A stretch of 64,000 bases of DNA from Psychrobacter sp. 72-O-c (GTDB lineage Bacteria > Pseudomonadota > Gammaproteobacteria > Pseudomonadales > Moraxellaceae): contig NZ_CAJHBI010000012.1 of NCBI RefSeq assembly GCF_904846605.1, positions 1 to 64,000 of the forward strand, written 5' to 3'. A model generated the notes under the pieces. The model was not told where the DNA came from. It did not search any database and saw nothing but the letters and a program-made list of their open reading frames with translations. The position numbers and the translations under genes were made by a program. Below are positions 1 through 64,000 of this stretch, piece by piece (within the stretch, counting starts at the first letter, position 1; every line of letters starts with the position of its first letter).

Positions 1-52
1 AAAGACTAGGACTGTGGCAGTCGGGGCAATTAATCTCTATTTGTGTCTTCAT
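1..52 (-). CDS. Partial IS1-like InsA N-terminus (runs off window)
   Basis: The reverse strand from 52 gives a 17-residue start, MKTQIEINCPDCHSPSL, with a GAGG motif just upstream. The CPDC knuckle so near the N-terminus resembles the zinc-ribbon start of IS1-family InsA-type proteins. Only the N-terminus is inside the window, so family membership is an inference. Another small zinc-ribbon protein is possible. Confidence 0.45.
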   Translation of the reverse strand, partial: MKTQIEINCPDCHSPSL

Positions 53-126
53 AACCTCAAATATAGCATCTTTGCTTTGGCTGGCACCCCTCCTTTATTT
101 ACTCAGCATACTTTTTGATACACCAC

Positions 127-168
127 CTTATTTTAGTGCCTGTATTTTAATGACTGTATTTTAGTGGC
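127..168. repeat. Three imperfect 14-bp tandem repeats
   Basis: Three consecutive units (127-140, 141-154, 155-168) follow the pattern TGTATTTTARTGRC, the first unit being the most divergent. They lie between the IS1-like gene start and the dps terminator. No function is evident. Confidence 0.6.
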
Positions 169-195
169 TCTGGTTCCAGCGACATTCAAACCATA

Positions 196-221
196 AAAAA
201 GCACCCGATTGGGTGCTTTTT
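196..221. terminator. Bidirectional Rho-independent terminator downstream of dps
   Basis: The stem AAAAAGCACCC / GGGTGCTTTTT encloses a GATT loop. It is flanked by A and T runs on both sides, so it can stop dps transcription (minus strand) and transcription from the left. Confidence 0.85.
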
Positions 222-287
222 CATTATTTCTAGTTCTATTTAATTACCCTTGGCTTTTTAGTCAAGCGACTATTAACCCAACCATTA

Positions 288-779
288 TTAACCTAAAAAG
301 GCGTTATACATCCAAACCAGTTTTTCTTGCTCTTGCACATAAGCATCGACCAGATCTGCTGATCCTTGGTCATCACTATCTGCTGCTAGCGCGGATATTT
401 TACGCTGCTCTTCGATAAGGGCTTGTAGACCTGTTACTACGCCTTTCACACAAGTTGTGCCATCTTTAACGTTCTTGTCTTCAGCGATACCAGTATGCTG
501 AGAAAAATCACTGTAAGCATGGAGTGGCGTGCCACCTAAGGTTAAGACACGTTCTGCAATTTCGTCAATCTGTAATTGTAGTGCGGTGTACAGCTCTTCA
601 AACTTAGGGTGTAAGGTGAAGAAGTGCTCACCTTTTACGTTCCAGTGATAGCCGCGTACGTTGATATAGAAGGTGTGATAGCTAGACAAAAGACTGTTAA
701 GCTTTGCAATTACTTGGCTCATATCTGCTCTTTCTAAACCGATTTGATTGGTGCTGTCATTATCTGTTGCGTTACTCAT
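288..779 (-). CDS. dps: Dps/ferritin-like DNA-protection protein
   Basis: This 163-aa protein belongs to the Dps family: cytosolic dodecamers that oxidise and store iron with H2O2 and protect DNA. The inter-subunit ferroxidase ligands are visible as H45 (GYHWNV), H57 (TLHPKF), D72 and E76 (IDEIAER). Their spacing of 12, 15 and 4 residues matches E. coli Dps H51/H63/D78/E82. The length is typical. The N-terminal ~18 residues are polar and probably disordered, as in DNA-binding Dps. An AAGGA motif 8 nt upstream supports the start at 779. It is monocistronic, with the terminator at 196-221. Confidence 0.93.
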   Translation of the reverse strand: MSNATDNDSTNQIGLERADMSQVIAKLNSLLSSYHTFYINVRGYHWNVKGEHFFTLHPKFEELYTALQLQIDEIAERVLTLGGTPLHAYSDFSQHTGIAEDKNVKDGTTCVKGVVTGLQALIEEQRKISALAADSDDQGSADLVDAYVQEQEKLVWMYNAFLG

Positions 780-985
780 AATGTTGTCCTTGTAGTTTTA
801 TTATAAAATGTGAGTGTAAAAAAAGTGTGAGTATAAAAATAGCGGGTAAGTTGCCTTACCTCTGATGCTTACTATAATAGCAAGCTATCGATGATAAGTT
901 AATTTAATTAAATAAAAACACGTATTGTGTTTTGTAAAACCAATGATAGACCAGCAAACCACGCATAATTTAAAACTATAGGCTA

Positions 986-1645
986 TTAAGCGGGTGGCTG
1001 TAAGTTTTCAGTTTGTAAGCCCTTTACTGGAATCACTTCTTCTAAATGTTGGCGTACCGTATCAATAGGGAATTTTTGGGCTTTCAAGCGTTTGGGCACG
1101 ATTTGACTGCCTTGTTGGCCTTTCATTTCAAACATCATGAAGATATAGTCGTCAGTCTCATCCCAGCTTTTGATCGCAGTCCATGGAATTATCGCTTGCT
1201 GCGTCGAGCCTGCACGCATTTGCATACCGCGCATTTGTGAATTTTTCGTCGAGTCAGATTGATTGTTTGGCATTGCCATGACCAATCCATGCTTTTGGAC
1301 ACCCAGCTTCATCTGACGCATTTCATCCGGCATTTCTTGGTCAGCCACTTGTTTTTCAAACTCTCTTTTGACATACCATTTAAAGCCAAGGGTACGAACG
1401 AGTAGATAAATCGCCGCAGAAACTAGCATCACCCAAAAAATAATCGTCGAGTAGCCCGTTACAAATACCAGTCCTGCAATCGCCAGTATCACTACTATCG
1501 CCATGATGATCCATTCTTTGGTTTTGATGCTTGACAGACCAAAAGAGGGGCTGGCACTGGAAAATAGCTCAAATTGCGCTTGGTGAAATTCAGCCTCGGT
1601 CAGGTTTAAGGCGATAGGTTGTAGCGTGTAGGGGTACAGGGCCAT
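986..1645 (-). CDS. YcxB-like membrane protein
   Basis: This 219-aa protein has two adjacent predicted membrane helices at about residues 46-63 and 66-85, followed by a soluble C-terminal half. The segment around 150-190 (IPWTAIKSWDE, DYIFMMF, IVPKRL) has the arrangement of the YcxB-like C-terminal domain: Trp, a strand, then 'PKR'. A Met-rich insertion of low complexity (about 123-145) precedes it. The function of the family is unknown. The start at 1645 lacks a clear strong ribosome-binding site. Confidence 0.6.
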   Translation of the reverse strand: MALYPYTLQPIALNLTEAEFHQAQFELFSSASPSFGLSSIKTKEWIIMAIVVILAIAGLVFVTGYSTIIFWVMLVSAAIYLLVRTLGFKWYVKREFEKQVADQEMPDEMRQMKLGVQKHGLVMAMPNNQSDSTKNSQMRGMQMRAGSTQQAIIPWTAIKSWDETDDYIFMMFEMKGQQGSQIVPKRLKAQKFPIDTVRQHLEEVIPVKGLQTENLQPPA

Positions 1646-2179
1646 AAAGGTTTCTCAAATACTCGGGTTAGCCACGGTCTTACTGGGCTGGAAGTGGATA
1701 GGTATATTTATTCCAATATAAAAGCGTTATAAGAAAGCTGAGTTCAGGATATAAAGGTGTATGGCAAGCGAGGTCAACACCGTCCGCAAATATAAGGGAG
1801 CAAAGTTATGCCTTATCTTACCGAAAAGTGCCTCCAAAAGAAACATATAAGCCTATCTACTGAGCGTTAGATTGATATCAATAGTGATAATAGTCTTATC
1901 TGATGCAGATTGCCTTTAATTGTTCCCTTAAAATATGAAAAGGATGATGTGAAATTATGGCGACTCAACATGCTATAAGCTATTACGATAATAAGCGAAA
2001 ACGTGGTCAAAACTGCTGGGTCTTGGTATCATAGCGTCTAACAAGTGTCATCATAACGTGCATAACAGATATAATGGTATGACGATTTTATAAAGTTAAT
2101 TTTTGCTTTATTATTTGTTTATTCTAATAATTTTTCTTTATCAACTTTCTATTCACTCTCAGCGTTACAGGCAAATATT
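1646..2179. other. 534-bp intergenic region upstream of serS
   Basis: No large ORF or RNA gene was recognised. A TATAAT hexamer at 2070-2075 is a candidate -10 element for serS, with a poor -35. A 20-codon ORF (1808-1870, plus strand) preceded by GGGAG 8 nt upstream is the only small coding candidate, and I cannot support it further. The rest is AT-rich with no obvious structure. Confidence 0.5.
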
Positions 2180-3466
2180 ATGATCGATCCGAAACTCTTA
2201 CGCGGCGACTTACACGATTTACAACAGCAATTGGCCACCCGTGGCTATGCACTGGATATGGATTTTTGGCAAACCATCGAAAACGAGCGTAAATCGTTAC
2301 AAGTACAGACCGAAGAGTTGCAGTCGCGTCGTAACGCAGGGGCCAAGCAAGTGGGCGCGCTCAAAAAATCAGGTGAAGATGCCAGCGAGTTATTAGCTGA
2401 AATGCAGAGTGTGAGCGGTGAGATTAAAACCGCCGAAGATGATCTGCGCAGCTTGCAAGAGCGTATTACCCAAGCGGCAGTACAAATTCCTAATATTCCC
2501 GCAGCTGATGTGCCTGTTGGAGAGTCAGAAGATGACAATGTAGAAGTACGCCAGTGGGGCACGCCGCGTGAGTTTGACTTTGAGATTCAAGATCATACTC
2601 ATATCGGTGAGACCTTGGGTATGTTAGATTTTGAAGTAGCAGTCAAGATTACAGGCAGCCGTTTTAACGTCCTTAAAGGGCCATTGGCACAGATGCATCG
2701 GGCGCTGATTCAGTTTATGCTCAACACTCATACCATGAAATATGGCTATCTTGAGACTTATGTGCCTTATATTGTTAATTCGGACAGTTTAAAAGGCACA
2801 GGTCAGCTGCCTAAATTTGAAGATGATTTGTTTAAGCTAAGCAATCATACTAATAATGATGACATGGATTTTTATTTGATTCCTACCGCTGAAGTGCCAA
2901 TGACTAACTTGGTACGTGGTGAGCGCTTAGACATCAGTGAGCTACCCTTAAAGTTCACCGCGCATACGCCCTGTTTTCGTAGTGAAGCTGGCTCGTATGG
3001 TCGTGATACCCGTGGTCTGATTCGCCAGCATCAGTTTGAAAAAGTTGAGATGGTCAATATAGCCACAGCTGACCAATCTGATGCGTTACTTGAGGCAATG
3101 ACCGGACAAGCGGAAGATATCCTCCAGCAGCTTAATTTGCCGTATCGAGTGGTACAGCTATGTACGGGTGATATGGGATTTGCCGCGCAAAAGACTTATG
3201 ACATTGAAGTATGGTTGCCTAGCCAAGATACTTATCGTGAAATCTCAAGCTGTTCAAACTGTGGTGACTTTCAAGCCCGTCGTATGGGCACGCGAGTCAA
3301 AAATGGTAAGCAGACCAGCCTTGCGCATACCTTAAACGGTTCAGGGTTGGCAGTCGGACGCACCTTGCTTGCCGTGATGGAAAATAATCAAAACGCGGAT
3401 GGTAGCATTACCATTCCAGAAGTATTGCGTCCGTTTATGGGCGGTGCAGAAACTATTTTGGCTTAA
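2180..3466 (+). CDS. serS: Seryl-tRNA synthetase
   Basis: This 428-aa class II aminoacyl-tRNA synthetase charges tRNA-Ser, and tRNA-Sec where present. The N-terminal ~110 residues form the long antiparallel coiled coil that grips the long variable arm of tRNA-Ser. The catalytic core shows motif 2 ([17 protein letters not shown]) and motif 3 ([14 protein letters not shown]). The Ser-binding 'TAEVPMTNL' segment is present. Full length, no disruptions. The ribosome-binding site is weak (AGG about 9 nt upstream). By chance its substrate tRNA gene, 10 kb downstream, is the prophage attachment site. Confidence 0.97.
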
Positions 3467-3726
3467 GTCGGCTTAAATAAGTATTTTGAATTAACGATTA
3501 GTGGCTTATAATTAACGCTAATTTGGCAAAACTAATATGAATCATTGTTAAATACTAACGGTCTTGTCATGCCATTTTTTGGCGTGGCTTAGGCCAACTA
3601 TGGTAAGATTACGCTTTAATTTTACAGCCTATTATTTAAGGGCGTATTTCTCGTCCTTATTGGCTTATCCTCGAGTAAACTCTCCTCTTATCTTCAATAC
3701 CTCTCATTCGAATATTAGGACACTCT

Positions 3727-5736
3727 ATGCCTGCTCCAATTAGCGAACGTAAATTAGCCAATGCCATCCGCGTACTGTCGTTTGATGCGGTTCAAAAAGC
3801 CAATTCTGGTCACCCTGGCGCGCCGATGGGCATGGCCGATATTGCTGAAGTGCTGTGGCGCAAATTTTTAAAGCACAATCCTGCCGATCCCAACTGGTAT
3901 AACCGTGACCGTTTTGTACTATCAAACGGCCATGGCTCAATGCTTATTTATTCATTGCTACATTTATCTGGCTATGACGTTAGTGTTGATGACCTAAAAG
4001 GCTTCCGTCAACTGCATTCAAAGACGCCTGGCCACCCTGAGCTTGGTTATACCCCAGGTATTGAAACCACTACCGGTCCATTAGGCCAAGGTATTGCCAA
4101 TGCCGTTGGTTTTGCTATTGCAGAAAAAACGCTAGCCGCACAGTTTAATCGTGACGGTCATAATATCGTTGACCATCATACTTATGCGTTCTTGGGCGAT
4201 GGTTGCTTGATGGAAGGTATCAGTCACGAAGTTTGCTCATTGGCTGGCACATTGGGACTGGGTAAACTAGTCTTCTTTTATGATGGCAATGGCATCTCTA
4301 TCGATGGTGATGTTGAAGGCTGGTTCACTGATGATACGCAAGCACGTTTTGAAGCTTATGGCTGGCACGTTATAAAAATTGATGGTCATGATACCAATGC
4401 CATTACCGAAGCGACAGCAGCAGCGATCAAAGAGAACACTAAACCTAGCCTCATTATTTGTAAAACTACTATTGGCGCTGGTAGCCCGAATAAGCAAGGC
4501 TTAGCTTCTAGCCATGGTGCGCCATTGGGTGACGACGAAATCGCTTTAACCCGTGACGCCTTATCATGGAAACATGCGCCGTTTGAGTTAGATGAAGAGA
4601 TTTATCAAGCGTGGGATGGCAAGCCAAAAGGCGATGTGTTACAAAAGAACTGGCAAGCAGATTTTGAAGCTTATAAAAAAGCTTATCCAGAATTAGCTGC
4701 TGAATTGGTTCGCCGTTTAGATGGCGATTTACCAGCTGACTTTGATAAGCAAGCGCAAGACTATATTCAACAGTGCCAAGAACAAGGCGGTGATGTTGCC
4801 AGTCGTAAAGCCAGTCAAAACGCGATTAATACCTTACAGCCATTATTGCCAGAACTCATGGGCGGTTCAGCGGATTTAGCCGGCTCGAACTTAACGCTAT
4901 TTAAGGACGCTATAGGCATCCAAGACGACGCCGCAGGCAACTATATCTATTATGGTGTGCGTGAATTTGGTATGACTGCGATTGCTAATGGTATCGCGCT
5001 ACACGGCGGCTTTATCCCTTACGTAGCAACTTTCCTGATGTTCATGGAATACGCACGTAACGCCGTCCGTATGGGTGCATTGATGAAGCAGCGTATTATC
5101 CATGTCTATACTCATGACTCGATCGGTCTTGGGGAAGATGGTCCTACGCATCAGCCAGTTGAGCAATTAACCAGTTTACGTACCACACCCAATCTACGCA
5201 CATGGCGTCCTTGTGATGCAACAGAATCTGCCAGCGCTTGGGTTGAAGCCATCAAATCAGAAAATAACCCATCAGCGCTTATCTTTAGTCGTCAAAGCTT
5301 GCCACATCAGCAGCGAGATGCTGAGCAAGTAGCAAACATCACCAAAGGTGGTTATGTATTAGCTAAAGAGCAAAGGGTTGGTGATAAAGGATTACAAGCT
5401 ATCATCATTGCTACTGGTTCTGAAGTCGGTCTTGCTATGCAAGCGTATGAAACCTTAAGTGAAAATGGCGTTAGCGTGCGTGTGGTATCTATGCCATGTG
5501 CTGAAATCTTTAGCGAGCAAGATGCTAGCTATCGTGAAGCCGTATTGCCGGCCAATATCCGCGCACGCGTAGCGGTGGAAGCGGCACATGTAGATTACTG
5601 GTACAAGTTCGTAGGTCTTGACGGCAAGGTAATAGGCATGACCACTTATGGCGAGTCTGCCCCTGCTAGTGACTTGTATAAAGAGTTTGGTATTACCACT
5701 GAAGCGGTAGTTGATGCGGTGAAGAGTTTGGTTTAA
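3727..5736 (+). CDS. tkt: Transketolase
   Basis: This 669-aa thiamine-diphosphate enzyme transfers two-carbon ketol units in the non-oxidative pentose phosphate pathway. The N-terminal ThDP domain shows the GDG...N metal/diphosphate motif (GDGCLMEG, then DGNGISIDG). The middle domain carries the catalytic Glu in VREFGMTA and the [15 protein letters not shown] segment. The C-terminal domain begins near residue 540. Length and domain order are those of bacterial TktA. An AGGA motif lies just upstream of the start. It is followed by a strong terminator at 5761. Confidence 0.97.
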
Positions 5737-5760
5737 GAGGTTCTAATAGTTTGAATTAAA

Positions 5761-5796
5761 AAAGAGTTGCTAGGTTATCTAGCAACTCTTTTTTTT
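5761..5796. terminator. Bidirectional terminator between tkt and the YceI gene
   Basis: A perfect 13-bp stem (AAAGAGTTGCTAG / CTAGCAACTCTTT) has a GTTAT loop and is bordered by A and T runs. It sits between convergent genes and can serve both. Confidence 0.92.
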
Positions 5797-5810
5797 AAGC
5801 TTTTCTAACC

Positions 5811-6416
5811 TTAATTAGCAGCAATAAGTTTGCCCGATATTTCAAGCGGTATCATATTACCGACTATGTTTGGAAAAGCCGTCACCCCATAAGTATGCCT
5901 ATCAATCATGCCAGTCGCTCTAAACTTTAAAGTAGGTTTTAGAGTGACAGGGTCATTTCCGATATTTGCTAGCGTCACTTTAACGGTTAAAGGTTTGGTT
6001 TGACCCAAGACAGTAAAGTTACCGGTTACGTTCGCCTCTTTAGGATTAATCATTTTAACTTTTTTTGATACAAAAGTCATAGTAGGATACTGCGCAGTAT
6101 TAAGTAGCTCTTTTCGGCGCAAAAGAGCATTCCGTAGATTGCCACCTGCATCTATACTATTGGTATTGACGGTAAAATTTATTGTAGTGCCAGTTGGATT
6201 CTTCATATCGTAATTAATTGAACCGTTAACTTTATTAAACTGACCTTCAATGGTGCCATTTCCTAAATAGGCCACTTTAAAGTCTACGTTGGTTTTTGGC
6301 ACATCCATCTTCCATTTTTGCGGGGTGTTGGTGGAGGCTAAACTCATTACCGGTAATGATATTAATAAACAGGTACTCAGCGTTATTTTGACTAAAGAGG
6401 CAGCAGGTGTATTCAT
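5811..6416 (-). CDS. YceI-family periplasmic lipid-binding-type protein
   Basis: This YceI-domain protein is a lipocalin-like beta barrel thought to bind isoprenoids or amphiphiles in the periplasm. The start at 6416 (second Met of a frame that is open from 6443) gives a classical signal peptide: a Lys-containing n-region, a Leu/Ile/Ser core and a probable cleavage after SLA. The family pattern is visible in VDFKVAYLGNGTIEGQFNKVNG, RRKELLNTAQYPTMTF and GNFTVLGQTKPLTV. Neither start has a convincing ribosome-binding site, so the choice rests on the signal peptide. The exact ligand is unknown. Confidence 0.85.
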   Translation of the reverse strand: MNTPAASLVKITLSTCLLISLPVMSLASTNTPQKWKMDVPKTNVDFKVAYLGNGTIEGQFNKVNGSINYDMKNPTGTTINFTVNTNSIDAGGNLRNALLRRKELLNTAQYPTMTFVSKKVKMINPKEANVTGNFTVLGQTKPLTVKVTLANIGNDPVTLKPTLKFRATGMIDRHTYGVTAFPNIVGNMIPLEISGKLIAAN

Positions 6417-6682
6417 TCTTATAATCCAAAGGGCGATCTTCATGAAACTATATGAAAATTTGGCTAGCTTTTTACAGCGAGTAACGACTCTATAGCGTAC
6501 TACACCTATTTGGTTATCGTGTATTATTAAAGTTATATGTTGTGGAAATATTTAGCATTAACAAACTTAGGCAATAGCTAGCAAATAATTGATAAAGCAT
6601 TTGCTACTGGCTGCACACAGTTTCCAAAGTGTCGTGGAGTGGTGGATATTAGCTAATAACAAGTTACTATATAATAGTTTAA

Positions 6683-7033
6683 TTATTTAGCAGATTCAGT
6701 ATCACCTTCAACCGCACAAACCTCAGAACGCACCATAAAACGTTTGCCTTCTGGTATTTCTAGCGAAAAGCTCGCACCGCGACCGTTGACCACATCAATC
6801 GTTAAATCCGTATGTTGCCATAACTTATATTGCGGTTTACCCATATAAAAAGGACAACCAGCAAGTTCACCAATCAGCACGTCTTGACCACCCACCTTAA
6901 ATTCGCCTAATGGATAACACATCGGTGAGCTACCATCACAGCAACCTCCTGATAGATGAAACATCAAATCGCCGTGCTTGGATTTTAATAGTTCGATCAG
7001 TTCTTTACAAGATTCTGTAGCGGCAAGTTTCAT
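6683..7033 (-). CDS. DUF779 domain protein of the exaC cluster
   Basis: This 116-aa protein has the DUF779 pattern, including HLSGGCCDGSSPMCYP and LAGCPFYMG with several conserved cysteines. Genes of this family are characteristically linked to ExaC/AldB-type aldehyde dehydrogenases, and here exaC lies 1.3 kb upstream on the same strand. The Cys-rich motifs suggest metal or thiol chemistry, but no activity is established. An AAGGAATATT segment precedes the ATG. Confidence 0.85.
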   Translation of the reverse strand: MKLAATESCKELIELLKSKHGDLMFHLSGGCCDGSSPMCYPLGEFKVGGQDVLIGELAGCPFYMGKPQYKLWQHTDLTIDVVNGRGASFSLEIPEGKRFMVRSEVCAVEGDTESAK

Positions 7034-7160
7034 GTAATATTCCTTATCGTTAAAATTGTTATTTTATTAGAAATAAGTATTCTATATAAAAGAGAAAAGG
7101 TCGTGTCACTATCAATCACATTATTAGTAGCATGTGGCTGAAAATGATACGACCCATTAT

Positions 7161-7185
7161 TGATGACTAAACACGTTAATCATCA
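7161..7185. other. Inverted repeat between adhP and the DUF779 gene
   Basis: The arms TGATGACTAA and TTAATCATCA (9 of 10 complementary) surround ACACG. There is no T run on the minus strand, so it is not a standard terminator. It may be an operator or an RNA-processing hairpin controlling the downstream DUF779 gene. Confidence 0.45.
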
Positions 7186-7198
7186 AGCTATCATATAG

Positions 7199-8227
7199 CT
7201 ACATATTATAGTCAATTACAATGCGGCCTTCGATTTTTCCAGCACGCATACGCTCAAAGATATCATTGATATTTTCAAGTGGTTCAGCGGCAACGGTGGC
7301 TTTTACTTTGCCTGCTGCTGCCATATTTAACGACTCTTGTAAGTCAAGACGCGTACCAACGATTGAGCCACGTATAGTGATACCGTTCAGAACGGTATCA
7401 AAAATCGATACTGGAAAATCACCTGTTGGTAGACCATTAAAGACCACGGTACCACCACGTCTTACCATACTCAGTGCTTGATCAAATGCCTTAGAGGACA
7501 CAGCGGTCACTAGCACACCATGAGCACCACCAATCTCTTTTTTCAGATACTTACCAGGATCGGTGTTTTTAGCATTAACAGTGACAGTAGCGCCTAACTT
7601 TTTAGCAAATTCAAGCTTCTCATCATCAATATCGACAGCAGCAACGTTAAGACCCATCGCAATGGCATATTGAACGGCCATATGACCCAGTCCGCCGATG
7701 CCTGAAATAACGACCCAATCGCCTGGCTTGGTGTCGGTCATTTTAAGACCTTTATATACAGTGACACCTGCACACAGAACGGGAGCAATTTCAATGGAGT
7801 CAACATTATCAGGGATAATGCCGACATAGTTGGCATCGGCTAGAACATATTCTGCAAAACTGCCGTTAACCGAATAGCCAGAGTTTTGTTGACGCTCACA
7901 TAAGGTCTCCCAACCACCTAAACAATGGGTACAGTGACCACAGGCAGAGTACAGCCAAGGAACCCCAACACGGTCGCCTTCTTTGACGTGGGTGACGCCT
8001 TCACCAACTGCCGTTATCAGCCCTACGCCTTCGTGTCCAGGAATAAACGGTGGGCTAGGTTTTACCGGCCAGTCCCCTTCGATAGCATGTAAGTCGGTAT
8101 GACAAACACCTGATGCTTGCATCTTGACGACAATCTCGCCAGCACCTGGCGTCGGGATATCAACTTCTTCAATCTGTAAAGGGTGACCAAACTCATGTAA
8201 AACAGCGGCTTTCATTTTATTACTCAT
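7199..8227 (-). CDS. adhP: Zinc-dependent alcohol dehydrogenase (AdhP type)
   Basis: This 342-aa medium-chain dehydrogenase interconverts primary alcohols such as ethanol and aldehydes with NAD+. The catalytic zinc ligands are C42, H65 and C152 (GVCHTD, GHEGVG, LCAGVT). The structural zinc is held by C96, C99, C102 and C110. The Rossmann motif [13 protein letters not shown] is followed by an acidic residue (VDID), as expected for NAD+ preference. It lies 99 bp downstream of exaC on the same strand, so the pair can oxidise an alcohol to the aldehyde and then to the acid. Confidence 0.95.
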
Positions 8228-8326
8228 GATAATATTTCCCAGTCATTTATCTTCGATCCCAATGTGAAAAAAGTATCTACTCTATGAATCCACGACTTTG
8301 TAAATGAAGCGTTGGCAGTTAACGAT

Positions 8327-9853
8327 CTAGAAGAAACCCATGGCTTTAGGACTATAAGAAACCAGCATATTTTTGGTTTGCTGATAATGATCTAGCATCA
8401 TTAAATGGTTTTCGCGGCCAATACCAGACTGCTTATAACCACCAAACGCTGAATGTGCAGGATAGAGGTGATAGCAGTTAGTCCAAACGCGACCCGCTTT
8501 AATACCACGACCGAAACGATAAGCGCGAGTGCCATTACGCGTCCATACTCCAGCACCAAGACCGTATAAGGTGTCATTAGCGATAGTCATAGCATCTTCA
8601 TCGTCTTTAAAGGTAGTGACGGCAAGCACTGGACCGAAGATTTCTTCTTGGAACACGCGCATATCATTCGTGCCTTCAAAGATGGTCGGCTGTACATAGT
8701 AACCGTCCGCCATGTCGCCATCATGTTTGGCTATTTCACCACCAACAAGGACTTTGGCGCCTTCTTTTTTACCAATATCGAGATAAGAAAGAATTTTCTC
8801 TAGCTGATCCGAGCTGGCTTGTGCACCGATCATGGTATCTGTATCGAGTGGGTTGCCCATTTTGATGGCTTTAACGCGGGCGATACAGCGTTTCATAAAT
8901 TCATCATAGATGCTTTCGTGAACGAGGGCGCGTGACGGGCAAGTACAGACCTCACCTTGGTTCAGCGCAAACATGACCAAGCCTTCAACCGCTTTATCTA
9001 AGAAGTCGTCGTCTTCATCCATCACATCAGCAAAGAAGATGTTTGGACTTTTACCACCAAGCTCTAAAGTCACTGGAATGATATTTTCACTAGCGTATTG
9101 CATAATCAAGCGACCGGTTGTGGTCTCACCAGTAAAGGAAACTTTATCAATGCGTGGATTGGAAGCGATTGGCTTGCCGGCTTCAACACCGAAACCGTTA
9201 ACGACGTTAAGGACGCCTTTAGGTAGAATGTCGGCTGCGCCTATCAAGTCAAGCATGTACAAAACAGAAGCGGGGGTTTGCTCGGCAGGCTTGAGGATGA
9301 CACAGTTACCCGCTGCAAGGGCAGGAGCAATTTTCCAGATTGCCATTAGAATAGGGAAGTTCCAAGGAATGATTTGTCCGACGACGCCCAGTGGCTCATG
9401 AAAATGATAGGCGACCGTATCTTCATCAATTTGGCTGATACCGCCTTCTTGCGCGCGAATCACCCCAGCGAAGTAACGCAAATGGTCAATTGCTATTGGA
9501 ATATCAGCGGCAAGGGTTTCGCGCACTGGTTTACCGTTCTCATAGCACTCGGCAATAGCGATCTTTTCAAGGTTGGCTTCGATACCATCGGCAAGATTGA
9601 GCAACATTTTGGAGCGTTCAGTGACACTGGTTTTGCCCCAAGCTTCTTTGGCAGCATGAGCGGCGTCCAGCGCTTTTTCGATATCAGCGGCTTTAGAGCG
9701 CGCAACCTGACAGATGGTTTTGCCATCGATAGGGCTTGAGTTGTCGAAGTATTCGCCATCAACTGGCGCTACCCACTCACCATTAATAAAGTTATCGTAT
9801 TTTTTGCGGAACTGTACAGGACTGTTTTCAGTGTTAGGGTAGGCGTATAGCAT
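8327..9853 (-). CDS. exaC: NAD+-dependent aldehyde dehydrogenase (ExaC/AldB type)
   Basis: This 508-aa aldehyde dehydrogenase closely resembles ExaC/acetaldehyde dehydrogenase of ethanol-oxidising pseudomonads. It has the [17 protein letters not shown] cofactor segment, the general base E264 in LELGGKSPN, and the catalytic Cys 303 in the family-specific [10 protein letters not shown]. The C-terminal [13 protein letters not shown] is also typical. The role is oxidation of acetaldehyde or similar aldehydes produced by the adjacent AdhP. It is preceded by an AAGGAG ribosome-binding site and a 390-bp regulatory gap. Confidence 0.94.
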
Positions 9854-10243
9854 TTATAACTCCTTGTTGTGTTGTTTTATAAGGCAATATAAGCGTGTAA
9901 GCTATGTTATAAACAATTCAATAACCCTATATAATAGGGCTGCTCACACGTTGATTACCTGATCTTCCTGATCTTGACTATCTCTCGTACTGTCTGTCTA
10001 TCGTACTGAGCTTTTAGTCAGACTTATAATGACTTTTAATAAGAATAAATTAGTTAATACATAAATTTAAGTTATTGGTCATCCTATGGTTAAATAGGTT
10101 CGCAAAGCGTGTACAGCTGTTATAATCAGCTGTCTTATAAACAGTCATACTGCTTTATGGTTCATTGTATTTACACTGCTACCCATTGAATTTTTTGAAT
10201 AGCAGCTCTCTCCCTTTCTCATGTTATTGGTTGGTTTGGATAT
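9854..10243. promoter_or_regulatory. 390-bp divergent promoter region of exaC and the helicase gene
   Basis: There is no gene here. A perfect inverted repeat CCCTAT-ATA-ATAGGG at 9925-9939 contains TATAAT, so it could be an operator overlapping a -10 box. A sigma-54 promoter, common for exaC genes elsewhere, was looked for and not found. The remaining sequence is AT-rich with no further structure. Confidence 0.5.
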
Positions 10244-12178
10244 ATGCGTCAATCTTCTGCTCTTGATATCTTGAAAACAGGTCAAAACGTCTTTTTGACG
10301 GGCTCGGCAGGTTCAGGTAAGACTTATACTCTTAATCAATATATTAATTATTTGCGCGCTCGCCGAGTTCCGGTGGCAGTGACCGCCAGTACTGGAATTG
10401 CTGCCACCCATATGAATGGCACCACTATTCATAGCTGGTCGGGGATTGGTATTAAAGATGAGTTAAGCGAGCGCGATTTAACCAATTTATCTCGTAAACA
10501 GTTTTTAGCCGATAGACTGAAAGATACTGCTGTACTTATTATTGATGAGATATCCATGCTTCATGCCAAGCAGCTGAACTTGGTCAGCCAAGTGCTCAAG
10601 CATGTCCGTAAGAACGACTCAGCATTTGGCGGTATTCAAGTGGTGGTTGCCGGAGATTTTTTTCAGTTGCCGCCTATTGGCAGCAAGGGCGAGAGTAATA
10701 GAGAAAAATTCGCTTTTATGTCTGAGGCGTGGCTGGAGGCAAAGTTTCATATTTGTTATTTGAGTGAGCAGCATCGGCAGGTCAGTGAAGAGGCTAATGG
10801 CGGTGTTGATTTGGATGATATCTTGAATCAAATCCGGTGTCAGCATGTGACTTTTGAGTCGATAGCGGCTTTAGAAGCCACTTACGATCAAAACGTTGAT
10901 ATTAACCGTACTCGCCTATATACCCATAATCTCAATGTTAATAAGATCAATGATAAAGAGCTTGCAGCGTTATCTGGTGAGATGAAGCGATTTGACGCGA
11001 CGGCAACTGGCGATACTAAGCTAGTAGATACGCTGAAAAAGACCGTGCGTACCCAAGATGAGCTTATCTTGAAAGTCGGCGCGAAAGTCATGTTTATCAA
11101 AAACAATACTGAGCTTGGCGTCTCTAACGGCACGATGGGCGAGTTGATTGGTTTTGCGGCTGTAAAGGTTGATGATAGCAGTAAAGATAAAAGTGATGCT
11201 TTAATCGAGGAAGACAAGAATGAGCTAAGCGCTGATGACAAGGCTGACGCCAGCGATAATACTGGTACTGATGTTAAAACAAAAGAGAAGTCAAAAACTA
11301 AAAAGCCAGCACCCCAGAAAATGCCAGTGGTCCGGCTAAATTCAGGGCGTGAAGTAGTCGCCGAGCCTGAAGAATGGATGATTGAAGACGAAAGCGGGGA
11401 GGTGCTGGCAAGCTATTTACAAGTACCCTTATGTTTGGCTTGGGCGATTACTATTCATAAATCGCAAGGGATGACCCTTGATGCCGCTGAAATTGATTTG
11501 TCCCGTACTTTTGAGCTTGGCCAAGGCTATGTGGCATTGTCACGGCTTAAATCTTTGGCAGGCTTACAGCTGCTGGGCATGAATGATATGAGCTTACAGC
11601 TTGACCCACTAGCACGCGGAGCAGATAAACGGTTTCTAGAGCTTTCTGATGAAGCCGATGCCAACTATGCGATGCTTGATGAAAAAAGCATGCAGCAAGC
11701 GCACGAAAAGTTTATTTTAAAAACGGGCGGTACGCTCAGTAAATCAGTGATTGATGCCTATACCAATCTACAAAAAAAGCGCCGAGAACAACAGCAAGCG
11801 CAGCAAGATAAAAAGCAAAAATTAGGCAATCAAGTCGCTGATAAGTCGGCCAGTACCTTACTTGCTACACGGTTACTGTTGGAAGAAAGTCTTAGCATTG
11901 CTGAAATTGCGCAAACGCGTGGGCTTGCACAATCGACTATTATGCGCCATATTAGTGATCTGAAAAGCGAAGATCAAAGCCTCGCTTGTGATCATCTGCG
12001 CCCTGATGATGCGGTAATGACCGCGGTCGGTAATGCCTATGTGGTTATCAAAGTAGCTAATAATCCTAACGACTTTCACGATGATGGTAACATCAAGCTA
12101 AGACCCGTTTTTGAGCATCTCAAGCAGACCATCGACTATAATACTATTCGCTTGGCACTGATTTTTATTACTCCGTAA
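10244..12178 (+). CDS. Pif1-like superfamily 1 helicase with C-terminal helix-turn-helix
   Basis: This 644-aa AAA/SF1 helicase is of Pif1/RecD2-like type. Walker A is GSAGSGKT at residues 20-27, Walker B is VLIIDEISML at about 97-106, and SF1 motifs include GDFFQLPPIG and WAITIHKSQGMTLD. A hydrophilic Lys/Asp/Glu-rich insertion lies at about 305-350, just before the last helicase motifs. The C-terminal ~100 residues contain a helix-turn-helix (SIAEIAQTRGLAQSTIMRHI) like the extension found in some RecQ and Pif1 proteins. It probably unwinds DNA or G-quadruplexes, but no substrate can be read from the sequence. Confidence 0.88.
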   Translation: MRQSSALDILKTGQNVFLTGSAGSGKTYTLNQYINYLRARRVPVAVTASTGIAATHMNGTTIHSWSGIGIKDELSERDLTNLSRKQFLADRLKDTAVLIIDEISMLHAKQLNLVSQVLKHVRKNDSAFGGIQVVVAGDFFQLPPIGSKGESNREKFAFMSEAWLEAKFHICYLSEQHRQVSEEANGGVDLDDILNQIRCQHVTFESIAALEATYDQNVDINRTRLYTHNLNVNKINDKELAALSGEMKRFDATATGDTKLVDTLKKTVRTQDELILKVGAKVMFIKNNTELGVSNGTMGELIGFAAVKVDDSSKDKSDALIEEDKNELSADDKADASDNTGTDVKTKEKSKTKKPAPQKMPVVRLNSGREVVAEPEEWMIEDESGEVLASYLQVPLCLAWAITIHKSQGMTLDAAEIDLSRTFELGQGYVALSRLKSLAGLQLLGMNDMSLQLDPLARGADKRFLELSDEADANYAMLDEKSMQQAHEKFILKTGGTLSKSVIDAYTNLQKKRREQQQAQQDKKQKLGNQVADKSASTLLATRLLLEESLSIAEIAQTRGLAQSTIMRHISDLKSEDQSLACDHLRPDDAVMTAVGNAYVVIKVANNPNDFHDDGNIKLRPVFEHLKQTIDYNTIRLALIFITP

Positions 12179-12321
12179 ATTCTCATAACAGCCTCCTATT
12201 ACAGCCATTTATGATTAAAAATCGCAAGGCGTGCATGACATAAGCACGCCTAACCTCATGCGGTCATTGTCTCTATGACGCCAGAATATCCTTGTTCCTA
12301 CATTTATAGCGACCCTCTTTT

Positions 12322-13503
12322 ATGCCTGATTTTTCTAGCGCTACTTATCAATTGACGTCTGATCCTGCGGTAGTAGCCGCGTTCCATGCGACTAGCGAGC
12401 ACACACAGCCACTCAGAATTGCTATTAATGGCTTTGGGCGTATTGGCCGTAATGTGTTGCGCGCGCTGCTGGAACGCTTTGAGGTGCTTGGGCGTGCCAT
12501 TCATGTGGTTGCTATTAATGATCTAGCACCAGCTGATATATTATTGCACTTATTAAAATTTGACAGCACTCACGGACGTTTAAGTCGGCTTGGGGTCAAT
12601 GCGGAGTTGGTTGTTGACACTGTCAATGACTATAATGAGACTGAGCTTTGCTTGACCAAGAATAATCATACTTACTGTATACGTATGCTTTCAGAAGCAG
12701 ACCCGCAAAAGCTCCCGTGGCAAACGCTCGGCATCGATGTAGTGCTAGAATGTACCGGTTATTTTCGCTCCTACGATCAAGCTCATTTACATATCGAAGC
12801 CGGCGCTCAGCAAGTTATTATCGGTGCTGCACCCTTTGATGACGTGGATGCCTGTATCGTTATGGGCGTTAACACCAACGAGCTAACCAATGAGCTTCCG
12901 ATTATCTCTAGCGTTTCTTGTACCACGCAAGCGTTGGTGCCGCTGATTGATACCCTTGATAAGGCTTTTGGGGTAGAGTCTGCGATGATGACGGAAATCC
13001 ATGCGGTCACTGCCGACCAAACCGTGCTGGATCAAGCACATCGTGATCCACGACGGGCGCGTGCCTCGGGATATAATATTATTCCTACCACTTCGAGCAG
13101 TATTGCGGCCACTGAACGCGTGCTACCAAAGATGGTCGGCAAAATTAATGGTCATTCTATTCGGGTACCGACTATTAACGTCGCTGCTATTGATGTGACC
13201 TTTGTGTTTAGTACGCCAGATGTTAGTATAGAGGCGATGAGAGATACGCTACAATCTGCCAGTGAAGGACACTTGGTCAACATCATGGCTTATACTGATG
13301 AGCCATTGGTCTCAAGCGACTTTATCCATCAGCCTGAATCACTTATCATTGATGGTCAGCAATTGATGCAGGTGGGCAATCAGTATAAGGTTTTTGCCTG
13401 GTATGATAACGAATGGGGTTATGCCAATCGGCTATTAGATATGTGTCTGCATCTCGCTTCTAGTAAACAACAGGCCAGCAAACAGCGGTTAGCGATAAAA
13501 TAA
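12322..13503 (+). CDS. GAPDH / erythrose-4-phosphate dehydrogenase family protein
   Basis: This 393-aa NAD(P)-dependent dehydrogenase has the GFGRIGR Rossmann motif at 37-43 and catalytic C200. The usual SCTTN is SCTTQ here, and the second Cys normally following is missing. The catalytic His segment EIHAVTADQTVLDQAHRDPRRARA and RVPTINVAAID look closer to E4PDH (Epd) than to glycolytic GAPDH. An N-terminal extension of about 30 residues and a basic C-terminal tail make it longer than the usual 330-350 aa. It could feed pyridoxal-phosphate synthesis or act as a second GAPDH. The sequence does not decide. Confidence 0.85.
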   Translation: MPDFSSATYQLTSDPAVVAAFHATSEHTQPLRIAINGFGRIGRNVLRALLERFEVLGRAIHVVAINDLAPADILLHLLKFDSTHGRLSRLGVNAELVVDTVNDYNETELCLTKNNHTYCIRMLSEADPQKLPWQTLGIDVVLECTGYFRSYDQAHLHIEAGAQQVIIGAAPFDDVDACIVMGVNTNELTNELPIISSVSCTTQALVPLIDTLDKAFGVESAMMTEIHAVTADQTVLDQAHRDPRRARASGYNIIPTTSSSIAATERVLPKMVGKINGHSIRVPTINVAAIDVTFVFSTPDVSIEAMRDTLQSASEGHLVNIMAYTDEPLVSSDFIHQPESLIIDGQQLMQVGNQYKVFAWYDNEWGYANRLLDMCLHLASSKQQASKQRLAIK

Positions 13504-13525
13504 TTTAGTTTTTTTACATTAGCCC

Positions 13526-13553
13526 TTGCATTCTTATTTGAGATCGCTATAAT
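13526..13553 (+). promoter_or_regulatory. Predicted sigma-70 promoter of tRNA-Ser
   Basis: TTGCAT (13526-13531) and TATAAT (13548-13553) are separated by 16 bp, and the tRNA starts 11 bp downstream of the -10 box. Confidence 0.7.
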
Positions 13554-13564
13554 GATGCACAAAT

Positions 13565-13655
13565 GGAGACGTGGCAGAGTGGTTGAATGCACCGGTCTTG
13601 AAAACCGACAAGGGTTCGTAGCCCTTCGAGAGTTCGAATCTCTCCGTCTCCTCCA
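13565..13655 (+). tRNA. tRNA-Ser (anticodon UGA), prophage attachment site
   Basis: The acceptor stem GGAGACG/CGTCTCC, anticodon loop CTTGAAA, a long variable arm (AAGGG-loop-CCCTT), the T arm GAGAG-TTCGAAT-CTCTC and an encoded CCA are all present. Two oddities are a T at the discriminator position (TCCA) and a C-A mismatch at the outermost pair of the anticodon stem. The last 23 nt (13633-13655) are duplicated at 48428-48450 and therefore belong to the phage att core. Confidence 0.95.
13633..13655. other. att site (left end of prophage copy 1)
   Basis: The 23 bp from the T loop to the CCA end of tRNA-Ser recur at 48428. Bases to the left differ (tRNA body here, phage right end there), so the left edge of the core is 13633. 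Its right edge cannot be fixed because copy 2 continues identically. Confidence 0.85.
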
Positions 13656-13694
13656 AATATCGGGTGATAGCTAAAAACGTTGGAACCCTTATAG

Positions 13695-13718
13695 AGCCTA
13701 CCTTGTGTAGGCTTTTTT
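13695..13718 (+). terminator. Terminator after tRNA-Ser / att
   Basis: The stem AGCCTAC / GTAGGCT with loop CTTGT is followed by TTTTT. It is phage-borne, and probably ends tRNA transcription after integration. Confidence 0.8.
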
Positions 13719-13813
13719 AATGCCTGTAATTTGGTTATGGTTTGATAGTGTGGGCTGCTGTGTGGGCTGGGAATTATCACTAAACCGTATCAATGATTTT
13801 GTGAGCGCCCATA

Positions 13814-13849
13814 AATAAAGGGCTTCCAGCGTTGATACGCCAAAAGCCC
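13814..13849 (-). terminator. Terminator of the int operon (minus strand)
   Basis: The arms GGGCTT (13820-13825) and AAGCCC (13844-13849) enclose an inner GCG/CGC pairing. On the minus strand the hairpin is followed by TTTATTTAT. It is 24 bp past the integrase stop. Confidence 0.65.
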
Positions 13850-13872
13850 CGGTTATTTTGCCGTGGGCTGGG

Positions 13873-15042
13873 TTATAGGTCTAGTGCGTGATTTAGCAGT
13901 TTTATGATATGGCCAGAGTCTTGCGGTATGAATTTGCCGTAATGTTTGTGGATCATGTCGGTATTGCTATGGCCAAGTTGGTTGGCCAACCATTCGGCCG
14001 TGACGACGCCAGTTGACAGCACCTGACTGGCATAGGTGTGCCGGCCATTATTCAGTGGTCGGTAATCTACTTCGATACTCTCTAAATAATCGGCCCATTG
14101 ATGGCGCAGCTGCTCATAAGTATGATGCGTGCCGGTGTTTGGGTTGTGCCAAAGAAACTGCAAGTTGTGTGGGCGTGCTGTCCGGTGATCGCGCTCTGTA
14201 ATCATGACTGTTTGTAGCGGTGAGTCTTTTACTAATTCGATTTGGCTGCGTAGCGCGTCAATAACGATGGGCAATAGCTCGACTTGGCGCTTGCGGCGTC
14301 TGTTTTTGGTGACTCGATAGGCCCCTTTTACTACGCCCCTGCGGATATGAGCGTGACCGTTGTCCAAATCTAAGTCTGCCACTGCTAATGCAAGCAGCTC
14401 ATGTGATGATAGACCTGACCAAATCATGACTGTCCATAGGTTTTTACGTGCCTGGTCCTGTTCATTATCTATAATGAGACGTATTTCGCTTTTGTTAAAG
14501 GGATATATGTCGTCTGGATCGTTAAAATTTAGCTTTATATACTGCGTTGGGTCATTTACTTGGCTTTGATGACGTGACCAGTAGCCATAAATCTTGCGCC
14601 ATAAGCCCAAGATCTCTTTAATCGTGTTTGAGCTGAGCTGCTTTTGTTTTATTAAGTCTTTATATACCCAGTCCTCAACGTCTTCGACGGTGATTTTGGC
14701 TATTTGTTTGTGTGTCCAATAGGTACTGATATGGTTATTTACTTTGCTTTGATAGGTTATCCATGAGGACTCGGACACTAATGATTGTTCAGTAGTTTGC
14801 CACTGATTCAAGTAATGGCCAAAGTAGGAGGCTTTGCGCTTAGGGGAGTGGGGGAATGTCTGATCTCGGTCAAACGTACCCATTTCTATTTGAGTATCTA
14901 TCGATTGCGCTATGGCTGCGGCTTTTTTAAGATTGGCTTCAGTGGGCGGGGTGTCGTACATGGTTTCGCGGTCGCGCTGGCCATTCTTGTCTTTCCACCA
15001 AATGCGGATACTGGTCTTTAGCGGCTCTATGCCTGCGGACAT
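13873..15042 (-). CDS. int: Phage tyrosine-recombinase integrase
   Basis: This 389-aa integrase has an N-terminal arm-binding region (1-70), a core-binding SAM-like domain (about 72-165) and a catalytic domain (about 180-389). Box II is present (R334 in GRHTYAS, H357 in LGH), and the nucleophile is Y368 (HKHYGKF). The usual Arg of box I is replaced: the motif reads SGLSSHELLAL with Ser at position 212. The His of HxxR is Asn 331. An AAGGAG ribosome-binding site lies 8 nt before the ATG. The gene sits next to att, as expected for the enzyme that integrates at tRNA-Ser. Confidence 0.93.
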   Translation of the reverse strand: MSAGIEPLKTSIRIWWKDKNGQRDRETMYDTPPTEANLKKAAAIAQSIDTQIEMGTFDRDQTFPHSPKRKASYFGHYLNQWQTTEQSLVSESSWITYQSKVNNHISTYWTHKQIAKITVEDVEDWVYKDLIKQKQLSSNTIKEILGLWRKIYGYWSRHQSQVNDPTQYIKLNFNDPDDIYPFNKSEIRLIIDNEQDQARKNLWTVMIWSGLSSHELLALAVADLDLDNGHAHIRRGVVKGAYRVTKNRRRKRQVELLPIVIDALRSQIELVKDSPLQTVMITERDHRTARPHNLQFLWHNPNTGTHHTYEQLRHQWADYLESIEVDYRPLNNGRHTYASQVLSTGVVTAEWLANQLGHSNTDMIHKHYGKFIPQDSGHIIKLLNHALDL

Positions 15043-15102
15043 TTTGGTCTCCTTTGATTTCAGGTCAAGAGTGGCGTTATATCGCGTATGCGTTCTTTAT
15101 GT

Positions 15103-15224
15103 GAGCGGTAAACGAGCGGTAAAACTACGGTAGTAAAAAAAAGAGGTAATAGAGGTTAGATCTCCATTATCTCTTTTTAACCACCTGATTTACCTTGCAT
15201 TAATTATTACCTTATAAAGGTAAT
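15103..15224. promoter_or_regulatory. Repeat-rich int control region
   Basis: Two direct repeats GAGCGGTAAA (15103-15112 and 15114-15123) lie one helical turn apart. They are followed by GGTAAT (15145-15150) and a perfect palindrome ATTACCTT-ATA-AAGGTAAT (206-224 of the 15000s). The GGTAAT motif is the same as in the repeats at the opposite prophage end, so these may be arm-type integrase, excisionase or replication-protein sites. Confidence 0.55.
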
Positions 15225-15248
15225 TTTGGGGTAAGTTTGCTGTGATTA

Positions 15249-15410
15249 TTACTTATTTGATGGCTCTGTCTTGGTGCAATCGTACACAGTTTGACCGATA
15301 TAGAACTCTCCAAGGCGCTGACATTCTGTCTTTACCACATTGTGCGCGATGACGCTGCCAACGTTATAAGACATGAATGCCGTGATTAACATCCAAAATA
15401 GTGTTTTCAT
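15249..15410 (-). CDS. Small single-pass membrane protein
   Basis: The start at 15410 was chosen because its ATG overlaps the stop of the upstream gene (ATGA) and follows GGGAGGCA. An upstream in-frame Met at 15443 would lie inside that gene. The 53-aa product has one membrane helix (about residues 4-24) and a Cys-containing tail. Function unknown. It is the last gene of the early operon before int. Confidence 0.6.
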   Translation of the reverse strand: MKTLFWMLITAFMSYNVGSVIAHNVVKTECQRLGEFYIGQTVYDCTKTEPSNK

Positions 15411-15610
15411 TGCCTCCCTCGCTTCTCTAGCACGGTTTGGCAATCAACACATAAGTTACGGCCACCAAAAGCTTGTCGCTGAATGGGGATGTCTTCGCCA
15501 CACTCTAAACATTCTGGCAGTGACGGCGCATCAAACTTTGGGGCCTTCGCTATGATTCTGTCTATTGTTTCTTGAGCAACGTCATTTGCTCTGTCGATGT
15601 CGTCAGCCAT
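15407..15610 (-). CDS. TraR/DksA-type zinc-finger protein
   Basis: This 67-aa protein has a C4 zinc finger, C34-x2-C37 and C54-x2-C57 (CLECGEDIP, LCVDC), preceded by an acidic helix. It matches the short TraR/DksA-like proteins carried by P2-type phages. Relatives bind RNA polymerase in its secondary channel and alter promoter choice, which is the likely role here. It is translationally coupled to the downstream membrane-protein gene. Confidence 0.85.
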   Translation of the reverse strand: MADDIDRANDVAQETIDRIIAKAPKFDAPSLPECLECGEDIPIQRQAFGGRNLCVDCQTVLEKRGRQ

Positions 15611-15612
15611 CG

Positions 15613-15873
15613 TTACTGTCTCCTTAGCTTTTTTATTAACTGATCGTCTGTCATAGACATCATGGTTTCGATCTCGTTGTCATCGATATAAATAGATAGC
15701 CCTGCTCTACTAGACGCTTCAAACGTATTCAGCATGGTTTGACCATTACAGAGATATATCATCATATCTAGCGGCGCTAGCTTTTCGTTTAGCGGTGCTA
15801 AGGTTTTTGTCATACCGCTTTTTGCAATATTTAGATTTTTCTTGTGTTGGCCAAAAGAGATTTGATCATTCAT
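15613..15873 (-). CDS. Hypothetical early phage protein
   Basis: This 86-aa protein belongs to no family I recognise. It has a basic N-terminus and ends in a Lys/Arg-rich helix (DDQLIKKLRRQ). Its start overlaps the upstream gene by 8 nt, so it is translated as part of the early operon. Confidence 0.6.
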   Translation of the reverse strand: MNDQISFGQHKKNLNIAKSGMTKTLAPLNEKLAPLDMMIYLCNGQTMLNTFEASSRAGLSIYIDDNEIETMMSMTDDQLIKKLRRQ

Positions 15874-16117
15874 GGGGTTGCTCTCCTATTTTGATTTCGG
15901 TTATGGATTCGTACTTACGTTCTTTGTAGACTTCGACTTGGCAGCGCATAACTATCTTGTCTCCTTTAATCTCGTAGCGTTTATTTTGATATAGTTCGCG
16001 CTGTTTGTGCGTTGGGTGCATCGAGCAATCAATCATCTGACCAGACTCGATGTCGAAGGTTATCCAATGCAAAGGACTGGTACGGTCGTAAGGAAATAGG
16101 GCGCGGACTAGGTTCAT
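15866..16117 (-). CDS. Hypothetical early phage protein
   Basis: This 83-aa protein is predicted to be mostly beta strand, with charged strands toward the C-terminus (RYEIKGDKIVMRCQVEVYKERKY). No known domain. It overlaps both neighbours by a few bases. Confidence 0.6.
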   Translation of the reverse strand: MNLVRALFPYDRTSPLHWITFDIESGQMIDCSMHPTHKQRELYQNKRYEIKGDKIVMRCQVEVYKERKYESITEIKIGEQPHE

Positions 16118-16428
16118 TAATCAGTCTCCATATCGTCAGCAATCTTTAAGACATCGATGGCAATATTTTTGGCCAGTCCGGTTAATTCACTTATCCCTTC
16201 AATTGCGTCTTCATCTTCTTCATAGTCAGCATTCTGGAAGTAATAATCGCGGATTTCGTCTAAGCTTTTTTGTAGTTCGGATTCAATCTGTTGATTGGGT
16301 ACCAACCGACTAATTGTCTTTGCCATAATTAACAAGGTATTTGAATTGGCCAATTCTTGAATCTTTTGTTGTTCAGCTAGATTTTTGGCGTTTTCCATCG
16401 CCATTTTCATTAGTTTATTTAGGTCCAT
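16117..16428 (-). CDS. Hypothetical early phage protein
   Basis: This 103-aa acidic, apparently all-helical protein has an N-terminal helix (about 1-30) and a strongly acidic YEEDEDAIEG loop at about 73-83. No family recognised. It is coupled to the upstream gene by a one-base overlap. Confidence 0.6.
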   Translation of the reverse strand: MDLNKLMKMAMENAKNLAEQQKIQELANSNTLLIMAKTISRLVPNQQIESELQKSLDEIRDYYFQNADYEEDEDAIEGISELTGLAKNIAIDVLKIADDMETD

Positions 16429-16685
16429 TAGTCGTGGTCCTCTCTATTCTTCACACCACAGAACGGACAGTAAGTGAAAGTGATAGTTGTAATTTTATGA
16501 TTTTTAAGACCTTTTTCTTTTAGCTTAATATCGGACTTCAAAACCATAGTCATTTCGCCGTCTTTTAGAGAAAATACTAAGTCTTTAAAAGATGCTTCTA
16601 ACACTGGCTTAGCCTGATACTGTTCTTGGTCGTTACAGTGAGCCATAATCTGCTTAGGTAATTCTGTTAAACATTTGCATGTCAT
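16428..16685 (-). CDS. Hypothetical zinc-ribbon phage protein
   Basis: This 85-aa protein has an N-terminal CKC and a C-terminal CPFCG knuckle, suggesting a single zinc site joining the ends. The central part is beta rich. Similar small CPFCG proteins are common in P2-like early operons, with no known function. Confidence 0.62.
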   Translation of the reverse strand: MTCKCLTELPKQIMAHCNDQEQYQAKPVLEASFKDLVFSLKDGEMTMVLKSDIKLKEKGLKNHKITTITFTYCPFCGVKNREDHD

Positions 16686-16891
16686 ACTTTTAGCCCTCGT
16701 TTCATGTAGCTGTATTTGTAGCCGTTATGTTTGAAGTCGACTAAGCCTTCACTTGCTAGTCGCATTGCATGACGTTGAACCGTACGAACGTTGAGGAATG
16801 TTTTGTCTGCTATTTGCGCCGCTGTCATTAGCTGGTTACTGCTATTGATAACTCGCATGATGCAGAACATGTTGTCTATTGCTATGCTCAT
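16682..16891 (-). CDS. Small winged-helix DNA-binding protein
   Basis: This 69-aa protein is built almost entirely of a winged helix: MTAAQIADKTFLNVRTVQRHAMRLASEGLV followed by a beta hairpin (VDFKHNGYKYSYM). It is probably a local transcription or replication regulator. It lies immediately downstream of the primase gene, with a one-base overlap. Confidence 0.7.
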   Translation of the reverse strand: MSIAIDNMFCIMRVINSSNQLMTAAQIADKTFLNVRTVQRHAMRLASEGLVDFKHNGYKYSYMKRGLKV

Positions 16892-19557
16892 TACGCCTCC
16901 ATTCCGTTTTCAAACACCCAGCATTTAACGGTTTTGGCTCTATAAACCGTGCTAGATATGGCAACGTTTGAATCAATGAATTTATTCTTTCGGCTGGATC
17001 TAAGCAGGCGCTTCATCTCGGTCTGTTCTGGTAGGCGCTGTCCTTCTTGCTGCGCGATTTTATAAAAGGCCGGTAGATTAATGGCTATCCGCTTTTTATC
17101 AGAGGAATGGTTCATGTCACACTGGGCCAAGGTGTCCATGTACTCATAAATCTCCCAGAACTGTTCGACCAATGGATGATCGCTGGACAGTCTGGCCACG
17201 CGCTGTTGTGACATTTCAATCAAGGTGCTTTTGGCGTCTTTGGCTTGAGCATCGGTCATAACGTCATTGAGTACGTGCATATGCAAGCAATCTATCATCG
17301 CGGCTATCTGGGCATGATTGAGCGCAATACGGGTATGCGTGATGCCAGCAGCATGATAAAAGGCTTCGTAGATGCGCACCTTTTCACTATATGTTTTTAA
17401 GATGGCTTCTTCATTACGAATGGCTTTTACCATGAATTGACTGGTGACTTCTAGCGGTATTCGGTCGAGCTCATCGACGATATGTTTGCCTGCCAATGTC
17501 TGACCTTCACGGGTTAAGCGTATATGCAATAAGCGAGTCAGCATGGCTTCAGATGCTTGAATCGGTTCGTTTTGGCTAATCATGATGGCGGCGCGGAATG
17601 GCGGTGAGTAAGTATCGTTGCCGTTATTCTTGACGCCGCGACTCCGGATTGAACGACCGTTGAAGGCGTCTTTTAGTTGGTCCCATTCAAACTTTGAGTA
17701 GGATTTTTTGCCGTCTTCATCGTTACGGTCGCCTTCGATAAGGGCGATGGGCATGTTGGATACTTGGGCAAACTCACGATAGATGGCCACTGATGTGGCT
17801 TTTGATGGGTCAAAGCCTTCGTAGTCCTCACGGCCTGATAAGCGCCATAAGAATTCTAGTAGACGTGATTTACCAGCGCCTGCTTGACCGACCAATTCAA
17901 AAAATGGATAGCTGCGATCGATGCCGCGTATCTGCTCGGCAAAATAAGTGCCTAGCCACCAAGCCATGACGACCGTGCCATAGTTGCCGCGCACGCTATT
18001 AAACTTGGGCCACCAGTCAAAGTTGGGTTTGTCTTTGGTGTTTAATTGCATAACCGGGGAGTTGGCCAATGACTTCACTTCTAGTCGGCCTAATTTAAAA
18101 TAGTCCTGTTCATTGATGGCGACTGATTTGCCCTTGTGGACGGCAACGTTATTAAAGATATACGCGCCAAGCTCTTTGCTGTAGCCGATAAAGTCGGTGG
18201 TTTTGACTTCTTTGAGCGCTTCCGTCTGGTGACGCATGATGATATCGAGCTGACCAGCTGCGCCAGTCCAAAAGACACCGGCATAAACGGATAGCAAACG
18301 TGGCTTGAATTTGGACGGACTAGATAACTGATCGCCGGTGATGGTGGTGGTGACATCGCCTTTTACCGTGCTGACTCGCATGAAGTACCAGGATTCGTCT
18401 GTAATCTCATTGCGTTGGAAATAAAGGGCTTCAAGCTTGGCATTGCATAATTCAGTGACAGTACTTGAGCTTTTGACAAACTCTGGCATGGACTCGTCCA
18501 CGTCGGTTAAGTCGCTGACGGATTCTAAGTAAGTGCTGACTTGATGCTTCTCGACGCCAATACAGCTAGACAGGGCTTTGGTATCCAGCTCGAACCACCA
18601 GGTGCGGTAGTTATATTCAAAGTAAAAGCTGCTGCGCTTGGTGTGCATGTACATGATGACCGCGGCTTCTATTGCGGACTTGGCTGTCAATAAGTTACCG
18701 AAATAGCGATAGGTTTCGATGTGCTCTGGTGATAGACGTTGCATCTCGTGTAAGTCGTTCCAGTCCAGCTGACGGTGCTTTTCATAAGGGGGCTGTGCTG
18801 CGACACAATCAAAGCCCATATCGGTTGCGGCTTTTACACTGCGATGAATACCGTCTTTACCCGCTTTGTCATTGTCATACGCCCATACCAATTTGGGCAG
18901 AGTGCGCTTAGCCTTGTCGTATTGGCTCTTTAGCTCATAGAGGCTGTGCTCTGGGAAGTTGCTGCAACTGATTGAGCTGACGGCATCGATACCATGCTCA
19001 GCTAATGCTGCAGCGTCAAAAATACCTTCTGTTATCCACAATTCAGTTGGCATTTGGGTGTTGCTTGGATGCCACCACCAGTAGCCTTTTACGTTATAGC
19101 CGTATTTGATATTGGCCTTACGCGGGAAGCGGTCGGCTTGGTCAATGATGCGCTCCCACCATCCACCGTTTGGTAAAGTAAAGCGAACGGTAGCTGATGA
19201 TATGCCAAGGTCCCGGCTGCTGTATTGCTCTTGGGTATAGCTGCTTTTGATGGGTTTGATGCTAAGACCACGGCCTTCATTAAGATAGGCATCGGCTGCG
19301 GCGTTGGGGCTGATGTCAGTCTGTTTATAAGTCGCTGACCAGTCTTTGAATAGATCAGAAAAGAGATCCTTTACGTGGATCTCCATACCGCATTTATTAA
19401 GACGGCCACACTTGACGACGCGGGGCGTGGTGGAATGAGTGAATAAAGATTTTTTGCTGCAATCTGGGCATCTGCCTTCGCGTAGCCAGTTGCCGCTTAC
19501 TTTGAATCCGTAGTCCGATATCAGGCGGTCTACGACTTTGTCATTAACTCGTGTCAT
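16891..19557 (-). CDS. Phage replicative primase-helicase (zinc finger, Toprim, AAA)
   Basis: This 888-aa protein begins with a zinc-binding segment (C30, C33, C50, C56). A Toprim domain follows, with E177 (ITEGIFDAAAL) and the DxD pair D228/D230 (YDNDKAG). A C-terminal AAA helicase has Walker A GQAGAGKS near residue 560 and an ALIEGDRND segment resembling Walker B. The architecture is that of self-sufficient phage or plasmid primase-helicases, and it replaces the rolling-circle protein A of P2. Theta-type initiation, perhaps at the GGTAAT repeats, is an inference. Confidence 0.88.
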   Translation of the reverse strand: MTRVNDKVVDRLISDYGFKVSGNWLREGRCPDCSKKSLFTHSTTPRVVKCGRLNKCGMEIHVKDLFSDLFKDWSATYKQTDISPNAAADAYLNEGRGLSIKPIKSSYTQEQYSSRDLGISSATVRFTLPNGGWWERIIDQADRFPRKANIKYGYNVKGYWWWHPSNTQMPTELWITEGIFDAAALAEHGIDAVSSISCSNFPEHSLYELKSQYDKAKRTLPKLVWAYDNDKAGKDGIHRSVKAATDMGFDCVAAQPPYEKHRQLDWNDLHEMQRLSPEHIETYRYFGNLLTAKSAIEAAVIMYMHTKRSSFYFEYNYRTWWFELDTKALSSCIGVEKHQVSTYLESVSDLTDVDESMPEFVKSSSTVTELCNAKLEALYFQRNEITDESWYFMRVSTVKGDVTTTITGDQLSSPSKFKPRLLSVYAGVFWTGAAGQLDIIMRHQTEALKEVKTTDFIGYSKELGAYIFNNVAVHKGKSVAINEQDYFKLGRLEVKSLANSPVMQLNTKDKPNFDWWPKFNSVRGNYGTVVMAWWLGTYFAEQIRGIDRSYPFFELVGQAGAGKSRLLEFLWRLSGREDYEGFDPSKATSVAIYREFAQVSNMPIALIEGDRNDEDGKKSYSKFEWDQLKDAFNGRSIRSRGVKNNGNDTYSPPFRAAIMISQNEPIQASEAMLTRLLHIRLTREGQTLAGKHIVDELDRIPLEVTSQFMVKAIRNEEAILKTYSEKVRIYEAFYHAAGITHTRIALNHAQIAAMIDCLHMHVLNDVMTDAQAKDAKSTLIEMSQQRVARLSSDHPLVEQFWEIYEYMDTLAQCDMNHSSDKKRIAINLPAFYKIAQQEGQRLPEQTEMKRLLRSSRKNKFIDSNVAISSTVYRAKTVKCWVFENGMEA

Positions 19558-19599
19558 GGTATTACCTAATTATTTGAGTACAAGGGTTTTGGGTTGTTA

Positions 19600-19896
19600 C
19601 TACGCTATAAGACTTAAGTTGGCGGTCTGCGCGATTATCTCTTGATGATACTCATAGGCCCTCTTATTGGCTGCATACGATATCGCTTGAGAATAACGAC
19701 CTAAATGAATGTGATTGGCCAACATGTGGTAGTTCGTAATATCAGCCTTAAGATGGAAGGCTATGTCTATATCTACAGAGGAATAAACAAATACGATGTT
19801 GTCTCTATCACCGATGCTGGGTACTAAGCGTATGCTAGTGCCCGAGGTTAGCTTTAGGTTGATCGGCTTGATCGTTTCTTTAAATAACTTAGCCAT
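19600..19896 (-). CDS. Hypothetical early phage protein
   Basis: This 98-aa protein has a beta-rich N-terminal half and a helical C-terminal half (ISYAANKRAYEYHQEIIAQ). No family recognised. It is the gene just before the primase in the early operon. Confidence 0.6.
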   Translation of the reverse strand: MAKLFKETIKPINLKLTSGTSIRLVPSIGDRDNIVFVYSSVDIDIAFHLKADITNYHMLANHIHLGRYSQAISYAANKRAYEYHQEIIAQTANLSLIA

Positions 19897-19907
19897 GCGA
19901 CTGCTCC

Positions 19908-20354
19908 TTATCTACGGTCTATAAAGTTTTTGCTATGCTCATAGCGACCCCAAAGGTCTTGCATAACTTTAGTGCCATTGGCTATGTAGTTATGGACATC
20001 TTTGTCTGGGCTAGTAAGGGTTTGATAGGCCAATACATCCATGCAGGCTCTCCAATTATCAAAGCTAAGGTTGCGCATGCTGACCAGATCGAATTGCCAA
20101 GCATATCTATTGAATATATTGAGTAGCATAGTGGCTGCTACATAACCTCCGCCGCAGTCCTTTAATGCTAGCTCTACTACCTTTGGTAGCGCTGCTATCA
20201 TCTTTTGACGGGCTTGATAGCGATAATCTTCTATCACCATCTGATCTGCTAGCCATTCATTCAGCTGGTACTGGGTTAAATTACTAGGAGCCATGTTGAG
20301 CAAGTTGTTACGAATCTGCTCTCGCTGTGCTTGATTGGGAACTGAATTAGACAT
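19908..20354 (-). CDS. Hypothetical early phage protein
   Basis: This 148-aa, largely helical protein belongs to no recognised family. The start ATG sits in the ACGATGTC context shared by several genes of this operon, with AAGGA upstream. The Gly-Gly-Gly segment (DCGGGYVAATML) is the only distinctive stretch. Confidence 0.62.
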   Translation of the reverse strand: MSNSVPNQAQREQIRNNLLNMAPSNLTQYQLNEWLADQMVIEDYRYQARQKMIAALPKVVELALKDCGGGYVAATMLLNIFNRYAWQFDLVSMRNLSFDNWRACMDVLAYQTLTSPDKDVHNYIANGTKVMQDLWGRYEHSKNFIDRR

Positions 20355-20368
20355 CGTGTTGTCCTTAT

Positions 20369-20593
20369 TTATCTGGTTAATGCTGCCGCAATATCAGGAT
20401 TGGGGCATAAGCTGGGTTGTAGTTGCTGGGTGATTTCTATACCTACTCTTGCTGAGAATAAGCAGTCTGGATTTTGGCAAGCGGCTACGAGCTGTTTGGT
20501 CAATGCGCTAAACATGACGTGGCCATAAGTGCGCATTCTCCCTGCACAGTGAGGGCAGTTTATATATGCGGTTGGTGAAGTAGGGCTTGCCAT
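20369..20593 (-). CDS. ogr: Ogr/Delta-type late-gene transcription activator
   Basis: This 74-aa zinc protein has CPHC at 14-17 and CQNPDC at 39-44, the spacing of the P2 Ogr / P4 Delta family. The aromatic/Ser segment between them and a Pro-rich tail also fit. Family members bind upstream of late promoters and contact RNA polymerase alpha to switch on capsid and tail operons. In P2 ogr lies beside D. Here it is inside the early operon, which would couple late expression to escape from repression. Confidence 0.85.
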   Translation of the reverse strand: MASPTSPTAYINCPHCAGRMRTYGHVMFSALTKQLVAACQNPDCLFSARVGIEITQQLQPSLCPNPDIAAALTR

Positions 20594-20668
20594 AGAGACT
20601 CCAGATGATTATTTGATAGGGTGAGTGGTCATCGTGGCGACTCTTTTCAGGTGAGTTATCGTTATGGC

Positions 20669-21307
20669 TTATAAGCCAGTGAGTAAATCTTTATCTTCTG
20701 CTCTGGTAATCCCTAAACAGGCATCTATCTGCTGAGATACGACATGCTTTTGCTGCTTGTCATTCAGCCCTTTATAAATATCGGTAAGGAGCTTGAGCTG
20801 CTTGGTGTTATTGAACAAACTAGACTTGATGGCAATGCCGTGGGTTTCGTAGTCATGCAGTGCCTGTGCCCATTCTGTTTGTAGGCTTAGTAGATAATCC
20901 GCAGAATCAATATTACCGTTTGCCCTTATTCTCGATGTGTTCACTCGAGCTAAATACATGTGCACACGGTCTAAACGCATACATAAAATGTCCAAAAATT
21001 GCGAGTTATCAGCTATTTCTGTATCAGTTGCGCCCATATTGGTGCCTGAAAGCGAAGCTTCGCTGGTCTTAAGACCCCCCAAATTATCGATTTTTGGGGT
21101 AATTAAGCGAATAACACCATATAAAATCTTGTTATCTTCAACTTCAAAGTTTCTTTTCACATTGCGCCAGTCGATACCAATAGCATCAGTGATTGACTTA
21201 GCGGGTACATATTCAATATCGCCAAACTTATATACCAGTAAGTTTAAGTTGTGAAAATTGATAATCTTATTAAGAACCGCTAATGGATATTCATCTACAT
21301 GTGACAT
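20669..21307 (-). CDS. Phage antirepressor with P22-AR N-terminal-like domain
   Basis: In this 212-aa protein residues ~12-75 match the P22 antirepressor N domain pattern: a strand 'LLVYKFGDIEYVPAKSI' followed by 'AIGIDWRNVKRN'. The C-terminal part is helical, with no KilA-C recognised. Such proteins inactivate repressors or act as regulatory DNA-binding proteins. The start shows AAAGGAA about 9 nt upstream within the shared CCACGATGTCACA context. Confidence 0.72.
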   Translation of the reverse strand: MSHVDEYPLAVLNKIINFHNLNLLVYKFGDIEYVPAKSITDAIGIDWRNVKRNFEVEDNKILYGVIRLITPKIDNLGGLKTSEASLSGTNMGATDTEIADNSQFLDILCMRLDRVHMYLARVNTSRIRANGNIDSADYLLSLQTEWAQALHDYETHGIAIKSSLFNNTKQLKLLTDIYKGLNDKQQKHVVSQQIDACLGITRAEDKDLLTGL

Positions 21308-21352
21308 CGTGGTATTTCCTTTTAGGTTGGGGTTGGGTTATAACAAAGTGAT

Positions 21353-21943
21353 CTAATCAATCGGTGGTAGTAGTAGACCGACGCGCTTATAAAAGGCTTG
21401 GTAGTGTTCGCCATTTCTGCGCGTCTTGAATAGAGGGACTAGGACGCGCTGCTCATCGCCGTTTTGGTCGGTATAGGTCTTTTCTGCGAAGCGACTGACA
21501 TCGATGTCTTGATAATAAGCGGGCAGCTCTACGCCATATGTATCGCATAACCCCATGGGTGTGCATCTATTTCTTTGCTCCTCTGAGATCCTGCGCATAT
21601 AGAAATGGCGCACCGTGCATTCGTTCTTACTGTTGCCTCTATTTTGTACAACGATGCAGGGTTCTGTCCTATTTACAATGGGCGCGGCTATCTGGTCTGA
21701 GTCACTAAGCATCTGCTCAAAGTCACTGCATGCCTTGTCAAAGTCAATATCCGACTCGTCAAAGTCAGATAGCTGTGTACAGACGCCGCTGAGTGTCTGC
21801 TGTATATCGGCAAACGCCTGCTGTAATTCTCGGCGGTTGATGGTGATGGTGTTCCCTTGAGCCGCTTGGGTGAGCTGCGCCATCATGGCGGTATGGACTT
21901 GGAGCTTGCTTAGGGTGGCTAGGATTGGGTTAAGTGGTAACAT
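21353..21943 (-). CDS. Hypothetical early phage protein with two possible starts
   Basis: The start at 21943 gives 196 aa. An in-frame ATG at 21982 adds 13 residues. Both ATGs are preceded by nearly the same leader (AAAGGAAMCACCACG), as though the start module were duplicated, and the downstream one keeps its full ribosome-binding site. The protein has an acidic middle (DFDESDIDFDK) and a basic, aromatic C-terminal half (TRRNGEHYQAFYKRVG). No known domain. Confidence 0.62.
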   Translation of the reverse strand: MLPLNPILATLSKLQVHTAMMAQLTQAAQGNTITINRRELQQAFADIQQTLSGVCTQLSDFDESDIDFDKACSDFEQMLSDSDQIAAPIVNRTEPCIVVQNRGNSKNECTVRHFYMRRISEEQRNRCTPMGLCDTYGVELPAYYQDIDVSRFAEKTYTDQNGDEQRVLVPLFKTRRNGEHYQAFYKRVGLLLPPID

Positions 21944-22009
21944 CGTGGTGGTTCCTTTCAGGTTAGGGTTAAGGTGTGACATCGTGGTGTTTCCTTTTCA
22001 TAAAGTCGC

Positions 22010-22279
22010 TTAGCTTGGGGTTGAGTCAATCACGGTATATTTACCGCTTGGGAACAGTAGTTTTACCGTTGCTATGGCATGACTGCTTGGTTTAAAGTTC
22101 TTACTATCGTGCTTGATGATGATCTGGTCTGAATGCGCTAATAAGAACTGTCTGATGGCGGTTGCCTCCTGACTTATCCCTGCTAAGCGCATGGCGAACT
22201 CAAAGCGCTCATGCTCTGGGTCATTCATGTAGCTGTATAGACGACGATCGCGGACGTTGTCCCAGTTTTTATGCGTCAT
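22010..22279 (-). CDS. Hypothetical early phage protein
   Basis: The start at 22279 (MTHKNWDN) follows AAGGAG by 7 nt. The frame stays open upstream to 22375, but that part overlaps the preceding gene. The 89-aa product has a helical middle (FEFAMRLAGISQEATAIRQFLLAH), resembling small accessory proteins next to ribbon-helix-helix regulators. Function unknown. Confidence 0.62.
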   Translation of the reverse strand: MTHKNWDNVRDRRLYSYMNDPEHERFEFAMRLAGISQEATAIRQFLLAHSDQIIIKHDSKNFKPSSHAIATVKLLFPSGKYTVIDSTPS

Positions 22280-22484
22280 CGCTGATCTCCTTATCGCTAC
22301 TCGTAGTGTCAGTAGGCGCTGATAAGGAGGCAAACAGCTGCATAAACTCACTATCGTGCTGCTGATAGAAGTCAATGATCTCTGCCATTAACTCCTGCTG
22401 CTGCTTGCCTGTGTGCATGGCCTTATACTGGATGTACCTGCGCTTAGATTCAGGTAAGCGTGTGGCAAACATGACTTGTGACAT
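22269..22484 (-). CDS. Ribbon-helix-helix regulator, first gene of the early operon
   Basis: In this 71-aa protein an N-terminal strand (VMFATRLPE) followed by KRRYIQYKAMHTGKQQQELMAEIIDFY fits an Arc/MetJ-type ribbon-helix-helix fold. It occupies the place of Cox/Cro, divergent from the XRE repressor, so it may be the opposing lytic regulator or excisionase. It overlaps the next gene by 11 nt. Confidence 0.7.
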   Translation of the reverse strand: MSQVMFATRLPESKRRYIQYKAMHTGKQQQELMAEIIDFYQQHDSEFMQLFASLSAPTDTTSSDKEISDDA

Positions 22485-22551
22485 CGTGGATACTCCATAA
22501 TTGAGTTTTGTGGTAAAGTGCTAACTGTCTTACGAGCTAACAATTGCATTA

Positions 22552-22575
22552 TTACATAACCGAAAGGTCATGTAA
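22552..22575. promoter_or_regulatory. Candidate repressor operator in the lysis/lysogeny switch
   Basis: The arms TTACATAACC and GGTCATGTAA (9 of 10 complementary) flank GAAA in the 108-bp space between the divergent regulators. Two direct GCTAAC repeats (520-525 and 536-541 of the 22000s) lie beside it. Confidence 0.6.
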
Positions 22576-22592
22576 ATAGATTAAGTGACTAT

Positions 22593-22934
22593 ATGGTTAT
22601 TTTAAGTGATGATATTAAACCTCAGATATCTAGGCGTTTAGCTTTAGAGCGTGAACGGCTTGGTCTAGAACAGACTGAAATAAGGGATGCTTTAGATATT
22701 GCCCTTGCGACAATTTCTAGATATGAGAATGCCAAACGGTTACCTGACCTCGGCATAGCCAAACAGTTATCTGATTTAGGTTATGACATGTCTTATGTAA
22801 TTTCGGGCAGACGGCTAGGTGAGTCTGCTAGCGATCTGACTGATGATGAGATGCAGTGGTTAGAGCTATATCGAAATAGCCAGCGGCGTGCTGAACTGGT
22901 GAGACTGATAAAGACTTACGAGTCTATGGAGTAG
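22593..22934 (+). CDS. XRE-family prophage repressor (CI/C type)
   Basis: This 113-aa protein has a helix-turn-helix of XRE type at residues ~13-65 (LALERERLGLEQTEIRDALDIALATISRYENAKRLPD, given here in part) and a short helical C-terminal dimerisation tail. There is no peptidase domain, so induction would be by antirepressor rather than RecA-driven cleavage, consistent with the antirepressor gene at 20669. It faces the early operon across the operator at 22552. Confidence 0.85.
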   Translation: MVILSDDIKPQISRRLALERERLGLEQTEIRDALDIALATISRYENAKRLPDLGIAKQLSDLGYDMSYVISGRRLGESASDLTDDEMQWLELYRNSQRRAELVRLIKTYESME

Positions 22935-22937
22935 GTT

Positions 22938-23198
22938 ATGTTTGAGAGACAAAGACTGATAGAAAAAAAGGATGTTGGCACAGCGGACTCTTTAGAAGAT
23001 GCGTGGTATGAAATGGCCTATGCTGTAGAAAGCTCATTGCATAACGCTGGTGCTAATAAACGGGACTATACTTTGATGGATTTATTCTCTCTAGCACAAC
23101 CGTTTGTACTAGAGATGTGGAAAGATAATAATAAAAATATGGATTATGATAAGGCGTTTGAAAAAAAGAACAAATCACCCTCACTTAACCCTGAATAA
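22938..23198 (+). CDS. Hypothetical protein co-transcribed with the repressor
   Basis: This 86-aa acidic protein starts 3 bp after the repressor stop, so the two form an operon expressed in lysogens. It is helical with a Lys-rich C-terminus (EKKNKSPSLNPE). No family recognised. Its position suggests a lysogenic accessory function such as exclusion. Confidence 0.6.
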   Translation: MFERQRLIEKKDVGTADSLEDAWYEMAYAVESSLHNAGANKRDYTLMDLFSLAQPFVLEMWKDNNKNMDYDKAFEKKNKSPSLNPE

Positions 23199-23211
23199 AC
23201 TGATGAACTTT

Positions 23212-23424
23212 TCACAAAGTTATTAGGCTTTCTGATGCCTCACCAGTGACTTGCGAAATATCTTTAAAGATGATCTCTAACTGCTCAAGTGATAGTGGCT
23301 CGGCATTGGGTGATAGCTCGCATAACTGACCGAGCATATGAGCGTAAGCGGCTACCCTCGCTAGTTCATCTGCCATGGCTTTGTTTCTGGTACTCATCTC
23401 AAAGGTTGTTGTATTATTAATCAT
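23212..23424 (-). CDS. Hypothetical small protein
   Basis: This 70-aa, mostly helical protein is convergent with the repressor operon and only 13 bp from it. An in-frame second Met (MSTRNKAMADEL) is a possible alternative start. The composition looks coding, but no family or function is recognised. Confidence 0.5.
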   Translation of the reverse strand: MINNTTTFEMSTRNKAMADELARVAAYAHMLGQLCELSPNAEPLSLEQLEIIFKDISQVTGEASESLITL

Positions 23425-23608
23425 ACTAATTGCTTTCCTAAGTTGGTTAGTTTGATTAACTTTTGTTCTGTTCTTATTATGAAGTTCAAGGCATGGCGAT
23501 GAAGCGGGTGGCTCTTAAGCGTATCGCTATAGACAATTAATATAAATAATAGTGATGATGATAATTGATATTTGCTAGACTGGTGTTTTGTTTTTTGAGG
23601 ATAAATAG

Positions 23609-24178
23609 ATGTTTAGAATATTTGCTTTATCAATAATGATCTCGGCTATCGCTGGATGTAGTCAGCCAGAGCCAGAAGTTATAGACATGGATGAGATGGC
23701 GGCTGAAGCAGGACTTGCGCCTGAAGATTACACGGTGCATGAGAATGGAGCGATGGAGATTAAGTCGAAGCTGGGTGCAGCTCCAAAAGTAGAGGACGTC
23801 ATCGCTGCTTTTAAAGATGAAGGTCTGCCTCTCGGTGAAATCATTATACAAACCGCTGAAACTGATCCTAATGAGAGATTGGGAAGACCTGGAGAGTATG
23901 TTGGAAGCGCTCAATTTGAAGATACAAGAGTTGAGCAGCCAGAACCAATGTCAGAGCTTGAATTTGACGAGCCTGATCTGCCAGTTGGGGGAGTGATTGA
24001 GGTATTTGAAAGCAATAAAGACTTACAGACACGAAAACAGTATCTTGAGCAGGTTTATGAGGCAATGCCTTTAGTTAAACAATATATGTATGCTAGTGAA
24101 CTCGGTTTGCTGCGTCTTGAATTCTCCTTGACTCCAGATCAGGCAAAGGAATACGAAACTGTATTTATGTCTTTATAA
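23609..24178 (+). CDS. Prophage-encoded lipoprotein (moron)
   Basis: This 189-aa protein has a type II signal peptide: MFRIFALSIMISAIAGC with the lipobox at residues 14-17 (AIAGC). Ser follows the lipidated Cys, favouring the outer membrane. The mature part is very acidic. It has its own leader and is transcribed against the late tail genes, so it is likely expressed from the prophage. Cell-surface changes or superinfection exclusion are possible roles, but nothing in the sequence proves them. Confidence 0.75.
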   Translation: MFRIFALSIMISAIAGCSQPEPEVIDMDEMAAEAGLAPEDYTVHENGAMEIKSKLGAAPKVEDVIAAFKDEGLPLGEIIIQTAETDPNERLGRPGEYVGSAQFEDTRVEQPEPMSELEFDEPDLPVGGVIEVFESNKDLQTRKQYLEQVYEAMPLVKQYMYASELGLLRLEFSLTPDQAKEYETVFMSL

Positions 24179-24192
24179 AACAGGCTACTAAT

Positions 24193-24315
24193 ATGAATAT
24201 AGAATCTGATAGATGGATGATACTTTGGCTTGAGCATTTCTTTGAGCATGCCCAGCCAGTTACTCAACTGCCAGCGGGGTGGTGTGTGTATTGTGAGCCA
24301 GTAGATTGGGATTAA
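24193..24315 (+). CDS. 40-aa small protein downstream of the lipoprotein
   Basis: An ATG at 24193 opens a 40-codon frame beginning MNIESDRWMILWLEHFFEHA and ending WCVYCEPVDWD, with a CxxC pair and five Trp residues. It lies 14 bp after the lipoprotein stop and just ahead of a strong terminator, so it would be the last gene of that transcript. The amphipathic, Trp-rich composition is unusual. No homologue recognised. Confidence 0.5.
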   Translation: MNIESDRWMILWLEHFFEHAQPVTQLPAGWCVYCEPVDWD

Positions 24316-24323
24316 TTAACAGT

Positions 24324-24359
24324 AAAGAAAAGCCCTACTAAATAGCAGGGCTTTTCTTT
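24324..24359. terminator. Strong terminator between lipoprotein operon and gene D
   Basis: A perfect 13-bp stem AAAGAAAAGCCCT / AGGGCTTTTCTTT encloses a 10-nt loop. It is U-rich on both strands and can also end the late tail transcript running the other way. Confidence 0.85.
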
Positions 24360-24481
24360 AACTTAAATTAGGGTGCTTGGGGCTGAATCCGCACCACGAT
24401 AATACGGCCGCCTTATTCGTATCTACAGTACTATAGATCTTATTTAGAGCGCTCCCAAGCAAGTATTATTATAGCATAGTG

Positions 24482-25474
24482 TTACTTTAGTGGTGCTAAT
24501 AAATCAAGTTGAGATGTTAATCCGCCTGATTTGCTATAAGTATGTACTGCCTTATCTACCGTCCATTTTAAGGCGTCGACTTCCGCCTTATATCCTTGCA
24601 ACTCAATCGGGCTTTCAGTAGTAATAGCAGGGTAGGCGTAGGCTGTGGCAATACTAAACTTAGCTTGTTGATCCTTAATACGTTTTGACTCCGCATTAGC
24701 AGCGGCATTAGCGGCCTTTTCACTCTTATACGTGCCTTTAAGTTTTTTTGTTTTACTCTTGGTGCCAGTCGTATCGACTGTCTTGCGCTTGGCGTCGTCC
24801 TTGTCCTGATAGCTTGCCGATACATTGTCATAGTCGGCCTGCCTGTCCTCAACGCTATATCTAAACTGGTCGCCTGTCTGCCTTGTAATGACTGTTAAAT
24901 CTAACGCGTGGCCACTCGCACTGACATTAGCATTAGCGGTAAATATAAGCAGCTTGCCATGCTTAATGTTTACCACTGCGCCGTACTGGTGGCATAGTCG
25001 CGTCAGTAGATTAATATCGGACTCATCTGTCTGGTCAATGTGGCCGACATCGATAGTGACCAGCTCTGGCTTGATAGACAACGCTAATTGTTGACGCTTA
25101 GCGACTGTATTTGCAATCTCGCCTAGCGTCTTATTGTGATAAGACTCGCTGTGTCCTGACTTAAGTGATGATTTAAAGTCAGCAGACTTGGCCCTGATAC
25201 TGATAGTATCGGGCGACCCTGACCACTCGCTACTGTCTACGACATACGTGCCCATATCATGAATACCGGCATCCGTATAACCCATCCAACATTGTAGTAT
25301 CACGCCACGTTTGGGTAGCTCCAATGCGCCATCGTGATCGTCTAATGTCAATGATAACTCGTCGGCGTCCATGTTCTTATTATCAGTGATAGACAGCGTC
25401 ATAAGACGTGCCATGACTTGATCGTTTAATGGCTGGTCATCAGCGGTGAGCTGAAGTACAGGTGTGCGTATCAT
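24482..25474 (-). CDS. D: Tail hub / late-control protein gpD
   Basis: This 330-aa protein is of the P2 gpD family, which forms the tail hub at the tube-baseplate junction (T4 gp27-like fold). The family segments FRYSVEDRQADYDNVSASY and RAKSADFKSSLKSGHSESYH are present. It is the last gene of the FI-D tail operon. Its ATG overlaps the stop of U. Confidence 0.92.
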   Translation of the reverse strand: MIRTPVLQLTADDQPLNDQVMARLMTLSITDNKNMDADELSLTLDDHDGALELPKRGVILQCWMGYTDAGIHDMGTYVVDSSEWSGSPDTISIRAKSADFKSSLKSGHSESYHNKTLGEIANTVAKRQQLALSIKPELVTIDVGHIDQTDESDINLLTRLCHQYGAVVNIKHGKLLIFTANANVSASGHALDLTVITRQTGDQFRYSVEDRQADYDNVSASYQDKDDAKRKTVDTTGTKSKTKKLKGTYKSEKAANAAANAESKRIKDQQAKFSIATAYAYPAITTESPIELQGYKAEVDALKWTVDKAVHTYSKSGGLTSQLDLLAPLK

Positions 25475-25917
25475 CGCTGGACCCCTTCTGGCTGGTATTC
25501 AGCAGCGACAACTTTGTCGGCTTGGACACGGTCATCATCGACACGGGTTAACTTCATCATACCGTCAATCTTACGTGCCACGCCTCTATTCGTGATATGA
25601 CTGCGGGTCTCGTCTATAGCCGTAATGACAAAGACACCATACAGATAACCGCTACCATCGAGCAGCACATAACCGCTACCACTGTCTGCCATCTCTGACA
25701 AATCATCGATGGACTGACGGTCGCCAAAGCCGTGTGATTGATAGATAAGAAAAGGGATAGTGATTGTCTCTTCTCCCACTCCGGTGAACTGATGTTGATC
25801 GCGGCCTTGTGCAATACTATTGCTCCCATACGACCATGAGCGGCTACGTTGTAGCTCGCTAAAAGTCATAGTGTCCACACTAAAGATAAATTGTCCGAGG
25901 GCTAAAAGCATTACCAT
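25471..25917 (-). CDS. U: Tail protein gpU
   Basis: This 148-aa homologue of P2 gpU has FSELQRSRSWSYGSNSIAQGRD and the glycine-rich LLDGSGYLYGVFVITAI. In P2 it is needed to complete the tail. The start MVMLLALGQFIFSVDTMTF is typical of the family. It overlaps T by 7 nt and D by 4 nt. Confidence 0.92.
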   Translation of the reverse strand: MVMLLALGQFIFSVDTMTFSELQRSRSWSYGSNSIAQGRDQHQFTGVGEETITIPFLIYQSHGFGDRQSIDDLSEMADSGSGYVLLDGSGYLYGVFVITAIDETRSHITNRGVARKIDGMMKLTRVDDDRVQADKVVAAEYQPEGVQR

Positions 25918-28646
25918 TGCTCCGCTAAGTCATACATGGCTGTGTTGTTGTTACTTTGGCTGCGCTGCTGCTTGGCTAAAGTGGCGGCTACTAGGTCAGC
26001 AATCTGCTGCTCTGACTGATTTGGCTGGGCATTGATAGTAAAGTTATAGTTGATTGTCGCTGGTTGACCTTGACCACCAGCGCCATTCATTGCTGATGCG
26101 CTGATCGGCTTGCGATTGTCAAAGCGGATCTCGCTGGTGTCCATGGCATCGCGTAAGCTGTTGCTCGTCTGTAGCATGGCATTGACTGGGCTATTATTAC
26201 TCAGTATGCCGTTCGTAATTCCATCTGGAATATAGCCACCATATTTAGTAAATACTTTGCTAGGGCTGTTGCTATTAATACCTTTGACGCCTGTAAAGGC
26301 AGACTTGACACGATTAGCTACATTAAGAATAGCATCCACGACAGCTTGCGCTTTACCGATAATACCATTTTTTAAGCCATCCATAATATCACCGCCCATA
26401 GCTGACATACGAGCAGGCAGACCTGCTAGGAAGGCCATCATACGTGATGGTATACCTGCCACGTAATTAACAGCTATGCCACCATACACCATGACCATAC
26501 CTGCAAATGTACCGATCGCTGTACCAATAGTGGTAAAGCCTAATGCTAGTGCGCCGACTAGTCCAGCAACCACTTGAGCAATTAGACTGACAATCGTACC
26601 CAATATATAGCCAAACTGACTGCCATTGGCTGTAGCCGTAGCCAGTTGCGCATCAGTGGCTTGAAATGGTGCGATGAGTGAAGCTAGGGCTGTGCCAAGC
26701 CAAGCAATACCTGTAATGATTATATCCAATACAGGACGTAACGGCTCAAATGTACTTGATAACATAGAGCCTAGACTATCGAATGTCGCTTGAAGCGGTG
26801 CTATGCCTGTTAGGAAACCATCCCACATTCCTGTAAAGAATGCTTTGATTGGTTGCCAGTACTTCATAATAAGCAAGGCGCCCACAGCAATAGCAAGTAT
26901 TGCCCAACCAATAGGCGATGTCAGCAATGCTACTGATAGCTGCCCTATTGCTCCAATCAGAAATGGCAGAGATTGTCGTGCTAAAAACCAAAAGGTTCTA
27001 GCAAATAATTTGCTAAACCATAATAAAGCCTTGCCCATCAGTCTGAACTTGCCCCAAAATGATATTCCAAGCTTGGCTAGTATGGCGTTGAATATCATTA
27101 TCGTTGCACCAAATTTAATAAAACTTGCGGCCATACTAAAGAATGTACCAAACATTAATGCTGCACCGTATTTAACTGCCCAGATTGCAGCATTGATCTT
27201 AATAAACTTTACTACCAAGGAGGCTATGGTTTTGACCAGTTCAGGGTTCTCTTTTACCCATTTGCTAATCCTATCTACTAAGTCAGTAATATTAGTTACT
27301 AAGGCCTTAATTTCTGGCGTAAATACTTCTACGACTGTTACCATAGCTGATGTAAACGTGCCTTTAGCAGCATCCCATAAATTAGCAAGTGTCCCTAATT
27401 GTGCGTTGACTCTTTGTTGAAGACTTGCTTGGACTGCCATCTGCTTAACAGTTTGATCGTAACCTGCTTGGCCTTTATTGATAAGAATATTTAATGCAGT
27501 TAAGTTCTCTTTATCTGTTCCATACAGCGTTTCAATCACTTTGGTACGCTGTTGCGAGTTGAGTGTTGATAGTTTATCCATTTGTTTATAGAAGTTCTCT
27601 ATACCGCCAAACTCACCTTTACCATCAGTAAAGTCCATTGATATATCGATGCCATAATCTTTTTTTAGACTGTCTAGCTTATCACCGACATCCAAACTTA
27701 GTGAGCGTGAAAAAATCTTACTCATAGCATTACCTGCTGACCCACCTTCAGTCATACCGGAATTGCCTAGCATAGTTAAGAATGGTGATAGGGCTTTGAT
27801 ACCTTTAGCGCCTTCCATTCGTAATACTTTCATACCAGGGGAGAGTCCGACAAAGGCCTGTTTAATCCACTCTGGATCTAAGCCGGTATGATGAATACGC
27901 TGAACAATATCCATGAACTCCATCATGTCTTTGGACGCTACGTTGGTCGCATCTGATAATTGAGCAACGAACTTTGCCGAATCACCAAACTCCATCTTCA
28001 TGATGATGCCGATTTGCCCAGCTGCTTCGCCAACGCCGTCCAGTATTCGCTCTGCTGATATGTTTTCTTTAATCAGTACGTCAAACATATTTTGAAAGTC
28101 AGAAATGGACCCTGGTAACTTTTTGCCCATATTACCAGCAAGCTCAGTCAGCTCATCAAAACCATCGGCAATCTTACCCGTAGAGTCCATCATAGAAACT
28201 TTTAGATTAGTCGTCGCTGCCTCAGCATCCATAAAGGCTTTAATGGGTATGGACGCTAATGCTGCTATACCGCCTACAACTAAAGCATTGTTTACGACTT
28301 GCTGTCGCATCTGTCTGCGCGTATCCGCGAAACCACGAGCCAAACTATCAGTCTTACGCTGTACAGCGGTTACGCCCTTTAAGACTAAAGCAAAGTCGCC
28401 TACCAACCCTCTTGCGTGCTGTCGAGCCGTTGTCAATAAACTGTTAGTACGGCCAAGCGGCTGATTAACTTTATTTAGTCCTGTGCGATCAACCTGCGCG
28501 AGACTGTCATTGAAAGCATCGACAGTACGTGTAGCCCGCTCGAACGACTTCGACATTTTGTCTGATCTATCGATAATGCCCCGTAATGGCCCACTAATAT
28601 CATCAATGAGCTTGAGTGTTGCCGATAGATCTAAGTTGCCTGCCAT
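25911..28646 (-). CDS. T: Tail tape-measure protein gpT
   Basis: This 911-aa tape-measure protein has an N-terminal helical region (1-130), a phage tail tape-measure core domain (about 150-420) and a hydrophobic, membrane-like segment (about 480-760). The C-terminal VKGINSNSPSKVFTKYGGYIPDGITNGI motif is typical of tape measures. The length of the protein sets the length of the tail tube. Sheath, tube and tape measure together define a contractile tail. Confidence 0.94.
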   Translation of the reverse strand: MAGNLDLSATLKLIDDISGPLRGIIDRSDKMSKSFERATRTVDAFNDSLAQVDRTGLNKVNQPLGRTNSLLTTARQHARGLVGDFALVLKGVTAVQRKTDSLARGFADTRRQMRQQVVNNALVVGGIAALASIPIKAFMDAEAATTNLKVSMMDSTGKIADGFDELTELAGNMGKKLPGSISDFQNMFDVLIKENISAERILDGVGEAAGQIGIIMKMEFGDSAKFVAQLSDATNVASKDMMEFMDIVQRIHHTGLDPEWIKQAFVGLSPGMKVLRMEGAKGIKALSPFLTMLGNSGMTEGGSAGNAMSKIFSRSLSLDVGDKLDSLKKDYGIDISMDFTDGKGEFGGIENFYKQMDKLSTLNSQQRTKVIETLYGTDKENLTALNILINKGQAGYDQTVKQMAVQASLQQRVNAQLGTLANLWDAAKGTFTSAMVTVVEVFTPEIKALVTNITDLVDRISKWVKENPELVKTIASLVVKFIKINAAIWAVKYGAALMFGTFFSMAASFIKFGATIMIFNAILAKLGISFWGKFRLMGKALLWFSKLFARTFWFLARQSLPFLIGAIGQLSVALLTSPIGWAILAIAVGALLIMKYWQPIKAFFTGMWDGFLTGIAPLQATFDSLGSMLSSTFEPLRPVLDIIITGIAWLGTALASLIAPFQATDAQLATATANGSQFGYILGTIVSLIAQVVAGLVGALALGFTTIGTAIGTFAGMVMVYGGIAVNYVAGIPSRMMAFLAGLPARMSAMGGDIMDGLKNGIIGKAQAVVDAILNVANRVKSAFTGVKGINSNSPSKVFTKYGGYIPDGITNGILSNNSPVNAMLQTSNSLRDAMDTSEIRFDNRKPISASAMNGAGGQGQPATINYNFTINAQPNQSEQQIADLVAATLAKQQRSQSNNNTAMYDLAEQW

Positions 28647-28670
28647 GTTATCCGCCTAATTAATTATCCG

Positions 28671-28955
28671 CTATTCGTTATTTTCGTTTTGCGATGCCTT
28701 GTAACATTCGGATGTCATTGACGTGCATATCAGCGACTCTTGCCAGGTCTGTAATTGAGCTGCTACAGTCTTTGAGTAGCTGTCCGCTGGTAGTGGCGTA
28801 CTCAACTCTAAACTGGGCGTCGGTGGCGGCGTTGGCACTGAGTCGGTCGATAGTCTGTGACAGCCGCTCATTAGCAGCGACAGTATTAGCAGCGTCAATA
28901 GCATTAGATTTTTCACGCTTCTTGGCATCGTTAATAGCTGCAATGGTTTGGTCAT
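28671..28955 (-). CDS. Rz1: o-spanin (Rz1-like lipoprotein), embedded in Rz
   Basis: The frame is shifted within Rz. The start at 28955 (MTKPLQLLTMPRSVKNLM) gives a lipoprotein signal ending LLMSGC, then a Pro-rich segment (VPTPPPTP). The product is the outer-membrane half of the spanin bridge that fuses inner and outer membranes at lysis. It extends 7 nt beyond the Rz stop. An upstream in-frame Met at 29000 is less likely because of the signal-peptide length. Confidence 0.85.
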   Translation of the reverse strand: MTKPLQLLTMPRSVKNLMLLTLLILSLLMSGCHRLSTDSVPTPPPTPSLELSTPLPADSYSKTVAAQLQTWQESLICTSMTSECYKASQNENNE

Positions 28956-29172
28956 AACTTTCTTTCTCCAGCTTACGCGCTCGTACTTCATAATTTGCAC
29001 GCTCAGTAGTTAATGTCAGCGCGTGTTCAGTCTTTATATATTCAACTTCAGCGTTAGCCTGCTTGACTTGCAAAAACAAAATGATACAAGCAGCTATGAC
29101 GATCAACAGCAATGCTAATAGTGCGCCGATAATTATTTCTCTCCAAAACTTGAGCGCTAAAAACATCTCCAT
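28678..29172 (-). CDS. Rz: i-spanin (Rz-like)
   Basis: This 164-aa type II membrane protein has one N-terminal transmembrane helix (about 14-36) and a long periplasmic coiled coil (about 38-130), as in lambda Rz. It partners the overlapping lipoprotein frame. It lies between tape measure and E'/E, 10 kb from the holin and endolysin genes, an uncommon place for spanins. Confidence 0.87.
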   Translation of the reverse strand: MEMFLALKFWREIIIGALLALLLIVIAACIILFLQVKQANAEVEYIKTEHALTLTTERANYEVRARKLEKESYDQTIAAINDAKKREKSNAIDAANTVAANERLSQTIDRLSANAATDAQFRVEYATTSGQLLKDCSSSITDLARVADMHVNDIRMLQGIAKRK

Positions 29173-29185
29173 AAAGCCCTACCTA

Positions 29186-29392
29186 TTATTTATCTGACTC
29201 GCTACGTTTACGTGCCTTGTCATGCCAATCCATCAACTCATCCACATCCATGTCTTCGCAGTCTGACGGTCGCCAATGAAACACGACCGCTAGATCCGCA
29301 ATGACATCATCTACGCAGTGAGGGACGCCTCGGCTTTGGCGCTCTCGGCCTCGGCTCGTGCCTTCTTGCGCTGATCCGCTGAAGCGAAAAAA
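29186..29392 (-). CDS. E': gpE' extension reached by -1 frameshift
   Basis: Downstream of the E stop, the -1 frame encodes a GpE-type segment, DDVIADLAVVFHWRPSDCED followed by MDVDELMDWHDKARK, ending at 29186. There is no good start of its own. The frame is open back to a T TTT TTC heptamer at 29392-29386 that is in phase with E. In P2, E+E' is made by -1 frameshifting at a similar T-run and acts as the tape-measure chaperone. Confidence 0.82.
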   Translation of the reverse strand, partial: FFRFSGSAQEGTSRGRERQSRGVPHCVDDVIADLAVVFHWRPSDCEDMDVDELMDWHDKARKRSESDK

Positions 29393-29841
29393 CCAACCAC
29401 CGCTGTACTGATGCTGAGAAAGTCAGAAGGATCCAAGTTAGCGACTTCGTGTTCAGCGAGTGGTGGTGTGCTGACACGAGGGACTAGCTTGATAACGGTA
29501 TCCACATCTAGCTTGAGCAAGTCAGATAGCGATAGGCCGCGTAGTGCACCGGTCTTAGGCTTGTTGATATTGACTTCGTTAATGGTTAGGTCACCGCGAA
29601 CGATAGGGTTGTCAAATTTAACCGTTTCGATATCAGGATTGCTGGGCATTGGGGGTGGGGTAGACTTTGATTGTGGAGCTTCACTGCGAATTCGTGCCAT
29701 TTCTATGGCTTCAATTTCTTCGTATGACAAATGAGGGTTGTCTTTTAAAGCTTTAGCAGCTTCAGGTGATAATGTTGCACTATTAAAAATTGGGGCTGCT
29801 TCACCTGTAGCTATGGCTTCTACTGCGTCTTTTTTGCTCAT
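29311..29841 (-). CDS. E: Tail assembly chaperone gpE
   Basis: This 176-aa protein ends in a region typical of P2 gpE (VKFDNPIVRGDLTINEVNINKPK, then the LRGLSLSDLLKLDVDTVIKL block). It is longer than P2 gpE by an N-terminal extension of about 80 residues. The slippery heptamer for E' lies near its 3' end. It sits between the tail tube and spanin/tape-measure genes, as expected. Confidence 0.88.
   Translation of the reverse strand: MSKKDAVEAIATGEAAPIFNSATLSPEAAKALKDNPHLSYEEIEAIEMARIRSEAPQSKSTPPPMPSNPDIETVKFDNPIVRGDLTINEVNINKPKTGALRGLSLSDLLKLDVDTVIKLVPRVSTPPLAEHEVANLDPSDFLSISTAVVGFFASADQRKKARAEAESAKAEASLTA
29386..29392 (-). promoter_or_regulatory. -1 programmed frameshift site E/E' (TTTTTTC)
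   Basis: Read on the minus strand as T TTT TTC in the E frame (GGT TTT TTC GCT). Both tRNAs can re-pair after a -1 slip, and the -1 frame then runs without stop into the GpE-like domain. Confidence 0.8.
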
Positions 29842-30041
29842 AATAATTGTCCTGGTATGTGTAATTTATTGGGTAACTTTTTAGGTAAAGAGGGTGTTAA
29901 AAATTTGGCCATGTTTGGATGATAGTGACTCTCTTTAAATATAAGGCACTACCTGCCGATCGTCGCCTTGGTTAAGTCATCACCTTACCAACTAGCTAAT
30001 CGAAACCTGTTATCCAAACGCAGATGATTGGCCAATGCGGT

Positions 30042-30557
30042 TTATAAGCCTAACTGAGCGTTAATCTCACCGGTCATGTCTTTACCGGCGACGATAAAGA
30101 TGCCATTGACGAAGTCGATCTCAAGCAAGGTAACGCCATCGTCTACAATCTTGAGATAAGTGACGCTGTATGTCAGTTCGTGCTCGTTGATACTGCCAAG
30201 CTCAAGCTCACCTAATGGTAGGTTGGTGACTGAGCCACGCATATACACATCGCGCACAACATGGGTGCAAGTGTCTTGACGCTCATACGCACCAATGTAG
30301 CGGATGGGCAGCGCGTCAACACCGCAATAAGCAAGCTGGGTAATATGACGGGCATCGACACCCGTGTAAGTCACCGTTGACTCCATGGCCTCAAAACCCA
30401 TGTCCAACTTGATGTCGCCGATCATACCAGCGGCGCGATAGTCTTCTGTTTTCTTCACAATCTCTGGCAGTGTAATGGTCTTGGCTGTACCCGCGTAGCT
30501 GTCACCATCGACGCGGACGTTAAAGTTTTTTAGTACTGCAGGCAGTTGCTTAGCCAT
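30042..30557 (-). CDS. FII: Tail tube protein gpFII
   Basis: This 171-aa homologue of P2 gpFII, the major tail tube protein, polymerises inside the sheath. Family features include the start AKQLPAVLKNFNV and the C-terminal SINEHELTYSVTYLKIVDDG and LLEIDFVNGIFIVAGKDM. It directly follows the C-terminal sheath piece, with 28 bp between them. A 200-bp gap with no recognised feature separates it from E. Confidence 0.94.
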   Translation of the reverse strand: MAKQLPAVLKNFNVRVDGDSYAGTAKTITLPEIVKKTEDYRAAGMIGDIKLDMGFEAMESTVTYTGVDARHITQLAYCGVDALPIRYIGAYERQDTCTHVVRDVYMRGSVTNLPLGELELGSINEHELTYSVTYLKIVDDGVTLLEIDFVNGIFIVAGKDMTGEINAQLGL

Positions 30558-30585
30558 AATAGATGTCCTTTTAAGTTATTTAAGC

Positions 30586-31185
30586 TTAAGCGCCTTGTGC
30601 GATGAGCTTGCCAAAGTCGACTAGATAGCGGTCGGTAATGCGCTGATTGAGCTGGAGGTTTTCAAGCGTGGGCACTGGGGTGTAGTCATAATCAATGACC
30701 AGTAGGCCTTGGCTTAAATCTTGTTCATTGTTCTGCGCGTCGTTATACCAGCAGCTTGCACCGATAAGCCAGCCTTTGGCCACAGTAGCGCGTAGCTTGG
30801 CATTGATTGAGTCGATAATATCGCGCACCAGTACCGGCGTTAGCGGTTGATCAATGAAGGGGAAGCAGCCATTGATAATAGTGTCAAGTAGCCACTGCGC
30901 TGTAAGCGTGCCGGTCTCAAAGGCAAAGCGCGGATCTGCTGAGCAAGTACGGTTGCCCCAAAAGCGGAAGCCTTCGTGCTGAATCACCGAGGTGACATCA
31001 TTCGCATTTAGGTAGCCGACTTCAGTGTTGGGGTCTTCCAAATCCCAAGTGCGTGGATGGACGATACCGCCCACGCCAGGGACAGGGACGTTAGAGATGG
31101 ATTTGGTAAAGCTTGCAGGGTACTTTTCATCGATTAGGCAGCGCATTGCAAGTGCGGTGGCGATGATGGGTTTTAGTTGGGTCAT
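30586..31185 (-). CDS. FI: Tail sheath gpFI, C-terminal piece of a split gene
   Basis: This 199-aa protein corresponds to the C-terminal half of P2-type gpFI: TALAMRCLIDEKY, EGFRFWGNRTCSADP, LVRDIIDSINAKLR, and DYDYTPVPTLENLQLNQRIT at the end. It picks up the sheath sequence essentially where the piece at 34198-34755 stops. Its ATG overlaps the RT stop as ATGA, and an AAAGGAG motif within the last RT codons gives an independent ribosome-binding site. No frameshift or stop damages it. It probably co-folds with the N-terminal piece. Confidence 0.9.
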   Translation of the reverse strand: MTQLKPIIATALAMRCLIDEKYPASFTKSISNVPVPGVGGIVHPRTWDLEDPNTEVGYLNANDVTSVIQHEGFRFWGNRTCSADPRFAFETGTLTAQWLLDTIINGCFPFIDQPLTPVLVRDIIDSINAKLRATVAKGWLIGASCWYNDAQNNEQDLSQGLLVIDYDYTPVPTLENLQLNQRITDRYLVDFGKLIAQGA

Positions 31186-32204
31186 AGATTGCTCCTTTTG
31201 GGGTGATGTCTCTGATGATACGTTTTTGGTAGCTGACGATATAAGTCAGGATTTTCTTGCGCTGCGTAATTTAGCAAATGCTGCAACGACCGCGTTTTTG
31301 ACGCATGAGCTAAATGTGATATAAACGAGTCAAGCTTGTTATTTCTTACCGCCTTTCTTGACTTGTATAAACTATATTTTCTGATAAATCTAGCCGACCG
31401 CCATGTCCTGTAACCGCAGAAGTTAGCGCCTTTACGCGTGTTCGCAATCGTCGACCTTGATAGCGTTAGTTTCAACTCGTTATTCACAAAGTCTGTTATC
31501 TTCGCCCTGTAGTCCAGTGCTTCGTCGCGGGTCAAACCGAACAACAAAAAATCATCAACATATCGGCAATATCCAGCGCGTGGTTGTAATTCTCTTTTAA
31601 CGTAATGATCTAAAGGGTTCATATAAATTAACGCGTACATCTGAGACAACAAATTGCCGATTGGTATACCAGTAGGCTCTTGGTACTCAGCAAACATCAT
31701 CATTAAATTCACAAGCTTTTTATCTTTAATCTTTTTCTCAATTAAGCGTCTAAGCGTAGGGCGGTCAATGCTATAAAAGAACTTTTTAATATCCAGCTGT
31801 AATGTATATGTGCCTTGACCTGCTCGTCTAAGTGCTTGCTGTGTGTAGTCCGCCGCTTTATGTGTACCCAGTCCGACTCTGCACGCAAAAGACTGTTCGA
31901 TAAATGTCTTTTCAAATACAGGCATAGCCTTAGCGTATACAGCGTGTTGAACCACGCAGTCTCTAAACGCTGGGGCATAGATATCCCTCTGTTTTGGTTC
32001 ATAAATCGTAAACTTAAAATAAGGTCTTGGTTTATAAGTGCCCGTCATTAGCTGGTTGTTTAGTGCGGATAACTCAGTTGCCAATTTCTTTTCAAATTCA
32101 AAACAACCGCGTCTGCCGCTTTTGCTTTTCTTAGCGTCTAAAAACCCTTGGTACAAGGAGTCTTTTGAGACGGTAGATTCATATAGGTTGCCCACTCTTT
32201 TCAT
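31182..32204 (-). CDS. Diversity-generating retroelement reverse transcriptase
   Basis: This 340-aa RT has motif 3 Asp138 (LQLDIKKFF), the catalytic YVDD at 215-218 (GYCRYVDDFLLFG), and GIPIGNLLSQMY at 179-190. The 'SQ' in that last block is characteristic of DGR RTs, where retroviral and intron RTs have QG. Size and lack of maturase domains fit. It copies the TR RNA with errors at adenines and delivers the cDNA into VR. It starts 138 nt after TR, with an AAGGA ribosome-binding site. Its stop overlaps the sheath C-piece start. Confidence 0.94.
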   Translation of the reverse strand: MKRVGNLYESTVSKDSLYQGFLDAKKSKSGRRGCFEFEKKLATELSALNNQLMTGTYKPRPYFKFTIYEPKQRDIYAPAFRDCVVQHAVYAKAMPVFEKTFIEQSFACRVGLGTHKAADYTQQALRRAGQGTYTLQLDIKKFFYSIDRPTLRRLIEKKIKDKKLVNLMMMFAEYQEPTGIPIGNLLSQMYALIYMNPLDHYVKRELQPRAGYCRYVDDFLLFGLTRDEALDYRAKITDFVNNELKLTLSRSTIANTRKGANFCGYRTWRSARFIRKYSLYKSRKAVRNNKLDSFISHLAHASKTRSLQHLLNYAAQENPDLYRQLPKTYHQRHHPKRSNL

Positions 32205-32342
32205 AAATATCCTTAAAAAAGATAACGTGCCTGACTTTCGATTTATCTACTAGAAATGCACGCTTATTCCGATTTCGCTTACAGCAGGAAAACGTCTCCC
32301 TTGGCACCAGACGACAACGTGTCGTTTGAGGTGATGCCGAGT
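32205..32342 (-). ncRNA. Spacer between TR and RT (predicted part of the DGR template RNA)
   Basis: The 138-nt non-coding stretch has the same position and nearly the same length as the ~140-nt Sp region of Bordetella phage BPP-1, which is needed for RT priming. Assignment is by analogy. Frames crossing it are artefacts of the TR. Confidence 0.6.
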
Positions 32343-32458
32343 CCGCCCGCACACCAACGTTGTTGTTGCTATTCGTACGAGAATTATTGAAGTTGATGTT
32401 CCACACGCCCGCAAGCGCGCTGTTATTCCAATTGCCACCCGCAAGCGGGCACATATTA
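32343..32458 (-). repeat. DGR template repeat (TR)
   Basis: These 116 bp align without gaps to 32908-33023 (offset 565). On the minus (coding-sense) strand TR is rich in AAY Asn codons. There are 15 differences to VR: 11 A-to-G, 2 A-to-T and 2 T-to-G. The last 17 nt in coding sense (CGTTGGTGTGCGGGCGG) are identical in both and form the IMH/IMH*-like GC-rich end. Confidence 0.95.
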
Positions 32459-32481
32459 AGACGCTTCCCTTTTTTACTTTG

Positions 32482-32865
32482 TTACTGCTTAACTGACTTT
32501 ATCCAACCGCCAATAATCTGGCCGATTTCATCAATTCTCAGTGATATCGCTAGATACCTTTTTGTATTGAGTTTTTCAGTCGATGTTTTCTCGGTTTTTG
32601 GATGACCAAAATAGCCTAGCTCAAAAGCCAATCTAACCTGCATCCTTAGCTGTTCATGTCTAATATCTAAATTGGTCAAAGTCGTTTTCTTGTGATATCT
32701 CTTTTGCGCCTCTATGACATAATCGTACATCTCATAAGCTGTGTTTCTTATCCGCAGTGCCAAGCCATTTTTTTCATGACTTGGAAAGTGATTCAGATAG
32801 ATATTCAACAACTTCATAGTCAGTACAAACTTACGATCAAGATTGGCTTCACTATCTACTGCCAT
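32482..32865 (-). CDS. avd: DGR accessory variability determinant (Avd-like)
   Basis: This 127-aa, four-helix protein is of the Avd/23S-rRNA-intervening-sequence family. It has a basic surface and the family C-terminal pattern YLAISLRIDEIGQIIGGWIKS. Avd pentamers bind the RT and template RNA and are required for retrohoming. It starts 26 nt after the variable-protein stop with AAGGAG 6 nt upstream, and ends 23 nt before TR. Confidence 0.92.
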   Translation of the reverse strand: MAVDSEANLDRKFVLTMKLLNIYLNHFPSHEKNGLALRIRNTAYEMYDYVIEAQKRYHKKTTLTNLDIRHEQLRMQVRLAFELGYFGHPKTEKTSTEKLNTKRYLAISLRIDEIGQIIGGWIKSVKQ

Positions 32866-32890
32866 TTCAAACTCCTTCGCTATCGCTCAG

Positions 32891-34222
32891 TTAAACACTA
32901 TACAAGGCCGCCCGCACACCAACGCTGCTGCTGCTATCCGTACGAGAATCACTGAAGTTGATGTCCCACACGCCCGCACGCGCGCCGTAACCCCAATAGC
33001 CACCCGCACGCGGGCACATATCATCGACACGGTTGTTATAAAAACGGTCATGACCAAATAGATCTGTGCCGGTAGTAGCGTCAACACCGCCAGTTTGCGG
33101 AATGCCTGCACAAGATGCTTGCCACTCTTTTCCAGTCAGGGCACTGGAGAATACTTGCTGAGTATCGGAACCTATGTACATACCCTGACTAGTGCCGGTC
33201 AATGCGCCGATACTCGTGCCTAGCGACTCATAGTTTTGTGCGATACCAGTCGCACCCCATGCATCATTTGCTGCTGTCGCACCACTGGTAAGTGACGCCG
33301 CTTTAGCAGAGGTTTTGAGTGCATAAAAATTGCCTGACAACTGAGTTAGACCTAAGCATATCTCAAACATATTGCCGTTCAGATCAGCCACGCCTGACGC
33401 TTGCCCGTTATGCGTGGTTTTGGCAAATAGTGTTGCTGAACCAGTTTTTCCCGCTTTTAGATAACCAGTTGCAGTATAGTTAACCGTTGCATCATCAACA
33501 TCACCAAGCGCGTCGTTGTTACAGCCTTTTGGGTAGTTTGCAATGCCTGTTGCGTCATACCATGCGCAATTATCAATGCTAGTCGCCGCTTGAGCGTGCG
33601 CCATACTGAGTAGTGATAATGCACGTTGGATAAAGATGGTGGTAACAAAGAAAGCACCGCCGCGCGTTTTAACAGCATCAATAGCACCGGCGTATGTGTT
33701 CTCCGGCACACCATCCAAGCCGCTAAATGGGGCGTTGGTCGATGCAGACGACAATGGGATGCCATTTTTAATTGAGCTTGCTGTTCCCGCGTTATTACTG
33801 GCTAAATACTTATCGACAAAGACGCCGTCTTTAAGCTTGCCGTCGTCATAAAAGGCACGATGTACCGCATAACCCGCTTCGTTAGCTGCTGCCACGTCTG
33901 CAAAGTCGTACTTAGACTTAACATCACAAGAGTTTAGACCATACTCAGCATAACGGGGGCTATCCGCTCCACCCCAGCGATAATAAAACATAGGAACCCA
34001 AACCATTACAGAGTTGTCTGAGTATTGGTAGTTACCGTAGTTTACATCTCCAACGGTACGTGTGCCTGTCATTTCACTCATGCCAAGCGGCAAGTTATCA
34101 GTAGTGCCGATACCGAATGTGGCTGCGCCTTGGATGCCGATATTATTAAGAGTACTGTTTACTACAGGTGGTGGTGTTATTGGCCCCGGTAACGGGGCTA
34201 CGGCTTTCCCGGCACACCCCAT
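32891..34222 (-). CDS. DGR variable protein (C-type lectin / FGE-like fold), probably a frameshift extension of sheath-N
   Basis: The frame is 443 aa from the ATG at 34222. After a Pro-rich linker (about 7-20) it matches the large family of phage DGR target proteins: YGNYQYSDNSVMVWVPMFYY, IDNCAWYDATGIANYPKGCN, GVADLNGNMFEICLG, and the terminal GVWDINFSDS...VGVRA. Residues 400-438 are encoded by VR; 12 of them differ from the TR-encoded residues through adenine changes. The ATG has no Shine-Dalgarno sequence and is preceded by an in-frame TGA. A -1 slip at 34204-34210 would fuse residues 1-184 of sheath-N to Ala7 of this frame (about 621 aa). Confidence 0.9.
   Translation of the reverse strand: MGCAGKAVAPLPGPITPPPVVNSTLNNIGIQGAATFGIGTTDNLPLGMSEMTGTRTVGDVNYGNYQYSDNSVMVWVPMFYYRWGGADSPRYAEYGLNSCDVKSKYDFADVAAANEAGYAVHRAFYDDGKLKDGVFVDKYLASNNAGTASSIKNGIPLSSASTNAPFSGLDGVPENTYAGAIDAVKTRGGAFFVTTIFIQRALSLLSMAHAQAATSIDNCAWYDATGIANYPKGCNNDALGDVDDATVNYTATGYLKAGKTGSATLFAKTTHNGQASGVADLNGNMFEICLGLTQLSGNFYALKTSAKAASLTSGATAANDAWGATGIAQNYESLGTSIGALTGTSQGMYIGSDTQQVFSSALTGKEWQASCAGIPQTGGVDATTGTDLFGHDRFYNNRVDDMCPRAGGYWGYGARAGVWDINFSDSRTDSSSSVGVRAALYSV
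32908..33023 (-). repeat. DGR variable repeat (VR)
   Basis: This 116-bp variable copy at the 3' end of the variable-protein gene ends 17 bp before the end of the coding frame. Asn codons in TR are changed here to Tyr, Gly, Asp and Ser. Divergence concentrated at template A shows that diversification has already occurred in this lineage. Confidence 0.95.
34183..34210 (-). promoter_or_regulatory. Predicted -1 programmed frameshift signal, sheath-N to variable protein
   Basis: Minus strand: G GGA AAG (34210-34204) is in phase with sheath-N. A 5-nt spacer (CCGTA) follows, then the stem GCCCCG / CGGGGC with loop TTAC (34198-34183). The zero-frame stop TAG (34200-34198) is the second codon after the heptamer. 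GGGAAAG is the slippery sequence of the lambda G/GT tail genes. The -1 frame is exactly the variable-protein frame. Confidence 0.8.
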
Positions 34223-34755
34223 TCATTATCAATAAGACACAATTCACGGTCGCCATAGGTATCGCGATAAGCCGTAATTAATTCTTTATCAGTGATTAGT
34301 GTGCCATCGATATTACGCGGTGAAGCGTAGACCATGCAGCGACGGCGCTTAGCGATAGATACCAATTTAAGCACCACTTCTGGCGTGTCAATCTCTGGTG
34401 CGCCCAGACGTTTAGGCGTCAAGCCAAAGCGCGATTGGCAGGTCAGTAGCACGTCCAGTATATTGACATCGAATGCGGCGTCGAATGAGGTGTCAACTCG
34501 CAAGATAACGACGGTAGGATTGTGAATATCACGGATGGTTTGTAGGCAGTCGCCCAATGTGCCTTCGATGCCTGCCTTGTCGATATTATCCTGAGTGATG
34601 CCCGTTAATAAGACCGGTGTATCGAGCGGATACATATCAGCGTCAGCGTCAGTACTGGTAACGACCAAGCCAATGACGCTGACATTGGCATTGCGCATGG
34701 GCAATATGCCTTGAACCAACTCTTGAGCGGTGATGCCGTGGTGAAATGTAGCCAT
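34198..34755 (-). CDS. FI: Tail sheath gpFI, N-terminal piece of a split gene
   Basis: This 185-aa protein matches the first half of P2-type gpFI: FHHGITAQELVQG, VVTSTDADADMYPLDTPVLL, SRFGLTPKRLGAPEIDTPEV and YRDTYGDRELCLI. It stops at ...EWGVPGKP, the point where P2 gpFI continues into the part now found at 31185. It has a good ribosome-binding site (AAAGGA) 27 nt after H. The last codons form a slippery heptamer leading into the variable protein. A T6SS-like two-polypeptide sheath (VipA/VipB) is the structural precedent for such a split. Confidence 0.9.
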   Translation of the reverse strand: MATFHHGITAQELVQGILPMRNANVSVIGLVVTSTDADADMYPLDTPVLLTGITQDNIDKAGIEGTLGDCLQTIRDIHNPTVVILRVDTSFDAAFDVNILDVLLTCQSRFGLTPKRLGAPEIDTPEVVLKLVSIAKRRRCMVYASPRNIDGTLITDKELITAYRDTYGDRELCLIDNEWGVPGKP

Positions 34756-34782
34756 AGTATTTTCCTTTGTTAAAAATTGAGG

Positions 34783-35763
34783 TTAAGCGGTGCGTAACCA
34801 ATGGCCAACGACGCGTGATGGCTGAATATTGTTATGGGGCTGGTCGCCGCCACCTGACTCATCTATATAGTCAGGATAAGTTGAACCTGTCGTATCTACC
34901 GCCCTATCAGATTCTTGACTTGAGTCATGAGCTATTTGAGTCCGACTTGAAATTTTCAAATCATGAGCGTGACTAGCAGACTCAGCAAGGGTTAAGGTAT
35001 GCTCATTCTCACCAAACTCATTACCTATGGTTTTGTAGTCTGCAGGGTCTGCTGACTTAGTAGATAACCCAACGAGCGTACGCCCCTCGGCAAAGCGTGC
35101 CCACGTACCATAACCATGATGTGTGGCAACGGCGTCGGCATTCGCATGATTAATAGTCGTGGTGTAGGTGTCGCCAACCTTGATAGATTTACGGTCTAGC
35201 AGTTCAGTCAGTTTTTCATTTAGCTGCTGTAGGGTGTTATCGGTTGAAGTCTTGGATGCGTATTGGTCGTGTGGATCAGTGTCCGCTAAATGACTGAGCG
35301 GCACAAAAGTAGTTCGCGCCCACGATTGAGTAGCAGTAACAACATTGGCATCAATAACTAAGTTGACGTCAGGATTATCGATACTAATGACTGCTTTGAT
35401 GCGATAGTCCACAGCTGCAGTACTGCCAGCGACTGGCTTTTGCACCTCTGGTAATTGACCGACCCAAATTAAGTCGCCATCACCATCGATAAGTCCAAGC
35501 TCACGAATGAACCAACCACCTTGATTTTGCGGAACAATACAAGTGATTTCATATTGCCCCGATTGAGCAGTAGCAGCGACACTTTGCACTGCTGCTTGAT
35601 AGCGCTTACTGACTAAGACTTGCTCACCCAAGCGCTGACTAAAGTCAACATTGATACCTTGGCCAACCGCAAATTCAGCAATGCGTAACGGCGGACTGCC
35701 AGCGTTGGCAGCTGCTGCGATTTTCTGTTGGCCAAGTGTGGTAAGTAAGAGCTGATAGGTCAT
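34783..35763 (-). CDS. H: Tail fibre protein (gpH-like)
   Basis: In this 326-aa protein the N-terminal ~150 residues match the P2 gpH attachment domain (TTLGQQKIAAAANAGSPPLRIAEFAVGQG, in part; QGGWFIRELGLIDGDGDL). The C-terminal end has a collar-like motif (NEHTLTLAESASHAHD and GGDQPHNNIQPSRVVGHW). It is much shorter than P2 gpH (about 670 aa), and no fibre-assembly chaperone G follows. In its place comes the sheath/DGR segment. Confidence 0.87.
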   Translation of the reverse strand: MTYQLLLTTLGQQKIAAAANAGSPPLRIAEFAVGQGINVDFSQRLGEQVLVSKRYQAAVQSVAATAQSGQYEITCIVPQNQGGWFIRELGLIDGDGDLIWVGQLPEVQKPVAGSTAAVDYRIKAVISIDNPDVNLVIDANVVTATQSWARTTFVPLSHLADTDPHDQYASKTSTDNTLQQLNEKLTELLDRKSIKVGDTYTTTINHANADAVATHHGYGTWARFAEGRTLVGLSTKSADPADYKTIGNEFGENEHTLTLAESASHAHDLKISSRTQIAHDSSQESDRAVDTTGSTYPDYIDESGGGDQPHNNIQPSRVVGHWLRTA

Positions 35764-35818
35764 TATTTAGCCTTTAATAAACAATTATTTTTTAAATATT
35801 AATATTATTTTTTATAGC

Positions 35819-36313
35819 CTAGGTCGTTCCACCCCCAGTTCCATAACCATCCTCTTTCTGAGGTATATCTTCTGTGCCACCACCATTTTCAGGTGCTGCG
35901 GGCATTACCAGACGATCGATGGCTGCGCCATCAAATACAATGACGTTGGCTAATTTTTTGACAGAGAATAACTCAGACTCATTAGCTGCGATGGCCAAAA
36001 TGCGCTTGGGCGCGGTGGTGTAGTCCGCGACATGATCTGGCGTCTGTAAAGTATAGATATTTAGATTGGTTGCAACGTCACTGACGACTTCAATATGAAC
36101 GGTGTCAAATCGCGTACGGAGTAGCGCTGGGTTAAATACGACGTCGATATCGGCACGAGCGACTGTGTCATTGATAATCAAAGCCAAGTGACTGGCGGTA
36201 GCAATACCATTGTCTTCAGGCATATCAAAATCAATGACGTATTTACCGGCAGTATTAACTTCTGGATTGATAACAGTTTTGGTAAGGCCTTGCGGCTGTG
36301 CATCATTTGGCAT
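35819..36313 (-). CDS. Hypothetical tail-fibre-region protein
   Basis: The start at 36313 (MPNDAQPQGL) follows TAGGA and lies 10 bp after gene I. The longer open frame to 36553 overlaps I and is rejected. The 164-aa product is beta rich with a glycine-rich C-terminus. It stands between gpI and gpH, so a baseplate or fibre-linked role is likely. No family recognised. Confidence 0.65.
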   Translation of the reverse strand: MPNDAQPQGLTKTVINPEVNTAGKYVIDFDMPEDNGIATASHLALIINDTVARADIDVVFNPALLRTRFDTVHIEVVSDVATNLNIYTLQTPDHVADYTTAPKRILAIAANESELFSVKKLANVIVFDGAAIDRLVMPAAPENGGGTEDIPQKEDGYGTGGGTT

Positions 36314-36323
36314 AGTAGTATTC

Positions 36324-36863
36324 CTAGTTATTGGTAGTATTGGTGATTGTGATTTCAACACCGACAGCTGGGACAGCATAGGCGGCGATAGTGGCAGTAA
36401 CGGTCGTACCAAAATAGATGTCGTAATGGGCAGATAAGCGTTTAACCGCATCGACAACAGCACGGATCTGGCGAACTGAATCAGTGATAATGCCGTTGGC
36501 CGGATTAACCGAAATACTAAAAGTACCCGGCGTACCTTTTGGATTTTTTTCAAACCACTCGATGACGCTAGTGTCGTAATTCATAACCGCCAAAGCGCGT
36601 TTGACTGCCCCCAGCGTGCCTTTACGTTGATGCACTGCGATAGAGTTTTTTACAACGGCCCTCTGGGTCTCAACAGTCCAATTGTCATTCCACTCGTCAA
36701 CGCTCCAAGCGAATGCCAAAAAAGGTAGATATTCGACAGGGCAGGTATCAGCGTTCCAAATCTGATTGAACGGCACCGCTATCGACTCAAGACGGGCAGT
36801 CAAAGTTGCAAGCTCACGCTCAATCGGACGGCTGTTAGACGGTAATAGTGATATATCAGTCAT
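36324..36863 (-). CDS. I: Baseplate protein gpI
   Basis: This 179-aa P2 gpI family protein opens SLLPSNSRPIERELATLTARL and contains PVEYLPFLAFAWSVDEWND and VKNSIAVHQRKGTLGAVKRAL. It is part of the wedge of the P2 baseplate. It overlaps the end of J by 8 nt. Confidence 0.93.
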   Translation of the reverse strand: MTDISLLPSNSRPIERELATLTARLESIAVPFNQIWNADTCPVEYLPFLAFAWSVDEWNDNWTVETQRAVVKNSIAVHQRKGTLGAVKRALAVMNYDTSVIEWFEKNPKGTPGTFSISVNPANGIITDSVRQIRAVVDAVKRLSAHYDIYFGTTVTATIAAYAVPAVGVEITITNTTNN

Positions 36864-37800
36864 TGCTACTTACCGCCGTAATATTATGATCAGTACAGTG
36901 GGCAACCTCTGAGACAGCGACTAATACATCGCTGGCCGGATTGGTCAGTTCAATGCGGCTGACACCGGTTACGTCCAATGCACCGATAATTCGACTAGTA
37001 GCAATACGATTGCCAGGCTTAAATTCAGCGCGTAGATAACGGCGTAACTCTGCCATCGCCTGAGACAATATGAGCTGCGGACTAATACCAGACTTCACGT
37101 AAATAATTGCGTCAATACGATAGCTTTTAGCCGTTGCGCTGTGTACTCGCACCAAATCAGTGAGAGGACGCACATCATCAGCACTCAACGCTTGAGTGAC
37201 ATCATCAACGGCGGTCTGGTCAACGCCGACAGTCTTGGTGGCTTGGTCTAATACATCACCTTCAATCTGGCCAGACAAATACACATCGACTTCAGTGGGC
37301 GCTGGGCTATCGACTGTGGCATTAAACACTTTCGGACTGGCAGACAGCGCGTGAAACAAATAAGCGCCTGCGCTACCGGCTTTGGTTTCTGCTTCGACTG
37401 ATAATGCCAAGCGGTCGCGATAAGCGGTGTCATCTTCATAAATAGCAGGGGTCGGTGGTACAGTCGTATTGTCAGCAACTTGCAAAATCTTACGCTGGAC
37501 ACGGTAATAAGTGACGCCAATATGATCCAAGTCTGAGGCATTGGCATAAGCGAGCATCAAGCTGCGTGCAGTGCGATTTACCTCACTAACTTTTAAGCTA
37601 TAACGGTAGGCCAGTACTTCCAGTATTTTATTAATCGGCTCGGACTCTAATGCCAATGCCGTATGAATAGGGTGGTTGGGCGCGAACTTATCGGCAAATT
37701 CTGCTCGAATTGCAATCAGCTCCGCTTCAGGATTAATCGCTTGAATAAGGTTGGGTAGCGGTAAGCCTTGTAAATTAATAGCGGTAAATACACTGCTCAT
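36856..37800 (-). CDS. J: Baseplate protein gpJ
   Basis: This 314-aa baseplate wedge protein is of the gpJ / T4 gp6-like family. It has EPINKILEVLAYRYSLKVSEVN, ARSLMLAYANASDLDHIG and the conserved GSAGAYLFHALSASPKVFNA. Its start overlaps the stop of W by 4 nt. Confidence 0.93.
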   Translation of the reverse strand: MSSVFTAINLQGLPLPNLIQAINPEAELIAIRAEFADKFAPNHPIHTALALESEPINKILEVLAYRYSLKVSEVNRTARSLMLAYANASDLDHIGVTYYRVQRKILQVADNTTVPPTPAIYEDDTAYRDRLALSVEAETKAGSAGAYLFHALSASPKVFNATVDSPAPTEVDVYLSGQIEGDVLDQATKTVGVDQTAVDDVTQALSADDVRPLTDLVRVHSATAKSYRIDAIIYVKSGISPQLILSQAMAELRRYLRAEFKPGNRIATSRIIGALDVTGVSRIELTNPASDVLVAVSEVAHCTDHNITAVSSND

Positions 37801-38168
37801 GTCGCGCCTCGCACTAATGATAATGATGTGGTTAACGTGGAGCTGTCCGACCGGCGCATTTCAATCAAGGTCTCCCAGCCACTATTGATACCGTCATTGA
37901 TAATAGCCAAAGTCACTTTGCTAACTTTAACCCGTGGCTCCCAGCGGATAAGCGCAGTAGCCGTAGCGGCCATTAGTCTAAGACGAGTCGCATCATTGGC
38001 CGGGGCGTCAATCAAAAAGGGTAGTAAGCTGCCATATTCACGGCGCATCAATCGTGTGCCAAGTGGCGTGGTTAAGATGTCATGAATAGACTGGCGTAAA
38101 TGCTCATCAGCATTCAAAAGCGCACCTGAGTTTCGAGACATGCCAGACGCGTGCATCAAATTACTCAT
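37797..38168 (-). CDS. W: Baseplate protein gpW (T4 gp25-like)
   Basis: This 123-aa lysozyme-like-fold wedge protein of the gp25 family has SIHDILTTPLGTRLMRREYGS and RLMAATATALIRWEPRVKV. Its start overlaps V. Confidence 0.93.
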   Translation of the reverse strand: MSNLMHASGMSRNSGALLNADEHLRQSIHDILTTPLGTRLMRREYGSLLPFLIDAPANDATRLRLMAATATALIRWEPRVKVSKVTLAIINDGINSGWETLIEMRRSDSSTLTTSLSLVRGAT

Positions 38169-38740
38169 TGAGGAGTGCCCGTACTTGACCCACCAGACTG
38201 CACGCCACTATGAGTATGTGTGGTCAAGTCAATACCAGCGGCGGTGACTTCAGTTGATGCGGTAATCGTCTTGCTACAATTAATAGCGCCATCGACTTGC
38301 AGGTCGCCTGTTAATACTGTGTTTGGCGTATCCAATACCATGCTGGTCGCCGCTTGGTTGGTAATTTGGCTGATATGCATCGTGAGCTGGCTGTTAGCCA
38401 CATCAATACTGCAAAAGTCAGTGTCGTTATAGCGGATGCGGATCTCATTGGGGTCTGTACTCGGACTTGGATTGTGGTCACTGTATAAACTAATAACAGG
38501 GATAGCATTGGCAAGTTCACCGCTGGGTGACACGAGCAAGTACTGCTCACCAATACTTGGACAGCGCCATACACTCACTTGCCCAGCGGCTATCGATGGA
38601 ATATTTATCCAATCGGTCTCATTGTCACCAACCGCCAAGCGCATCAAGGCACTGTCAGCATCAATATGCGTAACAGTGCCAATGGTGGCGATATTATGTA
38701 GGCGTCTTTGGGATTCTGCATTCATGCGTATAGTCTGCAT
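38165..38740 (-). CDS. V: Baseplate spike protein gpV
   Basis: This 191-aa homologue of the P2 gpV membrane-piercing spike has an N-terminal OB-fold-like region (IGTVTHIDADSALMRLAVGD), then beta-helix repeats, ending TAAGIDLTTHTHSGVQSGGSSTGTPQ. The HTHSG motif near the C-terminus is the iron-binding HxH apex found in this family. It is the first gene of the V-W-J-I-H tail operon. Confidence 0.93.
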   Translation of the reverse strand: MQTIRMNAESQRRLHNIATIGTVTHIDADSALMRLAVGDNETDWINIPSIAAGQVSVWRCPSIGEQYLLVSPSGELANAIPVISLYSDHNPSPSTDPNEIRIRYNDTDFCSIDVANSQLTMHISQITNQAATSMVLDTPNTVLTGDLQVDGAINCSKTITASTEVTAAGIDLTTHTHSGVQSGGSSTGTPQ

Positions 38741-38766
38741 GGACGTTGCTGACAGTGCATCTAATC

Positions 38767-38793
38767 GTTAACCGTAAAGCGGTTTTACGGTTA
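38767..38793. repeat. 27-bp palindrome, first copy (upstream of V)
   Basis: The arms AACCGTAAA and TTTACGGTT surround GCGGT. The identical 27 bp recur at 44815-44841. It lies between a terminator and gene V. Confidence 0.8.
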
Positions 38794-38795
38794 AT

Positions 38796-38819
38796 AAAAA
38801 AGCCCGCACAAGGCGGGTT
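38796..38819 (-). terminator. Terminator ahead of the V operon
   Basis: On the minus strand the stem CCCGC / GCGGG with loop CTTGT is followed by CTTTTTTA. It ends the head/lysis transcript just before the baseplate operon begins. Confidence 0.8.
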
Positions 38820-38843
38820 GAGGAAAGTGGTTGGCGTCAGTCA

Positions 38844-39023
38844 TCAAAGCTTTTTAATAATATCTACCACAAAAAGCTCACCTTCGAAAAGCGTACCATG
38901 CTCAAACTCATCACCATCTGGCTCACTGTCACACCAGTCCGAAAAATCATTGAGTCTATCAACAGCGACATAGTAGTTATTGCCTTCGTTGTCTGTAGTA
39001 ATTACCACGTTTTTGGCTATCAT
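38844..39023 (-). CDS. Hypothetical small acidic protein
   Basis: The start at 39023 (MIAKNVVI) has GAGG 6 nt upstream. An ATG four codons earlier overlaps the S stop. The 59-aa acidic product has the segment DWCDSEPDGDEFEHG. Function unknown. It is the last gene before the terminator. Confidence 0.6.
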   Translation of the reverse strand: MIAKNVVITTDNEGNNYYVAVDRLNDFSDWCDSEPDGDEFEHGTLFEGELFVVDIIKKL

Positions 39024-39031
39024 AATCAACC

Positions 39032-39472
39032 TCATTCATTCAATAAGAAGTCTTTAATCTCACTGATAATAAGTTTTTTATCATCATCTGACCAACCCAC
39101 AGTTTCGCGGATAGGGTAGCGGGTGGCTTTGGAATCCTCGGAAGGCTTAATCGTCTTACCGTATTGATGGACGGCCATCACTTCAGCAGTACGTCCAGAA
39201 AAACCAACTTCAGCATGATTACTACTATAGGCAGTCTTAATCATTTTAGGTAAGCGCTTGAACATTGCACCCTGGCGAATGCTGCCAGCTTGATTTCTTT
39301 TACGAGGCGTAAACTTACGACCGTCAGGATCCTTTTGTGCTTTGATTCTACGCTTCATTTGCATGCGTAGTTTGGTTGATAGGCGTCGGTTGAGCTTTCG
39401 CTTTTGACCAGAGTCGAGTTGCTGGTCAATGCGGTCTAGCCAAGGCGCTAATTCGTCAAAGTTATCATTCAT
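39032..39472 (-). CDS. S: Tail completion protein gpS
   Basis: This 146-aa P2 gpS-family protein has LAPWLDRIDQQLDSGQKRKL, a very basic middle (RLSTKLRMQMKRRIKAQ), and RTAEVMAVHQYGKTIKPS. It forms or caps the head-proximal tail end with R. It overlaps R by 4 nt. Confidence 0.9.
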   Translation of the reverse strand: MNDNFDELAPWLDRIDQQLDSGQKRKLNRRLSTKLRMQMKRRIKAQKDPDGRKFTPRKRNQAGSIRQGAMFKRLPKMIKTAYSSNHAEVGFSGRTAEVMAVHQYGKTIKPSEDSKATRYPIRETVGWSDDDKKLIISEIKDFLLNE

Positions 39473-39876
39473 GGCACGGCCGAATCAGCGACATCTTGAG
39501 TCACCCAATCACCAAACGCATCCGACCATATTTTAGGGGGACATAGATTGTAATCACCGCTAACATTAATAACCAGCTTGTCCATCAAGCCAATATCAAT
39601 AGTCATGTCATAAGTTTCAGCGTCAATGACTTCACAATCAAAATTCAGATCTGGTACCGGATAGCCTTTGGACTCAAACCATTTCCGAATATACGTCAAT
39701 AAGCTAAACGGATCACCATCGCGGCAATCGATAAACAAAAAGCGAGCGACATAATTAATGTCACCGCTATTGGCTGGCAGCTCTCCATTTACCAAAAAAA
39801 GATGCGCCTTTTCAGGATTGATCTGAGACTCAAACTTGACGAGTAGATCATCTTTTAATTGCTGAAGGTATTTCAT
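39469..39876 (-). CDS. R: Tail completion protein gpR
   Basis: This 135-aa P2 gpR-family protein has the start MKYLQQLKDDLLVKFESQINPEKAHLF (in part) and DFEC-like acidic strands. It is required for connecting tail to head. It overlaps the endolysin gene by 4 nt and S by 4 nt. Confidence 0.88.
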   Translation of the reverse strand: MKYLQQLKDDLLVKFESQINPEKAHLFLVNGELPANSGDINYVARFLFIDCRDGDPFSLLTYIRKWFESKGYPVPDLNFDCEVIDAETYDMTIDIGLMDKLVINVSGDYNLCPPKIWSDAFGDWVTQDVADSAVP

Positions 39877-40463
39877 CTATGTCTAGCCTCAGCAGCTTCA
39901 AGTCTGCCATGATAATTAGACTTATAATAATTAGGACCGTTGTAGCCACGAGCGAAACCTTTCCAGTCACGGCGTTGTAATTCGTCAACTAATCCGAAAT
40001 GCTCAATATACCGGCACATAGCTTCTAATTGCTTGGCTTCAGATTCATACATGTCATTAATAAAGTCCTGCAATGATGGATAACCAAGCTCTTTCCACCA
40101 ATAACCCATGACTTGACCAACGCCCCAACTGCACGCTTCAAGAGCACTATCACGATGATATTTTGAAGCATCTGCCAGACGTGTTGTTTGCTCACTATAA
40201 AATCCATAACCACCGGCAACGGTAGGTCTTGACCAACAGAGATCAGGTCGCTCTTTCATAGCGCGGCGACGGGCCGTGTAATAGTAATGTTCACCTAACC
40301 GTTCATAAAAAACATGGCGCTCAAATAAAATGGTTGGCGTACCGTCTGCATTAAAACCATTATCTCGGCCTTCAACTTCATTTACGGCCTTTAGAGCAGA
40401 TGGGCTTACCCCTAAATCTTTGGCGGCGGTGGCAATATCAGCATTACTTAAATTTTTGCTCAC
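39873..40463 (-). CDS. Endolysin, N-acetylmuramidase domain
   Basis: The start was taken as GTG at 40463, which follows GAGGAG by 7 nt directly after the upstream stop. The longer frame from an ATG at 40574 overlaps the membrane-protein gene. The 196-aa product is a PF11860-type muramidase: ALKAVNEVEGRDNGF with catalytic-type Glu, ILFERHVFYERL, EACSWGVGQVMG and the terminal FARGYNGPNYYKSNYHGRL. It cleaves peptidoglycan after holin release. No signal peptide. Confidence 0.9.
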   Translation of the reverse strand: MSKNLSNADIATAAKDLGVSPSALKAVNEVEGRDNGFNADGTPTILFERHVFYERLGEHYYYTARRRAMKERPDLCWSRPTVAGGYGFYSEQTTRLADASKYHRDSALEACSWGVGQVMGYWWKELGYPSLQDFINDMYESEAKQLEAMCRYIEHFGLVDELQRRDWKGFARGYNGPNYYKSNYHGRLEAAEARHR

Positions 40464-40464
40464 A

Positions 40465-40794
40465 TCAATCTCCTCGTTTAAAAATATTCTGTAGCCGATC
40501 ATTAAAATAACGGTCGCGGGTCTTTTTACCGTCTTTGCCAAGTAAATGCCATGACAAAAACATGGCAGCGACAAGTGCTAGGCAGCCAAACCGAATAAAC
40601 ATATAACGGGTCGGTAAGGCAGAACCGATAACGCTAGTATCGTATGCCAAATAAACAAAACAAACCAGCGCATAACAAGCCAAGACGCGAAACGCCCACC
40701 AGCCCACACTGTCGTAACAGCGCGTACGCATAAGCATCCAAGTCAGCATGAGCGCTGCGATTATCATAGATAATACGTTGAATATAACGATCAT
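40465..40794 (-). CDS. Putative holin/antiholin membrane protein
   Basis: This 109-aa protein has three predicted membrane helices (about 2-20, 33-52, 64-86) and a basic cytoplasmic tail (KDGKKTRDRYFNDRL). Small size and position just ahead of the endolysin suggest a holin or antiholin. Confidence 0.68.
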   Translation of the reverse strand: MIVIFNVLSMIIAALMLTWMLMRTRCYDSVGWWAFRVLACYALVCFVYLAYDTSVIGSALPTRYMFIRFGCLALVAAMFLSWHLLGKDGKKTRDRYFNDRLQNIFKRGD

Positions 40795-41255
40795 TTACTG
40801 CCTCCAAATAATCGGCCAATCAAATTCGTTAGAATTGCTTGAACGGGTTCAGATTGAACAACAGACACGACCAAGCGTAATAAGAAATAGCCGATACCAG
40901 CCCATAAAAAGCTAGCGAATAAGACAACATCATCACTACTGTCTATATAACCCATAATCTCAAGACTACCCCGGGTAAAAAACAAACCAGCCCCGAATCC
41001 AAGTAGGATATGGCCAATGCTAGTAGCGGACGGTGGAAACTTCTTATCTTCACCAAAAGCCAAAAAACTGCCTATTGCACCAATGATGGTAGCGAATAAC
41101 ATCGATGGGGTAATAAAAGGTAGGGCGGCATACATTGGGCTGTCAGCATTGGCGTTAGAGATGGTTAATAGCATCCAAATAACTAAGGCAGCCAGCCACC
41201 CAAGGGCGCAGCCGATACGTTCAAGCCATACTTTTTTGTTAAACGGATTTATCAT
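40791..41255 (-). CDS. Putative holin-family membrane protein
   Basis: This 154-aa protein has about four membrane helices (17-33, 46-67, 79-96, 109-131). It resembles the larger membrane protein next to the holin in P2-like lysis cassettes. Which of the two membrane proteins makes the lethal hole cannot be told from sequence. Confidence 0.65.
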   Translation of the reverse strand: MINPFNKKVWLERIGCALGWLAALVIWMLLTISNANADSPMYAALPFITPSMLFATIIGAIGSFLAFGEDKKFPPSATSIGHILLGFGAGLFFTRGSLEIMGYIDSSDDVVLFASFLWAGIGYFLLRLVVSVVQSEPVQAILTNLIGRLFGGSK

Positions 41256-41256
41256 T

Positions 41257-41481
41257 TTAATCCCATAATTTTATAGATGGCGCGGCAGCCGTAGCATTGT
41301 CATCAGGCAATACAATGACAGCACGATGGGGCAGCAGGGCAACCGGAGAATAATCGGGGTTGCTCTCAATGAGTTTGGGTAAAATATCTGTTGATCGACT
41401 GGCATAGACACGATGAGCAATAGCGTCGAGCGTGTCGTTTTGTACCGCTAGGATAGTGCGTTGATAATCTAGATTGCTCAT
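41257..41481 (-). CDS. X: Tail protein gpX (LysM-like)
   Basis: The start at 41481 (MSNLDYQRTI) overlaps the L stop as ATGA. An earlier in-frame Met lies inside L. The 74-aa product has the gpX pattern: VQNDTLDAIAHRVYASRSTDIL, ESNPDYSP and LPHRAVIVLPD. In P2 it is a minor tail protein essential for tail assembly. Confidence 0.9.
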   Translation of the reverse strand: MSNLDYQRTILAVQNDTLDAIAHRVYASRSTDILPKLIESNPDYSPVALLPHRAVIVLPDDNATAAAPSIKLWD

Positions 41482-41918
41482 ATTAGCTTCACGCGATTTC
41501 GGCGACGGCCGGTTATATCTGCGATGCAATGACTAACGATGCGGCGGAGTCGATCTGACTTACTAAGCTGAGATTCACCACGAATAGCGCCCTGACTGGT
41601 CGTATCGTAGTCAATGTAATTATCGGCAATTAGTGCAGCGGCCTCATTCATGATGGCACGCTTATAAGTGCGATTAAAAACATCTGGCTTAGTACGACTA
41701 ACAGACATATGACGCTGTAAAGTCAATAGACTAAAAAAGGTAGCAGGTAAGTCACCGTTGACCGTGTCATAAGCGTCACTGATATAACCAGCGATACGTT
41801 CAGCGCCAAGCGTCTTATCTATACGCATAAGCTGCACCATGTCATCAGTTCCGACAGATGGCAGATGCCCATAAGGGTTAGGGACGTTTTGCGCTTGGAC
41901 TTGTTGATTGATCAACAT
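41478..41918 (-). CDS. L: Head completion protein gpL
   Basis: This 146-aa P2 gpL-type protein has LMRIDKTLGAERIAGYISDAYDTVN and the late basic segment SQLSKSDRLRRIVSHCIADI. It closes the head after packaging to allow tail joining. 110 bp separate it from M. Confidence 0.9.
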   Translation of the reverse strand: MLINQQVQAQNVPNPYGHLPSVGTDDMVQLMRIDKTLGAERIAGYISDAYDTVNGDLPATFFSLLTLQRHMSVSRTKPDVFNRTYKRAIMNEAAALIADNYIDYDTTSQGAIRGESQLSKSDRLRRIVSHCIADITGRRRNRVKLI

Positions 41919-42028
41919 GACAATACCTGCAAAATAAATGAAAAGCGGTAGTCACTTCGTTGGCGTTGCTATGATGCGATCAGCAAACAGCATTGACAAA
42001 GTAGTGAGCCGCTTCCCGGGTGGGGACG

Positions 42029-42781
42029 TTACTCTCCAGCTTTGAGGAGCTGGGCGAGGTCTTTTTTGCAGCCAACAGCGTTATCAAGCTTAATTGCAGT
42101 TTCATAAGCAGTGATAGCATCAGCAGGCTTAGCATCTTTTAAGCTGTCACCAAGGACACGATAAATCTTAGCGCGAACTTGGTCTGGCATATCTTGGTCA
42201 GTAGTATTGTTAACAGCACGTTGGATTAATTCCGCGTGAACACCTAAGTCTCCTTCGACGTTTTGCAACATCTCGTCACTTAGTTGCTCCACAAAAACAG
42301 TGGCCACATCACGCTTGAAGGGTTCAGGCATCACAAAATCGTTCAGCAAAGCATAGTCAGCAATACTGATAGCGACTTCGAATTCATGAGTGTCTAAACA
42401 CCAAATCATTAGCTTAACCAGCATGTCATCTTGAGCGCCAACGCCTTCAGCGATAGTACCTTCAATCCAAGGGATATAGCTGGGCAATAGCTCAGCTTTC
42501 AGCTCTGTTTTATGGCTAATAGATTGAATGTTGGACAAGTTCTCAAAGTCATTCCAGAACTTTAAGGCGATACCGCCGATATTTCCGGGCGCGGCATCAG
42601 GGTCGGCATCAGCATTAGTATTGGACTGTGCATCAGAGACTGGTGTGGTCTGACTAACCATAGTATTGCCTTGACGACGACCTAGCACTTGTGCAGATAA
42701 GCGCGGGTCATTATTAGCAGCAGCCGCTTTTTTGGCTGCTTGCGTACGAACAAAGTGATCACGTAAAAAATTTGACTTCAT
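42029..42781 (-). CDS. M: Terminase small subunit gpM
   Basis: This 250-aa protein has a basic N-terminus (RDHFVRTQAAKKAAAANNDPRL), a central KFWNDFENLSNIQSISHKTELKAELLPSY (in part) and LVKLMIWCLDTHEFEVAISIADY, as in P2 gpM. It is the cos-recognition/endonuclease partner of gpP. Downstream of the capsid gene, 4 bp away. Confidence 0.92.
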   Translation of the reverse strand: MKSNFLRDHFVRTQAAKKAAAANNDPRLSAQVLGRRQGNTMVSQTTPVSDAQSNTNADADPDAAPGNIGGIALKFWNDFENLSNIQSISHKTELKAELLPSYIPWIEGTIAEGVGAQDDMLVKLMIWCLDTHEFEVAISIADYALLNDFVMPEPFKRDVATVFVEQLSDEMLQNVEGDLGVHAELIQRAVNNTTDQDMPDQVRAKIYRVLGDSLKDAKPADAITAYETAIKLDNAVGCKKDLAQLLKAGE

Positions 42782-42785
42782 AGAA

Positions 42786-43787
42786 TTAACCCTCCATCAC
42801 GATATTTTCAATCAATACCGTCTTGCTATAGTCTTCTACGACATAGCATTCATTGACTGATTGGTAATCGGTTGTACGATCCCATGCTGGCTCATCAATA
42901 AGATGACGGCGCATAGTGCCACGTTGCTGATAGATTGAAAGGTTGTCATGAGTGGTGATTAACAAGCCGTTCGGAACAAAGAAAGCAGGCGTATCGACTG
43001 GCAAACTACCCAATTGCTGACGTTGATACAGTGCCTTTGCAGCGGTCTGTTCAGTCGGTGAATGGTTTTGATTGAGCAGACCGACATATTTATCAGAGAC
43101 CAGGTTGCGACTGGTGATTGCGGTCAAGCCATCTGCCTGACGATGCTGTTCAGAAATCATCTCGTTAATGGCCATCTCTACCAAAGCATCAAGATTCTTA
43201 AATTCTTGAGATGCGCCAATAGTAATACCATCAATGTGACGTTCTGAATTGTAGGCGCGGATTTTCTCAAGCCAACCAGTGTTTACGTCTTGCAGTAATG
43301 GATTTAAGTCACGATTGGAAGTCTTAGCGCGATGCGTACCATTGAAGCCGATACGTTGCTTGTCTTCAGAAACGATTTTGACCGCCATAGCAGCAAGCTT
43401 AGTCTGGAAATCTGGTAGATAGCCCCAGTTATCAATAATTTCGTATAGATAAGCAATATCAGAGTTGGTCTGGGTGCATAAGTACTCATCGATAGCTTCA
43501 AGAGCACCAATATTAGTAGGTCGACGGGGCTGAATACGAGTATCGGTAGTACTAGCAGCTGACTGATTGCCGCCAAGACCTAGCTTCTGACCGTGACCAG
43601 CTTTTACGCCTTGAATATTAATACGACCTAAAAAGTCCGTTGCCTGACGATAAACTTCAAGCAACTTTTGCTCGATAGAAGGAATGACATTAAATGCAGA
43701 AGTATGGTTGTTCGCATTGTTTAAACGAGCAACCTGCTGTTTGTACTGTTCTAACTGTATAGCTGTTTGGGGATCTAAGGTAAACAT
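42786..43787 (-). CDS. N: Major capsid protein gpN
   Basis: This 333-aa HK97-fold capsid protein of the P2 gpN family has VIPSIEQKLLEVYRQATDFL, INIQGVKAGHGQKLGLG and RHIDGITIGASQEFKNLDAL. The N-terminal ~30 residues are removed in P2 by the gpO protease. Confidence 0.94.
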   Translation of the reverse strand: MFTLDPQTAIQLEQYKQQVARLNNANNHTSAFNVIPSIEQKLLEVYRQATDFLGRINIQGVKAGHGQKLGLGGNQSAASTTDTRIQPRRPTNIGALEAIDEYLCTQTNSDIAYLYEIIDNWGYLPDFQTKLAAMAVKIVSEDKQRIGFNGTHRAKTSNRDLNPLLQDVNTGWLEKIRAYNSERHIDGITIGASQEFKNLDALVEMAINEMISEQHRQADGLTAITSRNLVSDKYVGLLNQNHSPTEQTAAKALYQRQQLGSLPVDTPAFFVPNGLLITTHDNLSIYQQRGTMRRHLIDEPAWDRTTDYQSVNECYVVEDYSKTVLIENIVMEG

Positions 43788-43800
43788 AAATATCCTTGAT

Positions 43801-43845
43801 GATTAATAAGTCAACTGAGCACCAGCACCAGTAGATGAATGAGTA
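43801..43845 (-). pseudogene. Degenerate duplicate of the gene O 3' end
   Basis: Directly after the O stop, the minus strand encodes TNTHSSTGAGAQLTY in another frame. This closely copies the O C-terminus TNIPPSSGAGAQLTAY. It is a tandem 3'-end duplication now outside the reading frame. Confidence 0.6.
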
Positions 43846-44739
43846 TTAGTAAGCGGTTAGTTGAGCACCAGCGCCTGAAGATGGCGGGATATTAGTCAAA
43901 TTGGTGGCAGGTTCTACTGACAGTTGAGTATTTAATGACTCAAGCTTGGTTTCTAATTCAGAGACCTGAGTAGTTAGCGACTCATTTACTTGAGCAACCT
44001 TGTCAGCTTTATCATTTAACTTTTCAAAGGATTGTAAGATTAAGTCTTGCTCTTGTGTGCTCATTCCTGATTTTTTGGAAGCAAACATAGCAGATAGTTT
44101 TTGCAAAAACCCATCAGCTTCAGGCTGAGTATTAAGCTCTTGCGTGGCTTCTGGCTGAACAACAGGTTGCTCAGTGGTAGTCGTGTCAGTACTAGCAGCT
44201 GGTGCTGGGACATTTTTAGTCATAAGGATAAGTTCCTGGTCAAAGTCAGTATGGAGTGCATCTGAATTTCGGCTGAATTTAAGGGGTTCGGTACCAAGGG
44301 AGGCAGGGGTGTCAGTGACAGCGAGTCCAACCAAGTAAGCGCGGTCAGTATCTGCAAATTTTGGATAAAATTCGATTGAAGGAAATATTTTTTCACCTTT
44401 CCCATTAGCTTCTATTAAGTCAGGTAGCGCCGATAATGTGGTATAAAGACACATTAACTGCACGTCTAGCCCATTCTTTGTAAAAGTCTCCATTCCATGA
44501 GAGACAGCAATGACATCACCTAATCCAGAAGATTTTCTTTCACTATTCAAACCAGACCAGTAGTCACTCATGTGCTCACAGTTAATGCGTGCTATGTATT
44601 CGACAGGATCGTAAGTCTCGGACATATCAATAATTTGCTGTTGGGATAAAGAACGGCCGTCAACAGTTTGTCCCTCACGGGCTACGCGAAAGCGCTTAAC
44701 GACTCGTTTGCCGGGCAATACAGGATCAGCCATAATCAA
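43846..44739 (-). CDS. O: Capsid scaffold and protease gpO
   Basis: This 297-aa P2 gpO-type protein has an N-terminal serine protease part (AREGQTVDGRSLSQQQIIDM, YIARINCEHMSDYW, LTDTPASLGTEPLKFS-like segment) and a C-terminal coiled-coil scaffold (about 225-270). It directs procapsid assembly and cleaves N, O and portal. It ends in a short GAGAQLTAY tail. Confidence 0.92.
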   Translation of the reverse strand: MIMADPVLPGKRVVKRFRVAREGQTVDGRSLSQQQIIDMSETYDPVEYIARINCEHMSDYWSGLNSERKSSGLGDVIAVSHGMETFTKNGLDVQLMCLYTTLSALPDLIEANGKGEKIFPSIEFYPKFADTDRAYLVGLAVTDTPASLGTEPLKFSRNSDALHTDFDQELILMTKNVPAPAASTDTTTTEQPVVQPEATQELNTQPEADGFLQKLSAMFASKKSGMSTQEQDLILQSFEKLNDKADKVAQVNESLTTQVSELETKLESLNTQLSVEPATNLTNIPPSSGAGAQLTAY

Positions 44740-44886
44740 TCTCGGTTATTAGGGTTTAGTAATTTTTAAATAGGCTTTAGTGTGTCGGCTAAAGGGGGTT
44801 ACGGGCAACCGAATGTTAACCGTAAAGCGGTTTTACGGTTACAAACAGCGTGGTTGCAAGGGTTACGAGCTATAAGCTATAGCCCT
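44740..44886. promoter_or_regulatory. Divergent late promoter region O / P
   Basis: These 147 bp lie between head genes transcribed leftward and terminase rightward. It holds the second copy of the 27-bp palindrome. A P2-type Ogr site (TGT-N12-ACA) was looked for and not found. Confidence 0.5.
44815..44841. repeat. 27-bp palindrome, second copy (O/P divergent region)
   Basis: Identical to 38767-38793. Centred 59 bp before the P start and 89 bp before the O start. Confidence 0.8.
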
Positions 44887-46689
44887 ATGACTACTAACAA
44901 TACTGACACCCCAGACGACGCCAACAGCGACAATAGAGAACGGGCTCGACTACTCTATGCGCAAGGCTTGACCGTCACTCAAATAGCAAAAGAACTCAAT
45001 GAAAAGCGCCCGACTGTTGCCAGTTGGAAAAAGCGTGATGCGTGGGTGCGTGCAAGTATTTTTGAGAACGTCACATCAGCGATGCAAGCTCGGCTTTTAT
45101 CGCTGATCAACATGGATAAGAAAGGCAATGCGGAATACAAAGAAATTGACTTCTTCAATAAGCAGTTAGAGCATGCGGCCAAAATCCAGCGTTATAACGA
45201 TGGCGGTAACGGCGCAACGCTGAACCCAAAGCTATCCAATCGATATAAAGAAGATAGAAAGCCAGCAGTTAAAAATTTATTTACTGAAGAAGAAATCGAT
45301 GCGCTAGAAGAAGCTTTTAACTTGATGTTAGAGCCTTACCCGTTTCAACAGCGCTGGGTAGAAATACTAAACGGGACAAAAAAGCACCGTGCTGCACGTA
45401 TCTTTATGATGCTCAAGTCTCGTCAGATTGGGGCGACTTACGTCATAGCACTGTGGGCACTGATAAATGCACTACGGACTAAAAAGAATAAGATTTTCCT
45501 TTCAGCTAGTAAGGCGCAAGCCTATCAGTTTATTGAATACATCAAGGCTTTTGTATTTGAAGTTTTAGGCAGAAATGTTGGCGGTGAGCCGATTGTATTA
45601 TCGCTAGAAGACAATACGCAGGTCAGTCTTTACTACATGGGCACCAACGCACTGACAGCGCAAGGTCGTCACGGCGATGTCATCATGGATGAGTTCTTTT
45701 GGATTCGTAAATTTAAAGAGTTTAGAGCTGTCGCATCTGGTATGGCATCACAAAGTCACTTTCAGCAAGTCTATCTATCAACACCTAGCAGCGTTCTACA
45801 CGAGGCTTATGCATTTTGGGCTGGTAAGGATGGCGTCAACAAAACAGATATAGATATATCACACAGCGCTCTGAAGTCGGGCCGTTACTGCGGTGATGGT
45901 AAGTGGCGACTTATAGTTAATATAAAAGACGCGATTAGAGGTGGCTTTGACAAATTAGATATAGCACAGCTGCTATTGGAATACACACCCGAACGCTTCG
46001 CCAACTTATTCATGTGTGTTTTTCTTGATGACAGCAATAGTTATTTCCCACTATCAGTACTGCAGCCAAATATGGTTGACAGCTGGCAAATATGGGATGA
46101 CTTCACACCGATGGGCAGCAAGCCTTTTGATGGTCCAGTCTGGGTAGGGTATGACCCTAGTTTTACGGGTGACCGTCCAGCACTGGCAGTCATTGCACCG
46201 CCCAAAAATCAGCATGAACCCTATCGAATATTAGAGCGCAAGCATCTTGATCACATGCCACCTCACGTCCAAGCCAAATATATAGAAAAAATATGTGAGC
46301 ATTACAACGTTGAATTCTTAGGTATTGATACGACCGGCGCGGGTATCGCTGTAGCTGAGCACGTAAAAAAATTCTTCCCAAACTATACCGCCATCGTTTA
46401 TAGCGTTGAAAGTAAAACGCGCATGGCACTACGAGCCAAAGAATTATTCACAAGACGCAAATTACACTTTGACGCGGGCAGTATTGATATTGCCAAAGCA
46501 TTCATTGCAATCAAACAAGCATTGACTGGCAGTCAGAGACAGATGACCTTTGTCAGTAGCCGATCCAAAGAGGTTGGTCATAGCGATATTGCATGGGCAA
46601 TTATGAATGCGTTAGAAAAAGCGCCATTAGCCAGCACAGAAATAATTAATGACACCGTAAATAAATCTCGAATAAGGGTACACAAATGA
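44887..46689 (+). CDS. P: Terminase large subunit gpP
   Basis: The start at 44887 (MTTNNTDTPDD) was chosen. The open frame upstream to 44782 only translates the palindrome. The 600-aa product has an N-terminal helix-turn-helix (LTVTQIAKELNEKRPTVASWKKR), an ATPase domain (MMLKSRQIGATYVIALWAL as the Walker A region; GDVIMDEFFWI as Walker B) and a C-terminal nuclease (VGYDPSFTGDRPALAVI). It packages DNA from cos. Confidence 0.95.
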   Translation: MTTNNTDTPDDANSDNRERARLLYAQGLTVTQIAKELNEKRPTVASWKKRDAWVRASIFENVTSAMQARLLSLINMDKKGNAEYKEIDFFNKQLEHAAKIQRYNDGGNGATLNPKLSNRYKEDRKPAVKNLFTEEEIDALEEAFNLMLEPYPFQQRWVEILNGTKKHRAARIFMMLKSRQIGATYVIALWALINALRTKKNKIFLSASKAQAYQFIEYIKAFVFEVLGRNVGGEPIVLSLEDNTQVSLYYMGTNALTAQGRHGDVIMDEFFWIRKFKEFRAVASGMASQSHFQQVYLSTPSSVLHEAYAFWAGKDGVNKTDIDISHSALKSGRYCGDGKWRLIVNIKDAIRGGFDKLDIAQLLLEYTPERFANLFMCVFLDDSNSYFPLSVLQPNMVDSWQIWDDFTPMGSKPFDGPVWVGYDPSFTGDRPALAVIAPPKNQHEPYRILERKHLDHMPPHVQAKYIEKICEHYNVEFLGIDTTGAGIAVAEHVKKFFPNYTAIVYSVESKTRMALRAKELFTRRKLHFDAGSIDIAKAFIAIKQALTGSQRQMTFVSSRSKEVGHSDIAWAIMNALEKAPLASTEIINDTVNKSRIRVHK

Positions 46690-47705
46690 CAGAGACCGTT
46701 ACAGATCCAATCGCACAGTCTAATAACCCACGCCAAAAAGTAATCATGAGTGGATTTGGAGAACCAGAGCCAGTACTTGATGGGCGGGGTATGTTTGAGT
46801 ACGGCTATTGTCCGATGATGCAAGATTATTATGAATACCCTTTTGACATTGACGCAGTGTCCAAACTATACCGAGCAACCAGCCATCACACTAGTGCGCT
46901 AATCACCAAGCGTAATGTATTGGCTAGCCTTTATAAGCCACACCCGAAACTAAGTCGCCAAGCATTCATCAAATTAGTAACCAATCTATTAGTATTCGAT
47001 AACGCCTATGTTCAAGTGGTCCGAAACAGATTGGGTGGTGTTTTAGAGTTGCGAGCAAAGCTTGCACGCAATACGCGAAAAAGCATTATAGGTGACGGCT
47101 ACCATCATGTTGATTTTAGACAGGCTTTGATCATCGAATACAATGAGCAAGTCATCCATATATCGAATCCTGATATTGACCAAGAGTTGTATGGCATCCC
47201 TGATTATCTTAGCAGTGTAAATGCCATCACACTCAACGAAGCAGCGACATTATTCCGCCGCAAGTACTATAAGAACGGCGCTCATGCTGGTTATATCTTA
47301 CATTTATCAGATCCACTATCTACGCCTGAAGATGTTGACGACTTAGAGCAAGCCGTCCAAGAGTCAAAAGGCGCGGGCAACTTCAAAAACCTGTTTATGT
47401 ACGTTCCCAACGGCAAGCCGGACGGCGTCAAAGTAATACCGCTGGCAGAAGTAGCGGCTAAGGATGAGTTTGCCAATATCAAAATAGCTTCACGCGATGA
47501 TACTTTGGCCGGTCATCGAGTCCCGCCCCAATTAATGGGCGTGGTACCTAACAATGCTGGCGGATTTGGTGACGCCAAGAAAGCTGCCGAGGTGTTCTAT
47601 TGGCACGAGATACTACCGCTACAAAACATGCTGCTCGACATCAATGAGCAAGTTGGTGAGACTATCATTACATTCAATGGCTACGAGCTCGTAAAATCTG
47701 ACTGA
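46686..47705 (+). CDS. Q: Portal protein gpQ
   Basis: This 339-aa PBSX/P2-type portal has SGFGEPEPVLDGRGMFEYGY, YRATSHHTSALITKRNVLA, RRKYYKNGAHAGYILHLSD and VPPQLMGVVPNNAGGFGDA. It overlaps P by 4 nt. It is the last gene before the right att region. Confidence 0.95.
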   Translation: MTETVTDPIAQSNNPRQKVIMSGFGEPEPVLDGRGMFEYGYCPMMQDYYEYPFDIDAVSKLYRATSHHTSALITKRNVLASLYKPHPKLSRQAFIKLVTNLLVFDNAYVQVVRNRLGGVLELRAKLARNTRKSIIGDGYHHVDFRQALIIEYNEQVIHISNPDIDQELYGIPDYLSSVNAITLNEAATLFRRKYYKNGAHAGYILHLSDPLSTPEDVDDLEQAVQESKGAGNFKNLFMYVPNGKPDGVKVIPLAEVAAKDEFANIKIASRDDTLAGHRVPPQLMGVVPNNAGGFGDAKKAAEVFYWHEILPLQNMLLDINEQVGETIITFNGYELVKSD

Positions 47706-47723
47706 TAATTATATTTTTCAACC

Positions 47724-47757
47724 AAAAGGCCGCTCATTTTTGAGTGGCCTTTTTTTG
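47724..47757 (+). terminator. Terminator after portal gene Q
   Basis: The stem AAAAGGCCGCTCA / TGAGTGGCCTTTT (one G-T pair) with loop TTTT is followed by a T run. Confidence 0.88.
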
Positions 47758-47956
47758 TCACCCGACCATGGTGAAATTCGCTCCCTCCCGCCCGAGTTTG
47801 GCACACATAAGGGCCTTATTTTAATGCATCAATATCCCTCCGGAGGCCCACAGCTGCTAGAGGTTGATAAAACGGTGTAATGCGTATTAATGCAGTGTGA
47901 TGCGGTATATATGGCGTTCTGAGAGCCTCTAAAATATCATGACGATAAAAAGAAAA

Positions 47957-48228
47957 GGTAATAAAGGTAATTCTATAACTTATCACGCCTAAGTTGTTGA
48001 TTTTAATGGTTAATATTATTACCTCTAAAAGGTAATAAGAGGTAATTAAAAAGGTAATAATATATTAAATATAATTAAATCAATGGTTTAGGTATAAGTG
48101 TATATCACCTTTTAAAAAGGTAACTTATTACTTCTATATTACCTTATTATTACCTTTTATCAAATCTCTATAAGCTATATAAATAAAGGTATACAGAGTA
48201 TTATAAATAAATTATTACCTGTATTACC
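47957..48228. repeat. Field of GGTAAT/ATTACC iterons
   Basis: There are ten exact hexamers in 272 bp: GGTAAT at 47957, 47966, 48031, 48041 and 48053; ATTACC at 48018, 48138, 48149, 48214 and 48223. Near-copies lie at 48119 and 48189. The surroundings are extremely AT rich, with no ORF. This is consistent with a replication origin or with arm-type recombination sites. Confidence 0.75.
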
Positions 48229-48427
48229 TTTTTATTTGGTCGTGTGAAATATCTAGGGAATAACACTAAACAATACCGAGCATATACTTTTGGGGTTATT
48301 TTTTAATGGCCGTGGGCTGAGTGTGGGCTGATATATAACGTAAATATTAGTTAGTGTATTATCTGTAACCGTTGAATAGTGGGTCATTGACGCTTTGATG
48401 ACTGCGGGCGTTGGCATATACAGAGGT

Positions 48428-48450
48428 TTCGAATCTCTCCGTCTCCTCCA
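48428..48450. other. att site at the junction of the two prophage copies
   Basis: This is the 23-bp tRNA-Ser 3' sequence without the tRNA body. Phage right-end sequence lies to the left and phage left-end sequence to the right, which is the arrangement expected of attP-like DNA between tandem prophages. Confidence 0.85.
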
Positions 48451-48489
48451 AATATCGGGTGATAGCTAAAAACGTTGGAACCCTTATAG

Positions 48490-48513
48490 AGCCTACCTTG
48501 TGTAGGCTTTTTT
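48490..48513 (+). terminator. att-proximal terminator, copy 2
   Basis: Same stem-loop as at 13695. Confidence 0.75.
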
Positions 48514-48608
48514 AATGCCTGTAATTTGGTTATGGTTTGATAGTGTGGGCTGCTGTGTGGGCTGGGAATTATCACTAAACCGTATCAATGATTTTGTGAG
48601 CGCCCATA

Positions 48609-48644
48609 AATAAAGGGCTTCCAGCGTTGATACGCCAAAAGCCC
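48609..48644 (-). terminator. int terminator, copy 2
   Basis: Same hairpin as at 13814. Confidence 0.6.
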
Positions 48645-48667
48645 CGGTTATTTTGCCGTGGGCTGGG

Positions 48668-49837
48668 TTATAGGTCTAGTGCGTGATTTAGCAGTTTTAT
48701 GATATGGCCAGAGTCTTGCGGTATGAATTTGCCGTAATGTTTGTGGATCATGTCGGTATTGCTATGGCCAAGTTGGTTGGCCAACCATTCGGCCGTGACG
48801 ACGCCAGTTGACAGCACCTGACTGGCATAGGTGTGCCGGCCATTATTCAGTGGTCGGTAATCTACTTCGATACTCTCTAAATAATCGGCCCATTGATGGC
48901 GCAGCTGCTCATAAGTATGATGCGTGCCGGTGTTTGGGTTGTGCCAAAGAAACTGCAAGTTGTGTGGGCGTGCTGTCCGGTGATCGCGCTCTGTAATCAT
49001 GACTGTTTGTAGCGGTGAGTCTTTTACTAATTCGATTTGGCTGCGTAGCGCGTCAATAACGATGGGCAATAGCTCGACTTGGCGCTTGCGGCGTCTGTTT
49101 TTGGTGACTCGATAGGCCCCTTTTACTACGCCCCTGCGGATATGAGCGTGACCGTTGTCCAAATCTAAGTCTGCCACTGCTAATGCAAGCAGCTCATGTG
49201 ATGATAGACCTGACCAAATCATGACTGTCCATAGGTTTTTACGTGCCTGGTCCTGTTCATTATCTATAATGAGACGTATTTCGCTTTTGTTAAAGGGATA
49301 TATGTCGTCTGGATCGTTAAAATTTAGCTTTATATACTGCGTTGGGTCATTTACTTGGCTTTGATGACGTGACCAGTAGCCATAAATCTTGCGCCATAAG
49401 CCCAAGATCTCTTTAATCGTGTTTGAGCTGAGCTGCTTTTGTTTTATTAAGTCTTTATATACCCAGTCCTCAACGTCTTCGACGGTGATTTTGGCTATTT
49501 GTTTGTGTGTCCAATAGGTACTGATATGGTTATTTACTTTGCTTTGATAGGTTATCCATGAGGACTCGGACACTAATGATTGTTCAGTAGTTTGCCACTG
49601 ATTCAAGTAATGGCCAAAGTAGGAGGCTTTGCGCTTAGGGGAGTGGGGGAATGTCTGATCTCGGTCAAACGTACCCATTTCTATTTGAGTATCTATCGAT
49701 TGCGCTATGGCTGCGGCTTTTTTAAGATTGGCTTCAGTGGGCGGGGTGTCGTACATGGTTTCGCGGTCGCGCTGGCCATTCTTGTCTTTCCACCAAATGC
49801 GGATACTGGTCTTTAGCGGCTCTATGCCTGCGGACAT
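48668..49837 (-). CDS. int: Integrase, copy 2
   Basis: 389 aa, identical to the integrase at 13873, including Ser at the box I Arg position. Confidence 0.93.
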   Translation of the reverse strand: MSAGIEPLKTSIRIWWKDKNGQRDRETMYDTPPTEANLKKAAAIAQSIDTQIEMGTFDRDQTFPHSPKRKASYFGHYLNQWQTTEQSLVSESSWITYQSKVNNHISTYWTHKQIAKITVEDVEDWVYKDLIKQKQLSSNTIKEILGLWRKIYGYWSRHQSQVNDPTQYIKLNFNDPDDIYPFNKSEIRLIIDNEQDQARKNLWTVMIWSGLSSHELLALAVADLDLDNGHAHIRRGVVKGAYRVTKNRRRKRQVELLPIVIDALRSQIELVKDSPLQTVMITERDHRTARPHNLQFLWHNPNTGTHHTYEQLRHQWADYLESIEVDYRPLNNGRHTYASQVLSTGVVTAEWLANQLGHSNTDMIHKHYGKFIPQDSGHIIKLLNHALDL

Positions 49838-49897
49838 TTTGGTCTCCTTTGATTTCAGGTCAAGAGTGGCGTTATATCGCGTATGCGTTCTTTATGT

Positions 49898-50019
49898 GAG
49901 CGGTAAACGAGCGGTAAAACTACGGTAGTAAAAAAAAGAGGTAATAGAGGTTAGATCTCCATTATCTCTTTTTAACCACCTGATTTACCTTGCATTAATT
50001 ATTACCTTATAAAGGTAAT
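49898..50019. promoter_or_regulatory. int control repeats, copy 2
   Basis: The same direct and inverted GGTAA repeats as at 15103. Confidence 0.55.
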
Positions 50020-50043
50020 TTTGGGGTAAGTTTGCTGTGATTA

Positions 50044-50205
50044 TTACTTATTTGATGGCTCTGTCTTGGTGCAATCGTACACAGTTTGACCGATATAGAA
50101 CTCTCCAAGGCGCTGACATTCTGTCTTTACCACATTGTGCGCGATGACGCTGCCAACGTTATAAGACATGAATGCCGTGATTAACATCCAAAATAGTGTT
50201 TTCAT
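50044..50205 (-). CDS. Small membrane protein, copy 2
   Basis: Identical to the product at 15249. Its ATG overlaps the TraR-like stop. Confidence 0.6.
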   Translation of the reverse strand: MKTLFWMLITAFMSYNVGSVIAHNVVKTECQRLGEFYIGQTVYDCTKTEPSNK

Positions 50206-50405
50206 TGCCTCCCTCGCTTCTCTAGCACGGTTTGGCAATCAACACATAAGTTACGGCCACCAAAAGCTTGTCGCTGAATGGGGATGTCTTCGCCACACTC
50301 TAAACATTCTGGCAGTGACGGCGCATCAAACTTTGGGGCCTTCGCTATGATTCTGTCTATTGTTTCTTGAGCAACGTCATTTGCTCTGTCGATGTCGTCA
50401 GCCAT
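50202..50405 (-). CDS. TraR/DksA-type zinc-finger protein, copy 2
   Basis: Identical to the 67-aa C4 zinc-finger protein at 15407. Confidence 0.85.
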   Translation of the reverse strand: MADDIDRANDVAQETIDRIIAKAPKFDAPSLPECLECGEDIPIQRQAFGGRNLCVDCQTVLEKRGRQ

Positions 50406-50407
50406 CG

Positions 50408-50668
50408 TTACTGTCTCCTTAGCTTTTTTATTAACTGATCGTCTGTCATAGACATCATGGTTTCGATCTCGTTGTCATCGATATAAATAGATAGCCCTGC
50501 TCTACTAGACGCTTCAAACGTATTCAGCATGGTTTGACCATTACAGAGATATATCATCATATCTAGCGGCGCTAGCTTTTCGTTTAGCGGTGCTAAGGTT
50601 TTTGTCATACCGCTTTTTGCAATATTTAGATTTTTCTTGTGTTGGCCAAAAGAGATTTGATCATTCAT
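50408..50668 (-). CDS. Hypothetical early protein (86 aa), copy 2
   Basis: Identical to the product at 15613. Confidence 0.6.
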   Translation of the reverse strand: MNDQISFGQHKKNLNIAKSGMTKTLAPLNEKLAPLDMMIYLCNGQTMLNTFEASSRAGLSIYIDDNEIETMMSMTDDQLIKKLRRQ

Positions 50669-50912
50669 GGGGTTGCTCTCCTATTTTGATTTCGGTTATG
50701 GATTCGTACTTACGTTCTTTGTAGACTTCGACTTGGCAGCGCATAACTATCTTGTCTCCTTTAATCTCGTAGCGTTTATTTTGATATAGTTCGCGCTGTT
50801 TGTGCGTTGGGTGCATCGAGCAATCAATCATCTGACCAGACTCGATGTCGAAGGTTATCCAATGCAAAGGACTGGTACGGTCGTAAGGAAATAGGGCGCG
50901 GACTAGGTTCAT
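50661..50912 (-). CDS. Hypothetical early protein (83 aa), copy 2
   Basis: Identical to the product at 15866. Confidence 0.6.
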   Translation of the reverse strand: MNLVRALFPYDRTSPLHWITFDIESGQMIDCSMHPTHKQRELYQNKRYEIKGDKIVMRCQVEVYKERKYESITEIKIGEQPHE

Positions 50913-51223
50913 TAATCAGTCTCCATATCGTCAGCAATCTTTAAGACATCGATGGCAATATTTTTGGCCAGTCCGGTTAATTCACTTATCCCTTCAATTG
51001 CGTCTTCATCTTCTTCATAGTCAGCATTCTGGAAGTAATAATCGCGGATTTCGTCTAAGCTTTTTTGTAGTTCGGATTCAATCTGTTGATTGGGTACCAA
51101 CCGACTAATTGTCTTTGCCATAATTAACAAGGTATTTGAATTGGCCAATTCTTGAATCTTTTGTTGTTCAGCTAGATTTTTGGCGTTTTCCATCGCCATT
51201 TTCATTAGTTTATTTAGGTCCAT
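50912..51223 (-). CDS. Hypothetical acidic early protein (103 aa), copy 2
   Basis: Identical to the product at 16117. Confidence 0.6.
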   Translation of the reverse strand: MDLNKLMKMAMENAKNLAEQQKIQELANSNTLLIMAKTISRLVPNQQIESELQKSLDEIRDYYFQNADYEEDEDAIEGISELTGLAKNIAIDVLKIADDMETD

Positions 51224-51480
51224 TAGTCGTGGTCCTCTCTATTCTTCACACCACAGAACGGACAGTAAGTGAAAGTGATAGTTGTAATTTTATGATTTTT
51301 AAGACCTTTTTCTTTTAGCTTAATATCGGACTTCAAAACCATAGTCATTTCGCCGTCTTTTAGAGAAAATACTAAGTCTTTAAAAGATGCTTCTAACACT
51401 GGCTTAGCCTGATACTGTTCTTGGTCGTTACAGTGAGCCATAATCTGCTTAGGTAATTCTGTTAAACATTTGCATGTCAT
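51223..51480 (-). CDS. Zinc-ribbon early protein (85 aa), copy 2
   Basis: Identical to the CPFCG protein at 16428. Confidence 0.62.
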   Translation of the reverse strand: MTCKCLTELPKQIMAHCNDQEQYQAKPVLEASFKDLVFSLKDGEMTMVLKSDIKLKEKGLKNHKITTITFTYCPFCGVKNREDHD

Positions 51481-51686
51481 ACTTTTAGCCCTCGTTTCAT
51501 GTAGCTGTATTTGTAGCCGTTATGTTTGAAGTCGACTAAGCCTTCACTTGCTAGTCGCATTGCATGACGTTGAACCGTACGAACGTTGAGGAATGTTTTG
51601 TCTGCTATTTGCGCCGCTGTCATTAGCTGGTTACTGCTATTGATAACTCGCATGATGCAGAACATGTTGTCTATTGCTATGCTCAT
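51477..51686 (-). CDS. Winged-helix protein (69 aa), copy 2
   Basis: Identical to the product at 16682. Confidence 0.7.
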   Translation of the reverse strand: MSIAIDNMFCIMRVINSSNQLMTAAQIADKTFLNVRTVQRHAMRLASEGLVDFKHNGYKYSYMKRGLKV

Positions 51687-54352
51687 TACGCCTCCATTCC
51701 GTTTTCAAACACCCAGCATTTAACGGTTTTGGCTCTATAAACCGTGCTAGATATGGCAACGTTTGAATCAATGAATTTATTCTTTCGGCTGGATCTAAGC
51801 AGGCGCTTCATCTCGGTCTGTTCTGGTAGGCGCTGTCCTTCTTGCTGCGCGATTTTATAAAAGGCCGGTAGATTAATGGCTATCCGCTTTTTATCAGAGG
51901 AATGGTTCATGTCACACTGGGCCAAGGTGTCCATGTACTCATAAATCTCCCAGAACTGTTCGACCAATGGATGATCGCTGGACAGTCTGGCCACGCGCTG
52001 TTGTGACATTTCAATCAAGGTGCTTTTGGCGTCTTTGGCTTGAGCATCGGTCATAACGTCATTGAGTACGTGCATATGCAAGCAATCTATCATCGCGGCT
52101 ATCTGGGCATGATTGAGCGCAATACGGGTATGCGTGATGCCAGCAGCATGATAAAAGGCTTCGTAGATGCGCACCTTTTCACTATATGTTTTTAAGATGG
52201 CTTCTTCATTACGAATGGCTTTTACCATGAATTGACTGGTGACTTCTAGCGGTATTCGGTCGAGCTCATCGACGATATGTTTGCCTGCCAATGTCTGACC
52301 TTCACGGGTTAAGCGTATATGCAATAAGCGAGTCAGCATGGCTTCAGATGCTTGAATCGGTTCGTTTTGGCTAATCATGATGGCGGCGCGGAATGGCGGT
52401 GAGTAAGTATCGTTGCCGTTATTCTTGACGCCGCGACTCCGGATTGAACGACCGTTGAAGGCGTCTTTTAGTTGGTCCCATTCAAACTTTGAGTAGGATT
52501 TTTTGCCGTCTTCATCGTTACGGTCGCCTTCGATAAGGGCGATGGGCATGTTGGATACTTGGGCAAACTCACGATAGATGGCCACTGATGTGGCTTTTGA
52601 TGGGTCAAAGCCTTCGTAGTCCTCACGGCCTGATAAGCGCCATAAGAATTCTAGTAGACGTGATTTACCAGCGCCTGCTTGACCGACCAATTCAAAAAAT
52701 GGATAGCTGCGATCGATGCCGCGTATCTGCTCGGCAAAATAAGTGCCTAGCCACCAAGCCATGACGACCGTGCCATAGTTGCCGCGCACGCTATTAAACT
52801 TGGGCCACCAGTCAAAGTTGGGTTTGTCTTTGGTGTTTAATTGCATAACCGGGGAGTTGGCCAATGACTTCACTTCTAGTCGGCCTAATTTAAAATAGTC
52901 CTGTTCATTGATGGCGACTGATTTGCCCTTGTGGACGGCAACGTTATTAAAGATATACGCGCCAAGCTCTTTGCTGTAGCCGATAAAGTCGGTGGTTTTG
53001 ACTTCTTTGAGCGCTTCCGTCTGGTGACGCATGATGATATCGAGCTGACCAGCTGCGCCAGTCCAAAAGACACCGGCATAAACGGATAGCAAACGTGGCT
53101 TGAATTTGGACGGACTAGATAACTGATCGCCGGTGATGGTGGTGGTGACATCGCCTTTTACCGTGCTGACTCGCATGAAGTACCAGGATTCGTCTGTAAT
53201 CTCATTGCGTTGGAAATAAAGGGCTTCAAGCTTGGCATTGCATAATTCAGTGACAGTACTTGAGCTTTTGACAAACTCTGGCATGGACTCGTCCACGTCG
53301 GTTAAGTCGCTGACGGATTCTAAGTAAGTGCTGACTTGATGCTTCTCGACGCCAATACAGCTAGACAGGGCTTTGGTATCCAGCTCGAACCACCAGGTGC
53401 GGTAGTTATATTCAAAGTAAAAGCTGCTGCGCTTGGTGTGCATGTACATGATGACCGCGGCTTCTATTGCGGACTTGGCTGTCAATAAGTTACCGAAATA
53501 GCGATAGGTTTCGATGTGCTCTGGTGATAGACGTTGCATCTCGTGTAAGTCGTTCCAGTCCAGCTGACGGTGCTTTTCATAAGGGGGCTGTGCTGCGACA
53601 CAATCAAAGCCCATATCGGTTGCGGCTTTTACACTGCGATGAATACCGTCTTTACCCGCTTTGTCATTGTCATACGCCCATACCAATTTGGGCAGAGTGC
53701 GCTTAGCCTTGTCGTATTGGCTCTTTAGCTCATAGAGGCTGTGCTCTGGGAAGTTGCTGCAACTGATTGAGCTGACGGCATCGATACCATGCTCAGCTAA
53801 TGCTGCAGCGTCAAAAATACCTTCTGTTATCCACAATTCAGTTGGCATTTGGGTGTTGCTTGGATGCCACCACCAGTAGCCTTTTACGTTATAGCCGTAT
53901 TTGATATTGGCCTTACGCGGGAAGCGGTCGGCTTGGTCAATGATGCGCTCCCACCATCCACCGTTTGGTAAAGTAAAGCGAACGGTAGCTGATGATATGC
54001 CAAGGTCCCGGCTGCTGTATTGCTCTTGGGTATAGCTGCTTTTGATGGGTTTGATGCTAAGACCACGGCCTTCATTAAGATAGGCATCGGCTGCGGCGTT
54101 GGGGCTGATGTCAGTCTGTTTATAAGTCGCTGACCAGTCTTTGAATAGATCAGAAAAGAGATCCTTTACGTGGATCTCCATACCGCATTTATTAAGACGG
54201 CCACACTTGACGACGCGGGGCGTGGTGGAATGAGTGAATAAAGATTTTTTGCTGCAATCTGGGCATCTGCCTTCGCGTAGCCAGTTGCCGCTTACTTTGA
54301 ATCCGTAGTCCGATATCAGGCGGTCTACGACTTTGTCATTAACTCGTGTCAT
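51686..54352 (-). CDS. Primase-helicase, copy 2
   Basis: 888 aa, identical to the Toprim/AAA protein at 16891. Confidence 0.88.
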   Translation of the reverse strand: MTRVNDKVVDRLISDYGFKVSGNWLREGRCPDCSKKSLFTHSTTPRVVKCGRLNKCGMEIHVKDLFSDLFKDWSATYKQTDISPNAAADAYLNEGRGLSIKPIKSSYTQEQYSSRDLGISSATVRFTLPNGGWWERIIDQADRFPRKANIKYGYNVKGYWWWHPSNTQMPTELWITEGIFDAAALAEHGIDAVSSISCSNFPEHSLYELKSQYDKAKRTLPKLVWAYDNDKAGKDGIHRSVKAATDMGFDCVAAQPPYEKHRQLDWNDLHEMQRLSPEHIETYRYFGNLLTAKSAIEAAVIMYMHTKRSSFYFEYNYRTWWFELDTKALSSCIGVEKHQVSTYLESVSDLTDVDESMPEFVKSSSTVTELCNAKLEALYFQRNEITDESWYFMRVSTVKGDVTTTITGDQLSSPSKFKPRLLSVYAGVFWTGAAGQLDIIMRHQTEALKEVKTTDFIGYSKELGAYIFNNVAVHKGKSVAINEQDYFKLGRLEVKSLANSPVMQLNTKDKPNFDWWPKFNSVRGNYGTVVMAWWLGTYFAEQIRGIDRSYPFFELVGQAGAGKSRLLEFLWRLSGREDYEGFDPSKATSVAIYREFAQVSNMPIALIEGDRNDEDGKKSYSKFEWDQLKDAFNGRSIRSRGVKNNGNDTYSPPFRAAIMISQNEPIQASEAMLTRLLHIRLTREGQTLAGKHIVDELDRIPLEVTSQFMVKAIRNEEAILKTYSEKVRIYEAFYHAAGITHTRIALNHAQIAAMIDCLHMHVLNDVMTDAQAKDAKSTLIEMSQQRVARLSSDHPLVEQFWEIYEYMDTLAQCDMNHSSDKKRIAINLPAFYKIAQQEGQRLPEQTEMKRLLRSSRKNKFIDSNVAISSTVYRAKTVKCWVFENGMEA

Positions 54353-54394
54353 GGTATTACCTAATTATTTGAGTACAAGGGTTTTGGGTTGTTA

Positions 54395-54691
54395 CTACGC
54401 TATAAGACTTAAGTTGGCGGTCTGCGCGATTATCTCTTGATGATACTCATAGGCCCTCTTATTGGCTGCATACGATATCGCTTGAGAATAACGACCTAAA
54501 TGAATGTGATTGGCCAACATGTGGTAGTTCGTAATATCAGCCTTAAGATGGAAGGCTATGTCTATATCTACAGAGGAATAAACAAATACGATGTTGTCTC
54601 TATCACCGATGCTGGGTACTAAGCGTATGCTAGTGCCCGAGGTTAGCTTTAGGTTGATCGGCTTGATCGTTTCTTTAAATAACTTAGCCAT
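54395..54691 (-). CDS. Hypothetical early protein (98 aa), copy 2
   Basis: Identical to the product at 19600. Confidence 0.6.
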   Translation of the reverse strand: MAKLFKETIKPINLKLTSGTSIRLVPSIGDRDNIVFVYSSVDIDIAFHLKADITNYHMLANHIHLGRYSQAISYAANKRAYEYHQEIIAQTANLSLIA

Positions 54692-54702
54692 GCGACTGCT
54701 CC

Positions 54703-55149
54703 TTATCTACGGTCTATAAAGTTTTTGCTATGCTCATAGCGACCCCAAAGGTCTTGCATAACTTTAGTGCCATTGGCTATGTAGTTATGGACATCTTTGT
54801 CTGGGCTAGTAAGGGTTTGATAGGCCAATACATCCATGCAGGCTCTCCAATTATCAAAGCTAAGGTTGCGCATGCTGACCAGATCGAATTGCCAAGCATA
54901 TCTATTGAATATATTGAGTAGCATAGTGGCTGCTACATAACCTCCGCCGCAGTCCTTTAATGCTAGCTCTACTACCTTTGGTAGCGCTGCTATCATCTTT
55001 TGACGGGCTTGATAGCGATAATCTTCTATCACCATCTGATCTGCTAGCCATTCATTCAGCTGGTACTGGGTTAAATTACTAGGAGCCATGTTGAGCAAGT
55101 TGTTACGAATCTGCTCTCGCTGTGCTTGATTGGGAACTGAATTAGACAT
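54703..55149 (-). CDS. Hypothetical early protein (148 aa), copy 2
   Basis: Identical to the product at 19908. Confidence 0.62.
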   Translation of the reverse strand: MSNSVPNQAQREQIRNNLLNMAPSNLTQYQLNEWLADQMVIEDYRYQARQKMIAALPKVVELALKDCGGGYVAATMLLNIFNRYAWQFDLVSMRNLSFDNWRACMDVLAYQTLTSPDKDVHNYIANGTKVMQDLWGRYEHSKNFIDRR

Positions 55150-55163
55150 CGTGTTGTCCTTAT

Positions 55164-55388
55164 TTATCTGGTTAATGCTGCCGCAATATCAGGATTGGGG
55201 CATAAGCTGGGTTGTAGTTGCTGGGTGATTTCTATACCTACTCTTGCTGAGAATAAGCAGTCTGGATTTTGGCAAGCGGCTACGAGCTGTTTGGTCAATG
55301 CGCTAAACATGACGTGGCCATAAGTGCGCATTCTCCCTGCACAGTGAGGGCAGTTTATATATGCGGTTGGTGAAGTAGGGCTTGCCAT
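55164..55388 (-). CDS. ogr: Ogr/Delta-type late activator, copy 2
   Basis: Identical to the 74-aa zinc protein at 20369. Confidence 0.85.
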   Translation of the reverse strand: MASPTSPTAYINCPHCAGRMRTYGHVMFSALTKQLVAACQNPDCLFSARVGIEITQQLQPSLCPNPDIAAALTR

Positions 55389-55463
55389 AGAGACTCCAGA
55401 TGATTATTTGATAGGGTGAGTGGTCATCGTGGCGACTCTTTTCAGGTGAGTTATCGTTATGGC

Positions 55464-56102
55464 TTATAAGCCAGTGAGTAAATCTTTATCTTCTGCTCTG
55501 GTAATCCCTAAACAGGCATCTATCTGCTGAGATACGACATGCTTTTGCTGCTTGTCATTCAGCCCTTTATAAATATCGGTAAGGAGCTTGAGCTGCTTGG
55601 TGTTATTGAACAAACTAGACTTGATGGCAATGCCGTGGGTTTCGTAGTCATGCAGTGCCTGTGCCCATTCTGTTTGTAGGCTTAGTAGATAATCCGCAGA
55701 ATCAATATTACCGTTTGCCCTTATTCTCGATGTGTTCACTCGAGCTAAATACATGTGCACACGGTCTAAACGCATACATAAAATGTCCAAAAATTGCGAG
55801 TTATCAGCTATTTCTGTATCAGTTGCGCCCATATTGGTGCCTGAAAGCGAAGCTTCGCTGGTCTTAAGACCCCCCAAATTATCGATTTTTGGGGTAATTA
55901 AGCGAATAACACCATATAAAATCTTGTTATCTTCAACTTCAAAGTTTCTTTTCACATTGCGCCAGTCGATACCAATAGCATCAGTGATTGACTTAGCGGG
56001 TACATATTCAATATCGCCAAACTTATATACCAGTAAGTTTAAGTTGTGAAAATTGATAATCTTATTAAGAACCGCTAATGGATATTCATCTACATGTGAC
56101 AT
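55464..56102 (-). CDS. Antirepressor-like protein, copy 2
   Basis: Identical to the 212-aa product at 20669. Confidence 0.72.
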   Translation of the reverse strand: MSHVDEYPLAVLNKIINFHNLNLLVYKFGDIEYVPAKSITDAIGIDWRNVKRNFEVEDNKILYGVIRLITPKIDNLGGLKTSEASLSGTNMGATDTEIADNSQFLDILCMRLDRVHMYLARVNTSRIRANGNIDSADYLLSLQTEWAQALHDYETHGIAIKSSLFNNTKQLKLLTDIYKGLNDKQQKHVVSQQIDACLGITRAEDKDLLTGL

Positions 56103-56147
56103 CGTGGTATTTCCTTTTAGGTTGGGGTTGGGTTATAACAAAGTGAT

Positions 56148-56738
56148 CTAATCAATCGGTGGTAGTAGTAGACCGACGCGCTTATAAAAGGCTTGGTAGT
56201 GTTCGCCATTTCTGCGCGTCTTGAATAGAGGGACTAGGACGCGCTGCTCATCGCCGTTTTGGTCGGTATAGGTCTTTTCTGCGAAGCGACTGACATCGAT
56301 GTCTTGATAATAAGCGGGCAGCTCTACGCCATATGTATCGCATAACCCCATGGGTGTGCATCTATTTCTTTGCTCCTCTGAGATCCTGCGCATATAGAAA
56401 TGGCGCACCGTGCATTCGTTCTTACTGTTGCCTCTATTTTGTACAACGATGCAGGGTTCTGTCCTATTTACAATGGGCGCGGCTATCTGGTCTGAGTCAC
56501 TAAGCATCTGCTCAAAGTCACTGCATGCCTTGTCAAAGTCAATATCCGACTCGTCAAAGTCAGATAGCTGTGTACAGACGCCGCTGAGTGTCTGCTGTAT
56601 ATCGGCAAACGCCTGCTGTAATTCTCGGCGGTTGATGGTGATGGTGTTCCCTTGAGCCGCTTGGGTGAGCTGCGCCATCATGGCGGTATGGACTTGGAGC
56701 TTGCTTAGGGTGGCTAGGATTGGGTTAAGTGGTAACAT
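56148..56738 (-). CDS. Hypothetical early protein with two possible starts, copy 2
   Basis: Identical to the gene at 21353. The alternative upstream start is 56777. Confidence 0.62.
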   Translation of the reverse strand: MLPLNPILATLSKLQVHTAMMAQLTQAAQGNTITINRRELQQAFADIQQTLSGVCTQLSDFDESDIDFDKACSDFEQMLSDSDQIAAPIVNRTEPCIVVQNRGNSKNECTVRHFYMRRISEEQRNRCTPMGLCDTYGVELPAYYQDIDVSRFAEKTYTDQNGDEQRVLVPLFKTRRNGEHYQAFYKRVGLLLPPID

Positions 56739-56804
56739 CGTGGTGGTTCCTTTCAGGTTAGGGTTAAGGTGTGACATCGTGGTGTTTCCTTTTCATAAAG
56801 TCGC

Positions 56805-57074
56805 TTAGCTTGGGGTTGAGTCAATCACGGTATATTTACCGCTTGGGAACAGTAGTTTTACCGTTGCTATGGCATGACTGCTTGGTTTAAAGTTCTTACT
56901 ATCGTGCTTGATGATGATCTGGTCTGAATGCGCTAATAAGAACTGTCTGATGGCGGTTGCCTCCTGACTTATCCCTGCTAAGCGCATGGCGAACTCAAAG
57001 CGCTCATGCTCTGGGTCATTCATGTAGCTGTATAGACGACGATCGCGGACGTTGTCCCAGTTTTTATGCGTCAT
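56805..57074 (-). CDS. Hypothetical early protein (89 aa), copy 2
   Basis: Identical to the product at 22010. Confidence 0.62.
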   Translation of the reverse strand: MTHKNWDNVRDRRLYSYMNDPEHERFEFAMRLAGISQEATAIRQFLLAHSDQIIIKHDSKNFKPSSHAIATVKLLFPSGKYTVIDSTPS

Positions 57075-57279
57075 CGCTGATCTCCTTATCGCTACTCGTA
57101 GTGTCAGTAGGCGCTGATAAGGAGGCAAACAGCTGCATAAACTCACTATCGTGCTGCTGATAGAAGTCAATGATCTCTGCCATTAACTCCTGCTGCTGCT
57201 TGCCTGTGTGCATGGCCTTATACTGGATGTACCTGCGCTTAGATTCAGGTAAGCGTGTGGCAAACATGACTTGTGACAT
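57064..57279 (-). CDS. Ribbon-helix-helix regulator, copy 2
   Basis: Identical to the 71-aa product at 22269. Confidence 0.7.
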   Translation of the reverse strand: MSQVMFATRLPESKRRYIQYKAMHTGKQQQELMAEIIDFYQQHDSEFMQLFASLSAPTDTTSSDKEISDDA

Positions 57280-57346
57280 CGTGGATACTCCATAATTGAG
57301 TTTTGTGGTAAAGTGCTAACTGTCTTACGAGCTAACAATTGCATTA

Positions 57347-57370
57347 TTACATAACCGAAAGGTCATGTAA
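57347..57370. promoter_or_regulatory. Candidate repressor operator, copy 2
   Basis: The same inverted repeat as at 22552. Operators in both copies would be held by one repressor pool. Confidence 0.6.
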
Positions 57371-57387
57371 ATAGATTAAGTGACTAT

Positions 57388-57729
57388 ATGGTTATTTTAA
57401 GTGATGATATTAAACCTCAGATATCTAGGCGTTTAGCTTTAGAGCGTGAACGGCTTGGTCTAGAACAGACTGAAATAAGGGATGCTTTAGATATTGCCCT
57501 TGCGACAATTTCTAGATATGAGAATGCCAAACGGTTACCTGACCTCGGCATAGCCAAACAGTTATCTGATTTAGGTTATGACATGTCTTATGTAATTTCG
57601 GGCAGACGGCTAGGTGAGTCTGCTAGCGATCTGACTGATGATGAGATGCAGTGGTTAGAGCTATATCGAAATAGCCAGCGGCGTGCTGAACTGGTGAGAC
57701 TGATAAAGACTTACGAGTCTATGGAGTAG
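57388..57729 (+). CDS. XRE-family repressor, copy 2
   Basis: Identical to the 113-aa repressor at 22593. Confidence 0.85.
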   Translation: MVILSDDIKPQISRRLALERERLGLEQTEIRDALDIALATISRYENAKRLPDLGIAKQLSDLGYDMSYVISGRRLGESASDLTDDEMQWLELYRNSQRRAELVRLIKTYESME

Positions 57730-57732
57730 GTT

Positions 57733-57993
57733 ATGTTTGAGAGACAAAGACTGATAGAAAAAAAGGATGTTGGCACAGCGGACTCTTTAGAAGATGCGTG
57801 GTATGAAATGGCCTATGCTGTAGAAAGCTCATTGCATAACGCTGGTGCTAATAAACGGGACTATACTTTGATGGATTTATTCTCTCTAGCACAACCGTTT
57901 GTACTAGAGATGTGGAAAGATAATAATAAAAATATGGATTATGATAAGGCGTTTGAAAAAAAGAACAAATCACCCTCACTTAACCCTGAATAA
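57733..57993 (+). CDS. Repressor-linked hypothetical protein, copy 2
   Basis: Identical to the 86-aa product at 22938. Confidence 0.6.
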   Translation: MFERQRLIEKKDVGTADSLEDAWYEMAYAVESSLHNAGANKRDYTLMDLFSLAQPFVLEMWKDNNKNMDYDKAFEKKNKSPSLNPE

Positions 57994-58006
57994 ACTGATG
58001 AACTTT

Positions 58007-58219
58007 TCACAAAGTTATTAGGCTTTCTGATGCCTCACCAGTGACTTGCGAAATATCTTTAAAGATGATCTCTAACTGCTCAAGTGATAGTGGCTCGGCA
58101 TTGGGTGATAGCTCGCATAACTGACCGAGCATATGAGCGTAAGCGGCTACCCTCGCTAGTTCATCTGCCATGGCTTTGTTTCTGGTACTCATCTCAAAGG
58201 TTGTTGTATTATTAATCAT
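58007..58219 (-). CDS. Hypothetical small protein (70 aa), copy 2
   Basis: Identical to the product at 23212. Confidence 0.5.
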   Translation of the reverse strand: MINNTTTFEMSTRNKAMADELARVAAYAHMLGQLCELSPNAEPLSLEQLEIIFKDISQVTGEASESLITL

Positions 58220-58403
58220 ACTAATTGCTTTCCTAAGTTGGTTAGTTTGATTAACTTTTGTTCTGTTCTTATTATGAAGTTCAAGGCATGGCGATGAAGC
58301 GGGTGGCTCTTAAGCGTATCGCTATAGACAATTAATATAAATAATAGTGATGATGATAATTGATATTTGCTAGACTGGTGTTTTGTTTTTTGAGGATAAA
58401 TAG

Positions 58404-58973
58404 ATGTTTAGAATATTTGCTTTATCAATAATGATCTCGGCTATCGCTGGATGTAGTCAGCCAGAGCCAGAAGTTATAGACATGGATGAGATGGCGGCTG
58501 AAGCAGGACTTGCGCCTGAAGATTACACGGTGCATGAGAATGGAGCGATGGAGATTAAGTCGAAGCTGGGTGCAGCTCCAAAAGTAGAGGACGTCATCGC
58601 TGCTTTTAAAGATGAAGGTCTGCCTCTCGGTGAAATCATTATACAAACCGCTGAAACTGATCCTAATGAGAGATTGGGAAGACCTGGAGAGTATGTTGGA
58701 AGCGCTCAATTTGAAGATACAAGAGTTGAGCAGCCAGAACCAATGTCAGAGCTTGAATTTGACGAGCCTGATCTGCCAGTTGGGGGAGTGATTGAGGTAT
58801 TTGAAAGCAATAAAGACTTACAGACACGAAAACAGTATCTTGAGCAGGTTTATGAGGCAATGCCTTTAGTTAAACAATATATGTATGCTAGTGAACTCGG
58901 TTTGCTGCGTCTTGAATTCTCCTTGACTCCAGATCAGGCAAAGGAATACGAAACTGTATTTATGTCTTTATAA
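58404..58973 (+). CDS. Prophage lipoprotein, copy 2
   Basis: Identical to the 189-aa lipoprotein at 23609. Confidence 0.75.
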   Translation: MFRIFALSIMISAIAGCSQPEPEVIDMDEMAAEAGLAPEDYTVHENGAMEIKSKLGAAPKVEDVIAAFKDEGLPLGEIIIQTAETDPNERLGRPGEYVGSAQFEDTRVEQPEPMSELEFDEPDLPVGGVIEVFESNKDLQTRKQYLEQVYEAMPLVKQYMYASELGLLRLEFSLTPDQAKEYETVFMSL

Positions 58974-58987
58974 AACAGGCTACTAAT

Positions 58988-59110
58988 ATGAATATAGAAT
59001 CTGATAGATGGATGATACTTTGGCTTGAGCATTTCTTTGAGCATGCCCAGCCAGTTACTCAACTGCCAGCGGGGTGGTGTGTGTATTGTGAGCCAGTAGA
59101 TTGGGATTAA
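58988..59110 (+). CDS. 40-aa small protein, copy 2
   Basis: Identical to the small ORF at 24193. Confidence 0.5.
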   Translation: MNIESDRWMILWLEHFFEHAQPVTQLPAGWCVYCEPVDWD

Positions 59111-59118
59111 TTAACAGT

Positions 59119-59154
59119 AAAGAAAAGCCCTACTAAATAGCAGGGCTTTTCTTT
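59119..59154. terminator. Terminator between lipoprotein operon and D, copy 2
   Basis: Same 13-bp stem as at 24324. Confidence 0.85.
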
Positions 59155-59276
59155 AACTTAAATTAGGGTGCTTGGGGCTGAATCCGCACCACGATAATAC
59201 GGCCGCCTTATTCGTATCTACAGTACTATAGATCTTATTTAGAGCGCTCCCAAGCAAGTATTATTATAGCATAGTG

Positions 59277-60269
59277 TTACTTTAGTGGTGCTAATAAATC
59301 AAGTTGAGATGTTAATCCGCCTGATTTGCTATAAGTATGTACTGCCTTATCTACCGTCCATTTTAAGGCGTCGACTTCCGCCTTATATCCTTGCAACTCA
59401 ATCGGGCTTTCAGTAGTAATAGCAGGGTAGGCGTAGGCTGTGGCAATACTAAACTTAGCTTGTTGATCCTTAATACGTTTTGACTCCGCATTAGCAGCGG
59501 CATTAGCGGCCTTTTCACTCTTATACGTGCCTTTAAGTTTTTTTGTTTTACTCTTGGTGCCAGTCGTATCGACTGTCTTGCGCTTGGCGTCGTCCTTGTC
59601 CTGATAGCTTGCCGATACATTGTCATAGTCGGCCTGCCTGTCCTCAACGCTATATCTAAACTGGTCGCCTGTCTGCCTTGTAATGACTGTTAAATCTAAC
59701 GCGTGGCCACTCGCACTGACATTAGCATTAGCGGTAAATATAAGCAGCTTGCCATGCTTAATGTTTACCACTGCGCCGTACTGGTGGCATAGTCGCGTCA
59801 GTAGATTAATATCGGACTCATCTGTCTGGTCAATGTGGCCGACATCGATAGTGACCAGCTCTGGCTTGATAGACAACGCTAATTGTTGACGCTTAGCGAC
59901 TGTATTTGCAATCTCGCCTAGCGTCTTATTGTGATAAGACTCGCTGTGTCCTGACTTAAGTGATGATTTAAAGTCAGCAGACTTGGCCCTGATACTGATA
60001 GTATCGGGCGACCCTGACCACTCGCTACTGTCTACGACATACGTGCCCATATCATGAATACCGGCATCCGTATAACCCATCCAACATTGTAGTATCACGC
60101 CACGTTTGGGTAGCTCCAATGCGCCATCGTGATCGTCTAATGTCAATGATAACTCGTCGGCGTCCATGTTCTTATTATCAGTGATAGACAGCGTCATAAG
60201 ACGTGCCATGACTTGATCGTTTAATGGCTGGTCATCAGCGGTGAGCTGAAGTACAGGTGTGCGTATCAT
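59277..60269 (-). CDS. D: Tail hub protein gpD, copy 2
   Basis: Identical to the 330-aa product at 24482. Confidence 0.92.
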   Translation of the reverse strand: MIRTPVLQLTADDQPLNDQVMARLMTLSITDNKNMDADELSLTLDDHDGALELPKRGVILQCWMGYTDAGIHDMGTYVVDSSEWSGSPDTISIRAKSADFKSSLKSGHSESYHNKTLGEIANTVAKRQQLALSIKPELVTIDVGHIDQTDESDINLLTRLCHQYGAVVNIKHGKLLIFTANANVSASGHALDLTVITRQTGDQFRYSVEDRQADYDNVSASYQDKDDAKRKTVDTTGTKSKTKKLKGTYKSEKAANAAANAESKRIKDQQAKFSIATAYAYPAITTESPIELQGYKAEVDALKWTVDKAVHTYSKSGGLTSQLDLLAPLK

Positions 60270-60712
60270 CGCTGGACCCCTTCTGGCTGGTATTCAGCAG
60301 CGACAACTTTGTCGGCTTGGACACGGTCATCATCGACACGGGTTAACTTCATCATACCGTCAATCTTACGTGCCACGCCTCTATTCGTGATATGACTGCG
60401 GGTCTCGTCTATAGCCGTAATGACAAAGACACCATACAGATAACCGCTACCATCGAGCAGCACATAACCGCTACCACTGTCTGCCATCTCTGACAAATCA
60501 TCGATGGACTGACGGTCGCCAAAGCCGTGTGATTGATAGATAAGAAAAGGGATAGTGATTGTCTCTTCTCCCACTCCGGTGAACTGATGTTGATCGCGGC
60601 CTTGTGCAATACTATTGCTCCCATACGACCATGAGCGGCTACGTTGTAGCTCGCTAAAAGTCATAGTGTCCACACTAAAGATAAATTGTCCGAGGGCTAA
60701 AAGCATTACCAT
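60266..60712 (-). CDS. U: Tail protein gpU, copy 2
   Basis: Identical to the 148-aa product at 25471. Confidence 0.92.
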   Translation of the reverse strand: MVMLLALGQFIFSVDTMTFSELQRSRSWSYGSNSIAQGRDQHQFTGVGEETITIPFLIYQSHGFGDRQSIDDLSEMADSGSGYVLLDGSGYLYGVFVITAIDETRSHITNRGVARKIDGMMKLTRVDDDRVQADKVVAAEYQPEGVQR

Positions 60713-63441
60713 TGCTCCGCTAAGTCATACATGGCTGTGTTGTTGTTACTTTGGCTGCGCTGCTGCTTGGCTAAAGTGGCGGCTACTAGGTCAGCAATCT
60801 GCTGCTCTGACTGATTTGGCTGGGCATTGATAGTAAAGTTATAGTTGATTGTCGCTGGTTGACCTTGACCACCAGCGCCATTCATTGCTGATGCGCTGAT
60901 CGGCTTGCGATTGTCAAAGCGGATCTCGCTGGTGTCCATGGCATCGCGTAAGCTGTTGCTCGTCTGTAGCATGGCATTGACTGGGCTATTATTACTCAGT
61001 ATGCCGTTCGTAATTCCATCTGGAATATAGCCACCATATTTAGTAAATACTTTGCTAGGGCTGTTGCTATTAATACCTTTGACGCCTGTAAAGGCAGACT
61101 TGACACGATTAGCTACATTAAGAATAGCATCCACGACAGCTTGCGCTTTACCGATAATACCATTTTTTAAGCCATCCATAATATCACCGCCCATAGCTGA
61201 CATACGAGCAGGCAGACCTGCTAGGAAGGCCATCATACGTGATGGTATACCTGCCACGTAATTAACAGCTATGCCACCATACACCATGACCATACCTGCA
61301 AATGTACCGATCGCTGTACCAATAGTGGTAAAGCCTAATGCTAGTGCGCCGACTAGTCCAGCAACCACTTGAGCAATTAGACTGACAATCGTACCCAATA
61401 TATAGCCAAACTGACTGCCATTGGCTGTAGCCGTAGCCAGTTGCGCATCAGTGGCTTGAAATGGTGCGATGAGTGAAGCTAGGGCTGTGCCAAGCCAAGC
61501 AATACCTGTAATGATTATATCCAATACAGGACGTAACGGCTCAAATGTACTTGATAACATAGAGCCTAGACTATCGAATGTCGCTTGAAGCGGTGCTATG
61601 CCTGTTAGGAAACCATCCCACATTCCTGTAAAGAATGCTTTGATTGGTTGCCAGTACTTCATAATAAGCAAGGCGCCCACAGCAATAGCAAGTATTGCCC
61701 AACCAATAGGCGATGTCAGCAATGCTACTGATAGCTGCCCTATTGCTCCAATCAGAAATGGCAGAGATTGTCGTGCTAAAAACCAAAAGGTTCTAGCAAA
61801 TAATTTGCTAAACCATAATAAAGCCTTGCCCATCAGTCTGAACTTGCCCCAAAATGATATTCCAAGCTTGGCTAGTATGGCGTTGAATATCATTATCGTT
61901 GCACCAAATTTAATAAAACTTGCGGCCATACTAAAGAATGTACCAAACATTAATGCTGCACCGTATTTAACTGCCCAGATTGCAGCATTGATCTTAATAA
62001 ACTTTACTACCAAGGAGGCTATGGTTTTGACCAGTTCAGGGTTCTCTTTTACCCATTTGCTAATCCTATCTACTAAGTCAGTAATATTAGTTACTAAGGC
62101 CTTAATTTCTGGCGTAAATACTTCTACGACTGTTACCATAGCTGATGTAAACGTGCCTTTAGCAGCATCCCATAAATTAGCAAGTGTCCCTAATTGTGCG
62201 TTGACTCTTTGTTGAAGACTTGCTTGGACTGCCATCTGCTTAACAGTTTGATCGTAACCTGCTTGGCCTTTATTGATAAGAATATTTAATGCAGTTAAGT
62301 TCTCTTTATCTGTTCCATACAGCGTTTCAATCACTTTGGTACGCTGTTGCGAGTTGAGTGTTGATAGTTTATCCATTTGTTTATAGAAGTTCTCTATACC
62401 GCCAAACTCACCTTTACCATCAGTAAAGTCCATTGATATATCGATGCCATAATCTTTTTTTAGACTGTCTAGCTTATCACCGACATCCAAACTTAGTGAG
62501 CGTGAAAAAATCTTACTCATAGCATTACCTGCTGACCCACCTTCAGTCATACCGGAATTGCCTAGCATAGTTAAGAATGGTGATAGGGCTTTGATACCTT
62601 TAGCGCCTTCCATTCGTAATACTTTCATACCAGGGGAGAGTCCGACAAAGGCCTGTTTAATCCACTCTGGATCTAAGCCGGTATGATGAATACGCTGAAC
62701 AATATCCATGAACTCCATCATGTCTTTGGACGCTACGTTGGTCGCATCTGATAATTGAGCAACGAACTTTGCCGAATCACCAAACTCCATCTTCATGATG
62801 ATGCCGATTTGCCCAGCTGCTTCGCCAACGCCGTCCAGTATTCGCTCTGCTGATATGTTTTCTTTAATCAGTACGTCAAACATATTTTGAAAGTCAGAAA
62901 TGGACCCTGGTAACTTTTTGCCCATATTACCAGCAAGCTCAGTCAGCTCATCAAAACCATCGGCAATCTTACCCGTAGAGTCCATCATAGAAACTTTTAG
63001 ATTAGTCGTCGCTGCCTCAGCATCCATAAAGGCTTTAATGGGTATGGACGCTAATGCTGCTATACCGCCTACAACTAAAGCATTGTTTACGACTTGCTGT
63101 CGCATCTGTCTGCGCGTATCCGCGAAACCACGAGCCAAACTATCAGTCTTACGCTGTACAGCGGTTACGCCCTTTAAGACTAAAGCAAAGTCGCCTACCA
63201 ACCCTCTTGCGTGCTGTCGAGCCGTTGTCAATAAACTGTTAGTACGGCCAAGCGGCTGATTAACTTTATTTAGTCCTGTGCGATCAACCTGCGCGAGACT
63301 GTCATTGAAAGCATCGACAGTACGTGTAGCCCGCTCGAACGACTTCGACATTTTGTCTGATCTATCGATAATGCCCCGTAATGGCCCACTAATATCATCA
63401 ATGAGCTTGAGTGTTGCCGATAGATCTAAGTTGCCTGCCAT
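60706..63441 (-). CDS. T: Tape-measure protein gpT, copy 2
   Basis: Identical to the 911-aa product at 25911. Confidence 0.94.
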   Translation of the reverse strand: MAGNLDLSATLKLIDDISGPLRGIIDRSDKMSKSFERATRTVDAFNDSLAQVDRTGLNKVNQPLGRTNSLLTTARQHARGLVGDFALVLKGVTAVQRKTDSLARGFADTRRQMRQQVVNNALVVGGIAALASIPIKAFMDAEAATTNLKVSMMDSTGKIADGFDELTELAGNMGKKLPGSISDFQNMFDVLIKENISAERILDGVGEAAGQIGIIMKMEFGDSAKFVAQLSDATNVASKDMMEFMDIVQRIHHTGLDPEWIKQAFVGLSPGMKVLRMEGAKGIKALSPFLTMLGNSGMTEGGSAGNAMSKIFSRSLSLDVGDKLDSLKKDYGIDISMDFTDGKGEFGGIENFYKQMDKLSTLNSQQRTKVIETLYGTDKENLTALNILINKGQAGYDQTVKQMAVQASLQQRVNAQLGTLANLWDAAKGTFTSAMVTVVEVFTPEIKALVTNITDLVDRISKWVKENPELVKTIASLVVKFIKINAAIWAVKYGAALMFGTFFSMAASFIKFGATIMIFNAILAKLGISFWGKFRLMGKALLWFSKLFARTFWFLARQSLPFLIGAIGQLSVALLTSPIGWAILAIAVGALLIMKYWQPIKAFFTGMWDGFLTGIAPLQATFDSLGSMLSSTFEPLRPVLDIIITGIAWLGTALASLIAPFQATDAQLATATANGSQFGYILGTIVSLIAQVVAGLVGALALGFTTIGTAIGTFAGMVMVYGGIAVNYVAGIPSRMMAFLAGLPARMSAMGGDIMDGLKNGIIGKAQAVVDAILNVANRVKSAFTGVKGINSNSPSKVFTKYGGYIPDGITNGILSNNSPVNAMLQTSNSLRDAMDTSEIRFDNRKPISASAMNGAGGQGQPATINYNFTINAQPNQSEQQIADLVAATLAKQQRSQSNNNTAMYDLAEQW

Positions 63442-63465
63442 GTTATCCGCCTAATTAATTATCCG

Positions 63466-63750
63466 CTATTCGTTATTTTCGTTTTGCGATGCCTTGTAAC
63501 ATTCGGATGTCATTGACGTGCATATCAGCGACTCTTGCCAGGTCTGTAATTGAGCTGCTACAGTCTTTGAGTAGCTGTCCGCTGGTAGTGGCGTACTCAA
63601 CTCTAAACTGGGCGTCGGTGGCGGCGTTGGCACTGAGTCGGTCGATAGTCTGTGACAGCCGCTCATTAGCAGCGACAGTATTAGCAGCGTCAATAGCATT
63701 AGATTTTTCACGCTTCTTGGCATCGTTAATAGCTGCAATGGTTTGGTCAT
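63466..63750 (-). CDS. Rz1: o-spanin Rz1, copy 2
   Basis: Identical to the lipoprotein frame at 28671, embedded in the Rz gene. Confidence 0.85.
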   Translation of the reverse strand: MTKPLQLLTMPRSVKNLMLLTLLILSLLMSGCHRLSTDSVPTPPPTPSLELSTPLPADSYSKTVAAQLQTWQESLICTSMTSECYKASQNENNE

Positions 63751-63967
63751 AACTTTCTTTCTCCAGCTTACGCGCTCGTACTTCATAATTTGCACGCTCA
63801 GTAGTTAATGTCAGCGCGTGTTCAGTCTTTATATATTCAACTTCAGCGTTAGCCTGCTTGACTTGCAAAAACAAAATGATACAAGCAGCTATGACGATCA
63901 ACAGCAATGCTAATAGTGCGCCGATAATTATTTCTCTCCAAAACTTGAGCGCTAAAAACATCTCCAT
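63473..63967 (-). CDS. Rz: i-spanin Rz, copy 2
   Basis: Identical to the 164-aa product at 28678. Confidence 0.87.
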   Translation of the reverse strand: MEMFLALKFWREIIIGALLALLLIVIAACIILFLQVKQANAEVEYIKTEHALTLTTERANYEVRARKLEKESYDQTIAAINDAKKREKSNAIDAANTVAANERLSQTIDRLSANAATDAQFRVEYATTSGQLLKDCSSSITDLARVADMHVNDIRMLQGIAKRK

Positions 63968-63980
63968 AAAGCCCTACCTA

Positions 63981-64000
63981 TTATTTATCTGACTCGCTAC
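63981..64000 (-). CDS. E': gpE' C-terminal end, copy 2 (cut by window edge)
   Basis: Only the last codons and stop of the frameshift extension are inside the window. They equal 29186-29205. Confidence 0.7.

What the first reader, a model, noticed from the sequence alone, without database searches (positions are those of the whole stretch)
34183..34222. Lambda G/GT-type -1 frameshift signal fuses sheath-N to the hypervariable protein
The last codons of sheath-N contain G GGA AAG in the correct phase, a 5-nt spacer, then a 6-bp all-GC stem with a 4-nt loop. The zero-frame TAG comes one codon after the heptamer. A -1 slip enters exactly the variable-protein frame and continues into a Pro-rich linker (PLPGPITPPP). 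The variable protein's own ATG has no Shine-Dalgarno sequence and an in-frame TGA just before it. Slippery sequence, spacer, hairpin, frame and missing start signal all agree. The predicted product is about 621 aa: sheath-N plus lectin. This would display a mutating domain at low stoichiometry along or at the end of the sheath.
Basis: partly seen in the sequence, partly recalled or inferred. Interest (0 to 1): 0.95.

Follow-up and report, generated by a model that had tools for sequence, protein, structure and literature searches.

The report
Frameshift-displayed lectin on phage tail sheath
In this bacterial virus the gene for the contractile tail sheath is split in two, and a conserved ribosome-slip signal at the end of its first half is predicted to fuse a minority of sheath subunits to a lectin-like domain that the neighbouring retroelement would mutate, so that the tail itself would carry a changeable adhesive.

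The parts
34198..34755 (-). sheath-N: N-terminal half of a split P2/pyocin-type tail sheath, 185 aa
34204..34210 (-). slippery heptamer G_GGA_AAG in zero-frame phase
34198..34200 (-). zero-frame stop TAG, one codon after the heptamer
34183..34198 (-). 6-bp GC hairpin with TTAC loop, 5 nt after the heptamer
   Evidence: Z -2.7 for the 48 nt downstream
32891..34210 (-). VP read in the -1 frame from the heptamer (439 codons): Pro-rich linker plus C-type-lectin-like DGR variable protein; annotated ORF would begin at ATG 34222
   Evidence: model matches TaqVP 5vf4, E 1.4e-9
32905..33021 (-). variable repeat (VR) at the 3' end of VP
   Evidence: 117 nt, 15 differences from TR, 13 at TR adenines
32482..32865 (-). 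Avd accessory protein
   Evidence: Pfam bAvd 4.2e-17
32340..32456 (-). template repeat (TR)
31182..32204 (-). retroelement reverse transcriptase
   Evidence: Pfam RVT_1 1.7e-15
30586..31185 (-). sheath-C: C-terminal half of the sheath, own Shine-Dalgarno sequence
   Evidence: Pfam Phage_sheath_1C 7.5e-9; aligns to pyocin R2 sheath 199-382; start region
30042..30557 (-). tail tube FII (neighbour)
   Evidence: Pfam Phage_tube 8.4e-45
34783..35763 (-). tail-collar fibre protein (neighbour)
   Evidence: Pfam Phage_tail_fib 6e-26 and Gp10_C

Best explanation
The site is likely a programmed -1 ribosomal frameshift signal at the end of the N-terminal half of a split tail-sheath gene, predicted to turn a minority of sheath-N into a 621-aa sheath-N/VP fusion that would display the retroelement-diversified, lectin-like domain on the contractile tail. 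Shown by sequence: heptamer, phase, stop, hairpin, open -1 frame, lack of a ribosome-binding site for VP, split sheath, TR/VR pair, Avd, RT, and conservation of the junction while the attached module changes. Inferred: that ribosomes slip here (a few percent would fit the lambda G:GT ratio of 30:1 given in PMC5009743), that long and short sheath-N assemble with sheath-C into one sheath, that the module faces outward and binds the host surface, and that the retroelement is active. In related phages the same junction carries other modules, out of frame (mostly short form predicted) or in frame (mostly long form predicted), so the heptamer would act as a dosage setting for a swappable sheath appendage.
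Confidence: 0.82

Rival explanations
1. VP starts at its own ATG (34222), coupled to sheath-N translation (ribosomes ending at the TAG restart just upstream), and is a free protein, not a sheath fusion.
For: An ATG lies in the right frame, overlapping the end of sheath-N; a few relatives also have an ATG 4-8 codons before the heptamer (L061, L062, L065, L066, L069).
Against: No Shine-Dalgarno-like sequence; 16 of 25 clusters have no start codon before the heptamer in that frame; L044 has none for about 100 codons although that stretch is conserved as protein; the ATG falls on codons of the conserved E-W-G of sheath-N.
Confidence: 0.06
2. The slip is real, but the long product is an assembly factor left out of the particle, like lambda gpGT or P2 E+E'.
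For: Same heptamer as lambda G/GT; tail chaperone frameshifts are widespread in phages, and gpG and gpGT are absent from lambda virions (PMC5009743, passages).
Against: Extensions are mostly unrelated between phages, which is unlike a conserved assembly function; several are binding-type folds; one is a retroelement target; in-frame relatives would put the module on nearly every sheath-N.
Confidence: 0.09
3. No programmed slip: the heptamer is a by-product of a conserved Pro-Gly-Lys end of sheath-N, and the out-of-frame module is a decaying insertion.
For: In-frame members mostly keep G-K at the same place.
Against: GGA is a rare Gly codon here (7.5%); AAAAAAG replaces GGGAAAG in L134; hairpins are seen in slip-dependent but not in in-frame clusters; long -1 frames stay open, with 58-86% protein identity between L044, L050, L060 and L062 over the parts that align.
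Confidence: 0.03

Closest known systems
Frameshift-appended Ig/FN3 domains on phage structural proteins (SPP1 gp17.1, T3 coat protein, Lactobacillus phage A2, Listeria PSA, A118, A500)
   Same: A structural protein is made short and, by a frameshift near its end, with an added domain; relatives use the added domain in frame or out of frame seemingly indifferently (PMC5009743, PMC8718954, passages).
   Different: Those are capsid or tail-tube proteins. Here it is one half of a split contractile sheath, with many different module types, one of them fed by a diversity-generating retroelement.
Lambda G/GT and P2 E/E+E' tail chaperone frameshifts
   Different: Different gene and position (sheath, not the genes before the tape measure) and a different kind of extension.
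Diversity-generating retroelements with C-type-lectin VPs (TaqVP; Bordetella phage Mtd)
   Same: RT, Avd, TR, VR with mismatches at TR adenines, VP model like TaqVP.
   Different: VP has almost no N-terminal part of its own and would be anchored by the sheath through a frameshift.
Multi-domain (type 2 and 3) tail sheaths (Evseev et al., PMC9230969, passages)
   Same: Extra, often Ig-like, domains on a sheath core built from its N- and C-terminal parts, suggested to aid adhesion.
   Different: There the extra domains are in one continuous chain on every subunit; here the core is two proteins and the extra part is optional.
TssB/TssC two-protein sheath of type VI secretion (recalled)
   Same: A contractile sheath made from two separate proteins.
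   Different: The halves here are relatives of a one-piece P2/pyocin sheath, cut between residues matching 183 and 199 of pyocin R2.

Membership tests
Programmed -1 ribosomal frameshift site | X_XXY_YYZ slippery heptamer in zero-frame phase | tested here: met
   G_GGA_AAG at 34210-34204
Programmed -1 ribosomal frameshift site | long open -1 frame and nearby zero-frame stop, conserved in relatives | tested here: met
   25 of 44 clusters
Programmed -1 ribosomal frameshift site | 3' stimulatory structure (common, not obligatory) | tested here: met
   window Z -2.7; 12 of 28 slip-dependent clusters below -2, 0 of 6 in-frame
Programmed -1 ribosomal frameshift site | slippage measured | not testable with these tools
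   needs reporter or mass spectrometry
Diversity-generating retroelement | RT, Avd and TR/VR pair differing mainly at TR adenines | tested here: met
   13 of 15 differences at TR adenines
Diversity-generating retroelement | VP with C-type-lectin-like fold | tested here: met
   Foldseek to TaqVP E 1.4e-9, on a model of mean pLDDT 63.5
Diversity-generating retroelement | current activity | tested here: inconclusive
   both tandem copies of the region are identical
P2/pyocin-type tail sheath | homology to the sheath over its whole length | tested here: met
   two proteins together cover pyocin R2 3-183 and 199-382; the N part weakly by sequence (E 0.011), well by fold
P2/pyocin-type tail sheath | single polypeptide | tested here: not met
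   split into sheath-N and sheath-C in the window and in every sheath-N relative found in the genus
Frameshift-appended display domains on phage structural proteins | a frameshift joins an extra domain to a virion structural protein | tested here: met
   architecture only; product not shown
Frameshift-appended display domains on phage structural proteins | extension is a surface-binding fold | tested here: inconclusive
   TaqVP-like VP; LRR_5 3e-21 and DUF285 1.6e-22 in relatives; Ig-like hits only below cut-off; several modules without any hit
Frameshift-appended display domains on phage structural proteins | long form present in the virion | not testable with these tools
   needs particle proteomics

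The most novel reading that the evidence does not exclude
A lineage of P2-like phages has turned the tail sheath into an exchangeable display platform: the sheath is permanently split at one point, and a slippery heptamer at that point sets the dose of whatever module recombines in behind it, a few long subunits when the module lies in the -1 frame or mostly long ones when it lies in frame. In this prophage the module is a retroelement target, so the phage evolves hypervariable lectins along its contracting tail instead of at its fibre tips.
Probability: 0.6. Interest if true: 0.92.

Novelty: new variant of a known kind. Interest (0 to 1): 0.83.

Why it matters
As far as my searches reach it would be the first programmed frameshift in a contractile tail sheath and the first retroelement target anchored to a sheath, in a lineage whose sheath is stably two proteins. 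It makes two questions directly testable: what extra sheath domains are for, and how phages set the copy number of a binding module. It also corrects annotation: in MF417929 (Bracchivirus U2F1) the pieces are listed as three separate genes, two of them hypothetical.

Tried and rejected
A one-off break of an intact sheath by the retroelement was rejected: relatives without a retroelement are split at the same place (RT found in 1 of 51 split loci, the window). Assembly error is unlikely given the relatives; the identical second prophage copy is weak evidence. Comparing VR between tandem copies for activity gave nothing (identical). The model of an in-frame long sheath-N (L063) gave a good sheath half (10-residue block means above 70 for residues 21-170) but nothing usable for the extension (under 50), so the fold and place of such extensions stay open; the model coordinates are not held in the Python box, so outward exposure was not computed. 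In the VIA list other sheaths span longer chain ranges within the N half, which hints that their extra domains lie before our split point; not followed up. The VP model is of moderate quality (mean pLDDT 63.5). No base-pair count was made on the hairpin alignment; one C-G to T-A double change between L069 and L072 was seen by eye. The Shine-Dalgarno control on sheath-C starts (13 of 18; 7 of 25 not evaluable) was slightly generous, since the script preferred a start with a signal. 15 of 110 sheath-N database proteins had no recognisable core end and were left out of the C-terminus count. Literature: ten searches and passages of twelve papers (of PMC9230969 also outline and abstract) showed no sheath frameshift; most subscription papers are not held, so this is not proof of absence.

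Full report
Observation. The minus strand reads GTG CCG GGA AAG CCG TAG, with GGGAAAG at 34210-34204 in zero-frame phase, a 5-nt spacer, a 6-bp GC hairpin at 34198-34183 and the zero-frame TAG at 34200-34198. The -1 frame is open for 439 codons into VP. The ATG at 34222 has no Shine-Dalgarno-like sequence, unlike sheath-N, Avd, RT, sheath-C and tube. In 20 window genes this is the only zero-phase GGGAAAG among 4973 codon positions.

The split is a lineage trait. In 105 genomes of the genus, 5 (the own one included) have this sheath-N, and in all five it is separate from sheath-C. In 344 genomes of the family, 56 have a sheath-C match; 19 of these, in three genera, show open frames of 199-229 aa (split; one, G269, at a contig start), while other matches, in the same and other genera, lie in open frames of about 390-520 aa, so intact sheaths are common in the family too, including a distant one in this genus (G032). 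In 390 genomes of the order, 43 outside the family match, with open frames of 320 aa or more except one of 214 aa at a contig start (G396). 382 database proteins of roughly sheath-C length match; the 120 listed are 194-206 aa (the search is length-limited, so it says nothing about intact sheaths).

The junction. I gathered 51 split loci (33 viral contigs, 17 genome stretches, the window) and dereplicated them to 44 clusters. Class A, 25 clusters: heptamer, zero-frame stop within 10 codons, -1 frame open 109-649 codons; GGGAAAG in 17, GGGGGAG in 7, AAAAAAG in 1. Class A0, 3 clusters: the same, but -1 open for only 25, 9 (contig end) and 32 codons. Class B, 6 clusters: extension in frame by 120-208 codons, heptamer retained (4 GGGAAAG, 1 GGGAAAT, 1 GGGGGAA), -1 frame stopping in 3-8 codons. 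None, 10 clusters: five extend in frame by 71-170 codons (L046, L078, L213, L215, L222), one has no extension (L217), four have a short end and a separate following gene (L052, L142/L211, L146, L147). Control: 1 of 69 intact sheaths (61 distinct sequences) has a listed heptamer near the homologous place, a TTTTTTG.

Why frameshifting and not independent starts. In 16 of 25 class A clusters the -1 frame has no start codon before the heptamer; in 5 there is none even 30 codons downstream; in 0 of 25 does a start in that stretch carry a Shine-Dalgarno-like signal, against 13 of 18 evaluable sheath-C starts by a slightly more generous rule; the +1 frame is open for 60 codons in 0 of 25. L044 is cleanest: no ATG, GTG or TTG from one codon before to 98 codons after the heptamer, yet the region is conserved as protein with L050, L060 and L062. 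L134 has AAAAAAG in place of GGGAAAG, in the same phase and before the same repeat module. Of 110 sheath-N database proteins 95 had a recognisable core end; 51 of these were short, and 49 of the 51 end in GK(+0-3) or KKK, the other two in VKK. GGA is 7.5% of Gly codons in the 20 window genes.

The modules. All-against-all comparison of extensions gives mostly unrelated groups: DAYQP-type repeats (8 loci), a group with leucine-rich repeats (6), Ig-like/VP (5) and single ones out of frame; further ones in frame (loci fetched later were not included). Family hits: LRR_5 3e-21 (L066), DUF285 1.6e-22 (L076), a weak tail-fibre match (L056, 0.0012), Ig-like hits only below cut-off; L087, L063 and L045 extensions have none. 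Nearly identical sheath-N sequences carry different modules: L050 (VP) with L134 (repeats), and L063 (in frame) with L065 (out of frame), fall in one cluster each when mainly the upstream side is compared. The module is therefore exchanged at or near the heptamer and the frame mode changes with it. The review PMC5009743 (passages) describes the same indifference to frame for Ig-like domains on phage capsid and tail proteins and ascribes it to chance landing of moving domains, which may hold here too.

The retroelement. VR and TR are 102 of 117 identical; 13 of 15 differences lie at TR adenines. The VP model (mean pLDDT 63.5) matches TaqVP with E 1.4e-9. Elsewhere the same cassette sits on VPs with their own N-terminal domain or at the end of a fibre. 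Among the 51 split loci RT and Avd are found in the window alone, VP in the window, L044, L050 and L060, so three relatives carry the module without a retroelement beside it.

Mechanism proposed. Most ribosomes stop at TAG and make 185-aa sheath-N; a minority slip and make a 621-aa fusion. Sheath-C is translated from its own ribosome-binding site. Short sheath-N, long sheath-N and sheath-C would co-assemble and place a few variable lectin-like domains on the tail. Slippage, assembly, exposure and retroelement activity are inferred; only the sequence architecture is shown.

Novelty. Frameshift-added domains on capsid and tail-tube proteins are established (PMC5009743, PMC8718954, passages). Extra sheath domains are known and suggested to be adhesive (PMC9230969, passages). 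Ten searches and passages of twelve papers showed no frameshift in a sheath gene and no sheath-anchored retroelement target. I file it as a new variant of a known kind.

Noticed in passing
own genome C25:41500-44000 (L030); targets window 34711-34742 and 31416-31447: A CRISPR-like array (60-bp period, at least 39 units) holds two spacers identical over 32 nt to this prophage (sheath-N start and RT) and one 97% match (window 31575-31604): self-targeting, which suggests an anti-CRISPR or another escape.
   Followed up: partly
window 13873-29172 and 48668-63967; C12 65295-70795: The prophage lies in tandem with period 34,795; the two stretches are identical, and so is the second copy of the retroelement region.
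   Followed up: partly
own genome C9:50000-66000 (L029): A second retroelement (RT 80% identical) in another prophage; its VP has its own start and short N-terminal domain.
   Followed up: partly
L045 6570-8077: Between the sheath halves of G102 lie two genes that by eye look like a UDP-glucose 4-epimerase and a glycosyltransferase (recalled resemblance, no family search): possibly sheath glycosylation.
   Followed up: no
L056, L058, L061, L064, L065, L070, L134 between extension and sheath-C; L138 6619-8502: Further genes of about 200, 320 or 627 codons with their own starts lie between the extension and sheath-C: the split site also hosts independent cargo, perhaps fibres.
   Followed up: no
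L088 2501-5245: An intact sheath preceded by a distant retroelement RT (36%) and a VP-like match (24%).
   Followed up: no
L217 (G208): A minimal split sheath: sheath-N without extension, sheath-C close behind it; the sheath-C match carries an in-frame TAG.
   Followed up: no
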